Part shown: positions 1-46,090 of the stretch, piece by piece
Layout of the letters: every line of letters starts with the position of its first letter
Position numbering within the stretch: the first letter of the stretch is position 1
Source: a virus
Length of the DNA stretch: 46,090 nt
Direction: 5' to 3' (one strand)
Virus record (IMG/VR): IMGVR_UViG_3300005468_000005
Coordinates: 1 to 46,090 of that record
Made by a program: the position numbers and the translations under genes
Notes under the pieces: model-generated
Told to the model about the DNA's origin: nothing
Seen by the model: only the letters and a program-made list of their open reading frames with translations
The model's database searches: none

Positions 1-120
1 AGGCGCTATCGTGGGCCCACTGCAGGTATTTGCCGGCGGGGGAGTTCAGGAAGCTTGGGTCGTGGAGGCGAATCCAAGACATCCGGGCGGTGTACTCGGC
101 TTCGCTGTAGGCCCGGGCCT
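1..120. repeat. Terminal redundancy, left copy
   Basis: These 120 bases are identical to the last 120 bases of the window (45971-46090). Because the minus-strand reading frame stays open across the join, this is best explained as overlap from assembling a circular or circularly permuted genome, not as a physical terminal repeat placed between genes. Confidence 0.95.
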
Positions 121-655
121 CTTGATTGAAGCGGTAGCCGTCCATGCGGTCGATGCCCTCGGCCAGCGCCTGGGCCCCGGACTGGGCTAGGCGGTAGGGG
201 AGCTCGTTGAAGTACTGGTTGACATCTTGGTTGACGATGTGATCCCAGGCGTGCATAGCGGTGCGGGTAGCGTCGCGGACAAAGCCGGGGTCTTGCTGTT
301 GGACCTGCTTCCAGTCCACGGGGAAGAAGGGGTTGAGGCCCGGGGGGGTAGCGGAGGGATCGCGCGGCTGGGTGAGCCCAGATGCCGCCGCCAGGGGGTC
401 GGTGGCGCCCAGCGGATCGTCCCCCACGCCCGCCTCTTTAGGACTACTCTTCTCCTGGGGCCCAACCTTTGGGGACGGAGGTTGGGCTCCCTGTAAAGGG
501 GCTTCGGCGCGGCCGATGGACTGCTCCTGGCGCTTGAACTGGTTGACGGCGCGGCGGGCTTCCTTGGTGGTCGCGGCCTTGGTCTCGGGCTGCTCCATGA
601 GGGCGACATCGGGGGCGTCGCCCATGTTGACCGACTCCAGCGACTGTTTGCCCAT
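1..655 (-). CDS. Large ejection-type virion protein, N-terminal part (continues at window end)
   Basis: This is the start of the same gene as 41544..46090. Its ATG at 655 shares one base with the portal stop (TGATG), and the frame is open to base 1 and continues in register past 46090. The visible N-terminus starts MGKQSLESVNMGDAPDVALM and is followed by a charged, Gln- and Pro-rich, probably disordered stretch of about 120 residues. After that comes an ordered helical region leading into the ATG at 82 (equivalent to 46052). Joined, the protein is about 1,693 residues, 191 longer than if started at 46052. I see no alternative start with comparable coupling to the portal gene. Confidence 0.85.
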   Translation of the reverse strand, partial: MGKQSLESVNMGDAPDVALMEQPETKAATTKEARRAVNQFKRQEQSIGRAEAPLQGAQPPSPKVGPQEKSSPKEAGVGDDPLGATDPLAAASGLTQPRDPSATPPGLNPFFPVDWKQVQQQDPGFVRDATRTAMHAWDHIVNQDVNQYFNELPYRLAQSGAQALAEGIDRMDGYRFNQEARAYSEAEYTARMSWIRLHDPSFLNSPAGKYLQWAHDSA

Positions 656-2607
656 CAGCTAACCCGCAGGGCTTGCTCGGGCATCGCCTCCTCGGACATG
701 GCCTTGACCCGCCCCCGGGGCGCGATGGCGCGGAGGGCGGCGGTGACGATCTCGTGGTCGCGGGGGTCGGAGATATAGAGCAAGGGCGAGTCAGTCTGGC
801 CCTGGACAAAGTCGGGGGCGAGGAAGACCGAGCCGCGCAGCTTGCTGGCGATCCCATGCAAGGCGCTCTCGATGGCGTCACTGGTGACGGGTTTGGGCAG
901 AGACGGCGGCGGCACGGAGGCACCACCGCCGTCCTGCGACATGGCGAGGGGCTTCTTAGGAGGCGAGGCCGAGGCACCTCCTGGCCCCCCGCGAGGGAAG
1001 GATACGTTGGGCACCCCGGGTTTCGGCTCCATGGCGCCGCCGGGGGCGGGATTGGCACCAGCTTGTTGCATGGCGCCGATATCGGCCTGCATCTTGGCTT
1101 CTGAGAGCTTCCAGGTTTCGACCCGGTCGCGCATCCCGATGGGGTCCTCGATGCCGGCCACCTCCCGGCCCCAGAGGTCGTCGCCGATGGAGGCGGCCAT
1201 CCCCTGCATGGCGGTGACCAGGCGGGTTTGCATGTTGGAACCGACCAGCGTGTCCCAGGTGACGTGGTTCTGGTACCAGCCGTCGATGTCGCGCTCGGGG
1301 TCGAAGTCTTCGCGGAACTCTTTGCCGTGCATCCGGCCGTAGATCTCAAAGGGTTTCTTGAGGACTTCGACCTTCTCCTGCATCTCCATGGCCTTGTGGT
1401 TGACCCTTTCTAAGATCGCTGACATGACCGCCTGTTTGAGGTCGATACGGGTAGCCTGGGGGCCCTGGCTAGCGTGCAGCGCCTTGCCGGTGGCGATACT
1501 GGAGTGCTCTTGCTCGCCCTCGGTGCGGACGCTGGTGGTGCCCGAGCCAATGTAGATGTCGTGGGTGGCGGCCGAGATCATCTGCATCGCCGGGGTGACG
1601 GTGGCCTGGGTGGGGACGGCCACGATCTCGCCGTCCTCGCGGGAGGGGGTGATGGAGCCGGGGCCGAATTCGACCTGGTCTTCGGTGAAGGCGTCGGCGT
1701 TCTTCATGTGGATAATGGGATAGGTCTGGTAGATGAGGGCGTCGTTGGCGATCTGCATGGTGGCGTTTTGGTGGTCCTGAAGGGCCATGACGTTACGGAT
1801 CTCGGAATGTGCATACTGCTCCGCGATCCCCCCGGAACCAACCACTTTGTTGAAGCACCACTCAGCCGGACAGAAGCCCAGATCGTGCTCAACATGCGCC
1901 AGCTGCTGCTTACCTACCACTACGGTCCGTTGCCAGGGGCTCAGATACGTAACCAGGAGGGTATCTTCACGGTCTTTGGCGGTGAAGCCGTATTCACGCT
2001 CCAGGGTTTCTTCGTCTTCGTAGTAGGCGATGATGAGGTCGTAGAGCTGGTGGCGACGAAAGCCCTTGAGGAAGGAGGGGTAACCATAGCGGGGGTTGAG
2101 TACGGAAATCGCGACCCGGCCCCCTTGCGCGGGCTTGTCCTCGTCATGGAAAGCTACCTCCAAAACGTAGGCACAGTCCCCCAGAAGGGGTAGGTAGAGG
2201 CCGGCCTCGGCCTGCTGCCGGTCCATCTCCGACAGCTCGTAGGTACTGAGCAGGTACTTGGTCTGGAGTTCAGCCTTGTGCTCGGCAGAATCGGCGTCGC
2301 GGATGCCGGGGGGATCGACGCGGACGCGGGGGACGCGGCCGATGAGCGCCTGGTAGTCCTCGACGATGGGGGCGATCTTGTTGACGTACCAGCTCTTGTT
2401 GTAGCCGCCGTCAAAGCCCAGGTCGCGGAGAAGGGGGCGGCCCTTGCTGTCGGCGATCTTGACCTGGTTACCCCCGCCGCCGGCGGCGGGCATGCCCAGG
2501 TAGTAGCTGAAGAAGCGGTCGTAGAGCTGGTTGCGGGCGTCGAACTGGAGGACGCGTTTGACGGCCAACTCCTGGATGCGTTCGGTGGAATAGATGACGC
2601 GGCTCAT
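655..2607 (-). CDS. Portal protein
   Basis: A 650-residue protein directly after the large terminase, at the usual position and size for a phage portal, the dodecameric ring at the packaging vertex. The N-terminal half looks like a portal clip and wing region. The central part has the long helical stretch around DLKQAVMSAILERVNHKAME typical of portal stems. Roughly residues 520-580 are a Pro/Gly/Ser-rich linker, followed by a short C-terminal domain predicted to face the capsid interior. The start at 2607 is preceded by an AGGG Shine-Dalgarno lying just outside a folded intercistronic element. The stop overlaps the ATG of the large ejection-type gene. Identification rests on position, length and general features, not on a catalytic motif. 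Confidence 0.8.
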   Translation of the reverse strand: MSRVIYSTERIQELAVKRVLQFDARNQLYDRFFSYYLGMPAAGGGGNQVKIADSKGRPLLRDLGFDGGYNKSWYVNKIAPIVEDYQALIGRVPRVRVDPPGIRDADSAEHKAELQTKYLLSTYELSEMDRQQAEAGLYLPLLGDCAYVLEVAFHDEDKPAQGGRVAISVLNPRYGYPSFLKGFRRHQLYDLIIAYYEDEETLEREYGFTAKDREDTLLVTYLSPWQRTVVVGKQQLAHVEHDLGFCPAEWCFNKVVGSGGIAEQYAHSEIRNVMALQDHQNATMQIANDALIYQTYPIIHMKNADAFTEDQVEFGPGSITPSREDGEIVAVPTQATVTPAMQMISAATHDIYIGSGTTSVRTEGEQEHSSIATGKALHASQGPQATRIDLKQAVMSAILERVNHKAMEMQEKVEVLKKPFEIYGRMHGKEFREDFDPERDIDGWYQNHVTWDTLVGSNMQTRLVTAMQGMAASIGDDLWGREVAGIEDPIGMRDRVETWKLSEAKMQADIGAMQQAGANPAPGGAMEPKPGVPNVSFPRGGPGGASASPPKKPLAMSQDGGGASVPPPSLPKPVTSDAIESALHGIASKLRGSVFLAPDFVQGQTDSPLLYISDPRDHEIVTAALRAIAPRGRVKAMSEEAMPEQALRVS

Positions 2608-2615
2608 ACTTACCC

Positions 2616-2725
2616 TGACCGGCGGAGAGCGTCTCGCGGCTTGTCGGGTGAGACGGCGTGTGTTCCCACGTTCGGCGGAACGCTCGCAAACGAGGCGTCC
2701 AAGCCACGCCTACAACCGCCGGTCA
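2616..2725 (-). ncRNA. Folded intercistronic element between terminase and portal
   Basis: A perfect 10-bp inverted repeat (2616-2625 with 2716-2725, TGACCGGCGG) brackets 90 bases. Inside are CGTCTC/GAGACG (2630-2635/2650-2655), CGTTC-GGCG-GAACG (2669-2682), CTCG-CAAA-CGAG (2683-2694) and GCGT/ACGC (2695-2698/2706-2709, extendable to AGGCGT/ACGCCT if the previous helix opens). Together they form a closed multi-branch fold. The outer helix starts in the terminase stop codon and ends just before the portal SD. It could control portal translation or mRNA processing, or act as a packaging-related DNA or RNA site; the sequence alone does not decide. Confidence 0.6.
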
Positions 2726-4420
2726 CCCCAGAAGCTCCCCGTTGTTGGTGTCATGGAGCGCTCCCGGGCGGGGGGGCCGGTTCCAGCCCCGCTCCTTGAA
2801 GCGGCGCAGGTCCACGGTCTGGCGCAGGCTGACGTTCCCGATGCGGTGGCGGATGAGGGGTTTGAAGTGGGGGAGGTGGGAGGTGCGCGACATTTCGTAG
2901 GCGTGGCGGATGACGAACCAGAGCGACATGCACATGTGGTCCTTGGCCCCCGACCCCAGGTCACGGATCTCGCGGATGAGGGCTTTGGCACCGTCGTCGG
3001 TGCCGGCGCCGCTGGGCTCGACGATGTGCATCCGGCCCTGGTGGATGAGGGTGCGGATGACGCTAAGGCCGAGGATGGGGTCGGTTTTCTTCTCCTTGGT
3101 GGTGATGTAACAGATGGTTCGGGTTTCGGGGTGCAAGCGTTCAAAAACGCTGGTGTAGGTGCCGCGCTGTTGGGAGTTGCCCTCGAAGATGACGGGGCAG
3201 TCGTGGGTACGGGCCAGTTCGGCGACGCGGTGGACCTGCTCAAAGACCCCGAGCTTGTTGGCCTCGGCGTAGAGGACTTCGAGCCGGGGCAGGGTTTCGC
3301 CATCGAGCCACTCGATGCGGGAAACGGTGATGCCGGCGTAGTCGGCGCGGCGGTTCTTGGAGCCGGAGGCGGGGTCGAGGCTAACATAGGTCCCGACAGC
3401 GAGTTGCGCGGCCTTGGCGGCGGTGCGCCTTTGAATCTCCTCGTAGGAGAGCAACTGGCCACCGCCGCTGGGGTCGAGCTCCATGGCGATGGCGAACTGG
3501 TCGGGGGTAAGGGTTGAGCGGTACTCCCGGATCTTCTGGCGTTTGGCGGGCCAGATGAGGCGGCCGGACTCGTATTTGTAGGGCTGGCGGGTCATTGAGA
3601 TATCCTGGCTGTGGAGCTTGAAATAGACCGAATCGACATCGAACGGAGTGCCCTGTACGCACCACAGTGGGCGCGTCTTGAAACTTGGGTCCTCCATGCA
3701 GCGCCAGGCTTCCTGGGTCAGCCAGCGGAACATCTCCTCGCGCTCAAACTCGCGGACGGCGCCGAGCCCTTCCAGGTCATCGAAGACAGCCTTCCCGCGA
3801 CGGCCTTTGAGCGAATGGTCGCCTTTGCCGGTGGCATACACCGAAGGGTTGCGGTTGTTGGAGTCGGAGCGGCCGGCGATGATGAGCTGGCTCTTGTTCC
3901 ATACCCCGCCCTTGCCCTCTGGTTTAGCCAGCCACGGATAGTCCCGAAGGAGGTCGTCGTTGCCTTCGAGGTGGAGGGCAATGGAGTACATCCAGCTCAT
4001 GGCATCGTGCTTGTTGGAGGCGCAGAGGATGTGGGCGGCGTTGGGGTCGTGCATCAGGGAAAGGACGGGGAAGACGACCATGCCCAGGGTTGACTTGCCA
4101 TGCTCGGTGGGGTAGAGGCGGACCATGCGCCCGCCCTTGAACATCTCTTCGAGCATGTGGCGTTGGAAGGGCATGAGGTCGTAGCCGAAGTACTGGCGGA
4201 CGAGCTGGGGGATACGGCGGGGGACGTTTTTCATCAGCTGGTTGGCGGTCTGGTCCTGGTAGCGGATCAGCGCTGGGAGCTGAGCGGCGGGGGAGGTGAG
4301 GGATTTGATGGGGACGCCGCGTTTAGAGGGGATGGTGATGGTGCCCGGCTCCAAGGGAAGTCCCCGAGCCGTTAGCTTTACCTCCGTGCGCCACTGCAGG
4401 CCAGACGGCGCATTGCCCAC
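2723..4420 (-). CDS. terL: Terminase large subunit
   Basis: A 565-residue packaging motor with ATPase and nuclease domains. The Walker A-like motif YPTEHGKST is at about residues 103-111 and the Walker B AVFDDLEG at 211-218. The RNase H-like nuclease has the first acidic residue in VSLDPASG (D349), the RADYAGI strand near 359-363, and E413 in IFEGNSQQ. It is the first gene of the leftward late unit and is followed by the folded element and portal. The start is uncertain: GTG at 4420 has a poor SD, whereas an excellent SD (GGAGG) lies 8 nt before an ACG codon at 4372. No small terminase lies next to it. Confidence 0.93.
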   Translation of the reverse strand: MGNAPSGLQWRTEVKLTARGLPLEPGTITIPSKRGVPIKSLTSPAAQLPALIRYQDQTANQLMKNVPRRIPQLVRQYFGYDLMPFQRHMLEEMFKGGRMVRLYPTEHGKSTLGMVVFPVLSLMHDPNAAHILCASNKHDAMSWMYSIALHLEGNDDLLRDYPWLAKPEGKGGVWNKSQLIIAGRSDSNNRNPSVYATGKGDHSLKGRRGKAVFDDLEGLGAVREFEREEMFRWLTQEAWRCMEDPSFKTRPLWCVQGTPFDVDSVYFKLHSQDISMTRQPYKYESGRLIWPAKRQKIREYRSTLTPDQFAIAMELDPSGGGQLLSYEEIQRRTAAKAAQLAVGTYVSLDPASGSKNRRADYAGITVSRIEWLDGETLPRLEVLYAEANKLGVFEQVHRVAELARTHDCPVIFEGNSQQRGTYTSVFERLHPETRTICYITTKEKKTDPILGLSVIRTLIHQGRMHIVEPSGAGTDDGAKALIREIRDLGSGAKDHMCMSLWFVIRHAYEMSRTSHLPHFKPLIRHRIGNVSLRQTVDLRRFKERGWNRPPRPGALHDTNNGELLG

Positions 4421-4521
4421 TTGGGCCGAAGTTTAGCGCAGATCGCGGTGGAGGGGAAGGGACGTGGGGTGTAAAGCAACGGGGGCAACCCGACTCTTGG
4501 AGCAGAGCAGATATGCCGAGG

Positions 4522-4550
4522 TTGAAACCCACGCCCCTTTGGCGGATAAT
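4522..4550 (+). promoter_or_regulatory. Rightward early promoter (sigma70-like)
   Basis: TTGAAA (4522-4527), a 17-bp spacer, then GATAAT (4545-4550), an almost consensus housekeeping promoter. It points at the initiator gene at 4605 with a leader of about 48 nt. Confidence 0.7.
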
Positions 4551-4574
4551 AGCAGCTGTAAAGCACGGAGGCAA
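4546..4574 (-). promoter_or_regulatory. Leftward late promoter candidate overlapping the early promoter
   Basis: On the minus strand TTGCCT (4574-4569), a 17-bp spacer and TATTAT (4551-4546) face the terminase gene. The -10 box occupies almost the same bases as the rightward -10, so the two polymerases could not both bind. This suggests a built-in early/late switch. Confidence 0.5.
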
Positions 4575-4604
4575 TACAACCCCTTATAGCTGAGGTATCC
4601 AAAA

Positions 4605-5393
4605 ATGCCCCGAATCCGCACTCTCAAGCCCGAGCTGTGGCGCAGCGATGACTTCCAGAGCCTTGATTGCCATGGGCAACTGGCCTTCATTTGGCTCATC
4701 AGTAACGCCGACGACGAGGGGCGGCTCAAGACCAACCCCGCCCATATTGCCCGCGAGTTACACGTGGAGTCAGTGGGAGCGGCCATCACCCAAATGGTGG
4801 CGCGGGGGATGCTGGTGGTGTACGCGGCGCACATGGCAGTGGTGAACTTCCCCACCCACCAGGTCATCAACCGGCCCACCCCCTCACGGTATCCTCCACC
4901 ACCACTCACTGAGGACTCAGTGAGCCCTCTGGGAGTCGTCAGTGAGGACTCACTCCAGGAAAGGAATGGAGAGGATAGGAATGGAGAGGATAGGAAAGGA
5001 GTAGGAGAGGAGCGCGGGCGCGCGCGCGAAGTGAGTGCAGTGTTTTCGGCCTACAAAGCCAACACCAACCATCCCAACCGCGTCTTGTCGCCAGACAGCC
5101 GCCAAGTCATCATCCAGGCGCTCATGCAATTCGGGCTAGAGCGATGTATTCGGGCTACGCGGGGGTGGGTCCACGACCCCTGGCCAGAAAGGGTCACCCA
5201 CCTGGAGCCCAAGGACGTTTTCAAAGCCAGCAACGTGGAGCGGTTTGCGGAGTGGGATGAGGCCGGCCCTCCCCGTCAGCTGAGTAAGACCGACCGGCAA
5301 AACCTAGAAGTGGAGGCATGGGCCCGTGAAGCAGAGCGAGTGGGCGAGGATCGTCGCCAAGATCAACAACACCTACAGCCAGGGACTGGATAG
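4605..5393 (+). CDS. Replication initiator, winged-helix N-terminus (lambda O/DnaD-like)
   Basis: 262 residues starting MPRIRTLKPELWRSDDF, a signature shared by many initiator/replisome-organiser proteins of actinobacterial phages and prophages. Residues 1-95 look like a winged-helix DNA-binding domain. Residues 96-145 are a hydrophilic linker with the repeated NGEDR motif, encoded by the purine repeats that I propose as origin. The C-terminal 110 residues look like a small helical domain, the expected helicase- or loader-contacting part. It is the first gene after the early promoter and overlaps the helicase-loader-like gene by 68 bp. Its exact C-terminal family cannot be named from sequence alone. 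Confidence 0.75.
   Translation: MPRIRTLKPELWRSDDFQSLDCHGQLAFIWLISNADDEGRLKTNPAHIARELHVESVGAAITQMVARGMLVVYAAHMAVVNFPTHQVINRPTPSRYPPPPLTEDSVSPLGVVSEDSLQERNGEDRNGEDRKGVGEERGRAREVSAVFSAYKANTNHPNRVLSPDSRQVIIQALMQFGLERCIRATRGWVHDPWPERVTHLEPKDVFKASNVERFAEWDEAGPPRQLSKTDRQNLEVEAWAREAERVGEDRRQDQQHLQPGTG
4905..5030. other. Candidate replication origin inside the initiator gene
   Basis: A perfect dyad CTCACTGAG-GA-CTCAGTGAG (4905-4924) is followed 33 bp later by a related dyad AGTGAG-GA-CTCACT (4941-4954), sharing TGAGGACTCA. Next come two exact copies of GGAATGGAGAGGATA (4963-4977, 4978-4992), a degenerate third copy to 5010, and an alternating GC tract near 5011-5027. Iterons between the DNA-binding and partner-binding halves of an initiator are the arrangement of lambda O. 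Function is inferred. Confidence 0.5.
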
Positions 5394-5772
5394 GGCCCAT
5401 GCCGACGAGTGGTTCGAGGTCTTAGAGGAGTACAACCACCTGCAGGTCTGGAACGCCTTTGCTGATCTTCGACTCAAAGACAGTGGCCACCGCTTCGAGC
5501 TGGGCCAGTTGGTGGCCCGGGTTCGGCGCAACATGGAACGCGAGCAGGCCGCACGTCCCTGGTCCGAAGTCACAGAGGACCCCATGAAGACTTTGTCGCA
5601 AAGCCTAGCCGAGAAAGCCCAGCGGTCTAAGGCGTTTGCGGAGCTTCACCAGATGGTGCAGAGGCGCCTAACCAAGGCGATTACCCAGGCCGAATTGGAG
5701 GCGTTCACGGCTACCTGGAAGCCCGAGTCCCCCTCAGTTTTGGGGGTTGCGACCAAGGGCATGGACGGGTAG
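5326..5772 (+). CDS. Helicase loader-like protein (G39P-type fold)
   Basis: 148 residues. The N-terminal 75 residues (ARIVAKINNTY, then EWFEVLEEYNHLQVWNAFADL, then FELGQLVARVRR) follow the all-helical spacing of the G39P family of phage helicase loaders: an ageing-helix start, a W-Y pair, then a helix after a basic/hydrophobic link. The C-terminal half is charged and helical. GTG at 5326 is chosen because GGAGG sits 9 nt upstream. With the initiator it would form an O/P-like pair recruiting a host helicase, fitting the absence of phage helicase and polymerase genes. The family call is by pattern only. Confidence 0.55.
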   Translation: MKQSEWARIVAKINNTYSQGLDRAHADEWFEVLEEYNHLQVWNAFADLRLKDSGHRFELGQLVARVRRNMEREQAARPWSEVTEDPMKTLSQSLAEKAQRSKAFAELHQMVQRRLTKAITQAELEAFTATWKPESPSVLGVATKGMDG

Positions 5773-5795
5773 AATCGGAGCTCATGGAGGCGCAA

Positions 5796-6056
5796 ATGGA
5801 TCACGAATTCAACTGCAAGGTCGGCCGCCACAGCTTTATTAGCTGCTGCTGCCTTCACGCCCGCTTCTGCGTGTGGTGTAATTTCCAGGAGCCCACGGCA
5901 ATGCGGGCTATTTCCCAGGCCGACCCCGACATCTACTGGGAATACGAGGGACCCAGCTACGGCCGGCCCACCTGGCAGGCGCCTGGGCACGGGCCGAAGC
6001 GCGTCAACTTCAACTACGCTGCGGTCCGCGAGTGGGCGGCTGACACATGGGACTGA
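5796..6056 (+). CDS. Small Cys/His-rich protein, probably zinc-binding
   Basis: 86 residues if started at ATG 5796, which has GGAGG 5 nt upstream; an in-frame ATG at 5784 would add four residues. The N-terminus has C..H plus CCC.H..C..C within residues 5-35, consistent with one zinc site. The rest is aromatic-rich and ends in AADTWD. The stop overlaps the next short gene. Function unknown. Confidence 0.65.
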   Translation: MDHEFNCKVGRHSFISCCCLHARFCVWCNFQEPTAMRAISQADPDIYWEYEGPSYGRPTWQAPGHGPKRVNFNYAAVREWAADTWD

Positions 6057-6205
6057 GCGGGGTCCCCATGTTCATCGAGATCCCCGAGCCCCAGCACATC
6101 ATCGAGCCGCTGTTCGTTGAGGAGCCCCTGCCGGAACCTCCGGCCTGGTGGCCTGAGCCCGCCCCCGTCCCCCCGGTTGAGGACCCCACCCAAGTCCCAG
6201 CGTGA
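6047..6205 (+). CDS. Short proline-rich acidic protein
   Basis: 52 residues, overlapping the preceding gene by 10 bp and the next GTG start by 4 bp (GTGA), so it fills exactly the gap between two real genes. It has repeated EP and PAP motifs, two adjacent Trp and no hydrophobic core, so it is likely disordered. A second in-frame ATG at 6068 is possible. Function unknown. Confidence 0.5.
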   Translation: MGLSGVPMFIEIPEPQHIIEPLFVEEPLPEPPAWWPEPAPVPPVEDPTQVPA

Positions 6206-6819
6206 AGCCGGCCCTGGGGTTTAGGGTCTGGAGCTACTCCCGGGACTCAGGCATCCTGGCCCTTTGCCCGGTGGCGTATAGCAATCACCACTGGAAGCCG
6301 GGGGTCAACCGGGCATTTTGCGCCAAGGGCCCGGGCGGAGGGTGGCGCTCCCACGCCGCGCCAGCTAAGGGCTGCACCTGTGGGCTCCACATCTATCACA
6401 AAGTCGAGACCTGCAACTACTTCTCCGGTAGCCTTCTCCACGGGGTGGTGATTGGGTGGGGCAAGATCGCCCTCCACCCAGACGGTTTCAGGGCTCAGTA
6501 TGCCCGCATCTTAGCCCTGGGGTGCAACGACGATACCCCCATGGTGGCCACCGAAATTGCCCAGCGCTACCGGGTTCCCCTCATCCCCACAGACAAGCTA
6601 CAAAGCTTCGGGGACCGCTTCGGTAAGAGCTACGCGGAGGAGTACGTGATCCCGGCTCAGGAGCCTCTTGCCTACGGTATTCCCTCGGTAGTGTTGGGAC
6701 GAACCACTGGTGCTGAGACCGTAACCACTCCTACCTGGGGTGGCTGGGGTTCTTATACTACCTCTGTTACTACATACTCTAACGGCGATTATATCATTTT
6801 CCCTAACAACGGGCTCTAG
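6202..6819 (+). CDS. Conserved-looking early phage protein with GCTCG motif
   Basis: 205 residues, GTG start inside GTGA overlap. An N-terminal RVWSY...LCPV segment precedes the motif GCTCGLHIYH near residue 57, a Cys-x-Cys-Gly-x-His/Tyr pattern found in uncharacterised proteins of actinobacterial phages. It continues with a beta-rich centre (HGVVIGWGKIALHPDGFRAQ) and a C-terminal Gly/Thr-rich tail. No enzyme motif is recognisable. Lower G+C codons in the last 30 codons differ from neighbouring genes. Confidence 0.65.
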   Translation: MKPALGFRVWSYSRDSGILALCPVAYSNHHWKPGVNRAFCAKGPGGGWRSHAAPAKGCTCGLHIYHKVETCNYFSGSLLHGVVIGWGKIALHPDGFRAQYARILALGCNDDTPMVATEIAQRYRVPLIPTDKLQSFGDRFGKSYAEEYVIPAQEPLAYGIPSVVLGRTTGAETVTTPTWGGWGSYTTSVTTYSNGDYIIFPNNGL

Positions 6820-6821
6820 GC

Positions 6822-6911
6822 TTGGACAATCTGGCCATCTTCCTGCTTAGCTTCGGCGTCGGGGCTACGCTCAGCCTGGTAGTGTTGAGCTGGATGCGCC
6901 GCCGTGGCTGA
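6822..6911 (+). CDS. 29-residue single-span membrane peptide
   Basis: A TTG start at 6822 gives a short N-terminus, one hydrophobic helix (about residues 4-22) and the cationic end WMRRRG, a classic inside-positive anchor. The stop overlaps the GTG of the next gene by 8 bp. It fills the gap between two genes. No strong SD, so the start is uncertain. Confidence 0.45.
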   Translation: MDNLAIFLLSFGVGATLSLVVLSWMRRRG

Positions 6912-7095
6912 CCAGCCCAGCCTCGACCAGCCAAGATGGCGCGTTGGCGAGCACTACGGTATCCACGTCTACGAAGGCGACCGACCTGTGGCCACCTTTC
7001 TGACCGAAACCGATGCCCGGATGGCGGTGATCGCAGTCAACAGGTTGATGGCCCGTAAGTTCCCTGAGACTCTCAGGAGGCTCGCGGAGACCTGA
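6904..7095 (+). CDS. Small hypothetical early protein
   Basis: 63 residues from a GTG start. A short beta-rich region (GIHVYEGDRPVATFLTETDA) followed by an amphipathic helix (ARMAVIAVNRLMARKFPETL). It resembles small phage proteins of unknown role. Its end contains the AGGAGG SD used by the following membrane gene. Confidence 0.6.
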   Translation: MADQPSLDQPRWRVGEHYGIHVYEGDRPVATFLTETDARMAVIAVNRLMARKFPETLRRLAET

Positions 7096-7253
7096 CTCTG
7101 CTTGACTTCCTCGTCATCTGCGCCGGCTGGCTCATCTTCGGCGTCCTCCTCGGCTTCCTCGCTGGTTACGTCGCTTGTGTCCGCCACTACAATCGTGCTA
7201 CCCTCAGCCAGTTCACCTCCGATGAACGAACGGGAGGCCCCGGCGTTGAGTGA
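7092..7253 (+). CDS. Small membrane protein with CTG start
   Basis: 53 residues: LDFLVICAGWLIFGVLLGFL forms one strong transmembrane helix, followed by a hydrophilic tail. No ATG, GTG or TTG lies in frame after the upstream stop. CTG at 7092 overlaps the preceding stop as CTGA, just as neighbours use ATGA and GTGA, and AGGAGG lies 11 nt upstream. The clear helix and the coupling argue that the frame is real. Confidence 0.55.
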   Translation: MTLLDFLVICAGWLIFGVLLGFLAGYVACVRHYNRATLSQFTSDERTGGPGVE

Positions 7254-7700
7254 GACAGCGCCGGGGCTCTCACCCCCGCCTCCGTCCTAAACCCCGGTAA
7301 CGGAAGGGTAGAAAACTCCCACTAAACAGCGAAGCGCAGCTATACAGCGCTGGTGGGGGGGAGTCCCCGTCTAGCCTTATCCCGCGGTTTTTCGTGGGGC
7401 TATGCACATAAATACCACAGCGCCGGGAAAAAACCCCGGGGGTCGCGTGTACGCAGCCCGGAGGGCTGGCGTACCCCCCGCGGGTGGGTGCTGGTAGCCC
7501 CTACGGGGCACCAGCCAGCCTCGCTGTAGCCTCACACGCGCTGCTAGCAGCTACGCTGCGGCAGCGATGGTGGCTTCGGGACGCAGGGTCGCGGGAGACA
7601 ATCCAACGCGGGCGGGGGCATGCAGGCGCGCGCGTTGAGTCGGCTAGCGGGTGTACGCGGGCGCGGTGGGTGGATCGCGAGGGCCGATTCTTAGGCGAGA

Positions 7701-7792
7701 GCAGAACGACTTATGACGCAATGCGTTGTAACAGTCGAGATCGGATCGGCTGTTACGTAGTGACTGCGTCATTTGGTGGCGGCAGAACGACT
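7701..7792. repeat. Two-part stem flanked by 11-bp direct repeats
   Basis: GCAGAACGACT occurs at 7701-7711 and 7782-7792. Between them ATGACGCA (7713-7720) pairs with TGCGTCAT (7765-7772) and GTAACAG (7728-7734) pairs with CTGTTAC (7750-7756), leaving an internal loop and a 15-nt apical loop. Confidence 0.65.
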
Positions 7793-7813
7793 CGATGGGG
7801 GATCGGCCCCTCG

Positions 7814-7857
7814 AAACAGAGGGGTTTTAGAGGGTTTTTGAATACGCCCCTCTGTTT
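7814..7857. repeat. 11-bp perfect inverted repeat with telomere-like tandem inside
   Basis: AAACAGAGGGG (7814-7824) is mirrored by CCCCTCTGTTT (7847-7857). The left arm runs into a tandem of AGAGGGGTTTT and AGAGGGTTTTT (7818-7839). Could be a protein-binding site, an RNA hairpin or part of the surrounding structured region. Confidence 0.6.
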
Positions 7858-7942
7858 TGGGGGCTTGACGGAAAGGGCTGTTACATGTAGCTTGGAGTCA
7901 GGTCGACCGGGTTGCAGCTCGGAGGCCCCGGAGGTCCCGCAC

Positions 7943-8479
7943 ATGACACACTCGCCCCTCGCTGGCCTGAGCGGCAAGGCGCTGCTCAAGTCCCTCCCGC
8001 GTGAGATCCGCGGCGTAACCGCGAAGAGCAACCCTCGCGCCTACGCGAACAAGGCCGCGTATGCGCTCGTCACCCGCGCCGACGTGGACGCGCCAGAGCT
8101 CTGGCGCGACGTGGCCGACGCGATCTCGCAGGCACAAGGTCGCTCTCACCGGCTAGGCCGAAACCCCGCTCACGCGGGGTCTGGGAGTGTTGCTCCCACT
8201 GATGAGGCCAGTCGCCTAAGAGGTACACACATGAGCGCCAAGGTTGCCATGAGCACCTTGCACCTAACCCCGTTGGAGCTTGCCACCCTCCACGACGCCT
8301 GCGTCTACACCGCAGACAACGCCGCCGGGCACCCGGAGGCAATGCGGTTGGTGGAGGAACTCCACTCCCGCATCTGCTCCACCCTCAAGGACACCGAAGC
8401 CGGCGCGCAGGCTAACGCTGAGATCCAGCGGATACTCAGCCAGCCCACGCCCACTAAGTCCCTCTACCTCAGCAACTAG
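7943..8479 (+). CDS. ORF with ribozyme inside: 178-aa fusion or two separate products
   Basis: ATG at 7943 has GGAGG 8 nt upstream. Codons 1-70 (LSGKALLKSLPREI, then YANKAAYALVTRADVDAPELW) read as a compact helical protein. The frame then runs without a stop through a hammerhead ribozyme (8156-8209, translated as a nondescript linker) into a second start at 8231. Uncleaved RNA would encode 178 residues. RNA cut after 8181 would leave the upstream message with no stop codon. Function of either half is unknown. Open frame further upstream (7484 on) is judged accidental because its composition is Arg/Gly/Cys-rich and it traverses palindromes. Confidence 0.6.
   Translation: MTHSPLAGLSGKALLKSLPREIRGVTAKSNPRAYANKAAYALVTRADVDAPELWRDVADAISQAQGRSHRLGRNPAHAGSGSVAPTDEASRLRGTHMSAKVAMSTLHLTPLELATLHDACVYTADNAAGHPEAMRLVEELHSRICSTLKDTEAGAQANAEIQRILSQPTPTKSLYLSN
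8156..8209 (+). ncRNA. Type II hammerhead self-cleaving ribozyme
   Basis: All core positions of the hammerhead consensus are present in type II order. The open-ended stem II is GGCC (8156-8159) with GGCC (8206-8209). The core GAAA is at 8160-8163. Stem III pairs A8163-C8169 with G8174-T8180 (7 bp, UCAC loop). The cleavage triplet GUC ends at 8181. Stem I pairs UGGGAG (8182-8187) with CUCCCA (8193-8198), UGUUG loop. The core CUGAUGA is at 8199-8205. Cleavage is predicted between 8181 and 8182, giving a downstream RNA that begins with stem I and reaches an SD and ATG 49 nt later. Hammerheads are known from phage genomes in earlier surveys; activity here is inferred. Confidence 0.85.
8231..8479 (+). 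CDS. 82-aa protein translated downstream of the ribozyme
   Basis: ATG 8231 has AAGAGG 7 nt upstream, placed just 3' of the hammerhead. The product (MSAKVAMSTLHLTPLELATL, then ATLHDACVYTADNAAGHPEAM) is helical, hydrophilic and of unknown family. It is in the same frame as the 7943 start, so it is either an independent product of the cleaved or uncleaved message, or the C-terminal half of a fusion. The separate SD favours independent translation. Confidence 0.6.
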   Translation: MSAKVAMSTLHLTPLELATLHDACVYTADNAAGHPEAMRLVEELHSRICSTLKDTEAGAQANAEIQRILSQPTPTKSLYLSN

Positions 8480-8490
8480 CCGGGATCACC

Positions 8491-8516
8491 GGGGGTGGCG
8501 CACTCGCGTCACCCCC
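8491..8516 (+). promoter_or_regulatory. 11-bp stem-loop in a leader
   Basis: GGGGGTGGCGC (8491-8501) pairs with GCGTCACCCCC (8506-8516) with one G-U pair and a 4-nt loop. It lacks a T tract, so it is not an obvious terminator. It lies between the 82-aa gene and the SD of the next gene and may stabilise or pause the transcript. Confidence 0.5.
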
Positions 8517-8536
8517 ACCCCCATAGGAGAATCCAC

Positions 8537-8779
8537 GTGAGCGGAGGCCGTCGCCACAAACGTAACTCCCCTGGGCGTAAGGCGTGGCGCCGGGATCGCG
8601 CCGTGATCCGGCAGAAGCGCCTCGATGCCGCCATTACTCAGCTCGACACCGATCTCGCCTCTAGCGAGTACGAGTACACCGAGACTAAGCTCGCGCTAGG
8701 CGGAGGCCGAGCCGTTACCCGCCCCCTTGCCCATACCATCCACCGACGCCCGCTTGAAGGGAGGCGAAACCCCATCTAG
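8537..8779 (+). CDS. Small basic early protein
   Basis: 80 residues from GTG 8537 (SD TAGGAG upstream). The N-terminus is very basic (GGRRHKRNSPGRKAWRRDRA), then an acidic helix (AAITQLDTDLASSEYEYTET), then a basic tail. It could bind nucleic acid. It is the last gene before a strong terminator. A start at 8495 would run through the stem-loop and is less likely. Confidence 0.55.
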   Translation: MSGGRRHKRNSPGRKAWRRDRAVIRQKRLDAAITQLDTDLASSEYEYTETKLALGGGRAVTRPLAHTIHRRPLEGRRNPI

Positions 8780-8792
8780 CCCCGGCAACCAC

Positions 8793-8828
8793 GGGAGCTT
8801 CCGCCTCACGCGGAGGCTCCCCCTTTTT
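8793..8828 (+). terminator. Intrinsic terminator of the first early segment
   Basis: GGGAGCTTCCGC (8793-8804) pairs with GCGGAGGCTCCC (8810-8821), 12 bp with one G-U pair and a CTCAC loop, followed by CCTTTTT. A textbook Rho-independent terminator closing the 4605-8779 unit. Confidence 0.85.
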
Positions 8829-9098
8829 GCCCTCCGAGTCAGATCAAGGCGAGGGCAGGCGCTTCGGTGCAGGGATCGTACCTAACACCCACCCTCGCCC
8901 CTCATAGGGGGGATCTGATCGTCCACACGTGTACGGCCCTCAAAGGAGAACCATCATCGCTGCGGCTCACCTCATCTCACGGAGGCCGACGCGAGGCTCC
9001 CTAGCCGACAAAGGCATTAGTTGCCTCGCGTCGTCCCCACACACATGAACCCGTCCATCTTAGCACCCCCGTGAGGGCTGAGAACAACCCCAGAGTGG
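8829..9098. other. Gene-free stretch with nested inverted repeats
   Basis: No convincing gene. CAGATC (8840-8845) pairs with GATCTG (8912-8917). Inside, GGCGAGGG (8848-8855) pairs with CCCTCGCC (8892-8899) and a UUCG-capped hairpin lies at 8859-8870, giving a branched fold. Further on CGACGCGAGGC (8987-8997) is mirrored exactly by GCCTCGCGTCG (9023-9033). The left arm could instead pair locally (GGAG.CC/GGCTCC at 8981-9000), so two folds compete. It lies downstream of the terminator, so it would be made only by readthrough or from an unseen promoter. Confidence 0.45.
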
Positions 9099-9099
9099 T

Positions 9100-9164
9100 T
9101 TGACAGCGGTGGTAGTATTGAGGTAGCCAGTTTCTCAGCCCAAAAAGGCTGCTGGCTACGGAGG
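9100..9164 (+). promoter_or_regulatory. Extended -10 promoter and stem-loop leader, copy 1
   Basis: TGG-TAGTAT (9110-9118) reads as an extended -10. A TTGACA lies at 9100 but is too close to be its -35. The leader folds as GTAGCCAG (9123-9130) with CTGGCTAC (9152-9159) and CAGCC with GGCTG (9136-9140/9147-9151), loop CAAAAA. The SD GGAGG follows immediately (9160-9164). GGGCTGAGAA (9075-9084) and TTCTCAGCCC (9132-9141) are exact inverted repeats around the promoter. A second copy of the whole arrangement is at 10203-10265. Confidence 0.6.
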
Positions 9165-9173
9165 TTCTCACGC

Positions 9174-9656
9174 ATGAACGTGAAAGACATAGCGACACGG
9201 CTGCAAGACGCCGTGGCTCGCTTCAAAGGCGGGCGCAAATGGGGCAAGGAAGCCCTCTACGACCACTACGACGGCAGCCGCTGCGCCCTGGGCGGCATCC
9301 TCGGTAGCACCAATACCTACGGCAACTACCATTCCCTCAAGCACCGCATGGTTGTCCCGGATTGCATCACCTGCAACGCCATCTACGCCTTGGCGATGGA
9401 GATCAACCCCGAGGAGATGGCAATCTACCACGGCGATGAACGGGAGACGGATGAAGCCGAAGGCATCGTGGTGGGCTGGAACGACTCTCAGAGCGACTAC
9501 GCTGAGGTCAGCGCCGTCTTTGAGCGCGTCATCCAAAAGCTCAACAGCGCCGATAGCCTGCCCATCTATGACGCCGCGACAGGGGAGGGCCGCGCCTACG
9601 ACGACCTCGATCTGGCCGCCGCCATGACCGATGCTCGAATCGGGGTGGCAGTATGA
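9174..9656 (+). CDS. DUF6197-like early protein
   Basis: 160 residues. The N-terminal part (LQDAVARFKGGRKWGKEALY, then GSRCALGGILGS) matches the layout of the DUF6197 family of actinobacterial phages and their hosts: a helix, a W-G turn, then a Cys-Ala-x-Gly helix. The middle holds a helix and acidic region; the C-terminus is acidic (AYDDLDLAAAM). ATG 9174 has GGAGG 9 nt upstream after a stem-loop leader. Its stop overlaps the next ATG (ATGA). Role unknown. Confidence 0.65.
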   Translation: MNVKDIATRLQDAVARFKGGRKWGKEALYDHYDGSRCALGGILGSTNTYGNYHSLKHRMVVPDCITCNAIYALAMEINPEEMAIYHGDERETDEAEGIVVGWNDSQSDYAEVSAVFERVIQKLNSADSLPIYDAATGEGRAYDDLDLAAAMTDARIGVAV

Positions 9657-10279
9657 GCCTTAGCGTCAAGCAGAAGCCCGAGGAGGTGCCCAAAGGCAAA
9701 CTCCACCTAAATGGCTCCGTCTACCCCAGCGAGATCGGCGGCTCAGAAAGCCTCAAGGATGAAAACCCTTTCGTCCTCAGTGTGGTCGTGAGCGGCACTC
9801 GCCTCCAGGAGAACGAAACCGCTGAGGATCACCTCACCCGCTGGGTTGAGCATTGGGAGAAGGGCGCCTCGATCCCGGTCTATGTCTACGACCGCGCCCA
9901 GAGCCGCGCCGTGATGGCCAAACTCGTTATCGACGGCAAGGCTAAGGCCACCAAGGGGCCGCAGACCACGACCATGACCCTCTACTCGGTCATCCATATC
10001 GATGAGGACGGCATGGTGGGCTTCCTCATGAGCTTCAGCGACGCGGCCGCCGCCAAGGGTAGGTTCCGACTCCAGCTTGACGCTGCTGGCTACGACACCT
10101 ACGAAACCGACGACGACGTTCCCATCCCCGCTAAGGTGCCCGAGGACGAGTATTACGGCTGGCACCTAGTTACCGGCCGCGCCGAGGTTGTTACCCTATC
10201 AGCTGACACCGCTGGTAGTATTGATGCAGGCTGTTTCCCCAGCCCATCTAGTTTTCCCACGGAGGTTTCTCACACATGA
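9653..10279 (+). CDS. Hypothetical early protein with promoter in its 3' end
   Basis: 208 residues, unrecognised. It has a beta-rich N-terminal segment (GKLHLNGSVYPSEIGG), a central helix-strand region with conserved-looking VIDGKAKATKG, and an acidic region (TYETDDDVPIP). The last 25 codons (SADTAGSIDAGCFPSPSS onward) are encoded by the second promoter/leader element and look unlike the rest, so the frame may simply run through that element to the stop overlapping the next ATG. Confidence 0.6.
   Translation: MSLSVKQKPEEVPKGKLHLNGSVYPSEIGGSESLKDENPFVLSVVVSGTRLQENETAEDHLTRWVEHWEKGASIPVYVYDRAQSRAVMAKLVIDGKAKATKGPQTTTMTLYSVIHIDEDGMVGFLMSFSDAAAAKGRFRLQLDAAGYDTYETDDDVPIPAKVPEDEYYGWHLVTGRAEVVTLSADTAGSIDAGCFPSPSSFPTEVSHT
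10203..10265 (+). promoter_or_regulatory. Extended -10 promoter and stem-loop leader, copy 2
   Basis: CTGACACCGCTGGTAGTATT (10203-10222) repeats copy 1 at 9100 with few changes, again giving TGG-TAGTAT (10213-10221). The leader has GGCTG (10229-10233) paired with CAGCC (10240-10244), then GGAGG (10261-10265) and ATG 10276. It lies inside the 3' end of the preceding gene. Confidence 0.55.
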
Positions 10280-10644
10280 CTAAGGTGACTTTCACCACCG
10301 CCGGTCGGCCTGACCAAGCCGACCTTGACCGCGCCCTGCTCGCCCGCCTGGCCGAATCTGCGGGCCACCTTGAGGAGGTAATCGCCCGCTACCCCAACCC
10401 CGTCACTCTGCTCGAAGAAGTCGCCCACACCCTGCCCACCGAATGCACCGGCTACGACAAAAACGGCGCCTTTGTGATCTACAAGACCACTGGCGTCTAC
10501 GCCCACGAACTGTTCATGCAGATCAACCAGTACGGCAAGGTCGAGCGCGTCATCGAGGACGTGGAAAACCTGCACTACGCTGGCGACGACAACAAGGCCG
10601 AGGATGTGTTCAACCGCATCATCAGCGATAGCGACGAGGTCTAA
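10276..10644 (+). CDS. Small partner gene of the AAA+ ATPase
   Basis: 122 residues, not recognised. Helical N-terminus (ADLDRALLARLAESAGHLEE), a central strand (YDKNGAFVIYKTTGVYAHEL) and an acidic C-terminus. It has its own promoter copy and ends two bases before the GTG of the AAA+ ATPase, so the two are probably made together. An adaptor or regulatory role is suggested by pairing only. Confidence 0.6.
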   Translation: MTKVTFTTAGRPDQADLDRALLARLAESAGHLEEVIARYPNPVTLLEEVAHTLPTECTGYDKNGAFVIYKTTGVYAHELFMQINQYGKVERVIEDVENLHYAGDDNKAEDVFNRIISDSDEV

Positions 10645-10645
10645 C

Positions 10646-12175
10646 GTGGAGGAGTTCACGCCCGAATCGCAGAAGTCCAGCGATACCGCCCAGAGCCTTG
10701 CCAAAGAGGAACTGCTCCAGCGCCTTAGTGAACTTGGCGGCTCGCTCATAGCCGAGGATGATGTCACCTTCGAGGGGCGCAAGATCATCCTCCCCGCCAA
10801 TACCACCTTGGACGAGAACATCAAGTTCTTAGTTCGTAAGCAGGACGAGGACGAAAAGCAGTTCGCCTTCGGCCGCCAGTACAAGTACCGGCCTTGGGAC
10901 GGCGCCGCCGCCACCCAGAGGGCCATCCGTAAGGCGTTTGGGATCATGGGCCAGAAAGCTACCCGCACCATGTTCGGGGACATTCCCCCGCGCCTGGTCA
11001 CGATCCAAGTCGGCGTCGATAAGACCGAGCAGGTGCCTTGGGGCGAGGTTACTGTCCCCTTCCTGCCCGGGGTTACGATGACGCTGGACAGCTACAACGA
11101 TGCTGAGTTGGGGATGCTGTTCCAGATCAACGCCGTCGGCCCCCGCAAGTTCCGCCACCACGTTGAGGGCCTCTTTGAAGCCATCGCCAACGAGTTGAAG
11201 GAACACTCAATCTACATGGGTCAGGCCATCGACGGCAAGCCCATGCCCGAGTTCGTAGACCTTAGTGCGATCAAGGCCAGCGACGTGGTCTACTCAGCTG
11301 AGTGCCGCGTCCAACTGGAAACCAACCTCTGGGCACCCATCGTCTACTCCGACGTGGTAAAAGAGCTGCGGGTGCCTCTGAAGCGAGCTGTCCTGCTCGC
11401 CGGGGACTTCGGGGTGGGCAAGACCCTCACCGCCTTCCTCACCGCCCAACTCGCCGTCCAGCACGGTAAGACCTTCATCTACTGCCGCCCCAACCGCGAT
11501 AGCTTGGTGGACGTAATGGCGACCGCTCGCCTCTACCAGCCTTGCGTCGTTTTCGTTGAGGACGTGGACGTGATCGCTTCAAGCGAGGAAGGCAAGGACG
11601 GCACCAGCCAGTTGCTCGATCTCTTTGACGGCATCACCGCCAAGGGCACAGAGATTCTGGTCGTGCTCACTACCAACCACCCCGAGCGCATCCAGAAAGC
11701 GATGGTGCGCCCCGGTCGGCTCGATGCCGTAGTTACCATTGGCACCCTTGACACTCAGGGGATTGAGGATATGGCGAAGGCCAACCTCTCTCCCGAGCAG
11801 CTAGACACTGAGATCCAGTGGGAGAACGTCGCCAAGGCTATGCAAGGCTACGCCCCCGCCTTCGTCAAGGAAGCCCTGAACCGCGCCAGCCTCTACGCTG
11901 TGGCCCGGGGCCACGGTGTCCCTGACGTGCTCGCCGAGGCCGACCTCGTCGCCGCCGCCAATGGACTCCGCCCCCAACTCGACCTCATGCATGAGGCCAA
12001 GGAAGCCACCGCCCCCAATGCACTCGGAACCGTGTTCCAGCGCACCATGGAGGAAGCCGCCACCAATGCCGCCATCGACGTGGTTGGCATCTTCGGCGAG
12101 GCCAGCGGCTACGTGTCCAAGACCGACCTCAAGGGCATGGTCGAGGAGCGAGCCAAGGTCGAAGCCCAGGCGTAA
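10646..12175 (+). CDS. AAA+ ATPase (FtsH/CDC48-like core)
   Basis: 509 residues from GTG 10646, one base after the previous stop. The ATPase core has Walker A GDFGVGKT at 253-260, Walker B CVVFVEDVDV about 297-306, sensor-1 VVLTTNHPE and the RPGRLDAVV arginine-finger/second-region motif typical of the classical AAA clade. The N-terminal 200 residues contain no recognisable domain and probably select substrate; a helical C-terminal lid follows (AFVKEALNRASLYAVARGHG). There is no protease domain, so it is likely an unfoldase or remodeller acting with the small gene before it. Similar lone AAA proteins occur in early regions of actinobacterial phages. Confidence 0.8.
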   Translation: MEEFTPESQKSSDTAQSLAKEELLQRLSELGGSLIAEDDVTFEGRKIILPANTTLDENIKFLVRKQDEDEKQFAFGRQYKYRPWDGAAATQRAIRKAFGIMGQKATRTMFGDIPPRLVTIQVGVDKTEQVPWGEVTVPFLPGVTMTLDSYNDAELGMLFQINAVGPRKFRHHVEGLFEAIANELKEHSIYMGQAIDGKPMPEFVDLSAIKASDVVYSAECRVQLETNLWAPIVYSDVVKELRVPLKRAVLLAGDFGVGKTLTAFLTAQLAVQHGKTFIYCRPNRDSLVDVMATARLYQPCVVFVEDVDVIASSEEGKDGTSQLLDLFDGITAKGTEILVVLTTNHPERIQKAMVRPGRLDAVVTIGTLDTQGIEDMAKANLSPEQLDTEIQWENVAKAMQGYAPAFVKEALNRASLYAVARGHGVPDVLAEADLVAAANGLRPQLDLMHEAKEATAPNALGTVFQRTMEEAATNAAIDVVGIFGEASGYVSKTDLKGMVEERAKVEAQA

Positions 12176-12192
12176 GACAACCCCCGTCCCCT

Positions 12193-12250
12193 GAGCGCGT
12201 CAACCGCTCACATACCGGCCCTGCCCCTGTTGACCTCTAGGGGGCAGGGC
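12193..12250 (+). promoter_or_regulatory. Leader hairpins before the ParB-like gene
   Basis: GCCCTGCCCC (12218-12227) and GGGGCAGGGC (12241-12250) form a perfect 10-bp stem with a 13-nt loop, preceded by GAGCG/CGCTC (12193-12197/12205-12209). No T tract follows. It may act as an RNA stabiliser, a pause site or an operator for the adjacent DNA-binding-type protein. Confidence 0.5.
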
Positions 12251-12268
12251 ATCCCCACAAGGAAACAT

Positions 12269-13114
12269 ATGAGTAACGGAAAGCGTCAGTTCAGGCTTGA
12301 GGACAGCTATGCCCTCAGCGCTATCGACGTGGATAGCTACCAGCGCGGCCGCAAGGAACGCATCATCGACGAAATGGCCGCCAACTTTGACCACGCCAAG
12401 TGTGGCGTCGTCCATCTGGCCGAGCGTAACCAGGGTAAAACCTTTGTCATCGACGGCCAGCAGCGCATCGCCGCCGCCATCAAGCGCGGCCTTACCCATC
12501 TCCCCGCGCTGGTCGAGATGGAGTCGGACAAGCCCCGCGAGGCGGAGCTGTTCTACGACATCAACAACGGCCGCACCAAGGTCGAGCCGGTGCCCCTGTT
12601 CAACGCTCGGGTGGAGGCCGGCGACCCCATCGCCATGGAGATCATGGGCATCCTCCATGAGTTCCACCTTGACCTTGGCAACATGTCGGGCGCCGGGAGC
12701 GGGACTCGTGGCTGGGTGCTCTTGGCCGCAGTCAAGGCGGTCGAGGAAGTCCACGGTTGGGGCTATCTGCGCGAAACCCTCTACTGCATCCTGTCGTCCT
12801 TCCCCGAGGATTCAGGCGCACTCCAGCGGCAGGTGCTTCTGGCGGTCGGCTCAATCTATGAGAACTACGGAGCGCTAGTCGATACCGAGCGCCTGATTGG
12901 TGTGCTCCAAAAGCACGGCAGATTGGTGCTGGAACAGTCGGCGATCGGCATGAAGGGAGCCATGGGCGGGTCGCTCTGGCCCCACTTGGCTCAGCTCATT
13001 CTCCATGAGTACAACGCCGGCCTCAGCGAGAAGGGCGGCAACCGCTTGGAGCACTACCGCCGCCCCGGACTTACCCGCAAGGGTAACTTCCGCTTCAACA
13101 CCCGAAGCGGCTAG
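12269..13114 (+). CDS. ParB/sulfiredoxin-like protein (DUF6551-like)
   Basis: 281 residues. Start 12269 follows AAGGAAA; an upstream start at 12230 would run through the leader hairpin. Residues 60-66 (VIDGQQR) match the DGQ(H/Q)R box of ParB-like and DndB-like proteins. It is followed by IAAAIKRGLTHLPALV, LFYDINNGRTKVEP and a mostly helical C-terminus. The fold is known from plasmid partition, DNA-phosphorothioation control and small nuclease families; which of these applies is not visible. It may bind DNA or regulate its own leader. Confidence 0.7.
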   Translation: MSNGKRQFRLEDSYALSAIDVDSYQRGRKERIIDEMAANFDHAKCGVVHLAERNQGKTFVIDGQQRIAAAIKRGLTHLPALVEMESDKPREAELFYDINNGRTKVEPVPLFNARVEAGDPIAMEIMGILHEFHLDLGNMSGAGSGTRGWVLLAAVKAVEEVHGWGYLRETLYCILSSFPEDSGALQRQVLLAVGSIYENYGALVDTERLIGVLQKHGRLVLEQSAIGMKGAMGGSLWPHLAQLILHEYNAGLSEKGGNRLEHYRRPGLTRKGNFRFNTRSG

Positions 13115-13123
13115 GGCATACCC

Positions 13124-13576
13124 GTGGGTACGCTCTATAACTTCAATCCGGCTACCGCCGACCCGCTGGTATTGCTGGCCGCAGTTGCCAGGGAAAAGCA
13201 ACTGCGGCAAGTCTCCACCGAGCAGGTGTCGAAGGAGGCGGGACTCGACCCCACTACCCTGAGAGACCGCCTGCGCGGCATCCAATCCCGCGGCGGCCGG
13301 CCTTACCGCATGCCCATGCGGCCCCAAGTCAGGTTCAAGCTGATCCGCTGGCTGAATAGCCTTACCCCCGTACCCGCGATATTCACTGAGAGCGAGGCCG
13401 CGCTTATGACCAAGCAGGCTCTCGCCCGTCAGTCCATAGGCGCCAGCCCCGATAACCCGCTGCAGACGATCCCCATGGAGCTGTCGCTGGAGGCGATCGC
13501 AGCCGAACTCCGCAACATCCGAAAAGTGCTGCAGGAGATCTCCACCAATATGGCCCGAGGCCGCAGCCCCGCATGA
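13124..13576 (+). CDS. HTH DNA-binding protein
   Basis: 150 residues from GTG 13124. Residues about 25-80 (QVSTEQVSKEAGLDPTTLRD, then GIQSRGGRPYRMP) are a helix-turn-helix with a basic wing. The C-terminus is an amphipathic helix (AIAAELRNIRKVLQEIS) that could oligomerise. It overlaps the next HTH gene by ATGA. A role in early-to-late switching, or as small terminase, is possible but unproven. Confidence 0.55.
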   Translation: MGTLYNFNPATADPLVLLAAVAREKQLRQVSTEQVSKEAGLDPTTLRDRLRGIQSRGGRPYRMPMRPQVRFKLIRWLNSLTPVPAIFTESEAALMTKQALARQSIGASPDNPLQTIPMELSLEAIAAELRNIRKVLQEISTNMARGRSPA

Positions 13577-13902
13577 TAGACCACCGCACGATTGCACCCA
13601 AAGAGCTGATGCGGCTGACGTTTGACAGGATGGAGGCCGAGGCCCTAAGCCTAACTCGCCTCGCCCAAGCCACTGGAGTCTCCCGCTTTAGCCTGCGCAA
13701 CTACAAGACGGGAATGACGCCCGCGCTCAAGAGCAAGAAACGGCTGGCCGACTGGCTCAACGGCATCCCCCTTGAGGAGAAGATAGAGCCAAGCCCGTCA
13801 CTGGCGTCGGCATCCCCCTTGATCTCGCTTAGACGCGAGCGCGACTACTACAAGGCCCGAGCCGAACTTCTGCTGGAGATCCTCAACCTTGAGCGCCCCT
13901 GA
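13573..13902 (+). CDS. XRE-type HTH regulator
   Basis: 109 residues. LTRLAQATGVSRFSLRNYKT (about 27-46) followed by KKRLADWLNGI is a classical Cro/CI-like helix-turn-helix. The C-terminus is a helical coil (RERDYYKARAELLLEILNLE), likely for dimerisation. No integrase or divergent repressor is present, so it more likely controls lytic timing than lysogeny. Confidence 0.65.
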   Translation: MIDHRTIAPKELMRLTFDRMEAEALSLTRLAQATGVSRFSLRNYKTGMTPALKSKKRLADWLNGIPLEEKIEPSPSLASASPLISLRRERDYYKARAELLLEILNLERP

Positions 13903-14140
13903 GATCGTCTGGTCGGGCCAGCTCAGGGGCCGCACCGCCCCCTATCGCGTGGTCGCCTGGACTACCGAGGACGGCATCCTCAAAACCCGCTGCGAAATCG
14001 GCGACCAACTGGATGCCATGGGCCACCTCAACTGGCACCCCTGCCCTGCCGCCGAAGCCTATGAAATCGTCACTGAATTAGTCGCCCGCCTTATTGGAGT
14101 ACACAATGACACCCCTACAGGAAGCCCTGGAATGGGCTAA
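13889..14140 (+). CDS. Small hypothetical early protein
   Basis: 83 residues from TTG 13889 inside the previous gene. Compact beta-hairpin region (VWSGQLRGRTAPYRVVAWTT) and a helix (AAEAYEIVTELVARLI). No homologue recognised. It overlaps the following start by 35 bp. Confidence 0.55.
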   Translation: MSAPEIVWSGQLRGRTAPYRVVAWTTEDGILKTRCEIGDQLDAMGHLNWHPCPAAEAYEIVTELVARLIGVHNDTPTGSPGMG

Positions 14141-14591
14141 AGCTGGAGTCAAGCTGGTCGAAGAATCCTTCCAGCGCCCCGACGACGACTTCGCTTACGT
14201 CGTCTTAGTCCTTGGCCCCGGCACTCAGCGCCTCGTCCTTCCCCTTGACCCCGAGTTCTTTGGAAGTCGTGCGGGTCAGGAGAGGCTGGCGAAAGAACAT
14301 CTCCCCGGCCTGATCCGCCAGTATAAGCCGCTGGCAATGGCAATCGTCTGCCCGGCTTGGGAACTTGATCCCAAACTCATGGGCGCCCCCCTGGAACTGA
14401 TCGAACGGGCGCATGGGCAGGATGCGGTCATGATCTGCGTCGCCTCCGCCCAGGGCTATCTCTTTGAGATCGCTATGGTCACGCGCCATGACCACGCCGC
14501 CGCTTCGGTAGGCAAGTGGGAAACCCCCGGTGGCACCCCCGGCAACGTCGCCGAAGCTATGGTTAGGGCCTTTAGAGAGCTGGCAGCATGA
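14106..14591 (+). CDS. Hypothetical alpha/beta early protein
   Basis: 161 residues. ATG 14106 is chosen because TTGGAG lies just upstream; a TTG at 14094 is the alternative. It has a helix-strand layout (EALEWAKAGVKLVEESF, then FAYVVLVLGP, LAMAIVCPAWEL, AVMICVASAQG) like a small Rossmann-type sheet, but no motif. Stop overlaps the next ATG. Confidence 0.6.
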   Translation: MTPLQEALEWAKAGVKLVEESFQRPDDDFAYVVLVLGPGTQRLVLPLDPEFFGSRAGQERLAKEHLPGLIRQYKPLAMAIVCPAWELDPKLMGAPLELIERAHGQDAVMICVASAQGYLFEIAMVTRHDHAAASVGKWETPGGTPGNVAEAMVRAFRELAA

Positions 14592-15046
14592 GCCGGCCCC
14601 TAAAAGCCGATCCTGCCGAGATCGTCGCCCTTCGCCAGCTCGGCTTCACGCTTAGCGCCATCGGCGATATGCAGGGGATCACCAAGCAGGCGGTCTACTA
14701 CCACCTCAAGCGCAACTCGATCCGTGAGAATGGGGTTATGCGCCGTTACCGCCACCCCAAGACCTGCCCCGTCTGCCAGAAGCTGGTCGAAGCCCCGCCG
14801 GGGCTGTTCTACCACCCTGAGTGCCACCAGATCCACAACTCCGAGCGCGTCACCGCCTACGTGCGCAAGCTCAACGAGAAAAGCCGCCCTAATGCCGTAA
14901 GTCACCGGCACCGCTGGACGCCGGCGGAGGACGCCGCGCTCATTTTCCGCACCGAATCCCTCGAAGTCCTAGCCCCAAGACTCGGCCGCACCTATTCGGC
15001 GGTCAAAAACCGCCTCCACGTACTCGCCCGCCAGACCGTTTCATGA
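14588..15046 (+). CDS. HTH, zinc and SANT-like DNA-binding protein
   Basis: 152 residues with three small parts. N-terminal HTH (EIVALRQLGFTLSAIGDMQG, then ITKQAVYYHL). A zinc site with CPVC near residue 57 and a later HPEC. A C-terminal Myb/SANT-like helix set (RWTPAEDAALIF, then LGRTYSAVKNRLHVLARQT). Such modular proteins recognise DNA. It could be a late regulator or a stand-in for the missing small terminase subunit. ATG start in ATGA overlap. Confidence 0.65.
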   Translation: MSRPLKADPAEIVALRQLGFTLSAIGDMQGITKQAVYYHLKRNSIRENGVMRRYRHPKTCPVCQKLVEAPPGLFYHPECHQIHNSERVTAYVRKLNEKSRPNAVSHRHRWTPAEDAALIFRTESLEVLAPRLGRTYSAVKNRLHVLARQTVS

Positions 15047-15060
15047 CTACGGAGGAAGTA

Positions 15061-15786
15061 ATGCCTACTGAGATCGTCCCCGTTCCCTCCTCCACCGAGG
15101 AGATCACCCCGCCCACGACTACCCTCTTTGGCACCGATGATCCCGCCGCCTTCATCGCCCGCGCCACCGCCGCCGCCACCGCGCTCAAGCAGATCGTTGA
15201 CGACAAAAAGCTCTACGCCGACATCAACGGGCGCCAGTTCCCCACCGTTGAGGCGTGGACACTCATTGGCTCCATGGTGGGCGTCTACCCGGTCGTCGTC
15301 TGGACGCGGGAACTGGTAGAAAACGGGGTCGGAATCGGGTGGGAAGCCCGGGTCGAAGCCCGCACCCGCGCCGGTGAAATCGTGGGCGCCGCCGAAGCTG
15401 AGTGCCGCCGCAGCGAACGGAGCTGGCGCACCCGGGATAGCTACGCGCTACGGAGCATGGCCCAGACCCGCGCCGTCTCCAAAGCCCTGCGCGGGCCGTT
15501 GGACTTCATCTTGAAGATGGGGGGCTACGCCACTACCCCCGCCGAGGAGATGACCGCCCCCGCACCCAAGGCGCCGCGGAAGAAAACCACCCCCAACCCC
15601 TTTGCCGCCGAAATCCGCCGCCTCGGCCCTAAGATCGACAAGTACCTAGTGGCTGAGATCCTCAAGGACTGCGGCATCACCCCGCAGGATCTGGCCGAGT
15701 CAGATTGGGCGGAGCAGATAGACCCCGCCCGCGCCGAGGCGGTGGTCAGCGCCTTCCGCGACGCGGTCCATGCGGAGAACGCCTGA
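15061..15786 (+). CDS. Possible Erf/Rad52-like single-strand annealing protein
   Basis: 241 residues from ATG 15061 (GGAGG 5 nt upstream; ATG 15043 is possible). The core has AWTLIGSMVGVYPVVVWTR followed later by the motif SYALRSMAQTRAVSKALRGP and GGYATTPAEEM, a pattern I associate with Erf-like and uncharacterised annealing-type proteins of actinobacterial phages. The C-terminus is a linker plus small helical domain. Position late in the early unit fits recombination. The family call is tentative. Confidence 0.45.
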   Translation: MPTEIVPVPSSTEEITPPTTTLFGTDDPAAFIARATAAATALKQIVDDKKLYADINGRQFPTVEAWTLIGSMVGVYPVVVWTRELVENGVGIGWEARVEARTRAGEIVGAAEAECRRSERSWRTRDSYALRSMAQTRAVSKALRGPLDFILKMGGYATTPAEEMTAPAPKAPRKKTTPNPFAAEIRRLGPKIDKYLVAEILKDCGITPQDLAESDWAEQIDPARAEAVVSAFRDAVHAENA

Positions 15787-15787
15787 G

Positions 15788-16048
15788 ATGACTGCCAAGA
15801 TTCTGAGTGAACTTCCACAGATTAGAAGGGGGGTGGCCTTGGAACGCACGTACCCCTGGGAGGAGTGGACTGACGGCCGCGTCTACCTGATTACCAAGGG
15901 TGAGGATTTCGCTGTCACCATACCGTCGATGCAGTCTACGCTCCGGCAATGGGCGCAGCGGCACGGCCTCAAAGTCCAGGTGCGCCGCCTCTTCGATCCG
16001 CCCCTGTCTATTGCCTTCAAGTTCAGCCAACCCCTCCACTATTTTTGA
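15788..16048 (+). CDS. Small hypothetical early protein
   Basis: 86 residues from ATG 15788 (SD GGAG upstream). Beta-rich with ALERTYPWEEWTDGRVYLI and a helix (STLRQWAQRHGLKVQV). Unrecognised. TGATG overlap links it to the next gene. Confidence 0.55.
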   Translation: MTAKILSELPQIRRGVALERTYPWEEWTDGRVYLITKGEDFAVTIPSMQSTLRQWAQRHGLKVQVRRLFDPPLSIAFKFSQPLHYF

Positions 16049-16284
16049 TGATGACGACGATGGCTGACGAGGGACACGCCTTCAAGTTCATTCGCACCAC
16101 CGCCGCCTACAACTCCCGCTATATCGCCGATTGTATCTGCGGCTACTCCACCGGCGCCTGCCAGACCCAGAACGTGGCTATCCGCGCCCTCAACACCCAC
16201 CTTCGCAAGTCAGCGAAAGCGGAGAAGCCGGAGCAGCCAGTCGATAAAGGCCGCCAGCCACCTAAGCGTCCCGGGCGGTGGTGA
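16048..16284 (+). CDS. Small zinc-type protein at end of early unit
   Basis: 78 residues starting MMTTMADEGHAF. The motif CICGYSTGAC followed 15 residues later by a His (NTHLRKS) suggests a small zinc site. The basic, Pro-rich tail overlaps the lysin gene on the other strand by 75 bp. Start taken from the TGATG coupling. Confidence 0.6.
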   Translation: MMTTMADEGHAFKFIRTTAAYNSRYIADCICGYSTGACQTQNVAIRALNTHLRKSAKAEKPEQPVDKGRQPPKRPGRW

Positions 16285-17301
16285 CGGCGGGGTAGGATCG
16301 GGGGGTGGGCTTGGTGGCGGCGCTGGTGGTTCAGGTGCCGGTGCTGGCGGCGCTGGCGGCGGTACTACTGGTACTGGCGGTGGTGTGGGCGCTGGCGGGG
16401 GCGGCGGCGATGGCGCTGGCGGCGCTGGTGCGGGCGGGGCGAAGTGGGTGGGGTCGAAGCCGCCGTCGTCTACATCGGCGTCGTTCAAAGCCCAGTCCAC
16501 CGGCCCCGCCGGGGTCTGAATCCGATCGAACCACGCTCCACTGACCATCTTGGCCTCCGACCACGTGATCTGGGTGCCGACCGCAACCCCATCCCGTACC
16601 ACCGAAGGGTTGTTCCACTCCACGTAATGGGTGGCGCGCCATACCCGCCCGGGGACTGGACTTAGCGGTGTCACGGTCTGCGTCGGCTCGGGTGCAGGCG
16701 CGGGGGCAGCGTCGCCCTTGTGCTGGCCCCAATCCGGCGCCCGGACTTGGTTGTAGTCGCAGCCAGCGTTACCGGCGGCGTCCTGAAAGCCGGTACGGCC
16801 ATCTTGATAGAGGCAGACGCGGGGGTCAATGTTGCCTCCTGACCACGCCAGCGTCTGCCACGCATAGGCTACCAGCCCAGCGTCGATCACCCGCTTGAGC
16901 GGCCAGTAGCCGGCGTAGACCCCGGTGCGAGCGTGGCCGATGACCGCCGCCGCCGCCGCGAAGTAGGCGTTGATCGTAGGCTGGTCGCCCTCGGGGGCAT
17001 CGTAGTCGATGGCAAAGTAGATCGCCCCGTTGTAGCCGGGGGCCTCAGACGCGATCTTGGCCAAGGCGGCGCGGGCGTCGGCATCGCCCCCAGCGGCGCC
17101 CCGCTGGACCGCGTTGGCGGTGGTCTCCCAGACCAGCCCTAGCGCCACCCCATGGGCTTTGAGATCGTCCCACTCGGCCGGCGAGATGTCCTTGGTAGGC
17201 TCGTAGCTGAGATAGCGCATCACCCCCACAAAGGGGGCCGCCGCGACCATGGCCCCGGTGATGCGGCCGTGGGCGTAGCTGTAGTCAGCTACGTCACTCA
17301 T
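16210..17301 (-). CDS. Endolysin, DUF1906-type with Pro-rich linker and cationic tail
   Basis: 363 residues. ATG 17301 overlaps the holin stop (ATGA). Residues 5-190 form the DUF1906 (Rv2525c-like) TIM-barrel glycoside-hydrolase fold: DYSYAHGR at the start, central IYFAIDYDAPEGDQ (93-106), then GVYAGYWPLKRVID and LYQDG. About 218-275 look SH3-like (VWRATHYVEWNNPSVV). About 285-343 are almost pure Pro/Ala. The last 18 residues (LRWLAAFIDWLLRLLRFR) are an amphipathic cationic helix, a feature used by some endolysins to disturb membranes. The substrate is expected to be peptidoglycan or associated glycan. It is the last gene of the late unit. Confidence 0.8.
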   Translation of the reverse strand: MSDVADYSYAHGRITGAMVAAAPFVGVMRYLSYEPTKDISPAEWDDLKAHGVALGLVWETTANAVQRGAAGGDADARAALAKIASEAPGYNGAIYFAIDYDAPEGDQPTINAYFAAAAAVIGHARTGVYAGYWPLKRVIDAGLVAYAWQTLAWSGGNIDPRVCLYQDGRTGFQDAAGNAGCDYNQVRAPDWGQHKGDAAPAPAPEPTQTVTPLSPVPGRVWRATHYVEWNNPSVVRDGVAVGTQITWSEAKMVSGAWFDRIQTPAGPVDWALNDADVDDGGFDPTHFAPPAPAPPAPSPPPPPAPTPPPVPVVPPPAPPAPAPEPPAPPPSPPPDPTPPSPPPGTLRWLAAFIDWLLRLLRFR

Positions 17302-17498
17302 GGGAACCAGCCCTGCCCGGCGGCGAAGTACCACAACCCGGCCAAGACGCCCAGCACCCAGCCCCACTTGATGAAGAAGTCACCCACTAGCACCGCGATG
17401 GGGACGGCGAGGCTGACGAGGATAGGGCCGAGCAGGGCTACCAGCACAATCCCGACAACGACGGCGATCACTACGGCGGCTACACCGCGCAAAATCAT
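17298..17498 (-). CDS. Holin candidate
   Basis: 66 residues, two hydrophobic helices (VAAVVIAVVVGIVLVALLGP and the stretch around GWVLGVLAGLWYFAA) with few charges. Directly coupled by ATGA to the lysin and to the gene before. Size, topology and place fit a small holin that lets the lysin reach the wall. Confidence 0.65.
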   Translation of the reverse strand: MILRGVAAVVIAVVVGIVLVALLGPILVSLAVPIAVLVGDFFIKWGWVLGVLAGLWYFAAGQGWFP

Positions 17499-18031
17499 GG
17501 TGCTACCTCAACTTTTTCAACCGGATGAACCTCGTTCCAGCCGTGTTCGGTGTCGGTGACGAAGGGGCCGGTGACTTTGAGCCGGGCGCCAGCGCGGATG
17601 AGATTGAACCCAGGCGGCGCCACCGCCCCCTGACAGGGGCCGATAGCGTCAGCCTGAGTTACCGCGCCCCCAACACAGTCTGGCTCTAGGATCAGGTCGC
17701 CGTGCTGCCGTTGGATGTTGACCGCGTTGAGCATCCCGCTGTAGGCGCTGTCAACCTTGAATAAAACATGGAGATCACCGTCACGCTCGTTGCGCACTAC
17801 CTCGACCACCCCGGTCACGCTAACACAGTCAGCCAGCCGTACCAGCCGGGCCGGATTATAGGTGAAGCGTTCGAAGCTAGGATTGCAGCCACTGACTAGA
17901 GAGCTTGGAGGCGGAGCCACGTGGCTTACCGCTACCGCTCCCACCCCTAGCACCGCCGCCAGCGCCGCAAGGGCTACGTGGGGGCGGCGGAGCTGGTAGC
18001 GAAACCCGGACCGGCGCGGCGCTAGCCTCAC
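17495..18031 (-). CDS. Secreted or membrane-anchored OB-fold-like protein
   Basis: 178 residues, GTG start in GTGA overlap. N-terminal basic residues and a hydrophobic span (HVALAALAAVLGVGAVAVSH) mark an anchor or signal. The rest (CVSVTGVVEVVRNERDGDLH, LKVTGPFVTDTEHGWNEVHP) resembles OB-fold proteins that carry a conserved WxEiHP ending and two Cys pairs. A role outside the membrane during lysis is likely from the neighbours, but unproven. Confidence 0.65.
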   Translation of the reverse strand: MRLAPRRSGFRYQLRRPHVALAALAAVLGVGAVAVSHVAPPPSSLVSGCNPSFERFTYNPARLVRLADCVSVTGVVEVVRNERDGDLHVLFKVDSAYSGMLNAVNIQRQHGDLILEPDCVGGAVTQADAIGPCQGAVAPPGFNLIRAGARLKVTGPFVTDTEHGWNEVHPVEKVEVAP

Positions 18032-18207
18032 TTGGAGAGCAGCTCGCTAGGCGTGAAGTAGCCGGCGACAAATACCGCCAGAGTGTTGATGGCCGCCACC
18101 TGTTCAACGGGAATATCAACGTGGGCGTAGCTCTTGAGCAGCCACAAAAGCAGGCCGACCAGGGCACTGACAACGGCTGCGGAGATTACTTTAGGGTGAA
18201 CGACCAT
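18028..18207 (-). CDS. Second holin-type membrane protein
   Basis: 59 residues. ATG 18207 has AAAGGAG 6 nt upstream. One clear hydrophobic helix (ISAAVVSALVGLLLWLLKSY), then DIPVEQVAAINTLAVFVAGYFTP, a layout seen in small actinobacterial phage holin-like proteins, and a short hydrophilic end. Stop overlaps the next GTG. Confidence 0.7.
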   Translation of the reverse strand: MVVHPKVISAAVVSALVGLLLWLLKSYAHVDIPVEQVAAINTLAVFVAGYFTPSELLSK

Positions 18208-18223
18208 TGACGCTCCTTTGGGA

Positions 18224-20125
18224 TCATGGTCCCGGCTTGTAGACGGCTACCCAGTCGAGCTGGACGTGTCCTGCGGTAGCATCGGCGGGCACACCCGAGG
18301 TCTCGGTCTGTAAAACATAGTGCATTGAGGTGTTGGGCACGCGACTCTTTGACTCTCCAATGGTAGTGCCGTCAAGGATGAACTTGAGATCGCCGGCGCT
18401 CCACTCGGTAACCGCGGTATGCCAGCCGGTGTATGGGCTATTCGTGCAGTAGGCATCCTGGCCGCCACCCCCCTGCCAGTGCATGAAGGCACAGATGTGG
18501 CCGTTGAGATCGCCCTCGGGGAAGTCGATCTCGCCATCGGTGGGCCAGCTGCCGCTGTCGGGCCAGAGCAGCCAGGCGGTCTTGTAGTTGGGCAGGGGAT
18601 CAGCGGTGAAGCGCACCGCATAGCGCCCGTAGAGTTGGCCCTTGGCGGCACTCTGGCCGGGGTAGAGGCGGGGCAACTCGGCGCTGACGTAGTGGGCGCC
18701 GTTCTCGGTGTGCAGGTAGACATCCATCAGGCCGCCGGCGATGGAAACGTCCTTGACCGTGGAGTAGGTGCCGTAGCCGTCGGTGTCGCGGCTGCCGTTG
18801 TAGCTGCCCCATTTACTTCCGGGATAGCTGGCGGAGAGCGTGCCCGAGAAGCTGCCCAAAGGCACGTCGGTGAGGAAGTCGTCGGTGAAGATCTGCTGCC
18901 AGCCAGGCAGGTCGCCCGCCGGCATGGACGAGGAGGGCGGGGGGAGGGCAACGTTGTGTTCGGCAAAGACGGACTGCAACTCGGGCCGGGCGTTGAGGGT
19001 GAGATCGTCGGTGCCAGTGTTTTGACCCCAGCTGTAGGCGTAGTCGAAGGCCGGGGTCGGGGTCAGCAGCGCCCAGGTGTAGAGGATCTGGGTCTCCTGG
19101 AACTGGGTGGGCAGGATGTAGCTGGCATCGTTGCAGCTGGCGCAGGCGCGGCCGAAGGCTTGATAGATGGGGACGATCGCGGCCAAGGCGACCCCGGACG
19201 CCTGCACCGCCGCCACCGAGGCGTTGATACGGCTGTAGGCGCAGCCCCCGCCGGTGTCGTCGCGGCAGGGGTAGGGGTCGTCGCCGTAGAGGTCGATGCT
19301 GGTGGTGGCGTAGTTGTAGCCGCTCCAGGTGCCCGAGCAGGTGGTCCCGGATGTGGGGACAAAGCAGGGCACGTCACGGGTTCCCATGTTCTGCAGCACC
19401 ATGAAGGTCTGAGCTCCGGGATCGTGCTGGTGAATCCAGTCGGCCTCGGACTTGAGGTCGGCGGTCAGGCAGGGGGTGGTGCCGTCAAGCAGGGTCTGCC
19501 TGATCGGGTTGGGTTCGTCCACCAGATAGAAGCCGTAGACGAGGGGGTTGCCCAGGTAGGGGGCGACGGCGCTCTGAAACTGGGTGGTGCTGGCGTTCAT
19601 GCACTTGGCGGCATCCTGCAGGTAGACCAAGCCCTTGGTCCCCGGCGGCAGGGAGATGCTGGTGGGCGCCTCCACATCGGCCAGGTTGAAGCCATCGCTG
19701 GCGGGCAGGTAGTGACCCATGCTGTCGAAGTTCTTGTTGGGGGCGTAGTGGAGCCTGGTCGTGGGGTCGGTGGAGCAGGTGTCCTGAATGCTCGACAGCC
19801 CCGAGGCGATGGAGATGATCTCGCCCCGGGGGTCGGTGTAGTTATCGCCGAAGTGGGGGCCGGTGGTATCGGCGTATAAGGGGATGGTGGGCGAGGTCTG
19901 GCCCGGCCAGTAGCTGGTGTAGGCGGCAGGAACGTTAGCGGTTGAGCAAGGCACGGGAGCGGAGACCACCGGCGGAGCCGTCTGCACCTCGGGCTGATGA
20001 TGACGAGCTTGGGCCGCCTCAGTCTGGCTGGCGATCAGCAGCAATACCGCCAGGGACGCGCCACCGCGCAGGTACGCCTGCCGGATCAGGGCTACGGGAA
20101 TTGGCTTCGGCTTCAGTTTCGGCAT
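18224..20125 (-). CDS. Two-domain glycoside hydrolase with GH16 C-terminus
   Basis: 633 residues from ATG 20125; TTG 20134 gives three more. Numbering below is from the TTG. Residues about 20-45 are a transmembrane or signal segment. About 60-400 look like a TIM-barrel hydrolase with a candidate acid in YLVDEP (204-208) and DLYGDDPYPC. About 410-636 is GH16: WLLWPDSGSW, then GEIDFPEGDLNG, whose EIDFPE (535-540) is the family's ExDxxE catalytic motif. It lies between the collagen-like gene and lysis genes. It probably degrades host capsule, beta-glucan or cell-wall polysaccharide. The N-terminal anchor suggests it may also act from the infected cell rather than only on the virion. Confidence 0.8.
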   Translation of the reverse strand: MPKLKPKPIPVALIRQAYLRGGASLAVLLLIASQTEAAQARHHQPEVQTAPPVVSAPVPCSTANVPAAYTSYWPGQTSPTIPLYADTTGPHFGDNYTDPRGEIISIASGLSSIQDTCSTDPTTRLHYAPNKNFDSMGHYLPASDGFNLADVEAPTSISLPPGTKGLVYLQDAAKCMNASTTQFQSAVAPYLGNPLVYGFYLVDEPNPIRQTLLDGTTPCLTADLKSEADWIHQHDPGAQTFMVLQNMGTRDVPCFVPTSGTTCSGTWSGYNYATTSIDLYGDDPYPCRDDTGGGCAYSRINASVAAVQASGVALAAIVPIYQAFGRACASCNDASYILPTQFQETQILYTWALLTPTPAFDYAYSWGQNTGTDDLTLNARPELQSVFAEHNVALPPPSSSMPAGDLPGWQQIFTDDFLTDVPLGSFSGTLSASYPGSKWGSYNGSRDTDGYGTYSTVKDVSIAGGLMDVYLHTENGAHYVSAELPRLYPGQSAAKGQLYGRYAVRFTADPLPNYKTAWLLWPDSGSWPTDGEIDFPEGDLNGHICAFMHWQGGGGQDAYCTNSPYTGWHTAVTEWSAGDLKFILDGTTIGESKSRVPNTSMHYVLQTETSGVPADATAGHVQLDWVAVYKPGP

Positions 20126-20511
20126 CGCCCGCAATCCCTCCCGGGTGGACCGGGTGGACCCGGGGGACCGGGAGGGCCGGTCAATCCCCGAGTTCCCGGT
20201 GGCCCTTGGGGCCCGGCGGGGCCTGGGATTGGTGCCTGGGCCTGCAGGATCTCGATCTCAGCCCGAAGGGCGTCGATCTCGGCCTCGTCGGCGTCCAGAC
20301 GGTGCCGCTGATCCTCTAGGCTATCGCGGTTGGCGATGATGGTGGGCTGGAGCCGCTCCGTCAGGGCCTTGCGGAGGGTGCTTTCGCCGCTGTGCAGGGC
20401 CTTCTCATCACCCTGGACCTGCACGAAGAGATAGCCTACGGTCCCGATCCCAGCCAAAAGGATCGCGGTGGTCAGCGCCAGGGCCAGGCCCACCCGGTTC
20501 CAGAAACTCAC
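20113..20511 (-). CDS. Membrane-anchored coiled-coil collagen-like protein
   Basis: 132 residues. N-terminal transmembrane helix (about 8-32), helical coil (LTERLQPTIIANRDSLEDQR, then DADEAEIDALRAEIEIL), then Gly-x-y repeats (GPAGPQGPPGTRGLTGPP and on), ending CGRCRN. Collagen repeats in phages trimerise and serve as spacers in fibres. Here the membrane helix and position among lysis genes suggest spanin-like or surface use instead. The role is not settled. Confidence 0.7.
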   Translation of the reverse strand: MSFWNRVGLALALTTAILLAGIGTVGYLFVQVQGDEKALHSGESTLRKALTERLQPTIIANRDSLEDQRHRLDADEAEIDALRAEIEILQAQAPIPGPAGPQGPPGTRGLTGPPGPPGPPGPPGRDCGRCRN

Positions 20512-20888
20512 AGCGGCTTCTCCTGTTCGATCCCTACCGGCTGCATCTTGAGCAGGATCTTGAGTGTCTTGGTCTGCCGGTTCTCCACCATCTTGAGGGT
20601 CTTGGCCAGCTCCGTGGTGGTGGTTTCGAGATGGACCACGGTAGCCCTGATCTCGGTCACCTGCTCTTTGAGGGTGGAGCCGCCGTTACTGTCGAACTCG
20701 CGGGCGATGCGGTGCAGCACCGGATCATCCTGTTCGTCCTGGCGAACGTCACCACCATGCTTGAGGAGGAACCGCCAGAGAGCGTACAGGGCCCCCACCA
20801 ATGATCCCAGGACTGTGAGCCCGGCCGCGATAGGGACGGCTAGGTCGAGTAGAGAAAACCCGATAGGCGGTAAAGGGAGGGCGTTCAT
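20508..20888 (-). CDS. Membrane protein with coiled coil (DUF2746-like)
   Basis: 126 residues. One transmembrane helix (LLDLAVPIAAGLTVLGSLVG and onward, about 12-42), then SNGGSTLKEQVTEIR and a helical coil (LETTTTELAKTLKMVENRQT). The combination resembles the minor membrane or holin-associated DUF2746 proteins of actinobacterial phages. Coupled by ATGA to the collagen-like gene. Confidence 0.6.
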   Translation of the reverse strand: MNALPLPPIGFSLLDLAVPIAAGLTVLGSLVGALYALWRFLLKHGGDVRQDEQDDPVLHRIAREFDSNGGSTLKEQVTEIRATVVHLETTTTELAKTLKMVENRQTKTLKILLKMQPVGIEQEKPL

Positions 20889-22031
20889 CTATACCCCGAT
20901 GTCCTCTACATGGATGAAGGCGGGGGCGACGGTAGCAGCGTTCAGGTTCATAGCCGTACCTGTGCCAATGCGAATCATGGAGAGCTTGTAGGTATGGGTC
21001 CCCGCGCTGGGCGTCAGGAGCACGACCGGCATACAGCTATTGAGTTGCCCGATGTTATTTTCAGACGCTTGCGATCGCTGTAATTCGGTAGCCCCTTCAT
21101 AAATTGAAAACAGCACGGCATCATTGGTCTGGTTGCCAGTGAAGGACGTGGCGTAGCCTGTAACTCGAATCCGCCGTCCCGTTCCCACCGTGACCGTGAC
21201 CGCCAGGCCGGTAACGTCGGTCTGCGCGCCATTGGTGGCAAAGGTGCTGGTGATCTGAGCATACCCGAGCGTGCCCCAGGCATGAGTCTGGGCTAGCGAC
21301 GCCTCGGGGATGGCAGCCGCGTTGAACACCGGGTTGGCATTGAACGTCTTGGCTCCAGTGATCGTCTCCGCCCCCGCGAGATGCACCGCCAGGGAGTCGG
21401 TGGCGGGCAGCGGGGTCACGTCGGCGATGGGGATGGAGGCGGTGTTGAAGACCGGGTTGGCGCTAAAGGTCTTGATCCCGGTGATGCTCTCGGCCCCAGC
21501 GAGGTGGACGGCTAAGGAGTCGGTGGCAGGCGTGGGAGAGATGTCGGCCAGGGGGATGGAAGCCGCCGGGAAGGTGACGGCACCGGTCACGCTCAGTCCC
21601 CCCGAGGCGGTCAGCAAGCCGGTCACGGAGAGCGGGTTGTTGAGCGTGGTGGTGCCCACCGGCAGCGTTGCCGGGGTGGTCACCGACAGCGAAGATGCCT
21701 GGTACGGCCCTACCGCAGCCGTGATCTGAATGTCGAAAGACCGCACCGGGGTCTGCACCGAGTAGACGGTGTTGGCGGGGGAGATGAGGACGTTGGGCAC
21801 CAGCGAGATCGACCAGAAGCCGTTACGGTCGGTGAGGACGTACATGGTGCGGGTGTCAAGGTTGGTCAAGGGCGCGACGTTGGTGGTCTGGTTGGCCTGC
21901 AGGGTAACGCCCACGCGGGCGTCTACCAAGGGGTTGCCGCTCGGGTCGTACTCGTAGTCGAAAACGGTGACCAAGCTGAGAGCCTGGGCACTGCTGACGG
22001 CTGCGGGTGGGGGGCTCAGGATGATCGGCAT
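20889..22031 (-). CDS. Tail-fibre protein with internal repeats
   Basis: 380 residues from ATG 22031 (TAATG with the previous stop). N-terminal beta domain (VTVFDYEYDPSGNPLVDARV), then two 41-residue repeats of the type SIP-ADvtP-PATDSLAVHLAG-E-ITG-KTF-ANPVFN and a partial third. The C-terminal beta domain (GYAQITSTFATNGAQTDVTG to VEDIGV) is related to the 31320..31814 protein. Repeats plus a conserved tip fit a fibre or a receptor-contact protein. Confidence 0.7.
   Translation of the reverse strand: MPIILSPPPAAVSSAQALSLVTVFDYEYDPSGNPLVDARVGVTLQANQTTNVAPLTNLDTRTMYVLTDRNGFWSISLVPNVLISPANTVYSVQTPVRSFDIQITAAVGPYQASSLSVTTPATLPVGTTTLNNPLSVTGLLTASGGLSVTGAVTFPAASIPLADISPTPATDSLAVHLAGAESITGIKTFSANPVFNTASIPIADVTPLPATDSLAVHLAGAETITGAKTFNANPVFNAAAIPEASLAQTHAWGTLGYAQITSTFATNGAQTDVTGLAVTVTVGTGRRIRVTGYATSFTGNQTNDAVLFSIYEGATELQRSQASENNIGQLNSCMPVVLLTPSAGTHTYKLSMIRIGTGTAMNLNAATVAPAFIHVEDIGV
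21321..21566 (-). repeat. Tandem 123-bp repeats in the fibre gene
   Basis: Two adjacent 123-bp units begin at about 21321 and 21444 on the plus axis and encode the 41-residue repeats. They differ at scattered third positions, so duplication is not recent. Confidence 0.7.
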
Positions 22032-24397
22032 TAGGTCACCACCGGCATCCCGAACCGATCCACCAGGGGCGCGACCAGCGCCGTCCATTCATAGTCGTCA
22101 CTACCCATCCCGTGTCCGCGCATCGAGTAATACTCCTTGAGCTTCCCGGTGCTGAGCCACTCGTTGTAGACCCGCCGGATGACGCGGAAGGCGATGTCCT
22201 GGGCCGCCTGGTTCATGTTGTAGTTGAGCAGTCCCTGAATCGCCTGATACTCCAGAAACACCCAATGACTTCCCTTCTGGTAGTCGGGCTGGTTACCCTC
22301 GCTGCCCCCCTGATGGGAGTCGTCAGTCTCTGGGCGCACCCAGGTCCGCTTGCCCATCCGGGGCGAGATTATGAGACCGTTGGGAGAGGCGAAAACAAAC
22401 CCCTGCGGGTAGCTGCTGGCGACCAACTTGAGCAGCTTCAGGGCGCCGGTCGCCCCGGCGGGCTGGTAGAGCCAGACAGCGTGAGGGAAGCCGCCATCCG
22501 TGATGCCGACGGTGGTATCGGTCCTGGTGGTCCCGGCCACCCCTCCGGTGAAGACCGTGTCAATGGGAGCGGTCGCCCCAGGACCATTGATGGAGGGCTG
22601 GATTCCATAGGCGGTCTGGGTTGAGATCTTGACGTTGGGGCCACCGCCCGTAGGCACGATGTAGGTCGGGGAGATGGTGAAGGGGCGAGCGGGCGAGGAC
22701 AGCTCCCAGGGGCCACGATAGAAGAGGAAGTCATTGTTGGTGTCGAGGTCGTCGCGGTAGCGGAGAACGTTGAAGCTGCGGCTGGGGTTGCTGAGCGAGA
22801 GCTGGGTCTGGGTCCCCCCGCCGTTGATGGTCACCCCGTCGATGTTCACGGTGATGGCCCCAGGGTTGAGGTCGGCGGCAAAGGTCTTCTGCGGCCCCAG
22901 CCACTCGACGTGGTTGAAGCGCAGCAGGCGGTTGTTGGGGAAGCCCGAGCCGAACCACATCTCGTAGTCCTGGCGGTCGGCTCCAGTGTACTCCTTGAGT
23001 AACTGCTCCTGCACCATGCGCTGGGCCCGGTAGGCGCTGGGCACCCCCGCAAACAGAGGGCCCGCGATGTTGGCCAGGTTCTTGCCGTAGTAGAAGAAGC
23101 GGAAGATTGAGAACTCGTTGTCGGGGATCGAACTGGCCACCCCTGCGAGCAGGTTGAGCACGGTGTCGCCGGTGCGCTGCCCCGCTGGTCCGATCTGTGC
23201 CACCACCCCATTGCCAAAGATCACCTTGGTCCCGGGAGCCAGGTTGCGATCCAGCCCCGGGGCCTTGAGGTTGACGGTGGGAGAGTATTGGTTGGTGACC
23301 CCGTTGGTGTTGACGGCGTTGCCCACCGAGAGCACGTCCTGGCGGGTGGTGTACTGGTAGAGTCCCTGCTCGTCGTCCCACATCACCAGGTTCATCGTGG
23401 TCTTGAGGTTGTCGCGCAGGGTGGCATAACCCGCCGCCTCGCCGGGAGCCACGATGGCTGCGATCTTGGAGATGGAGTCCAGCATGAGGACGATGTAGGA
23501 ACAGAGATCAGGGCAACAGTAGTTGAGCTTGCCGGGATTGGTGTCACACTGTGGCCCCAGGTTATCTACGTCCCCGGTGGGCCCGTAGAGGGTCTCCAGG
23601 TTGTCCATCCCCGCCTCCTGCGCAGCCTCGAAGGTCGCTGCCAGGAGATCGGCGGCTGATTGTGTGCCACCCCCCATCGCCACTGTACAGCCCCAGGAGT
23701 AAAGATTGCTGGGTAGACCGTAAGTGCTGGTGGTGTCGGCGCGGTTCAAGGACCACCAGGTGTATTCCCGCTTGAGCGCCGGGTACATGTAGGCGAGAAA
23801 GGCATTGTCCTGTGTCTTGAGCCAAACCTGGTAGGTGGCCCAGGCTAGAACCGGCACCTGGCTAGACTTGTTGTAGACGGTGGTGGGCGAGATCGCCCGG
23901 CCCATCATCCCATTGGTCGTCGTTCCACCACTCAACTGCGAGCCAGGCCAGTTCTTGAGCCAGTTCTGAGCTACCAGTCCCAGGCCCAGGCTGGCAGCGG
24001 CAGCGGACAGCCAGCAAGAGTCGTGCAGGAACTGGGAGTCGGTCACCCCACCCACTCCTCCGGGCCGGAAGTCGGCGCCGGGATAGACGTAGTCGAAGGT
24101 CAGGTTGCCGCTGGCGGTAGCCCGGTTGGAGGTGATGCAACGCTCGATGATGGCCTGCTGGAAGACCGCCGCGGTGGCATAGGAGACGATATAGCCGGTA
24201 TCCACCACGGTGTAGGTGATGTTGTCGGGACTGGTGCTGACGGTGTAGATCCCCGAGGGAACATCGGGCGTAATCTGCCCCTGGGCGCCGCTGCGGCCAA
24301 GGTCGTAGGTGCCCCCGGTCTGGTTGTTGACCAGCCTGACGTAGATCCCCGATCGGGCGTAGACGGTGTTGAGCAGGAAGTCGGTAAAGGCTGGCAT
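22031..24397 (-). CDS. Tail-associated six-hairpin glycosidase (GH63/trehalase-like toroid)
   Basis: 788 residues. The first 70 residues (GIYVRLVNNQTGGTYDLGRS and on) form a small beta domain like a fibre linker. The rest is an alpha,alpha-toroid with TDSQFLHDSCWLSAAAASLG (119-138), then GYATLRDNLKTTMNLVMWDD and WDDEQGLYQYT, the tight turn and strand typical of GH63/GH37-like enzymes, and a final DDYEWTALVAPLVDRF. An inverting hydrolase acting on host surface glycan is likely. Catalytic acids cannot be fixed by eye. Coupled by TGATG to the previous fibre gene. Confidence 0.65.
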   Translation of the reverse strand: MPAFTDFLLNTVYARSGIYVRLVNNQTGGTYDLGRSGAQGQITPDVPSGIYTVSTSPDNITYTVVDTGYIVSYATAAVFQQAIIERCITSNRATASGNLTFDYVYPGADFRPGGVGGVTDSQFLHDSCWLSAAAASLGLGLVAQNWLKNWPGSQLSGGTTTNGMMGRAISPTTVYNKSSQVPVLAWATYQVWLKTQDNAFLAYMYPALKREYTWWSLNRADTTSTYGLPSNLYSWGCTVAMGGGTQSAADLLAATFEAAQEAGMDNLETLYGPTGDVDNLGPQCDTNPGKLNYCCPDLCSYIVLMLDSISKIAAIVAPGEAAGYATLRDNLKTTMNLVMWDDEQGLYQYTTRQDVLSVGNAVNTNGVTNQYSPTVNLKAPGLDRNLAPGTKVIFGNGVVAQIGPAGQRTGDTVLNLLAGVASSIPDNEFSIFRFFYYGKNLANIAGPLFAGVPSAYRAQRMVQEQLLKEYTGADRQDYEMWFGSGFPNNRLLRFNHVEWLGPQKTFAADLNPGAITVNIDGVTINGGGTQTQLSLSNPSRSFNVLRYRDDLDTNNDFLFYRGPWELSSPARPFTISPTYIVPTGGGPNVKISTQTAYGIQPSINGPGATAPIDTVFTGGVAGTTRTDTTVGITDGGFPHAVWLYQPAGATGALKLLKLVASSYPQGFVFASPNGLIISPRMGKRTWVRPETDDSHQGGSEGNQPDYQKGSHWVFLEYQAIQGLLNYNMNQAAQDIAFRVIRRVYNEWLSTGKLKEYYSMRGHGMGSDDYEWTALVAPLVDRFGMPVVT

Positions 24398-25191
24398 CAG
24401 GCGGCCGTCAGAGTTCCCAGCACTTGGACCTGGGCGATGATGCCACCAATGGCGGTTGAGCTGATCTGGAATTCATAGACCCCTCCCTTGGGAAAGTAGT
24501 GGGTAAAGTCCAAGTCGTCAATGTCGGTCCCGGCATAGGGCGGCGGGGTCTGACCGGCGCGCGGGAATACCTCGGGCCCAGGCGGGGTGACTCCAGGCCC
24601 AGCTAGATAGATGTGGGCGCCCGTGGCCTGTCCGGTATTACCTAAAGCCGTGGCGGGACTAAGGGTGATCGCGCCGCCCGCTATAGAGTGAGTATGGGAA
24701 GCCTCGCCAGAGGAGGTGCCGGTGACGGCGTGAACATGGGCCGCGCCGTTCTGATTGGTGATAAAGGTGCCTGCCGGGGCGGCGGGTAAAATGCCAACGC
24801 CACCGCCACCGCCATCGTTGATCTGCTTGCCCGTAGTCCCAATGCCGACATCACCGCCTTGGGTCACAGCCCAGTCGTGGTTGTGGTTGGCGCTGGCAGC
24901 GCTGGAGTTGTAGTTCTCGGAGTGGTTGTGGTTGGTGCCAGCACCTGTGTTGCCTGCGGCGATGGTCCCAGCCTGGGCCACGAAGACGGCGGGGAGCATC
25001 GAGAATGACAGCCGCACCCGCCGGATGATGTCGATGTTGCCAACCGGGATACTGAAGCGCAGGCGGTAAGGGTTATTGGAGTCCACCAACTGGTAGCCGG
25101 CGTAGGCGTCGAAGAGGATGGCGGTGGTGAGGGTGCGGGCGTCGAGTTGCCCCCCGGTGGCATCGCCGGTGATGTTGATGGGCTTGGTCAT
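24397..25191 (-). CDS. Tail-fibre protein with HxH motifs
   Basis: 264 residues. An N-terminal sandwich (SIPVGNIDIIRRVRLSFSML) is followed by Gly/Asn-rich repeats with NHNHSENYN, NHNHDWAV, HVH and HTH. Interleaved HxH motifs coordinate metal in trimeric phage fibres such as T4 gp12. C-terminal YPF-rich strand. It directly follows the nozzle-like gene without a gap, fitting a fibre or spike. Confidence 0.65.
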   Translation of the reverse strand: MTKPINITGDATGGQLDARTLTTAILFDAYAGYQLVDSNNPYRLRFSIPVGNIDIIRRVRLSFSMLPAVFVAQAGTIAAGNTGAGTNHNHSENYNSSAASANHNHDWAVTQGGDVGIGTTGKQINDGGGGGVGILPAAPAGTFITNQNGAAHVHAVTGTSSGEASHTHSIAGGAITLSPATALGNTGQATGAHIYLAGPGVTPPGPEVFPRAGQTPPPYAGTDIDDLDFTHYFPKGGVYEFQISSTAIGGIIAQVQVLGTLTAA

Positions 25192-27144
25192 CTAAACAAT
25201 GCTCTCGCTAAGGGTCAGTTTCACGTGCCACTCCAGGTCGGCAGCCCGTAAAGGGGTGTTCACCTGGCGTTGGGGGGAGTAGGCGGTGGCTTCTAAGTTC
25301 TGAATCTCGGTGGTGTACTGGGTGCCGTCGGGGTGGATCAGGGTCAGAGGGAGGGCGTTCTCCCACGCCTGCGAGAGGAGCAGCTTGAGGTCGCCGCCCA
25401 AGTAGTTCTGGGGGTCGGGGTTGTTGCCCAACACCTGGCGCTTGTTGGTGCAGTCCACGGTGAACTCCCAAGACCACGGCACCGCAATCTCCATCGAGGT
25501 GTAGTAGACGATGGGGGTGGTGCTCTGCGCCGCCCCGGCGGTGAGGGTGATGACGAAGAACATCGAGAAGCCGGTGGTGTGGGTGGGCAGGCTCAAGGTG
25601 GTGGTGACGGTGCCCACGGTGGAATTGGTAACGCTGCCGGTGGGGGTAGCGCTGCTGACCCATTTGGTGGGGTCGGCGTCCACATACGCCTGCAGCTGGA
25701 TGGACTGACCAGCAGTCAAGGGCGAGTGGTGGGCGATAACGCGGCGAAAGAGCTTGCCGATGCCGGGGGTGTTGAAGTCAATCCGCGAGCTGCAGAGCTG
25801 GCCTGAAGGGGCGTAGGCAGGCGTGGGGGTGTACTTGGACTGGTTGGACTGGTACTGCACCTGGCCCACGCCGGCGCTGGGGCTGCCGGGATAGATCACC
25901 GCCCGGCCGATGAAGGCCACCGAGCGCAGCCCGGTGGTGACCACGTCAGTGGCGGCGCCGTTGCCGATGTGGCTAAGGGACTGGTTGAGCACGTCGTAGA
26001 CCCACACATACGGCGCCGAGCTGACGCCCGCGATGGTGGGCGGGTTCTGGGTGAAGCCAATGTACTGGCCACTGGCGGTGGGGCCACCCAGGGTCGAGGC
26101 GGTGGCGGTCTCTGAGGGGATGCCCAGAGTAGCGACGACGTTGAAGCTGCCGCCTGAGATCTGCAGCAGCACGGGGGCGTCGAACTGGGTGGTAGGGGTG
26201 GCGGTGAGGAAGAGGTTGCCGAGGCAGTTGCAGATGCCGTTGCATAAATATCCATTGAGCCGCAGGATCAGCTGCATGTTATTGCCGTCGTGGTACCAGA
26301 CGTTGGAGCCCGGAGAGCCGTTGGAGTCGTTGGTCGCCATGGCCACGCCGCTACCGTACTCGCAGAGGTCCGCGACCGCCAGGTTGAGGGCTGCGGTGGG
26401 CAAGGCGACGTTAGCTAAAGAGCCCATGTCGATGCGCCCGAAGGTGGCGGCACCGCCCACCACGTTCTGGGTCCAATACACAAAGCGGCCACCGGTGCCC
26501 TGGTTGACAGCCCAGATCTGGGTCATGGGGTTGGGGAAGGGAATGGAGCTGCTGGCAGGCGTCACCGTGGTATAGGCGGTAAGATCGGTGGTGTAGCGCA
26601 GGCTGCCGTCGAGGTCGGAGATGAACAAGACCCCGCTATCGGTGTCCATGGCGTTGACGGGGATGGGGGCAGTGAAGGTGCCGGTGGAGTTGTAGATGTT
26701 GCCGCTGGCCTCGTGGAAACTGACGACCACGTCACCGTTGAAGGTCACCGCCTGGATGGTGCCGTCGGCATCCAGGGCGCCCAGGGTGGGGAAGACCTTG
26801 CGGTTGTTGGCGGGGCGGAGGGTGAGGCTGCCGGGGGTGCGGATCTCCAGGTCGGCATCGTAGTACTTGTGGGTCTCCAGCCAGATCTGCTGGAGGCCGC
26901 CGCCGGAAACATCGCCCACCGTCTCTCTTGGCCAGGTGGCGAGGTCGCGGTCGGTGATCTGAGGGCTGGCCTGGATCAACTGGCTTTGGGCCTTGACATC
27001 GGTTTTCTGCACGAATTGGGTGCCGTTGACGAGCATGTAGCCGGCGCTGGTGAGCTCTCCACCAGCGGTGGTGGTGCCCAGGCCGAGGTGGTAGACGGCA
27101 CCGATGTTGGCAGGGTCAACGGTTGCGCCGGCGGGGATGGTCAT
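25192..27144 (-). CDS. Tail nozzle-like structural protein
   Basis: 650 residues rich in beta-strands. Repeated blocks (VLFISDLDGSLRYTTDLTA; RFVYWTQNVVGGAATFGRID; YVWVYDVLNQSLSHIGN) read as propeller blades, and a beta-sandwich end carries EFTVDCTNKRQVLGNNPDP. In short-tailed phages the nozzle (T7 gp12-like) is a propeller protein between adaptor and fibres, which is its position here. Function by analogy. ATGA overlap with the ClpX-like gene. Confidence 0.6.
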   Translation of the reverse strand: MTIPAGATVDPANIGAVYHLGLGTTTAGGELTSAGYMLVNGTQFVQKTDVKAQSQLIQASPQITDRDLATWPRETVGDVSGGGLQQIWLETHKYYDADLEIRTPGSLTLRPANNRKVFPTLGALDADGTIQAVTFNGDVVVSFHEASGNIYNSTGTFTAPIPVNAMDTDSGVLFISDLDGSLRYTTDLTAYTTVTPASSSIPFPNPMTQIWAVNQGTGGRFVYWTQNVVGGAATFGRIDMGSLANVALPTAALNLAVADLCEYGSGVAMATNDSNGSPGSNVWYHDGNNMQLILRLNGYLCNGICNCLGNLFLTATPTTQFDAPVLLQISGGSFNVVATLGIPSETATASTLGGPTASGQYIGFTQNPPTIAGVSSAPYVWVYDVLNQSLSHIGNGAATDVVTTGLRSVAFIGRAVIYPGSPSAGVGQVQYQSNQSKYTPTPAYAPSGQLCSSRIDFNTPGIGKLFRRVIAHHSPLTAGQSIQLQAYVDADPTKWVSSATPTGSVTNSTVGTVTTTLSLPTHTTGFSMFFVITLTAGAAQSTTPIVYYTSMEIAVPWSWEFTVDCTNKRQVLGNNPDPQNYLGGDLKLLLSQAWENALPLTLIHPDGTQYTTEIQNLEATAYSPQRQVNTPLRAADLEWHVKLTLSESIV

Positions 27145-28247
27145 GGCTGCAGCAGCACCGGGTCTTCAGACATCGCCCGGGGGACATCGAGGACGACCTT
27201 GCCCGACCCCTTCTTACTGGCCTGGTAGAGGGCCTTGGAGAACTTGCGCGAGAAGACGTGCTCCAGGCCACGGGCGCCGGTTCCCCGCTGTAGAGCCTTG
27301 TCGGCCAGCGTCCGAAGCCCCTCCTCAGAGTAGACCAGCTTGACCCCACAGGCTTGGAAGCGGCCCACGTACTCGTCCAGTAGGCCCCCCTCCTCCATCA
27401 GGATGACGGCCAAATGGTCAGGGCGCAGGGGCTTGAACATGATGTGGTGGGGGAGGCGGCCGGCCAGCTCGGGGAGGAGGCCATAGCGCACAAAGTCGGC
27501 GGGCTCGGACTGATCCCACGCCTCGGGCTGGGTGGTCATGTCGCGCTGCAGGCGCTTGCCGATGATCTTCTCCAGGCCGACAAAGGCGCCGGCACAGATG
27601 ATGAGCACCTTGGTGGTATCAAAGGCCAGCCCGATTTCGTCCTCATCGTCGGTGACATAGGTGTGGCCACCCTCGATCATCTTCAGAAGCTCCCCCTGCA
27701 GCGCCTTGCCAGGGTTGCGCCCAAGCGCATCCGAGGCTTGCTGCATCCACTTGTCGAACTCGTCCAGGAGCACCACCCCGGACTGCGCCTTCTCAATCGC
27801 AGGGTCGAGGATGCGGCGGTCGATCTTGAGGATGTTGGTGGGGTCGTCGCTCTGGATCAGGTTGTAGATCTCCTTGCCGTACTTGGCTTCCAGGTCCTCC
27901 TCCTCCATCATGATCGCGGCTTCGATCAGGGGCAGAAAGATCTGTGAGAGGTCGGGGCCAACGTAGCCCTTGTCGGTGTACTGGGTGGCGTTGCACTCGG
28001 CAAAGGGGAGGCCGCACTTCTCGGCCATGATGCGGATGGTCATGGTCTTGCCGGTGCCGGTGCGGCCGGCGCAAAGCGCGCCTGAAGACCGGGGCAGTTC
28101 ACCTCTGGCCACCCTGGTCTGGCGCTCCAAAAGGACCGCGATTGCTTCCTTGGCGTCCCGTTGCCCGATCACCCGGTCGGCGCCCTCGTAGAGGGCGGCG
28201 GCGGTGGGAGCCGGGCTAACCCCGAGGGCCGTAGTGGTTAAGGTCAT
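27141..28247 (-). CDS. ClpX-like AAA+ unfoldase
   Basis: 368 residues. Walker A GRTGTGKT 61-68, pore loop TDKGYVGPDL 91-100 (ClpX/HslU GYVG), Walker B VVLLDEFDKW 158-167, FDTTKVLIICAGAFVGLEKI as in ClpX, GLLPELAGRLP 256-266, and sensor-2 GTGARGLEH 322-330. It lacks the N-terminal zinc domain of ClpX. The segment that holds the ClpP-binding IGF loop (KRLQRDMTTQPEAW) has no IGF, so it should not dock ClpP. An insertion about 112-150 is not in ClpX. It lies between adaptor and nozzle genes, so it may remodel virion proteins or host factors. Confidence 0.85.
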   Translation of the reverse strand: MTLTTTALGVSPAPTAAALYEGADRVIGQRDAKEAIAVLLERQTRVARGELPRSSGALCAGRTGTGKTMTIRIMAEKCGLPFAECNATQYTDKGYVGPDLSQIFLPLIEAAIMMEEEDLEAKYGKEIYNLIQSDDPTNILKIDRRILDPAIEKAQSGVVLLDEFDKWMQQASDALGRNPGKALQGELLKMIEGGHTYVTDDEDEIGLAFDTTKVLIICAGAFVGLEKIIGKRLQRDMTTQPEAWDQSEPADFVRYGLLPELAGRLPHHIMFKPLRPDHLAVILMEEGGLLDEYVGRFQACGVKLVYSEEGLRTLADKALQRGTGARGLEHVFSRKFSKALYQASKKGSGKVVLDVPRAMSEDPVLLQP

Positions 28248-29172
28248 AACTGGTAACCCCCCGCTTCTTGAAGCCGGGGCCGTAGGTACGGGAGAGCAAG
28301 GTCAGGGCTTCGTTGAAGCGGCGCTCGAAGTCCTTGGCGGTGTTGAGCATCATCATCGGCGCCGTCCCCCCCTCCTGGGTCACGGGCACAGTGGTATCCT
28401 CACGATCGCGCACCGCCTCCTGCTTCGCCAGCAAGGTGGAGCAGGCATACCAGACTGGTAGGTGGTATAGCTGGGGTTCGAGATCTCCAAGGTTGAGGTA
28501 CGGGCCCCAGCCGCTTATCCGAAGCCGGGCCACGGGGCTGTAGCGCTGGGAGTGGGGAATCGAGATCTTGTCCAGCCCCACCCGCTTCCAAGCCGTCAGC
28601 GGCCGGTAAGGCTCAGTGGGGATGTCGGGGTCGATCACGCTGATGGCGACGATGGCGCTGCGGGGATCGCTGAAATAGCTCGGCAGGGTGTAGTCCCAGA
28701 CGTTGACCTGGATCTGGATGGTGTTGTCAACGTAGGTCTTGCCGACCTTGGGGAACATCATCCGTAGGCCCGCGTAGAGCGCGGTGAGGATGGCCTGGTC
28801 AGACCAGTGGACGAAGGGGTAGCTGAAGACGATGGGGACCGTGCCCGGGGCGGTGGGGAAGAACCACTCGCCGGTGTTGTAGTTGACGTAGAACTGACCG
28901 GTAGCGGGGGGGTAGGTGGCAGAGAGCGTCTGGGCCACGCCGTTGACAGTGCAGGCGGGGACGTAGGGAGCCACACCGCCGTCGTAGAGCGGCTTCTGGG
29001 GCATGATGAAGGGGCCGCCCCCCGCACCCACCACGCCGTTGACGCTGTCGCCAGTCCTGGAGGCGCCGGTGAGCTGGGGGTAATCGCGCAGGGCGTCGCG
29101 CACGTCGGCGATCCAGTTGGCGTCCTGGAGCCCGGTCTCAGCCCCCAGTTTGGCCCCTGGTATGGCTGGCAT
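28216..29172 (-). CDS. Head-tail adaptor-like protein
   Basis: 318 residues from ATG 29172 (SD AGGAAG). Long helix (ANWIADVRDALRDYP), a beta region (GQFYVNYNTGEWFFPTAPGT), then ILTALYAGLRMMF and LYHLPVWYACSTLLAKQEAV. A mixed helix-strand adaptor next to a nozzle-like gene would be gp11-like in short-tailed phages. Ends 32 bp inside the ClpX-like gene. Confidence 0.55.
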   Translation of the reverse strand: MPAIPGAKLGAETGLQDANWIADVRDALRDYPQLTGASRTGDSVNGVVGAGGGPFIMPQKPLYDGGVAPYVPACTVNGVAQTLSATYPPATGQFYVNYNTGEWFFPTAPGTVPIVFSYPFVHWSDQAILTALYAGLRMMFPKVGKTYVDNTIQIQVNVWDYTLPSYFSDPRSAIVAISVIDPDIPTEPYRPLTAWKRVGLDKISIPHSQRYSPVARLRISGWGPYLNLGDLEPQLYHLPVWYACSTLLAKQEAVRDREDTTVPVTQEGGTAPMMMLNTAKDFERRFNEALTLLSRTYGPGFKKRGVTSYDLNHYGPRG

Positions 29173-29319
29173 CTACTGCTTCCTAGCCAGGGGCAAGGGC
29201 GTGGCCGTAGCCTGGGAGTCCGTGGTCTTCTTGGCCACGGGGAGGGGTTTGCTCTGGACTCTGGCAGCACCCTGAAGCCGCGCCAGCGGCAGCGGGGTGG
29301 CGGTGGCTTGAACTGTCAT
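29173..29319 (-). CDS. 48-residue protein with internal duplication
   Basis: ATG 29319 with AGGAGG upstream. The sequence contains QATATPLPLAR twice (after residue 3 and near residue 35) separated by GAARVQSKPLPVAKKTTDS. It is basic, Pro-rich and likely extended. It follows the terminator hairpin and precedes the adaptor gene by one base. Confidence 0.6.
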   Translation of the reverse strand: MTVQATATPLPLARLQGAARVQSKPLPVAKKTTDSQATATPLPLARKQ

Positions 29320-29324
29320 CTACC

Positions 29325-29361
29325 TCCTAAAAGAAACGGGGCGGACCTTTCAGTCCGCCCC
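29325..29361 (-). terminator. Minus-strand intrinsic terminator inside the late unit
   Basis: GGGGCGGAC (38-46 of 293xx) pairs with GTCCGCCCC (29353-29361), 9 bp and a 6-nt loop; read leftward it is followed by GTTTCTTTT. It sits between a short Arg-rich ORF and the SD of the next gene, so it would reduce downstream expression or act as an attenuator. Confidence 0.65.
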
Positions 29362-29369
29362 TTCTGCGC

Positions 29370-29402
29370 TTAGTGGCGCCGCTTACGACCGCGACGGAAC
29401 AT
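29370..29402 (-). CDS. 10-residue Arg-rich leader peptide candidate
   Basis: ATG 29402 follows AAGGAG and encodes MFRRGRKRRH then TAA. Half of the residues are Arg. Nine bases later the terminator hairpin begins. Leader peptide plus terminator is the layout of translational attenuation. Confidence 0.4.
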   Translation of the reverse strand: MFRRGRKRRH

Positions 29403-29413
29403 GCTCGTTCTCC

Positions 29414-29482
29414 TTATGACGCCCCCGGGTCGGAGAGCGTGTCACCCAACCCCTGGCGTTTTTGAGGCTCCCGCATTGACAC
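29414..29482 (-). CDS. Very short ORF between late genes
   Basis: From GTG 29482 (or ATG 29476) an open frame encodes about 20-22 residues (MREPQKRQGLGDTLSDPGAS). It has no clear SD and fills the space between the 63-residue gene and the leader peptide. It may be accidental. Confidence 0.25.
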   Translation of the reverse strand: MSMREPQKRQGLGDTLSDPGAS

Positions 29483-29504
29483 GGGAACCAGCGACCAGTG
29501 CCGC

Positions 29505-29696
29505 CTATCTCTTCTTCCGCTTGAGTCCTGATGCACTTGGTTTGGGCCGCGAGGTGTTGAGCCCGGCGGTAATGGGGGTCCGGTTCTGGACGTGGGAGCC
29601 GGCGCCGTTTTCGGTGTTCTGGTCGCGGCGCCAGGAGTACTGCTTGCCCCGGCCTTCCACGTAGTCGGTGCCGGTCTGGGTGTGGAAGATGGTCAC
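29505..29696 (-). CDS. Small basic late protein
   Basis: 63 residues, GTG start in GTGA overlap. Polar sequence (TIFHTQTGTDYVEGRGKQYS) and a basic end (SRPKPSASGLKRKKR), no core. Function unknown; probably a minor virion or assembly factor. Confidence 0.5.
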   Translation of the reverse strand: MTIFHTQTGTDYVEGRGKQYSWRRDQNTENGAGSHVQNRTPITAGLNTSRPKPSASGLKRKKR

Positions 29697-29887
29697 TTCC
29701 GCCTGCGCCCCTTGGCCTTGCCCTTGCCCCGGCCCTTGTGCCGTCCCCGGCCCTTCTTGGCGGCAGCGGCCAGCAGCATCATGGTCATGGGGTCAGGACC
29801 GGAGGCGCCGCCCCCGCCCGGCGGCGGCCCTCCGGCTGGCCCGCCACCAGGCGGTGGACCCCCGCCCATCTGGCTGGGATCTATCAA
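29693..29887 (-). CDS. Low-complexity basic protein
   Basis: 64 residues from TTG 29887, which overlaps the HNH stop and has AAGGAGG 8 nt upstream. Gly/Pro runs (GGGPPPGGGPAGG), a short Met/Ala helix, then an all-basic tail (KKGRGRHKGRGKGKAKGRRR) that could bind DNA or RNA. A start at 29962 would lie within the HNH gene. Confidence 0.5.
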   Translation of the reverse strand: MIDPSQMGGGPPPGGGPAGGPPPGGGGASGPDPMTMMLLAAAAKKGRGRHKGRGKGKAKGRRRK

Positions 29888-30327
29888 AGTGCGGCCCTCC
29901 TTTTTCTGTAGGCCGCCGTCGCAGCGTTTCTGCATTTCCGGCATCCGCGCTGGCCGTGCCACATATGGGTGTTGGCTTCATCGAAGAGGTGCCCCTTCAC
30001 GCAGGTGTCTTTGGCCGCATTTCGTGCAGCAAAAGAGATCCCACGCAAGACGTTCTCCCGCTGAGTAACCGCCTCTAGGTGGCTGGGATTGACACAGCCT
30101 TTGTTGCCGCAGGTGTGATGTACGACCAACCCGGCGGGGATGCCTCCATGAACGAGGGAATACATGGCTCGATGGGCACCTCGGATCTTCTTCCCAGCAA
30201 CAGTCACCATGACCACGCCGTATCCATCTGGGTCTCGGAAGCCGGTCCATTCCCAGCATTGCTCCGAGGCCCGGATCTTGGCCGCGAATTGCGGTTTCAC
30301 CGCCGCAACTGCAGCTATGTCAACCAT
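29884..30327 (-). CDS. HNH homing endonuclease
   Basis: 147 residues from ATG 30327. WEWTGFRDPDGYGV, then a core LVVHHTCGNKGCVNPSHLEA with the paired His and Asn-x-x-His of the HNH nuclease, and a second Cys-rich end (CVKGHLFDEANTHMWHG, CRKC). A typical freestanding mobile nuclease inserted in a phage late unit. Confidence 0.85.
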   Translation of the reverse strand: MVDIAAVAAVKPQFAAKIRASEQCWEWTGFRDPDGYGVVMVTVAGKKIRGAHRAMYSLVHGGIPAGLVVHHTCGNKGCVNPSHLEAVTQRENVLRGISFAARNAAKDTCVKGHLFDEANTHMWHGQRGCRKCRNAATAAYRKRRAAL

Positions 30328-30328
30328 C

Positions 30329-30511
30329 TCAGCCCCGCCTGCGAGCCGGGCGCCGCCTGGCGGACAGACGCCTACCAATCGAGGTTGGGGTCAGCTTGCG
30401 GACAGAAGAGAGCATTGTGGGCTCGCCTACGGGCGATGCCGGTCCCCCCTTGAGGGTTGACGGCGCCCGCATTATGGGGTTCGAGGTGCCGCCGCCGAGC
30501 GTCCAGCCCAT
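30329..30511 (-). CDS. Small basic hypothetical protein
   Basis: 60 residues from ATG 30511 (SD GGAGG 12 nt upstream), ending TGAGATG at the HNH start. Gly/Ser-rich start, then a strongly Arg-rich end (SIGRRLSARRRPARRRG). No family recognised. Confidence 0.5.
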   Translation of the reverse strand: MGWTLGGGTSNPIMRAPSTLKGGPASPVGEPTMLSSVRKLTPTSIGRRLSARRRPARRRG

Positions 30512-30516
30512 GGCCG

Positions 30517-30759
30517 CTACACCCCTCCGCTGTACTTGAAGTCACCGGACTTCTTGTCGATGCCCGGCTTGTTCAGGTCCTTGCCCGTGTCGGCGGTGCC
30601 GATCTGGACGAAGTGGGGGGCGTTACTCTTGGGGTCCTTGTCGCCGTAGCCGGTGCCAACGCGGTTGGCCTGCTCTGCCTCGGTACCGAAGAAGTACAGT
30701 TCGCCTTCAGGCAGAGCCCCAGTCCCCAGCTTCCCGCCCTGCTTTCCTTTCCTAGCCAT
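30517..30759 (-). CDS. Small late protein
   Basis: 80 residues from ATG 30759 (SD GGAGG). Hydrophilic Gly/Lys start (MARKGKQGGKLGTGALPEGE), a strand with LYFFGTEAEQANRVGTGYG, and a Lys-rich end. Overlaps the LAGLIDADG stop by 8 bp. Unknown function. Confidence 0.55.
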   Translation of the reverse strand: MARKGKQGGKLGTGALPEGELYFFGTEAEQANRVGTGYGDKDPKSNAPHFVQIGTADTGKDLNKPGIDKKSGDFKYSGGV

Positions 30760-31204
30760 TACTAACCTCCTCGCCCAATGAAGGGCGAAACTGATTGAGC
30801 GCCACGACCTTATCCCGAAGCGCAATACGCTGGGCCTGGATTACAGGGTCCAGCTTGCGGCTACCACCACGGTAGGCGCCCTTGGTAACTAGTTCGGCAA
30901 ACGCCACCACCAGCTCGGCCTGCTCGCGCTTGCATACGAGATACGGCAGTAGTAGCCGACAGGCGGCGGCGGCCTGGTGGTTGCGGAGGTCCCAGACATA
31001 CTGCTCGCGCCAGCCTTGCTTCTGGGGCCGCTTCCATCGCACCTTCCCGCCAAAGAGGGTGGCCAGCCTCACCAGCATCCGAGGGTCGGTGTTGCCCACA
31101 GACAAGACTCCTACCACCTGCCCATTGTTGGGGACGTGGAAGATGGTGGCAGTACCCTCGCCGTCGATGATCCCGGCGGCCCAGGCTAGGTCAGTTGGCT
31201 TCAT
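30752..31204 (-). CDS. LAGLIDADG-type homing endonuclease
   Basis: 150 residues. The motif LAWAAGIIDGEGTATI at residues 6-21 is the single LAGLIDADG helix with its metal-binding Asp, then VLSVGNTDPRMLVRLATLFG and KQGWREQYVWDL strands. Single-motif enzymes work as dimers. Freestanding (not in an intron here), so mobile. Confidence 0.85.
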   Translation of the reverse strand: MKPTDLAWAAGIIDGEGTATIFHVPNNGQVVGVLSVGNTDPRMLVRLATLFGGKVRWKRPQKQGWREQYVWDLRNHQAAAACRLLLPYLVCKREQAELVVAFAELVTKGAYRGGSRKLDPVIQAQRIALRDKVVALNQFRPSLGEEVSNG

Positions 31205-31320
31205 TTGTGCCTCTTGATCTTGGGTTTGTTGATTCGGGTAGCTGTTGCTTGCCCTTTGGCGTTATTGATACCAGAGCGGTCATGCTTCGCCTGGAGCCCG
31301 CAGGAACAGGTATCGCACAC
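31201..31320 (-). CDS. 39-residue Cys-rich basic protein
   Basis: GTG 31320 overlaps the preceding stop (TAGTG) and its stop overlaps the LAGLIDADG ATG. Starts with CDTCSCG (zinc-like), then a Lys/Arg/Asn tail. Both couplings indicate a real gene. Confidence 0.55.
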   Translation of the reverse strand: MCDTCSCGLQAKHDRSGINNAKGQATATRINKPKIKRHK

Positions 31321-31814
31321 TAGACACCTATGTCCTCAAGCAGGATGTAGGTGGGCGACTGGACACCGGCGCCTACAACCGCTGTATTCGTACCGCTATT
31401 GCGAATGGCCGACACCTTATAGGTGTGAGCGCCAGGGGTCGGGGCGACCAGAATCACGCTGGGCGCCATGGTGCCGTTGTAGGGAACCGCGGCGGCACAG
31501 GTGCCGGTGCAGGCTTGCAGCCTGGTGCCACCCTCCCATAGTTCCAGACTGAATACCTCGCCCGCGGTGCCATAGATCCCTTGGCTGAACGCCGAGAGTC
31601 GGTAGCGACGCCCCGCGACCGTAGTGACGGTGATAGCCAAGCCCACGGTGTCGGTCTGGGCCGAGAAGGCGGCCGAGTTGGCGACGATCTGGGCGTAGCC
31701 CCCGGGCACGGTCCCCAGCGGCGCCAGCGCCGTCGGACTGGCAACTTCAACCGAGTTCTCCCGCCAGGAGTCGATCTGTACCGAGCCCGCGGGAACCACG
31801 TCTTGGTATGCCAT
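31320..31814 (-). CDS. Beta-rich head protein related to the fibre tip
   Basis: 164 residues. GGYAQIVANSAAFSAQTDTV and GAHTYKVSAIRNSGT then LLEDIGV match the C-terminal domain of the 380-residue fibre protein in order and spacing. Located after the capsid gene it is probably a decoration protein or a head-fibre tip. TGATG coupling. Confidence 0.6.
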   Translation of the reverse strand: MAYQDVVPAGSVQIDSWRENSVEVASPTALAPLGTVPGGYAQIVANSAAFSAQTDTVGLAITVTTVAGRRYRLSAFSQGIYGTAGEVFSLELWEGGTRLQACTGTCAAAVPYNGTMAPSVILVAPTPGAHTYKVSAIRNSGTNTAVVGAGVQSPTYILLEDIGV

Positions 31815-32095
31815 CAGGCCCAGGTCACGGTGATGTCGGTGGCGGCGGCGGTAACGATGCGCAGGCCGTTGATGTAGCGGAGGTCGTAGAGGTATGTATC
31901 GGTGGAAGAAGCGGGCGGGGTAATGACGGCAATGTTCCCGGTGCTACCCGAGGTGCCGTCAATGACCGTGATCGCCCCGAGCGTGCCGCCGTTGACCTGG
32001 ATGGCGTGCAGCACCCCTTGGCCGGTCTGCACCTGAGTGGTCGTGGCGGAGTTGATGTAGGCGAACTGGTATGGCCCAAGGCGGGTAAACCCCAC
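31814..32095 (-). CDS. Small beta-sandwich protein (head decoration candidate)
   Basis: 93 residues, GTG start. Repeating strands: VLHAIQVNGGTLGAITVIDG, SSTDTYLYDLRYINGLRIVT. A common layout of small phage structural proteins. Directly downstream of the capsid cluster. Confidence 0.55.
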   Translation of the reverse strand: MGFTRLGPYQFAYINSATTTQVQTGQGVLHAIQVNGGTLGAITVIDGTSGSTGNIAVITPPASSTDTYLYDLRYINGLRIVTAAATDITVTWA

Positions 32096-32098
32096 TCC

Positions 32099-32356
32099 CT
32101 AGCTTCCGTTGTAGTCGTCACGCAGGGCGATGATGTAGCTGTCATCGGTGCGTTGGGTGGAATAGGCACTGGCCAGGGCGTGGGTGTTGCGCGTGGGCAC
32201 CCCGTTGGTCACGGCGTTGAAGCGGTAGTCGTCGCTGGTGCCAGTACCGGTGTAGGTGCCGGGAGCGGTCACAATCGCCTCCCGGTAGAGGTCAATGACG
32301 CCAGCAGCAGTGGTGGGAGCGATGCCAGATTGGGCGGCGGCTGGAGTATTGGCCAT
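32099..32356 (-). CDS. Small head-cluster protein
   Basis: 85 residues. Ala/Thr-rich (MANTPAAAQSGIAPTTAAGV) then DYRFNAVTNG and ALASAYSTQRTDDSYIIALR. Unrecognised. TAATG coupling to the gene before. Confidence 0.5.
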   Translation of the reverse strand: MANTPAAAQSGIAPTTAAGVIDLYREAIVTAPGTYTGTGTSDDYRFNAVTNGVPTRNTHALASAYSTQRTDDSYIIALRDDYNGS

Positions 32357-32766
32357 TAGGTCCCCTTCTGGTAGTAGGTAAAGGTCACATTGACCACCTG
32401 GGCGGTGCCGGTGACAGCGGTGACCATGATGGTGTCGCCCGCGGTCAGCGGCCAGGGGAAGTTGACCCCGGTGTTGACGGTGTTGGTGCTAAGGGTGGCG
32501 TCTACCGCCACCCCCTGCGCCGTGGTCGTGCTGGGCGTGGTGATGTCGTTCTGCAGGGTCCCGGCAGCGTTGCGCTGCGTCACCCGGATGCTGGTGCCCG
32601 CGATGGCGGCATCCGAGACGTAGCAGACCTCGCTAAGGAAGTCCTGCCCGGCATCCACCTGACCCCGGGGGAAGCCGAGGTAGGTGAACCCCGCCTTGGT
32701 CGGGGGCCCGGTGGTACCGACGTTGACCGCTATGGCCCTGGCGCCGATTGACTTGCGGAGTGGCAT
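32356..32766 (-). CDS. Beta-rich protein next to the capsid gene
   Basis: 136 residues. SIGARAIAVNVGTTGPPTKA, then LTAGDTIMVTAVTGTAQVVN. The immediate downstream neighbour of the major capsid gene and likely a decoration protein, by position only. Confidence 0.55.
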   Translation of the reverse strand: MPLRKSIGARAIAVNVGTTGPPTKAGFTYLGFPRGQVDAGQDFLSEVCYVSDAAIAGTSIRVTQRNAAGTLQNDITTPSTTTAQGVAVDATLSTNTVNTGVNFPWPLTAGDTIMVTAVTGTAQVVNVTFTYYQKGT

Positions 32767-33980
32767 TAGAGCGAGAGGTTAGTGTGGAGCGAGTGGCTGA
32801 ACCCGACATCGGAGCCGGTGTTGCGTACCTCCAATGACCACTTACTGAGCGCCCGCACAGCGTCACCATCACGGAAGCTTGGGGCGGTGATGGTATAGAA
32901 CATCTGATTGACGAAGGGCCGAATCCGAATTCGGCTCATGTCAAGGATGTAGAGCTGCGCCGTCCCCGAGGTGTCGTTGAGGTAAGCATCAGTAACGATG
33001 CGGTGCTCGTTGGCCATGGTGGGGGTGAAGTACTGGGCGAAGAAGCCACGGTGGCGTTCGTCCTGATCTAGTCGGATGCGGTCGGTGTACAGGAGGGAGA
33101 TCTTCTCGGTGACGTTGATACCGCCCACCATCACGTTGCTAAAGCCACCGCCACGGTAGATGTTTTTGACCATGGTGTTGACCACGGTGTCGGTGAGCGC
33201 CTCTGAGGTGCTGATGAAGCTGGCCGGAGAGCCCGTGGTGCTGGTGGTGTTGGCGGTGCCGTTGAGCCAGGTGGTGACTCCAAAGAAGGAGCTGTAGTCA
33301 CCACCGGTGGTGCTGGAAGCCGCCACTGAGAACCAGTAGGCGTTCTGCATCTTCCGCTTCAGCTCCATGAGCCGCTGCTGGAATTGGTACTGCAGCTCGT
33401 CCTTGATGCCGGGCGCGTACCCCGTGCGTGACCGCTCGATCTGCTCGGAGTCGATGTTGACGTTGAGCTCGAAGCGGTTGATGTAGTTGACCTTCGACAG
33501 CCGAGCGCGGGTCATGTCCTTGCCCAGGTCGGAGTTCTGGTAGGTTGGGGCGTTGATGATGCGCCAGGTCTGGGCAGCGGCATCGGTGGTGGCGGTAGTA
33601 CCACCGTAGCCACGGGTGGTGGTGACCGCGGTACCGGAAATGGTGGTGATCTCCACGATCTCGCCGGCGCCGGCCTGGGTGTCGCGCTGGAGCAGGTAGC
33701 CCACGTCGAGCACGGCGGCGTCAGAAGCGGAGAAGTTGAGGACGACGTTGGTGGTGGCGCCGGTGAAGGCGGTGCCGGTGTCGGTTACCTTGAACTGGTT
33801 GAGGCTATCCTCGACCCACTTGAGCTGCTGATCGGCGAACTCCTCACCTACTGTGGTAAGGCCGAGCATGTTGTTTTCGAAGTAGAGCGAGGCCAAAAGG
33901 ACATCGCTGATGTCGTCACGCTTGGTCCCAGTCGCGCTCAGGTCTGAGGCGGCTACACCAGAGTGGATGAGCAGTGGCAC
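32766..33980 (-). CDS. Major capsid protein (HK97 fold, SU10/DUF5309-like)
   Basis: 404 residues from GTG 33980 (GGAGG 9 nt upstream; a longer start at 34025 lies inside the leader). The order fits DUF5309/SU10-type capsid proteins: an N-terminal arm (GVAASDLSATGTKRDD), a beta P-domain (VVLNFSASDAAVLDVGYLLQ), the spine-helix region with NYINRFELNVNIDSEQIERS and QQRLMELKRKMQNAYWF, and a C-terminal strand set (RPFVNQMFYTITAPSFRDGD). The scaffold is encoded upstream, decoration genes downstream. Confidence 0.8.
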   Translation of the reverse strand: MPLLIHSGVAASDLSATGTKRDDISDVLLASLYFENNMLGLTTVGEEFADQQLKWVEDSLNQFKVTDTGTAFTGATTNVVLNFSASDAAVLDVGYLLQRDTQAGAGEIVEITTISGTAVTTTRGYGGTTATTDAAAQTWRIINAPTYQNSDLGKDMTRARLSKVNYINRFELNVNIDSEQIERSRTGYAPGIKDELQYQFQQRLMELKRKMQNAYWFSVAASSTTGGDYSSFFGVTTWLNGTANTTSTTGSPASFISTSEALTDTVVNTMVKNIYRGGGFSNVMVGGINVTEKISLLYTDRIRLDQDERHRGFFAQYFTPTMANEHRIVTDAYLNDTSGTAQLYILDMSRIRIRPFVNQMFYTITAPSFRDGDAVRALSKWSLEVRNTGSDVGFSHSLHTNLSL

Positions 33981-34138
33981 TGGTAGGTTCCTCCAGAGAT
34001 GGTTGTTCTCTGGACTCGCCAGCAACCTTCCGGTTGCCAGTGACCTACCTCGTTACCGAGTTGCCACGGCCTAACGACATCGCGCTAGGCGGGTCCTGTT
34101 GGAACGAAGCCTACTCCTGCCCCTTCAGGAAGTCAAGA
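33981..34138 (-). promoter_or_regulatory. Structured 5' leader of the capsid gene
   Basis: About 158 nt without a gene. TCCAGAGA (33992-33999) pairs exactly with TCTCTGGA (34007-34014) and overlaps the SD, so opening is needed for full translation. A GCAACC-TTCC-GGTTGC hairpin lies at 34022-34037, CTCG-TTAC-CGAG near 34049, and CCTG-CCCCTT-CAGG near 34115. Possibly autogenous control of the most abundant virion protein. Confidence 0.45.
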
Positions 34139-34372
34139 TCAGACGGGAAAGCCGAGCAGATGAGTCCCCAGCCAGGCTAGGCCCACCAGTAGGGCAATCC
34201 GTCGGATTTTGAACCAGCCGCCCTTATCCCTGTCGTTGATGCCAAACCATTCCCAGATATGCCAGCTCAGGGTGTCCTCAGTCCGCTTGGAATAGAAGAC
34301 GGCGAGCCCCTCCTCAATGGCAAAGAAGGCTACCCAGGCGACCCAGCCCAGGGTATAGGGGTCGAAATTCAC
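34139..34372 (-). CDS. Small membrane protein
   Basis: 77 residues, GTG start coupled to the acidic gene before. An N-terminal helix (TLGWVAWVAFFAIEEGLAVF), a polar centre (EDTLSWHIWEWFGINDRDKG) and a C-terminal hydrophobic helix (IALLVGLAWLGTHLLGF). A two-span layout also seen in phage head clusters. Not obviously a holin here. Confidence 0.6.
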   Translation of the reverse strand: MNFDPYTLGWVAWVAFFAIEEGLAVFYSKRTEDTLSWHIWEWFGINDRDKGGWFKIRRIALLVGLAWLGTHLLGFPV

Positions 34373-34476
34373 TCGTCCTCGTCACCCTCTTCGGCGCCGT
34401 CGTCCTCGTCCTCGGGCTCCTCCTCAGCGGCGGCGGTGGCATCGAGGTCGGGCGCTACGGTGGGTATCTCAGACAT
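34369..34476 (-). CDS. 35-residue highly acidic peptide
   Basis: ATG 34476 with AGGGAGA upstream, and stop overlapping the next GTG. After MSEIPTVAPDLDATAAA the rest is nearly all Glu/Asp. It may bind basic partners or be a small assembly factor. Confidence 0.55.
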   Translation of the reverse strand: MSEIPTVAPDLDATAAAEEEPEDEDDGAEEGDEDE

Positions 34477-34478
34477 AG

Positions 34479-34784
34479 CTATCTCCCTTGGGCGCGAGCG
34501 GCGGCCTGCGCGTGGCGAACGTTGTAAGCATCGAGGTCGGCGAGCATCTCGTCGGCCTCGGGTGAGGCCAACGGTACCATCCGAGAGGCGTCGTGGCCGT
34601 TGGGGCAGTAGAGCCCGAAGCCCGGCGTGTGGTCAAAGATGTGGCCACAGTCGTAGCAGCGGTACTGCACTACACCCGGGGCAGGGACGGAAGGGGGGAG
34701 AGGTCCCGCCGCCCCGACCTTGGCGTCGAGTTTATCGACGATCGACTCCAACCGGCTGAGCCGCAGCTCCAGCTCGTTGAGCAA
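34479..34784 (-). CDS. Coiled-coil plus zinc-ribbon protein
   Basis: 101 residues from TTG 34784, the most plausible start because longer versions lie within the glycosyltransferase gene. Coil LLNELELRLSRLESIVDKLD, Pro linker, then a zinc ribbon (YRCYDCGHIFDHTPGFGLYC, CPNGHD). The frame is clear; the start has no strong SD. Confidence 0.55.
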   Translation of the reverse strand: MLNELELRLSRLESIVDKLDAKVGAAGPLPPSVPAPGVVQYRCYDCGHIFDHTPGFGLYCPNGHDASRMVPLASPEADEMLADLDAYNVRHAQAAARAQGR

Positions 34785-35523
34785 GGTTAGCGGCGACTTC
34801 GGCGCCGAGGAGGCCGTCGGGCTTGTTGATCTCGATTTCGCGTCGGAGCCAGGCCCTATAGGTTTCAGCGGTGACCTCCCAGTTGCCAACGTGGGTGCAG
34901 ATGGTGGCGGTGTTGAGGAGGGGTTGGTAACCGAGCTTCCGAGCATTTCGGCAGAACCAGACATCGTCGCTGACGAGATCGGCGTTGTCTTCGCGGCGGC
35001 CGGTGTCGAACCAGAGGATGCCTTCTCTTTGGAAGTGCTCAAGCACGTCCCTCCGTATTGCCGTGCAGCCCATGGGCACGATGTCTACAGGATACAAGCC
35101 CGGCTTCTGAAGCATGGGCACGATCTCACTGGGGGGCAGGTAGGTGATGTTGAGGCCGTCATCGTGGTAGGCGACGGGGTCAGGGGGCATCTGCTTCTTG
35201 AAGTAGAGGCTAGCGATGATGGGGTCCTGGTACAGCTCCATGTGCCAGAAGATCTCCACTGGGGGGAGGGTGTCCTGCTCGATGAAGACCATGTAGTCCC
35301 AAGGCTCGGTCCGGGCCAGGGCCCCCTTGACGAGGCGATTGTGGCCGTCGGGGAGATAGGCGTTGCGGCTTATGGCGATGTGCTTGTTGGCCCAGCCCTG
35401 GAGTTTGAGGAAGTGCTCGAAGAACTGGGCGTACATGAGGTCGTAGACGCACAGCCCGACGACGAGCATGTTGGGCGGGGGGAGCTGGGGCTTAGCGAAC
35501 GCCCGCTTCTGTTTGTTGCTCAC
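34732..35523 (-). CDS. GT-A-type glycosyltransferase-like protein
   Basis: 263 residues. The pattern RNAYLPDGHNRLVKGALART, then WDYMVFIEQDTLPP (EQD 82-84 as the DxD-like metal site), then VSDDVWFCRNARKLGYQ fits GT2-like, GT-A-fold enzymes. Late in head gene order, it may glycosylate capsid proteins. Donor and acceptor unknown. Confidence 0.65.
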   Translation of the reverse strand: MSNKQKRAFAKPQLPPPNMLVVGLCVYDLMYAQFFEHFLKLQGWANKHIAISRNAYLPDGHNRLVKGALARTEPWDYMVFIEQDTLPPVEIFWHMELYQDPIIASLYFKKQMPPDPVAYHDDGLNITYLPPSEIVPMLQKPGLYPVDIVPMGCTAIRRDVLEHFQREGILWFDTGRREDNADLVSDDVWFCRNARKLGYQPLLNTATICTHVGNWEVTAETYRAWLRREIEINKPDGLLGAEVAANLAQRAGAAAQPVGVDRR

Positions 35524-36010
35524 GCGCCTCCACGCAACCGTGGGCGCTGCCCACGCCCAAATGCCTTACCGGGGGTGAGTGGTCCACCTTTTGTATCCCC
35601 GCCTTCTGTAGCAGCTCCCGCATCCAACCGTCCAGGGTACACCAGTGTCGAGGGGGGTGGACCCCATCATCGAACGCTTTGGTCGAGGTGATAAGAGTGG
35701 GAAAGGCGGCCATCAGGCGGCCGCTGAAGCGGGTGAAGCCAGCGCCGTTATAGAGGCCAAAGCTGGCGTACTGGTAGGGGAAGCCGCACCAGTCATGGCC
35801 ACATATGGTGATGTCGTAGAACTGAGCCTCGGTGGGGACGATGTCCTGCTCCAGCAGGATGAAGGTCTCGCCCCTTTTCCAAAGCCTCTGCATCAGGGTG
35901 TAGTAGTTGGCCATATAGGTCATGGGCTCAAAGCGGGTGCGTAGCCCCGACAGCTGCGCCGCCATCCGGGTCTCGGGGCGCAGCTCGGTGTAGGGACAGA
36001 CCAGCCGCAT
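35492..36010 (-). CDS. Second glycosyltransferase-like protein
   Basis: 172 residues from ATG 36010 (TGATG with the previous stop; TTG 36013 possible). FILLEQDIVPTEAQF and FPYQYASFGLYNGAGFTRFS again resemble the GT-A core with its EQD, but the protein is shorter than most. It overlaps the first by 32 bp. The pair could act together. Confidence 0.55.
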   Translation of the reverse strand: MRLVCPYTELRPETRMAAQLSGLRTRFEPMTYMANYYTLMQRLWKRGETFILLEQDIVPTEAQFYDITICGHDWCGFPYQYASFGLYNGAGFTRFSGRLMAAFPTLITSTKAFDDGVHPPRHWCTLDGWMRELLQKAGIQKVDHSPPVRHLGVGSAHGCVEAREQQTEAGVR

Positions 36011-36201
36011 CAAGGTCCCAGGATTACCACTATGGCCTGGATTACGGGATCGGAGGCGGCCTTAGTCTTGAGCGTCGCCACCGCCGCGTCATAGGCGGTT
36101 TGAGCAGCGGTCTCGGCGATAACGTCGGCGGGATTGGTGATAGGGACACCAGAGGTCTTGCGGATGTCAACCCTACTGGCGTAGTGGGTTGCATTAGCCA
36201 T
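36010..36201 (-). CDS. Small helical late protein
   Basis: 63 residues, Ala-rich (AETAAQTAYDAAVATLKTKA). Start at ATG 36201 right after the preceding stop. Function unknown. Confidence 0.55.
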   Translation of the reverse strand: MANATHYASRVDIRKTSGVPITNPADVIAETAAQTAYDAAVATLKTKAASDPVIQAIVVILGP

Positions 36202-36202
36202 A

Positions 36203-36736
36203 TCAGTAGATCAGCTCGACGATGAAGGTGGTACGGCTACGGGTGGGGTAGGTGGTGCCGTCGCCCGCGCCCGCAAAGAGGTTGCTGTTGAGCTGGGGGC
36301 TGTGGGAGTTGCTTTTCCAGCGCAGGGTGATGGTGTAGGCGGTGCCACCAACAAAGGCCAGCCGCTTGGTTACCGCCAGCGCGGTGGGGGCGAACGTGCC
36401 CACGGAGGCGGATTCCTGCCACTGCTCGGGGACATTGGCGGTGGTGGGGAAAGCACCGCCCACCACGTAGATGCCCACGTCCTGGTTGTAGGTGGTGGTG
36501 TCGGTGAAAACCGAGGTGTTGGCGATGATGATGGCCTGGCAGTTGGCCAGGGGGGTGACCGTGAGGGTAGGCCCAGGCACAAACCCAGGGCTGGGCCCGG
36601 TCATCGCCACCCAGGTGACGCCGTCGCTGTTGACCAGTTGCATGAAGGACTCCACCGAGGCTTCGAAGCTTTGCACGGTTCCCGGCGACCCCACGGCCGA
36701 CGACGATCCGCCCGCCGCAATCTGGACCTGGGGCAC
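36203..36736 (-). CDS. Beta-rich structural protein
   Basis: 177 residues, GTG start (TAGTG). Strands LVNSDGVTWVAMTGPSP, TLTVTPLANCQAIIIANTSV, GTAYTITLRWKSNSHSP. Probably head or decoration. Confidence 0.55.
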   Translation of the reverse strand: MPQVQIAAGGSSSAVGSPGTVQSFEASVESFMQLVNSDGVTWVAMTGPSPGFVPGPTLTVTPLANCQAIIIANTSVFTDTTTYNQDVGIYVVGGAFPTTANVPEQWQESASVGTFAPTALAVTKRLAFVGGTAYTITLRWKSNSHSPQLNSNLFAGAGDGTTYPTRSRTTFIVELIY

Positions 36737-37188
36737 TAGGAGAACACCCCCACCGCCCAGGCAGCCACGTTGCCAGCGAAGGTGACGGTCTTGCTTTCGG
36801 CTTCACTGAGGCTATACCCCACCGCCAAGCCCGCGCTGGCGGGTACGGTTACCACCGCCTCGCCGGTGATCTGGAAGGTGGCCGTCCCGGCGATGGAGGC
36901 GAACAGCGAGATCAGGGCGATCTTCTGGGAGGCGGTGACGCTGGCGGTGCCCGCGGCAGTGCCGCTGTAGGGAATGGTCACCCCGCTCCCGGTAGCAGCA
37001 GCGTCCAGCGTCCGCACCGGGTTGTTGGCATTGACCGGCACCGCCAGCCCGGTGCTGGGGTCGATCTGGTAGAGCCCGACCGCCAGCGCCGCCCATTCCG
37101 AATGCGCCGAGACCTGGTCGCCCCAGACCAGGCGGCGGAGGACCGCACCGCTGGCAAGTGGCTGTCCCGCAGCGATGTAGTCGGCCAC
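36736..37188 (-). CDS. Beta-sandwich structural protein
   Basis: 150 residues, GTG start. GQPLASGAVLRRLVWGDQVS, then long beta region and EAVVTVPASAGLAVGYSLSE. Adjacent to an HNH insertion. Confidence 0.55.
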   Translation of the reverse strand: MADYIAAGQPLASGAVLRRLVWGDQVSAHSEWAALAVGLYQIDPSTGLAVPVNANNPVRTLDAAATGSGVTIPYSGTAAGTASVTASQKIALISLFASIAGTATFQITGEAVVTVPASAGLAVGYSLSEAESKTVTFAGNVAAWAVGVFS

Positions 37189-37189
37189 T

Positions 37190-37600
37190 CTAGTGGAACC
37201 CCTTTTCTCTGTAGCAGCGCGGGCAGTATCGCCACCGCCCCCGCCACCCCGGCACTAAGGGATCACCGCACTCACAGCGGGTTCGCCGCGCATACCGCGC
37301 CATGACCCCCTCTCCAGCCAGGACATTCTCTCGATGAGACACCCAGCGGAGGTGGTCGGGGTTGACGCAACAGCGAACCCGGCAGATGTGATCTGCCTCT
37401 AATCCAGGGGGAATGTCGCCCCGAAGCAACCGCCACATTAGGCGATGTGCTTTATAGCTCTTCCCGTCCGCCCAAGTCGATCCATACCCGTCCGCATTCC
37501 GGGAGCCATGCCAGCGCCAGCACCCGTCGGGATCAACAGTAAACTGGGCGGCTAGGCGGAGGTGGAGGGGCTGCTTCTCTACCCACTTGCCCCGACTCAA
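37190..37600 (-). CDS. Second HNH homing endonuclease
   Basis: 136 residues, TTG start. CWRWHGSRNADGYGSTWADG, then PGLEADHICRVRCCVNPDHL with the HNH catalytic His and N-x-x-H, and a Cys-rich end (CECGDP, YCPRCYRE). Lies between scaffold and head genes. Confidence 0.85.
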   Translation of the reverse strand: MSRGKWVEKQPLHLRLAAQFTVDPDGCWRWHGSRNADGYGSTWADGKSYKAHRLMWRLLRGDIPPGLEADHICRVRCCVNPDHLRWVSHRENVLAGEGVMARYARRTRCECGDPLVPGWRGRWRYCPRCYREKGFH

Positions 37601-37603
37601 GGG

Positions 37604-38143
37604 TTAGCCCTTCTCTAGGGCCTTCATCATGGCATCGCCGATCTTGTCGCCAACCCGCTCCTTGATGAGGCGCTCGCCCTGCTGCTTGTCCAGAGTGCCC
37701 TCGCGGAGCGCTTTCCAGGCGCCGTCGATGAAGTCGTAGTGGTCCTGCTCGGCGGTCTTGTTGGAGGGACCGGAGCCGGAGGCGGTGTTGCCCTTCCAGC
37801 CCCCCGCCTGGGCGGCGGCCAGCTCCTCTTTGACGGCGGCCAGCTCCTCGTCCTTGGCCTTGATGCGATCAGCGATGATGGCCTCGACCCGCTCGTGGGA
37901 CTTCTTGGCCGACTCTTCCAGCTCCTCGGCGGTGTCGCCCTCGACCTCGGCGATCAACGCCAGGGGGTACTTGTTGATGGCGTCCTTCTTGAGGCCGTCC
38001 ACCCGGGCAGCGGTGGCCTCACCCCGGTAGAGGGCGGCGATCTCGCGGTTCTGCTCCATCTCCAGCTTCATGCGCTCGACATCGTCGTCCTCGTTCTCCA
38101 TCAGCCGCTTGTACTTACGGAGGATGTCCTGCTCGGTAGCCAT
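37604..38143 (-). CDS. Scaffolding protein
   Basis: 179 residues. Strongly helical and charged, with EQDILRKYKRLMENEDDDVE at the start, a central coil (ADRIKAKDEELAAVKEELAA) and a helical C-terminal (DGAWKALREGTLDKQQGERL). Size, composition and position before the capsid gene are typical of a phage scaffold or head-maturation chaperone. Confidence 0.7.
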   Translation of the reverse strand: MATEQDILRKYKRLMENEDDDVERMKLEMEQNREIAALYRGEATAARVDGLKKDAINKYPLALIAEVEGDTAEELEESAKKSHERVEAIIADRIKAKDEELAAVKEELAAAQAGGWKGNTASGSGPSNKTAEQDHYDFIDGAWKALREGTLDKQQGERLIKERVGDKIGDAMMKALEKG

Positions 38144-38479
38144 CTAGTGAACCTCTCTATACCTGGCGAGCACTACCTTGCCGTCGTTGTCGCGCTCGTA
38201 GACGGCAACGATCTCCTTGCCCCGGTTGGCCCCCGGCTCTTGAACCCGGTAGCGAACGGTGTTGGTGTCGGCGTCACGGTCGAATTCGGAGTGGATCTTC
38301 TCCAGGCGGCCATGGTTGAAATGGAGACCGTCATCGGCGTCGTAGCCGGGGTCGAAGCCATCCTCGTAGACCTTGCGCTTCATGATAACCCGGCCGTCGC
38401 GGTCCTTGACCTCGCGTTCCACCATCTGGGGCTCGTCGCCGGTGAAGACCTTACCGCTAGGGATGCTGTAATACGTCAT
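38144..38479 (-). CDS. Hypothetical late protein
   Basis: 111 residues. KVFTGDEPQMVEREVKDRDG, then DDGLHFNHGRLEKIHSEFDR. Charged beta/helix mixture, unrecognised. Directly before the scaffold. Confidence 0.55.
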   Translation of the reverse strand: MTYYSIPSGKVFTGDEPQMVEREVKDRDGRVIMKRKVYEDGFDPGYDADDGLHFNHGRLEKIHSEFDRDADTNTVRYRVQEPGANRGKEIVAVYERDNDGKVVLARYREVH

Positions 38480-38494
38480 GCCGCGACCCTCTCC

Positions 38495-38665
38495 TTAGAG
38501 GGCATGGCCGTTGTTGCACAGGGGACAGCGGGCGATGTGGAGGCCCCGCAGAGAGATGATCCAGCCGCTCCCGTCGCAATAGTCGCACGACGCTAGGGCC
38601 AGTACCTCGTCGGTCACGGGGTCCTTATGCGTGGCCGGAGGGGCCGAAGGCGGCTTGCGTGCCAT
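38495..38665 (-). CDS. Small zinc-ribbon protein
   Basis: 56 residues from ATG 38665. A Pro-rich start, then SCDYCDGSGWIISLRGLHIA and RCPLCNNGH give two CxxC pairs (one zinc). It overlaps the preceding gene by 41 bp. Confidence 0.55.
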   Translation of the reverse strand: MARKPPSAPPATHKDPVTDEVLALASCDYCDGSGWIISLRGLHIARCPLCNNGHAL

Positions 38666-38888
38666 TGCCTCGCAGGAGTGCCTGCTGTACCGTCTCGCCG
38701 GGGAGGATGCCGTAGGTTGGGTAGCCACCGCTGATGATGCCGCCGGTGAATTTGATGAGATCACGGTCGGTAGCGCCGTCACTGCCACCGCTGAAGATGT
38801 ACCCCGCGGGCACATTGGCCCGGGCGCTGGGCATGACGGTGACACGGTTGTTGAAATTGGCTGGGTCAACCCAGATCTCGCCAGGCAT
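38625..38888 (-). CDS. Small beta-rich late protein
   Basis: 87 residues. Polar sequence with YIFSGGSDGATDRDLIKFTG and VQQALLRGNGTQAAFG. Start coupled by TAATG. Confidence 0.55.
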   Translation of the reverse strand: MPGEIWVDPANFNNRVTVMPSARANVPAGYIFSGGSDGATDRDLIKFTGGIISGGYPTYGILPGETVQQALLRGNGTQAAFGPSGHA

Positions 38889-39016
38889 TACTTCTTCCTC
38901 TTGTGTTTGGACTTGAACTTGTTGACGGTCGCGGCGGCGATGCTCTTGGAGCCGCTGGATGCCTTGATGTGTTTATACATCCGTATGAGCTTTGGTGACC
39001 ATCCTGGGTACGGCAT
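38888..39016 (-). CDS. 42-residue basic protein
   Basis: ATG 39016 shares TAATG with the previous stop. MPYPGWSPKLIRMYKHIKAS then a Lys-rich end. Probably nucleic-acid- or membrane-associated. Confidence 0.55.
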   Translation of the reverse strand: MPYPGWSPKLIRMYKHIKASSGSKSIAAATVNKFKSKHKRKK

Positions 39017-39192
39017 TACGCCACTCCCCTTTGAAAGTCGGTGGCGAATTTAGCCCAGCCGCACTTGGCACAGTAGCGAGCCAGCCAGCGGGTAGCGGTG
39101 AGGTATTGGATCTCGGTCAAGGCGCCATCACACGTGGGACATTGGTAGTCCTTCGAGGGTAACTCCACTGGTCGCCACTTGATACTGCTCAT
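39016..39192 (-). CDS. 58-residue zinc-ribbon protein
   Basis: ATG 39192 (ATGA overlap). YQCPTCDGALTEIQYLTAT then RYCAKCGWAKF, i.e. CxxC-...-CxxC. Short beta-ribbon, unknown role. Confidence 0.6.
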   Translation of the reverse strand: MSSIKWRPVELPSKDYQCPTCDGALTEIQYLTATRWLARYCAKCGWAKFATDFQRGVA

Positions 39193-40022
39193 CGAATAGC
39201 ACTCTGGCCAATCTGGCTACTGCCGGACTTCTGCGAAGGCGCCACCACCGGCTGGGCCTGGATCTCCTTGCTCCCGCCGGGCGGGGGCTCGACCTGCTTC
39301 TTGCGCTCCTCGTCGAGCCAGGTCACGGCCTCCTCTTGGCTGAGTTCTTTGCCGAACTTACTCGACTGCTGCGCCGCCCAGGTGTGGAATTCCTCGTAGC
39401 TCAGGCCGTACTTGATCCAGCCGTATGCCTTCTGGTTGCCGGCATCGGAGATGAACTGCTCCTTCCAGTGCTGGGGGTTGGATTGGCCCTTGCTACTGAG
39501 CAGCGCCTGCTTGATCTGGTCCGGAGTTGGCTTCTGCCCCGTCATCTGCTGGATCAGGTCGATGTAGCCCAAGGTGGTGGTATCGAACTGGGCGTGGCTG
39601 AGGCCGAACTGGAGCCAGGGCTGGTTGGCCTGATCCTGGGCGGGGAGGAATTGGAAGGCTTGCTGGGCGAACTCAAACATGCTGGTGATGCCCTGCCGGG
39701 CCATCGCCGCCAGCTGGTCTTGGGTGAGGTTGAAGTGGTAAGCGCCCAGCTGGTTGAGCTGATTCTCCAACCCGGTGAGTTCGTTCTTGAAGAAGTCGGC
39801 GTTGGCCACCGTGCCCCAAGGGTCAGGGGGGGTGGCAGTGGCCACCGGAGCGCCCTGGGCGGGAGGGCCGGCAGCTTCATTGGGGAGGTAGATAACGGTG
39901 CCAATGGGCATCCGGTGAGGGTCGCCAGTAAAGCCCCGCAACTCGTGCCAGCGGCGGCCGTCGCCTAAGAAGCGCTGGGCAATCCCCCAGAGTGTGTCCC
40001 CCCTTACAACGGTGTAGCTGAT
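39189..40022 (-). CDS. LysM virion protein with non-canonical start
   Basis: About 277 residues if read from ATC at 40022. Residues 1-45 are a LysM domain (SYTVVRGDTLWGIAQRFLGD and on to GTVIYLP), which binds glycans. Residues 90-225 are helical with ANQPWLQFGLSHAQFDTTTL and KAYGWIKYGLSYEEFHTWAA, as in the neighbouring 328-residue gene. A normal start first appears at TTG 39941, which would cut away most of the LysM. No ATG, GTG or TTG lies in frame upstream, but GGAGG stands 7 nt before the ATC. Either a rare AUC start is used, or a -1 shift from the preceding gene. Confidence 0.65.
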   Translation of the reverse strand: MSYTVVRGDTLWGIAQRFLGDGRRWHELRGFTGDPHRMPIGTVIYLPNEAAGPPAQGAPVATATPPDPWGTVANADFFKNELTGLENQLNQLGAYHFNLTQDQLAAMARQGITSMFEFAQQAFQFLPAQDQANQPWLQFGLSHAQFDTTTLGYIDLIQQMTGQKPTPDQIKQALLSSKGQSNPQHWKEQFISDAGNQKAYGWIKYGLSYEEFHTWAAQQSSKFGKELSQEEAVTWLDEERKKQVEPPPGGSKEIQAQPVVAPSQKSGSSQIGQSAIR

Positions 40023-40555
40023 GGCTCTGCCTCCGGCTCCATATCGCGTGAAGCCTTCATCTTCTGGTAGTGGGCGTCGATGTCGCCGACGGGGGTGCGA
40101 GCATGGTGGAAGTAGGTGACTTCTAGGGCGTAGGGGTTGCGACCCAGGTGCTGCTTGGAGTAGCGCTGGGCGACGGCGTGAGCCTGGACGAACTCATGGG
40201 CAGTGACTGATGGGTCGTGTTCGCTGGGGAGGTTGCCGTAGTAGTCCCGGGCTTTCTTGGGGTCACCTTCAGCGTGTATCCCCACCTCGCGCATGGTGGG
40301 AGGGCGGTTATGGTAGCGCCAGCTAAGCGGGGCCAGCTGGTCGAGGAGTTCTTCGAAGTGCAGAGGACTTAGGCCCAAGTTCTGGAACTCATCCCAAAAG
40401 GCCCCCGCCTCCTTGGCGGTAGCCATCCCCTGGCCCTTCATCTTGGTCGCCAGCTTGACCGCCACCGGGAAGTCGCCAACGCTGAGCTCGGGGTTGTCGG
40501 GGTGGGGCAGGTTGCTGTAGTGCTCGTGCATGAGCTGGTCGTAATCAACGCTCAT
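40004..40555 (-). CDS. Hypothetical virion protein
   Basis: 183 residues from ATG 40555 (SD GGAGG). Helical, charged, with KKARDYYGNLPSEHDPSVTA and PYALEVTYFHHARTPVGDID. Its end overlaps the LysM gene by 19 bp. Likely in the internal or ejection set by position. Confidence 0.55.
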   Translation of the reverse strand: MSVDYDQLMHEHYSNLPHPDNPELSVGDFPVAVKLATKMKGQGMATAKEAGAFWDEFQNLGLSPLHFEELLDQLAPLSWRYHNRPPTMREVGIHAEGDPKKARDYYGNLPSEHDPSVTAHEFVQAHAVAQRYSKQHLGRNPYALEVTYFHHARTPVGDIDAHYQKMKASRDMEPEAEPSATPL

Positions 40556-40557
40556 TG

Positions 40558-41544
40558 CTAACCTCCTCCGAGCACGCTAAGCTGGGGGCCGGGCGCCGCC
40601 GCCGGGGAGGGCTCCGGCGCCCCTGCCACCTGCTGGCCGTCCTGCAGCGCTCCCGGCTGACCCGCCTTCTGCCAGACGTGCCAGAGGTCGTTGGGGTTGG
40701 GAACATCGTTCCACACCGCCTGGGTGTACTCCTCAGCGCTCTTGTACATCTTGTTGTACTCGACGGGGTTGATGTTCTTGCCGGGCTGGAGGTCGAGGCC
40801 GATGTAGTAGGACTGGACTTCGTTGTCGGTTGAGTACTTGAGGTTGATGAGGTCTTGGATATTGCCATCGCTGGCGGGGTGGTTATAGATTTTCTGACTC
40901 TCGGCGTCGGCCAGGTTCTTGGTATCGAGGTACTGACCGATGCTAACCCCAGGAAGGTGGGAGGGGAGGGTGCGGATGTAGGTTTCCCACTGGAAGCGGT
41001 TACTGCCGTGGGCCTCGATGTCCAAGATCTGGGCGGCGGTGGGCTCGCTCTGGAAGTACTTGTTGTAGAGCTCGAAGGTGGTGGCGTGGTCGCGGCGGAA
41101 GCGGGCTTCCTCGCGTTCGGCGCGGGCCTCGGCGCGGTCCTGGGCGGCCTGGGCCCGGTCGGCAGCGTCTTGAGGGTCCAGGAGCGAGTACTTGCCGAAG
41201 ATGTCGAGGTACTTATCCCGCAGCGAGACCGAGCCGTGGGCCAGCCAGGCTTGGTAGAGGTCCTCATTGTGAACCAGGCGGGTGAGATCGTCCTTGCTGG
41301 GGTCGCCTTTGAGGAGACCCAGGAGCGAGGAGACGAAGAGTTCTTGGTTGACGCCACGCTCGGGCATGAAGAGGGCGCCGGAATCGCTCCAGTAGTCGTG
41401 CAGCCCCCGCCGATCGGGGGTGTGGAGGGTGCCGGGAGAGAAGGGATCATCGCCATAGAGGCTATTGAGCCAGGCCAGGGTATTGGTCTGAGCTTGGCTC
41501 TGGGTATGGAGGAGCTGGTAGATCTGGTCCTGGGTGAGTCCCAT
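40558..41544 (-). CDS. Hypothetical virion protein with helical coil
   Basis: 328 residues. N-terminal helix (QDQIYQLLHTQSQAQTNTLA), a charged coil (AADRAQAAQDRAEARAEREE) and several W/Y-rich motifs. Pro/Gly-rich C-terminal. TAATG-coupled to the 1,693-aa gene. Probably part of the injected set. Confidence 0.55.
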   Translation of the reverse strand: MGLTQDQIYQLLHTQSQAQTNTLAWLNSLYGDDPFSPGTLHTPDRRGLHDYWSDSGALFMPERGVNQELFVSSLLGLLKGDPSKDDLTRLVHNEDLYQAWLAHGSVSLRDKYLDIFGKYSLLDPQDAADRAQAAQDRAEARAEREEARFRRDHATTFELYNKYFQSEPTAAQILDIEAHGSNRFQWETYIRTLPSHLPGVSIGQYLDTKNLADAESQKIYNHPASDGNIQDLINLKYSTDNEVQSYYIGLDLQPGKNINPVEYNKMYKSAEEYTQAVWNDVPNPNDLWHVWQKAGQPGALQDGQQVAGAPEPSPAAAPGPQLSVLGGG

Positions 41545-44500
41545 TAGGGTCCCGTCCCTTGCCCCGGCGGAGGCGTGCCGAGTTCGGCATTGGCGACCGG
41601 CTGGGCCTCACCGACCAGCTTCTCGGTGCCCGCGGCTTCACTGCCCCCGCCGATGATCTCGGCGGCGCGGATGGCGATTTGGTGGCGGTGGAAAAGGCCG
41701 TAGAGGATGCCTTGGGGGGAGGACAGCTCCCAGACCTCCATGCTCTTACGGAACTTGGCCAGCTCGGGATGGGTCTTGAGAAAGGCGGTCTTGGCCCGAG
41801 TATCGACGTTTTCCTCGTAGTCGTTGTAAAGGGTGTTGAGGCGGTTCATATCCAGGCCCAAAGACAGCGCCTGGGCCTGTTGCTCGTGGTCGTAGCGAGT
41901 GACGATGGAGTGGTAGAGGCGGGCCACGTGGGAGTGGATCAGGCGCTGCTTCTGGTAGACATCAAAGGCGTGGCGGTCCTTCTCGCTGAGGTGGCTGAGG
42001 AGCTTGTCCTGCTCCTGACGCAGCGCGCCGAAGTCGATGGTGCCGTCGGCGCGGCGGGCGCCGCCCTTACCCACGGGGGTGTCGTAGATGTGCTCGTACT
42101 GGAAGAAGGTGCCCATAGCCCCGCTCATCGGCCCGGGGTCGCCCTCATACATCTGGGACAAGTAGGCGTGCTCGGTGTTGAGGTTGGTGTGGTACTGGTT
42201 GAGCCAGTCCCAGGGGTGGGAGTTGGGTCCCGACTGGGAGGCGAACTCAGCGTCTAGGGCGTCCTGGTCGAGGCGCAGTTGCCGGAGCGATTCCTCGTTC
42301 TTGTTGCGCAAGTCGTCGCTGATGACCGACCCCGGCTGGGCCTGCTGGTGGGGCACGTGGTACCAGGGCACCCGGGAGCCGAGCATGGTGCTGATGACGG
42401 AGATGGCCAGTCCGGGGGGGGTGGCCTTGGCGACGATGTGGGGCAGCCGGGTCCCGGCCAGAGGGCCCCACTCCTTACCCAAGGCGTCATTGGTCCAGGG
42501 GTTCTCGCCCTTCAGCGCTTGCAGCCGCTGCATCGCCGACAGCTGCTGGCCCAAGAAGGAGAAGTCAGCCAGGGCCTGGCCGATCTGGGCGGGGCCGCCG
42601 GGATGACCATGGCGGTCGATGAGGTGGATGGAGTTGTCGAGCACGGAGCGGTAGAAATCGATGTTGCCCAGGGCGAAAACGGAGGAGAAGACGGGGTTGG
42701 ACTTAGCCGCCAGCTCCCGCTCGCTCTCCAGGATGCGGTCGGCGATTGGCCCCTCGGGGCCGCCGATACCGGTGCGGACCTCGCCAAAGAGCTCGGGGAA
42801 GAAGAGGCGCTCATAGTCGGCCAGCTGGTTGGAGGCAAAGGGGCTATCGACGGTTTTTCTACCCCCCGTCTGGGGATCGTTGGGAACCAGATTGGAGAGC
42901 TCCAGACGGCCTTGGTTGCCGGGGGCGTTCTGCCACTGGGGATGGCCCGCGGTCATCAGGTTGATGGCGTTGCCGATGCCGTGGTGGGCGATCATGAAGG
43001 CGGCTGCGGTACTGAGCTCCTGCTTGAGCATGTAGTGCTGCAAGGCAGGGTTGTGACCCAACTCGCGCTTACGGTAGAGACCGGCGTAGATCTGGGGGAA
43101 GGTGGTCTGCCAGGAAGGGGCGAGGAAGCCGCGACGGAGCTGGCGGAAGAGGGCGGCGTTCTTATCCCAGTGGGCGATGTGGCCAACCCAGGCGTTGCTG
43201 CGCTTGCCGGCCAGGATGCGGGCGTCGGCGTAGGGCATGCCCGGCACCTGCATCGCCTTGTGCTTCTCGATGGAGTGGGCGGCGGTGGCCAGGTTGTTGA
43301 CGATCCCATCCCAGAGCACGTCCTGCTGCCAGTGGTAGAACTGGCGGCCGGGGCCGGTGATGACCTTGCCGACCTTGACCAGGGGGTCGTAGAGGTGGGC
43401 GGCGGGGGCGATGCCGCTGGTGTCGTAGCTCAGGTAGTTGCTGATCGGGCGGTCATCGTTCAGCGCCAGGCTCCAGGCATCCATCATCTCGGGGAGCTCG
43501 CGCTTGGCCTTGTTGTACATGACCACGCCATCATTGGCGGCGTCAATCTTGGCCCAGTACTTCTCCAGCTCCGGATTCCGCGGCAAGGGGGATGTCTCTC
43601 CCACCAGCTGACCCACGGTTTCGTCATAGGCTCGGTCAGTCCCCCCGAGCCGGGTGTAGTCCCCCCGTAGATACCCCGGGATCTCTTGGAGGTTGGTCAG
43701 GGTAAAGGGGATGGCACGCTTGACCTCGTTGGCCATATGGAAGGGAAAGAGGAAGGTAACCCCACGAGCGCCGACGTTGGCGGTCTTATCCAGGGCCCGG
43801 AGGCGGTCGTTTTCGGGTACGCGGAGGGCGCCATTGACCCAGTCGGCGAACTGCTTGTGGACCACCCAGTCGCCAAAGCCCCGGTTCTCAATGGCCTTGA
43901 ACTGATCGGCGATGCCGCGGAGGTCGTTGTCTAGGTTCTTGCCCTTCTTGTAGGCCAGGTTTATAAGTCGCCAGATGTCGTCTGAGCCCTTGACTTCCAT
44001 CTGCTGGTTACTCAAGAAGTTCATGGCCTTGGTGATCTTGAGATCGCGCATCCGCCCGGGCATGGTGGCGGCAAAGATGCGCAGCGCATTGGTTTCGTAC
44101 TGCTGGTACTCGCTCTTGGCGACCTGACCGGCGAGGGTTTTGGCGTCTTCATGTTGGCCGGAAGCAATCAGGGCCTGGATCTGCTTATGAACGGGGCCGT
44201 ACTTGTCCTGGATCAGGCGGTCGAACTCATAGTCTTCGGCGTAGACATCGACCATGGGGGGAAAGCGGGGGCCCCGGCCCAGCCAGAGCTGAGCCTGCTT
44301 TTCTTCGCGGAGGTCAGACTGCACCAGCTGCTCGGCGGCCCGAGCCCAGTCTTCGTAGAAGGCGCGGAGCTCATGCGGGCGCATCTTCTGTAGCGGTAGT
44401 CCCGCCGCTTCAGCAGCATGAGCCTCCTCCCGCCATTTCTCCGCGTCCCAGGTATCCCGGTAGGGGTCAAAGGCATCGCTTGGAGTCTTGCTGCTGAGCG

Positions 44501-46090
44501 CCTCGTTGAGCTCTTTCTTGGTGTACTCGGGGTGGGTTTTGAGGAAGTTACGGCGACTGGCCAGGCTCGCCGCCAGGCTGGTCTGGGGGCGCGGCTCATG
44601 GGCGACGGCGACGGCCATCAAATGGCGGGCAAACTGCTCCGCGCGCTGCGTCTGGGACTTATTTAGATCGCCTATGGTGTCGTGCTGGCGCATGAAGGCG
44701 AGCTCACCTTCGGGGGAGACCTGCAGGGTTTCGGTCATGTGGTGCTTGTAGGTGCGGGCGGCGCCGGCGGCGTCCAGGGGGGCGCCCTCCTCGCCCTTGA
44801 CCGAGATGCGGGGGACGTAGTTACCCCGGAGTCCGCTGAGCAACTCGGCGTTATGGGCCTCCTCGCCCCAGGTCCCCATCAGGCCCCGGAACTGATCGAC
44901 CAAAAGCTTCTCATGGGGGCCCATGGCGTCGTAGATGTGCTCGTCTTCCCAGCCTTTGGTGATCTGGTTCCAGTTGATCTTGCCCAGCCCCGCCGCCTCC
45001 AGCTGCTTTTCGTAGTTTTGGATACTGGCCAAGAAGTCGGAGTGGACCAGGGCGTCAGCTTCCGAAGGGCCCATGATCGAGGCCAGGCCGCCGCCCAAGG
45101 GATTGTCGGGGGAGGCCATAGGGTGGTAGCGGATCTGGGTGCCGTAGACCTGGCCGAAGGTGCCCCACATCTTGTGGGCGGCGTCCCTAAGCCCCTCGTG
45201 CTCGGGCAGGTTTTGGATATGGACGTGGGGATCGACGTAGCCGCGCTCGGTGGGGTCGAAGCGGACGATCTCCATGGTGGGGCCAAACCAGCGGGTGATA
45301 TCAGCGCGGTGCTTGATGATCTGCTCGCTTTGCTTGACGGTGATGGTGCCGGCCATGGCGCGGTCGAAGATCTCGCTATTCCAGTCACTGACGCCCACCT
45401 TTTTCATGAAGCGCAGGCGCTCGCGGGCGTCCTTGGGGGCGAGCTTGGGGGGGGCGAAGGCGTCTTCAAAGGCGCCGGCCTTGCCGGGCTTGACGATGGT
45501 TTTGTGAATCCCGGCGGGCTGTAAATCCTGGAGGCTGCGGCCAAAGCCGCTGGGGTCGAGGTGGGGTTCCACGGGCAACTCCGGGGGGGCGCCGCCAGGG
45601 TGGCGGAGCCCTTCGACCACCGGCTCGTTGATGTCAGTGAGGTTCTTGACAAAGGGCATCAACGAGGCCAGGAACTTGCCCTTGTGGGTCATCTCCCCAA
45701 AGATGGCCAGGGTTCCAAGCGCGTGCAGACCCATGCGGGCATCCAGGCCCAGGTCGAGTAGGGCCTGGGGATGGCCAGCGGTATAGCCCACGTCCTGCAT
45801 CAGGTGCTTGGGGGCGTTGTGGGTTTGGAAGTAGTCGCCCAGCTTCTTGGGATCGTTGGGCATATCGGCCATGAAGGTGGCGGGGAAGACGCCGGGGATG
45901 AAGTTGGCGGCAAAAGTGCCGGCGCCGTGGATCACGTCCTGGATGCCCTGGGTGTTTTTGTTCCAGGTCCAGGCGCTATCGTGGGCCCACTGCAGGTATT
46001 TGCCGGCGGGGGAGTTCAGGAAGCTTGGGTCGTGGAGGCGAATCCAAGACATCCGGGCGGTGTACTCGGCTTCGCTGTAGGCCCGGGCCT
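41544..46090 (-). CDS. Large ejection-type virion protein, main part (continues from base 655 through base 1)
   Basis: Together with 1..655 this is about 1,693 residues. The full frame starts at ATG 655 and crosses the contig ends. It contains long helical stretches, the FPATFMADMPNDPKKLGDYF and YVPRIS regions (the latter near residue 600 of the joined protein), and an acidic/Gln-rich end. Very large multi-domain virion proteins next to the portal are typical of DNA-ejection proteins in short-tailed phages; no lytic transglycosylase or peptidase motif is recognisable. It ends TAATG at the 328-residue gene. Confidence 0.75.
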   Translation of the reverse strand, partial: ARAYSEAEYTARMSWIRLHDPSFLNSPAGKYLQWAHDSAWTWNKNTQGIQDVIHGAGTFAANFIPGVFPATFMADMPNDPKKLGDYFQTHNAPKHLMQDVGYTAGHPQALLDLGLDARMGLHALGTLAIFGEMTHKGKFLASLMPFVKNLTDINEPVVEGLRHPGGAPPELPVEPHLDPSGFGRSLQDLQPAGIHKTIVKPGKAGAFEDAFAPPKLAPKDARERLRFMKKVGVSDWNSEIFDRAMAGTITVKQSEQIIKHRADITRWFGPTMEIVRFDPTERGYVDPHVHIQNLPEHEGLRDAAHKMWGTFGQVYGTQIRYHPMASPDNPLGGGLASIMGPSEADALVHSDFLASIQNYEKQLEAAGLGKINWNQITKGWEDEHIYDAMGPHEKLLVDQFRGLMGTWGEEAHNAELLSGLRGNYVPRISVKGEEGAPLDAAGAARTYKHHMTETLQVSPEGELAFMRQHDTIGDLNKSQTQRAEQFARHLMAVAVAHEPRPQTSLAASLASRRNFLKTHPEYTKKELNEALSSKTPSDAFDPYRDTWDAEKWREEAHAAEAAGLPLQKMRPHELRAFYEDWARAAEQLVQSDLREEKQAQLWLGRGPRFPPMVDVYAEDYEFDRLIQDKYGPVHKQIQALIASGQHEDAKTLAGQVAKSEYQQYETNALRIFAATMPGRMRDLKITKAMNFLSNQQMEVKGSDDIWRLINLAYKKGKNLDNDLRGIADQFKAIENRGFGDWVVHKQFADWVNGALRVPENDRLRALDKTANVGARGVTFLFPFHMANEVKRAIPFTLTNLQEIPGYLRGDYTRLGGTDRAYDETVGQLVGETSPLPRNPELEKYWAKIDAANDGVVMYNKAKRELPEMMDAWSLALNDDRPISNYLSYDTSGIAPAAHLYDPLVKVGKVITGPGRQFYHWQQDVLWDGIVNNLATAAHSIEKHKAMQVPGMPYADARILAGKRSNAWVGHIAHWDKNAALFRQLRRGFLAPSWQTTFPQIYAGLYRKRELGHNPALQHYMLKQELSTAAAFMIAHHGIGNAINLMTAGHPQWQNAPGNQGRLELSNLVPNDPQTGGRKTVDSPFASNQLADYERLFFPELFGEVRTGIGGPEGPIADRILESERELAAKSNPVFSSVFALGNIDFYRSVLDNSIHLIDRHGHPGGPAQIGQALADFSFLGQQLSAMQRLQALKGENPWTNDALGKEWGPLAGTRLPHIVAKATPPGLAISVISTMLGSRVPWYHVPHQQAQPGSVISDDLRNKNEESLRQLRLDQDALDAEFASQSGPNSHPWDWLNQYHTNLNTEHAYLSQMYEGDPGPMSGAMGTFFQYEHIYDTPVGKGGARRADGTIDFGALRQEQDKLLSHLSEKDRHAFDVYQKQRLIHSHVARLYHSIVTRYDHEQQAQALSLGLDMNRLNTLYNDYEENVDTRAKTAFLKTHPELAKFRKSMEVWELSSPQGILYGLFHRHQIAIRAAEIIGGGSEAAGTEKLVGEAQPVANAELGTPPPGQGTGP
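45971..46090. repeat. Terminal redundancy, right copy
   Basis: Exact copy of bases 1-120. Removing one copy gives a unique circle of about 45,970 bp. Confidence 0.95.

Follow-up and report, generated by a model that had tools for sequence, protein, structure and literature searches.

A type II hammerhead ribozyme between small phage genes as a probable intercistronic processing site

The window, which is the whole 46,090-nt stretch of DNA analysed here and an entire IMG/VR virus record (IMGVR_UViG_3300005468_000005), carries on its + strand a type II hammerhead ribozyme (8156-8209) with a whole core and three stems, as seen from the sequence, its fold, shuffles and a covariance model denoted as R1. 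Judging from sequence comparison, it is a genuine hammerhead that probably serves as an intercistronic processing site, with cleavage predicted between C8181 (C17) and U8182 by established hammerhead chemistry. Phage type II hammerheads are an already known kind (Perreault et al. 2011, PMC3088659; Rfam RF02276), and the idea of processing is not new, because it was proposed in 2011 that tandem type II copies divide long phage transcripts into mRNAs of gene length (PMC3088659). This idea, which predates our analysis, is now sharper and easier to test. While the window copy alone adds little, the value of the comparison lies in a replicated placement rule, in which the ribozyme is found between a stop codon and the Shine-Dalgarno (SD) sequence of the next gene, and in the hammerhead arrays of cultured phages. 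The first-pass annotation of this DNA had assigned no biological use to the ribozyme, and our comparison points to intercistronic mRNA processing.

Structure of the hammerhead

Each hammerhead element that the first-pass annotation had named within 8156-8209 was found where it had been placed. The invariant core GAAA/GUH/CUGAUGA is in correct order in the window copy, based on the sequence and the alignment to R1, and is surrounded by three helices, where loops close stems I and III and stem II is open. Stem II consists of 4 bp between the 5' strand GGCC (8156-8159) and its partner GGCC (8206-8209), with a C-G pair closing it beside the core. In the conserved GAAA (8160-8163), A8163 is paired with U8180, which places an A-U pair at the base of stem III; together with the pairing of 8164-8169 with 8174-8179 in the hairpin CCCCGC-UCAC-GCGGGG (8164-8179), stem III has seven pairs. 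The GUC (8179-8181) precedes the 17-nt stem I hairpin UGGGAG-UGUUG-CUCCCA (8182-8198), in which 8182-8187 pair with 8193-8198 in six pairs plus one U-G wobble, and the conserved CUGAUGA (8199-8205) follows. The base on the 5' side of stem II is an A (8155), the same base as in 111 of 115 related copies, and A8210 on the 3' side is conserved in 89 of the 115. The hammerhead structure is exactly the minimum-energy fold of 8145-8222 (z -2.69).

Two features of the stem II region complicate this structure. Stem II can be extended past a bulged A to 9 bp in the window copy, which could slow product release, and an extension of at least three further pairs is rare among the relatives (4/115). Furthermore, folding revealed a competing hairpin, CGGC-UAG-GCCG (8150-8160), that would mask the 5' strand of stem II and has TAG in its loop. 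The earlier description of the ribozyme as perfect is fair for the core and stems, whereas in a longer transcript of 241 nt the competition from this hairpin leaves stem II with a formation probability of only ~0.15 in a simple thermodynamic model, which ignores tertiary contacts and co-transcriptional folding. This low probability, and the U at the third loop position of loop I where A is commoner, would agree with a regulated or relic ribozyme that the competing hairpin keeps mostly off in the native transcript and that acts rarely or when triggered. However, the fold behind that probability leaves out the contacts and folding order mentioned above, all core bases and stems are intact, and the loop GUGUUGC is identical in a copy from another phage (locus L141). 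We regard a regulated or relic ribozyme as improbable.

The class with a 4-bp stem II

Two pattern scans of viral contigs yielded 223 further non-redundant type II hammerheads. Among the GGCC-type matches found with the core only, 105 of 107 also formed stems I and III with at least four pairs though these were not required, in comparison with 2.3% for such a stem in a random 15-mer as control. The 64 phage hammerheads used to construct R1 belong to the 4-bp stem II class and do not include the window copy. In its alignment 97.9% of the pair cells were paired and covariation was strong, where part of the pairing is ascertainment, since the stems had been a requirement for inclusion. R1 scored the window copy at 70.2 bits (E 2.6e-17) and, with filters off, nothing else in the window above 11.1 bits. 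Rfam gave Hammerhead_II (RF02276) as the top and sole match up to E 1, which is the family anticipated when a search with the Rfam hammerhead models had been suggested as a check, but the score of 29 bits is under the gathering score of 37. The assignment to type II is thus supported by the core, the topology, the independent covariance model and the sub-threshold Rfam match. A single hammerhead was found in the genome by R1 and Rfam, which argues against two such copies acting together in excision or in the formation of a circle.

The hammerhead copies split into two classes by stem II length and by a pseudoknot between loop I and the 3' tail, which was described in 2011 (PMC3088659). A stem II of 3-4 bp is typical (212 of 224 copies). 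When stem II is at most 3 bp, a loop I/3'-tail Watson-Crick match of at least 4 was present in 65% of copies vs 25% with mismatched tails, while the corresponding values for a stem II of at least 4 bp were 13% and 10%. Of 149 copies with a 4-bp stem II, 122 have a stem-loop I of 17 nt; in this group, most have a loop I of the form GU-N-A/U-N-G-C, with A commoner than U, and an A flanking stem II on both sides. The window copy belongs to this 4-bp class in terms of its 4-bp stem II, 17-nt stem-loop I, loop GUGUUGC and flanking A8155 and A8210. A pseudoknot between its loop I and 3' tail was considered and rejected, as the longest match is two Watson-Crick pairs. In loop I and the flanking A's, the window copy agrees with what is conserved among copies of the non-pseudoknot class, where a tertiary contact is putative.

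The low Rfam score of the window copy is explained by this class, because the Rfam model misses most of the 4-bp non-pseudoknot copies in the loci tested. Among 20 short loci, a single copy of the 4-bp class (L172) reached the cut-off, whereas many pseudoknot copies did; by locus, L030, L074 and L141 had no copy above it and L013 had three. The comparison therefore reveals that, in these loci, most of one subclass goes unseen by the model. Blast also matched the ribozyme to Pseudomonas, Escherichia and Vibrio phages, but in the one locus tested for each, the model found no hammerhead. As a separate observation, the metagenomic phage contigs L013, L022, L119 and L239 contain five to eight hammerheads apiece, and the stems within L013 are alike, with compensating changes between them that would suggest a spread of copies inside the genome.

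The hammerhead motif is small, and rare random matches are expected in large databases, which would be the ground for taking the window copy as a chance match without function. However, shuffles gave an expectation of 0.01 for the core pattern, which is present once in the window, the E-value comes from an independent model, the class-specific loop and flanking bases agree though they were unused in the search, and the placement, except for the frame of the TAG, fits the rule described below. A chance match is extremely unlikely.

Gene context and the placement rule

The terminase, portal and major head protein are encoded on the - strand of the window, which bears out the phage origin claimed by the first-pass annotation. 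The ribozyme is on the + strand, together with a helicase-loader-like gene, an AAA+ ATPase gene and a ParB-like gene, while the head and packaging genes are on the opposite strand; as such, the proposal that the ribozyme belongs to an early transcript receives indirect support. No DNA relatives of the phage were present in the phage collection. The search for relatives of its terminase gave no match, and that with the AAA+ protein gave none in viral contigs and only distant AAA+ relatives, with the best in Mycobacterium and Gordonia phages.

Around the ribozyme, a coding signal was present in a single frame from ATG 7943 to ~8130, was absent over the ribozyme, and came back from ATG 8231 to 8479. 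Upstream is a small gene A (7943-8153, +), in which the SD GGAGG precedes ATG 7943 and which has a weak match to phrog_2707. Downstream is a small gene B (8231-8479, +; 82 aa) of no known family, which starts 49 nt past the cut and is preceded by the SD AAGAGG (8218-8223), 7 nt before the start codon. Gene C (8537-8779, +; 80 aa, no known family) has the SD AGGAG and a GTG start, and is followed by a terminator-like hairpin of 12 bp and then CCTTTTT (8793-8821, +), which would be the end of a small transcription unit. A candidate promoter, TTGACG-N17-TAGCTT (7865-7893, +), was located by eye, and a consensus promoter scan found no promoter. Based on the coding signal and the positions of gene C and the terminator-like hairpin, these genes form a short unit in which the ribozyme stands between gene A and the pair B and C.

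The end of gene A requires attention. A TAG (8154-8156, +) overlaps the first base of stem II, at +1, which is the modal place of the upstream stop codon in related copies, but it is one base off the upstream coding frame. That frame stays open for 178 codons (7943-8479), traverses the ribozyme and joins coding segments A and B, so that the ribozyme could lie inside one continuous gene, where cleavage would leave a stop-less upstream RNA and determine whether a fusion protein or only the downstream protein is made. Against this, the coding signal drops to -0.74 bits per codon between 8153 and 8230 and recovers at ATG 8231, where gene B starts behind an SD of its own. In addition, an open frame through the cut is almost never seen in other phages, and the coding score increases from 11.9 to 23.7 bits when a single frame change is allowed near 8132, after which the frame ends at the TAG in its usual place. 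We therefore rejected a single fused gene as the main reading and consider it very unlikely. The out-of-frame TAG is most likely due to a one-base assembly error or a real mutation, and programmed frameshifting or a genuine gene fusion may be alternatives. The joined A and B frame had no relatives in viral contigs or phages.

The related copies define where such ribozymes are placed. Among the 217 copies having enough flank, with an upstream co-oriented ORF counted when open for at least 180 nt, 153 (71%) had the stop codon at -4 to +2 of the stem II 5' edge, compared with 3% at random same-strand sites and 4% antisense. The stop codons at such offsets terminate long ORFs unusually often; at +1, 41 were observed vs 7.7 expected. 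On the other side, a start codon preceded by an SD was found within 45 nt downstream in 160 of 204 copies (78%) vs 12.5% at random. The rule was replicated in a held-out set, obtained by scanning anew for another closing sequence, where the stop codon abutted stem II in 107 of 149 copies (72%; random 3%, antisense 3/149), a start with SD lay within 45 nt in 111 of 146 (76%; random 11%), and a long ORF ending before the cut was lacking in one copy of the 149. The median distances are 27 nt from stop to cut and 53.5 nt from cut to start, and those in the window are 25 and 49 nt. The window copy follows the start rule, with ATG 8231 on the same strand 21 nt after stem II. These figures refer to exact cores, which the scans require, to metagenomic contigs and phylogenetically non-independent copies, and to genes taken as open frames. 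As far as checked, the order of stop codon, ribozyme, SD and start is new as a placement rule; in the open literature, with most subscription papers outside its scope, we found no papers that describe the stop-codon rule or report ribozymes for phage R4.

Considering that the upstream stop codon adjoins stem II, a terminating ribosome would cover the 5' strand of stem II and GAAA and block folding, and only transcripts without upstream translation would be cut. Cleavage gated in this manner would report translation and clear the untranslated message. The closeness of the stop codon to stem II, no more than 7 nt away in 71-72% of copies, is consistent with such gating, as is the TAG in the loop of the 8150-8160 hairpin, which a ribosome there would disturb. 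However, the ribosome footprint argument is itself inferential, the TAG of the window is outside the coding frame, and compact phage gene spacing alone could account for part of the same abutment. Gating by translation in the window copy is thus unlikely, though less so than a regulated or relic ribozyme. Extended to phages in general, type II hammerheads would be translation-sensitive punctuation between a stop codon and the next SD, to which we assign a similarly small probability. If this were true, each small early gene would get its own hairpin-capped message with a lifetime tied to translation, where the terminating ribosome blocks the hammerhead and a bare transcript gets cut.

Predicted processing and related systems

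Returning to intercistronic processing, cleavage, product separation and effects on stability and translation are what we infer from the observed structure, placement and recurrence. A transcript of ~0.9 kb would span genes A, B and C, and the ribozyme would fold in the gap between A and B and cut after C8181. Owing to the type II topology, the upstream RNA would terminate in stem III and the downstream RNA would begin with stem I, joined in most copies by just 3-4 bp of stem II, and both hairpins are retained in folds of the two predicted cleavage products. The upstream mRNA would have a short tail that ends ~25 nt past the position of the stop codon, where the stem III hairpin would carry a 2',3'-cyclic phosphate, while the downstream mRNA would have a 5'-OH on the stem I hairpin, a 49-nt leader and its own SD. 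Since the short stem II is the sole link between the products, they should separate. The likely effect would be that translation of B is uncoupled from that of A and that the structured ends influence the stability of each message. The competing hairpin, the extendable stem II, the single genomic copy and the out-of-frame stop codon count against a processing role, as do the compact spacing of phage genes, which could account for part of the abutment, and the inactivity of some consensus hammerheads in earlier tests, described below.

Several other small self-cleaving RNAs, namely twister, pistol, hatchet and HDV-like theta ribozymes (theta: PMC10879173), are found in phage genomes. Their folds differ from that of the window hammerhead, and none of the four was detected in the window with Rfam. 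The type II hammerheads of Perreault et al. (2011) share with the window copy the core, the topology, the phage setting and small neighbour genes of changing identity; in contrast, the window copy combines a stem II of 4 bp with a stem-loop I of 17 nt, lacks the pseudoknot between loop I and the 3' tail, is below the Rfam cut-off and is the sole copy in its genome. In that work, cleavage in vitro and in E. coli was seen for tandem copies flanking prophage genes, and 4 of the 18 consensus hammerheads tested were inactive (PMC3088659). In the case of HHphage of the haloviruses HF1 and HF2, a hammerhead likewise lies shortly before an early gene start, at 13 nt there and at 21 nt (from stem II) in the window, and the early mRNA 5' end maps to the predicted cut to within 3 nt (PMC3088659). 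Unlike the window copy, whose core is consensus, HHphage has a core of variant type, and its host is archaeal. A 2017 review regarded the role of prokaryotic hammerheads as an open question (PMC6155905).

Cultured phages of laboratory Streptomyces strains provide a setting in which this role is directly testable, with up to a dozen copies per genome. In the stretches scanned, R1 found 8 hammerheads in R4 (L341, NC_019414), 12 in Paedore (L342, MH001460) and 11 in Celia (L343, MN062705), and Rfam added one in R4 and one in Paedore. Like the window copy, they are type II hammerheads in gaps between small genes, on the gene strand and with short leaders. All are on the - strand, which is that of the surrounding right-arm genes, mostly with one per intergenic gap, and, according to the annotation of the records, the leaders from stem II to the next start are mostly 22-28 nt and many stop codons abut the ribozyme. 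They differ in that the 8-12 copies per genome mostly reach the Rfam cut-off, whereas the window copy is single and of the 4-bp class. Separately, the R4 CDSs gp60.1, gp67.1, gp72, gp75.1 and gp81 (L341:40691-40774, 43054-43146, 44231-44761, 46002-46103 and 48132-48422) overlap hammerheads on the same strand, and these calls or their starts may be wrong.

Follow-up and report, generated by a model that had tools for sequence, protein, structure and literature searches.

We describe a phage-only family of AAA+ proteins of the ClpX/HslU group, the genes of which occupy one position in the structural operons of four phages and are coupled to a gene for a nozzle-like candidate tail protein. Judged by its sequence, the protein analysed here is not a ClpX and is better named as a member of a separate phage-only family of this group. 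We propose that it is a phage-specific unfoldase acting in virion morphogenesis with no peptidase partner, a reading whose chances we rate as evenly balanced. ClpX and HslU homologues are already known from jumbo phages; what appears to be new is a ClpX/HslU-group gene in a phage tail operon, and we found no report in the open-access literature of a ClpX-like gene in such a setting.

The window, that is, the whole stretch of 46,090 nucleotides analysed (IMGVR_UViG_3300005468_000005), carries an exact 120-base terminal repeat and therefore looks like a complete 46-kb genome. Including the window, four genomes carry the family, all of them from metagenomic, uncultured phages that are only distantly related to one another. 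Successive profile scans retrieved the three relatives: G001 (IMGVR_UViG_3300012001_000002, 42,221 bp), with an AAA+ protein 50% identical to that of the window; G002 (IMGVR_UViG_3300015076_000005, 43,279 bp; second scan), 57% identical; and the more distant L108, also listed as G008 (IMGVR_UViG_3300047388_000191, 43,338 bp; third scan), 32% identical. The features of the window are collected in Table 1.

Table 1. Features of the window, with residue numbers referring to the AAA+ protein.
Feature	Position	Strand	Basis
AAA+ gene, predicted ClpX/HslU-group unfoldase, 368 aa	27141..28247	-	ORF, ATG start; Pfam, PDB, model
Walker A GRTGTGKT, residues 61-68	28044..28067	-	Alignment to E. coli ClpX K125/T126; K67=K125
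Pore-1 loop GYVG, residues 94-97	27957..27968	-	Aligned to ClpX Y153/V154; Y95=Y153
Helical insert of 36 residues, 112-147	27807..27914	-	Alignments; absent from ClpX; site of HslU I domain
Walker B DEFDK, residues 162-166	27750..27764	-	Aligned to ClpX D184/E185; E163=E185
Shortened IGF-loop site LQRDMTTQPEAWDQSE, residues 233-248, without IGF tripeptide	27504..27551	-	Alignment; model turn 234-240
GLLPELAGRLP, residues 256-266, with Arg finger R264	27450..27482	-	Aligned to ClpX R307
GTGARGLEH, residues 322-330, with sensor 2 R326	27258..27284	-	Aligned to ClpX R370
Upstream coupled gene (318 aa), labelled 'adaptor' from its position alone	28216..29172	-	Kept in 4/4 genomes; 32-nt overlap with AAA+ gene
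Downstream coupled gene, 650 aa, nozzle-like	25192..27144	-	Kept in 4/4 genomes; fold matches; ATGA 4-nt overlap with AAA+ gene
Major capsid protein, SU10_MCP family, same operon as AAA+ gene	32766..34025	-	Pfam 3.1e-21; PHROG 1328
Portal protein	655..2607	-	PHROG 104, 1.3e-6
Terminase large subunit	2723..4420	-	PHROG 38, 5e-32

Fold, motifs and family placement

The window AAA+ protein matches AAA_2 and ClpB_D2-small in Pfam, and its best PDB sequence match is a ClpX (Neisseria, 1.3e-38), with identity to ClpX of about 30%. An AlphaFold2 model built from 36 window and locus sequences reached a mean pLDDT of 92.2. Comparison of this model with ClpX and HslU, which the first-pass annotation had suggested as a check on its claim of a ClpX-like protein, gave a VIA-align Z of 33.0 for ClpX (2.5 Å over 318 residues) and of about 26.9 for HslU, and structure searches returned no fold closer than these two. 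The ClpX-like motifs named in that annotation (GYVG, Walker A and B, GLLPELAGRLP and GTGARGLEH) were all found and align to their counterparts in E. coli ClpX, and the sequence hallmarks of the ClpX/HslU group are all present, namely large and small AAA+ domains, both Walker motifs, an aromatic pore-1 loop, an Arg finger and a GAR sensor 2. The catalytic residues are kept in all four homologues, and the pore loop reads GYVG in three of them and GWAG in L108. Differences between the window and G002 at codon positions 1, 2 and 3 amount to 0.35, 0.29 and 0.585, and the AAA+ reading frame is thus under purifying selection. The unbroken set of motor residues speaks for a motor that actively pulls, and from sequence and model the protein is very probably an intact, active unfoldase of the ClpX/HslU group.

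The ClpX label itself stood as regards the fold but not as regards membership. The NCBI ClpX equivalog models, whose cut-offs are 359 and 370.75 bits, gave the window protein 163.5 and 145.1 bits and the E. coli ClpX control 691 and 719. E. coli HslU reached 232.5 and 192.5 bits on the same models; it outscores the window protein, which by that measure is therefore further from ClpX than HslU is. The HslU equivalog model gave 89.3 bits, with a cut-off of 362.45. In an HslU-rooted IQ-TREE phylogeny of 50 sequences, 39 of them ClpX, the proteins of the window, G001, G002 and L108 form one phage-only clade (support 99.2/100), which falls outside the clade of all 39 ClpX, cellular and jumbo-phage alike (96.6/97). 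Because the branches are long and support at the deeper nodes is moderate (86.5/82 and 89.8/81), the branching order of ClpX, HslU and the phage clade is uncertain. The host-like position within ClpX that the annotation had named as evidence against its reading was not found, and these sequence data exclude that a host ClpX was recently transferred. No AAA+ relative appeared in bacterial genomes in two scans with the AAA+ alignments, which used narrow peptide patterns.

A further homologue, L104, joins the phage clade with mixed support (79.5/98). It is a minimal ClpX-like protein of 284 residues without zinc domain or IGF loop, encoded amid replication genes (9998-10852, plus strand) of a 72.6-kb viral contig, and given those neighbours we rejected it as evidence of a tail role. 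The window also encodes a second AAA ATPase (phrog_10440; 10604-12172, plus strand), in an oppositely transcribed region.

Conserved gene order and neighbouring genes

In all four genomes the order is capsid protein, smaller genes, a 318-residue-type gene, the AAA+ gene and a 650-residue-type gene, so that the search of related virion operons proposed in the first-pass annotation located the gene at the same structural-operon position in three further genomes. The end of the AAA+ gene and the start of the gene after it share 4 nt in the window (ATGA) and in L108 and 8 nt in G002, and the two genes abut in G001, the start codons of the G002 and L108 genes being uncertain. On its other side the AAA+ gene is overlapped by the upstream gene in three of the four genomes; in L108 an HNH-similar ORF (9226-9969) lies between them. 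HNH endonuclease genes also occur in the structural operon of the window (29884-30378 and 30752-31204, minus strand), at positions that differ from that in L108, and the same operon contains a glycosyltransferase-like gene (phrog_12406; 34732-35523, minus strand).

The capsid proteins of the relatives are 41-77% identical to that of the window, and a capsid-protein bait retrieved the same three genomes as the AAA+ bait; among these capsid-scan relatives (four genomes in all, which is few) none lacked the AAA+ gene. No relatives emerged when viral contigs were scanned with the AAA+ protein or the terminase singly, and the nozzle-like, terminase and capsid proteins had none among 50,697 named phage records.

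The identities that the first-pass annotation had given to the two coupled neighbours fared differently. The upstream gene had been called an adaptor, a label that comes from gene order and is without homology support: the 318-residue protein gave no match to the T7 and SU10 adaptors in profile comparison, and one of its relatives matched phrog_7578, a family of unknown function. The name nozzle for the downstream gene was partly borne out. Foldseek's top PDB matches to the model of the 650-residue protein included P22 gp10, the Pa223, SU10 and cyanophage Pan3 tails and Sf6 gp8, but the model is of low confidence (pLDDT 43) and these tail matches are mixed with sialidase beta-propellers, at low TM-scores of about 0.2. 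We regard the nozzle-like assignment, which comes from this model, as a supported lead and not as proof. PHROG scans of the two neighbours returned no known-function family that identifies them, and profile comparison of both with the adaptor and nozzle proteins of T7 and SU10 was null, which is uninformative because the nozzles of T7 and SU10 themselves share no detectable sequence similarity (PMC9509320).

Several other proteins encoded on the minus strand of the window deserve mention. Downstream of the nozzle-like gene, a 788-residue protein (22031-24397) has MGH1-like glycoside hydrolase and trehalase matches, and neither G001 nor the compared stretch of G002 showed a counterpart. A 636-residue protein with a GH16 glycosidase domain (18224-20134) is possibly a lysis protein or depolymerase. 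After the portal gene, a 1,502-residue protein (41544-46052), which shares only some 22% identity with the corresponding G001 protein across half of its length, is a candidate ejection protein and a possible client of the unfoldase.

Gene position shows co-expression and not an assembly role, and structural operons often house phage accessory genes, as the glycosyltransferase and HNH genes of the window exemplify. The AAA+ protein might accordingly be a remodeller of host defence, transcription or envelope proteins, for which a late operon merely suits expression; a related HslU-like protein of a jumbo phage has been discussed as possibly acting in replication or in overcoming host defence (PMC10299810). 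We consider this unlikely. Accessory genes usually come and go, whereas the AAA+ gene occurs at the same site in each of the four genomes, coupled to the nozzle-like gene, and PADLOC yielded only weak generic AAA matches. That the AAA+ gene stays tightly coupled to the nozzle-like gene, even as the HNH genes around it vary, suggests a virion client instead.

Missing ClpX parts and a possible protease partner

Both absences from the ClpX architecture that the first-pass annotation had pointed out were confirmed. The zinc domain (zf-C4_ClpX, PF06689) went unmatched in the window protein, as in the other three phage AAA+ proteins, in a Pfam search in which the E. coli ClpX control scored 1.1e-20. 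The IGF segment, counted between the alignment columns of window residues R232 and P249, comprises 16 residues in the window, G001 and G002, 14 in L108 and 4 in HslU, compared with 23-34 in every aligned cellular and viral ClpX, nearly all of which have an IGF-type tripeptide. In the AlphaFold2 model of the window protein the site is a tight turn of seven residues (234-240) between helices 225-233 and 241-246, and neither alignment nor model revealed the clear IGF loop that would have spoken against the original reading. The shortened loop of G002 (LGKSIGLNVDLSEMIQ) keeps SIGL and that of L108 (HPGLGVEATWAALG) contains LGV. Because a partial tripeptide persists in these two, loss of the tripeptide is claimed firmly, from the alignment, for the window and G001 only; in G002 and L108 a residual or altered protease contact may exist.

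Two further departures had been left unmentioned in the annotation. The RKH loop, described as unique to ClpX-family enzymes (PMC7112951), is missing: in the alignment to E. coli ClpX, R228 and K229 are gapped and H230 is aligned to D. Between the pore loop and Walker B, the window protein has an insert with short helices at 116-123, 127-131 and 136-141 (AlphaFold2 model; block pLDDT 91-96), which is shorter in L108.

Compared with ClpX, whether bacterial or from jumbo phages (for example, Bacillus phage G gp258), the window protein thus has the same AAA+ domains, Walker motifs, GYVG, Arg finger and GAR sensor 2, but differs in the three missing parts, the insert, the separate clade, the low identity and the sub-cut-off scores. 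With HslU (ClpY) it shares the lack of a zinc domain and IGF loop and an insertion between pore loop 1 and Walker B; however, its insert has 36 residues where the HslU I domain has more than 100, its IGF-site segment is longer, its HslU-model score is far below the cut-off and no HslV gene was found. The HslU-like proteins of Erwinia jumbo phages (ChrisDB gp132) are likewise phage-encoded, without zinc domain or IGF loop and with an insertion at the same site, but this insert is very long, no tail genes are annotated alongside and the tree branch is a different one. A second protein from this Erwinia jumbo-phage group, RAY gp116, is described as HslUV-family and localises to the phage nucleus (PMC10299810).

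The four phage records contained no detectable ClpP-fold (PF00574) or HslV-fold (PF00227) gene. As the ClpP-docking segment is also gone in the window protein, unfolding without degradation is the simplest reading of these sequences, and we infer independence from a protease. Alternatively, the protein could still deliver substrates to the ClpP or HslV of the host by a contact that has been reshaped, so that scaffold or host proteins are degraded. ClpA docks ClpP via an IGL loop and HslU docks HslV without an IGF loop, ClpX is the closest fold and SIGL is kept in G002, all of which would agree with such a partnership. We nonetheless think it quite improbable, since the IGF segment is halved and carries no such tripeptide in the window or G001, the four records lack a detectable phage ClpP or HslV, and the scores lie below both the ClpX and the HslU equivalog cut-offs.

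Possible role in building the virion

At least as improbable, in our view, is that the protein is a passenger of the virion, packaged and ejected with the DNA and acting early in infection on ejection proteins or host targets. Its gene is encoded among virion proteins, but it has no packaging signal, and co-translation with tail genes would equally fit an assembly factor outside the particle. A recently acquired host ClpX fragment, decaying or neutral, could account for the identity of about 30% and for the lost zinc domain and loops, but is already contradicted by the purifying selection, the full set of catalytic residues, the old separate clade and the two bacterial genome scans without a relative, and we give it hardly any credence. 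From gene context we infer both a function in virion morphogenesis, which is more likely than a stray host gene, and a virion substrate.

For such a morphogenesis role, the AAA+ protein would presumably be a late product whose translation is coupled to that of the two putative tail-conduit proteins, and would probably form a hexameric ring. Its GYVG pore loops could take hold of a virion protein by a tag or loop, with ATP driving the pull; likely clients would be the nozzle-like protein, the 318-residue coupled protein or an ejection protein. While the tail is being built, the client would then be remodelled, taken apart or loaded by this pull, with no feeding of a protease chamber. By analogy with the HslU I domain, the helical insert would lie on the entry face, where it probably selects substrates in place of the zinc domain and RKH loop.

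The nearest analogy in role is Pvc15 of extracellular contractile injection systems, an AAA+ ATPase encoded in a tail-like particle operon and thought to unfold and load cargo (PMC11495950). Pvc15 is needed for cargo loading, and particles can assemble without it but then have no payload (PMC11495950). It differs from the window protein in its tandem AAA domains and contractile particle, the likeness being one of role only; on this analogy, the phage motor may load or thread an ejection or conduit protein as Pvc15 loads cargo. Where the gene neighbourhoods of other phage ClpX homologues were checked, they held topoisomerase, metabolism, ClpP, replication or other genes not annotated as tail. 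One candidate phage ClpX, MT835572.1 (L002, 'Bacteriophage sp.' in GenBank), was rejected, as it belongs to an ordinary bacterial tig-clpP-clpX operon and is apparently bacterial DNA.

The general view is that short-tailed phages form their tails by self-assembly on the portal, with no energy source, and to our knowledge the well-studied T7, P22 and SU10 build theirs without such an ATPase. Conservation of an unfoldase gene in coupling with one for a nozzle-like protein would mean that some remodelling or loading is powered by ATP. We suggest tentatively, and at somewhat less than an even chance, that a lineage of phages with small genomes and probably short tails employs a dedicated motor of the ClpX/HslU group, free of any peptidase, for tail assembly or ejection-protein loading, an ATP-driven step undescribed for such virions. 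If this is true, the family would show a case from nature in which a ClpX/HslU-type motor has shed its protease and become specialised in the construction of virus particles.
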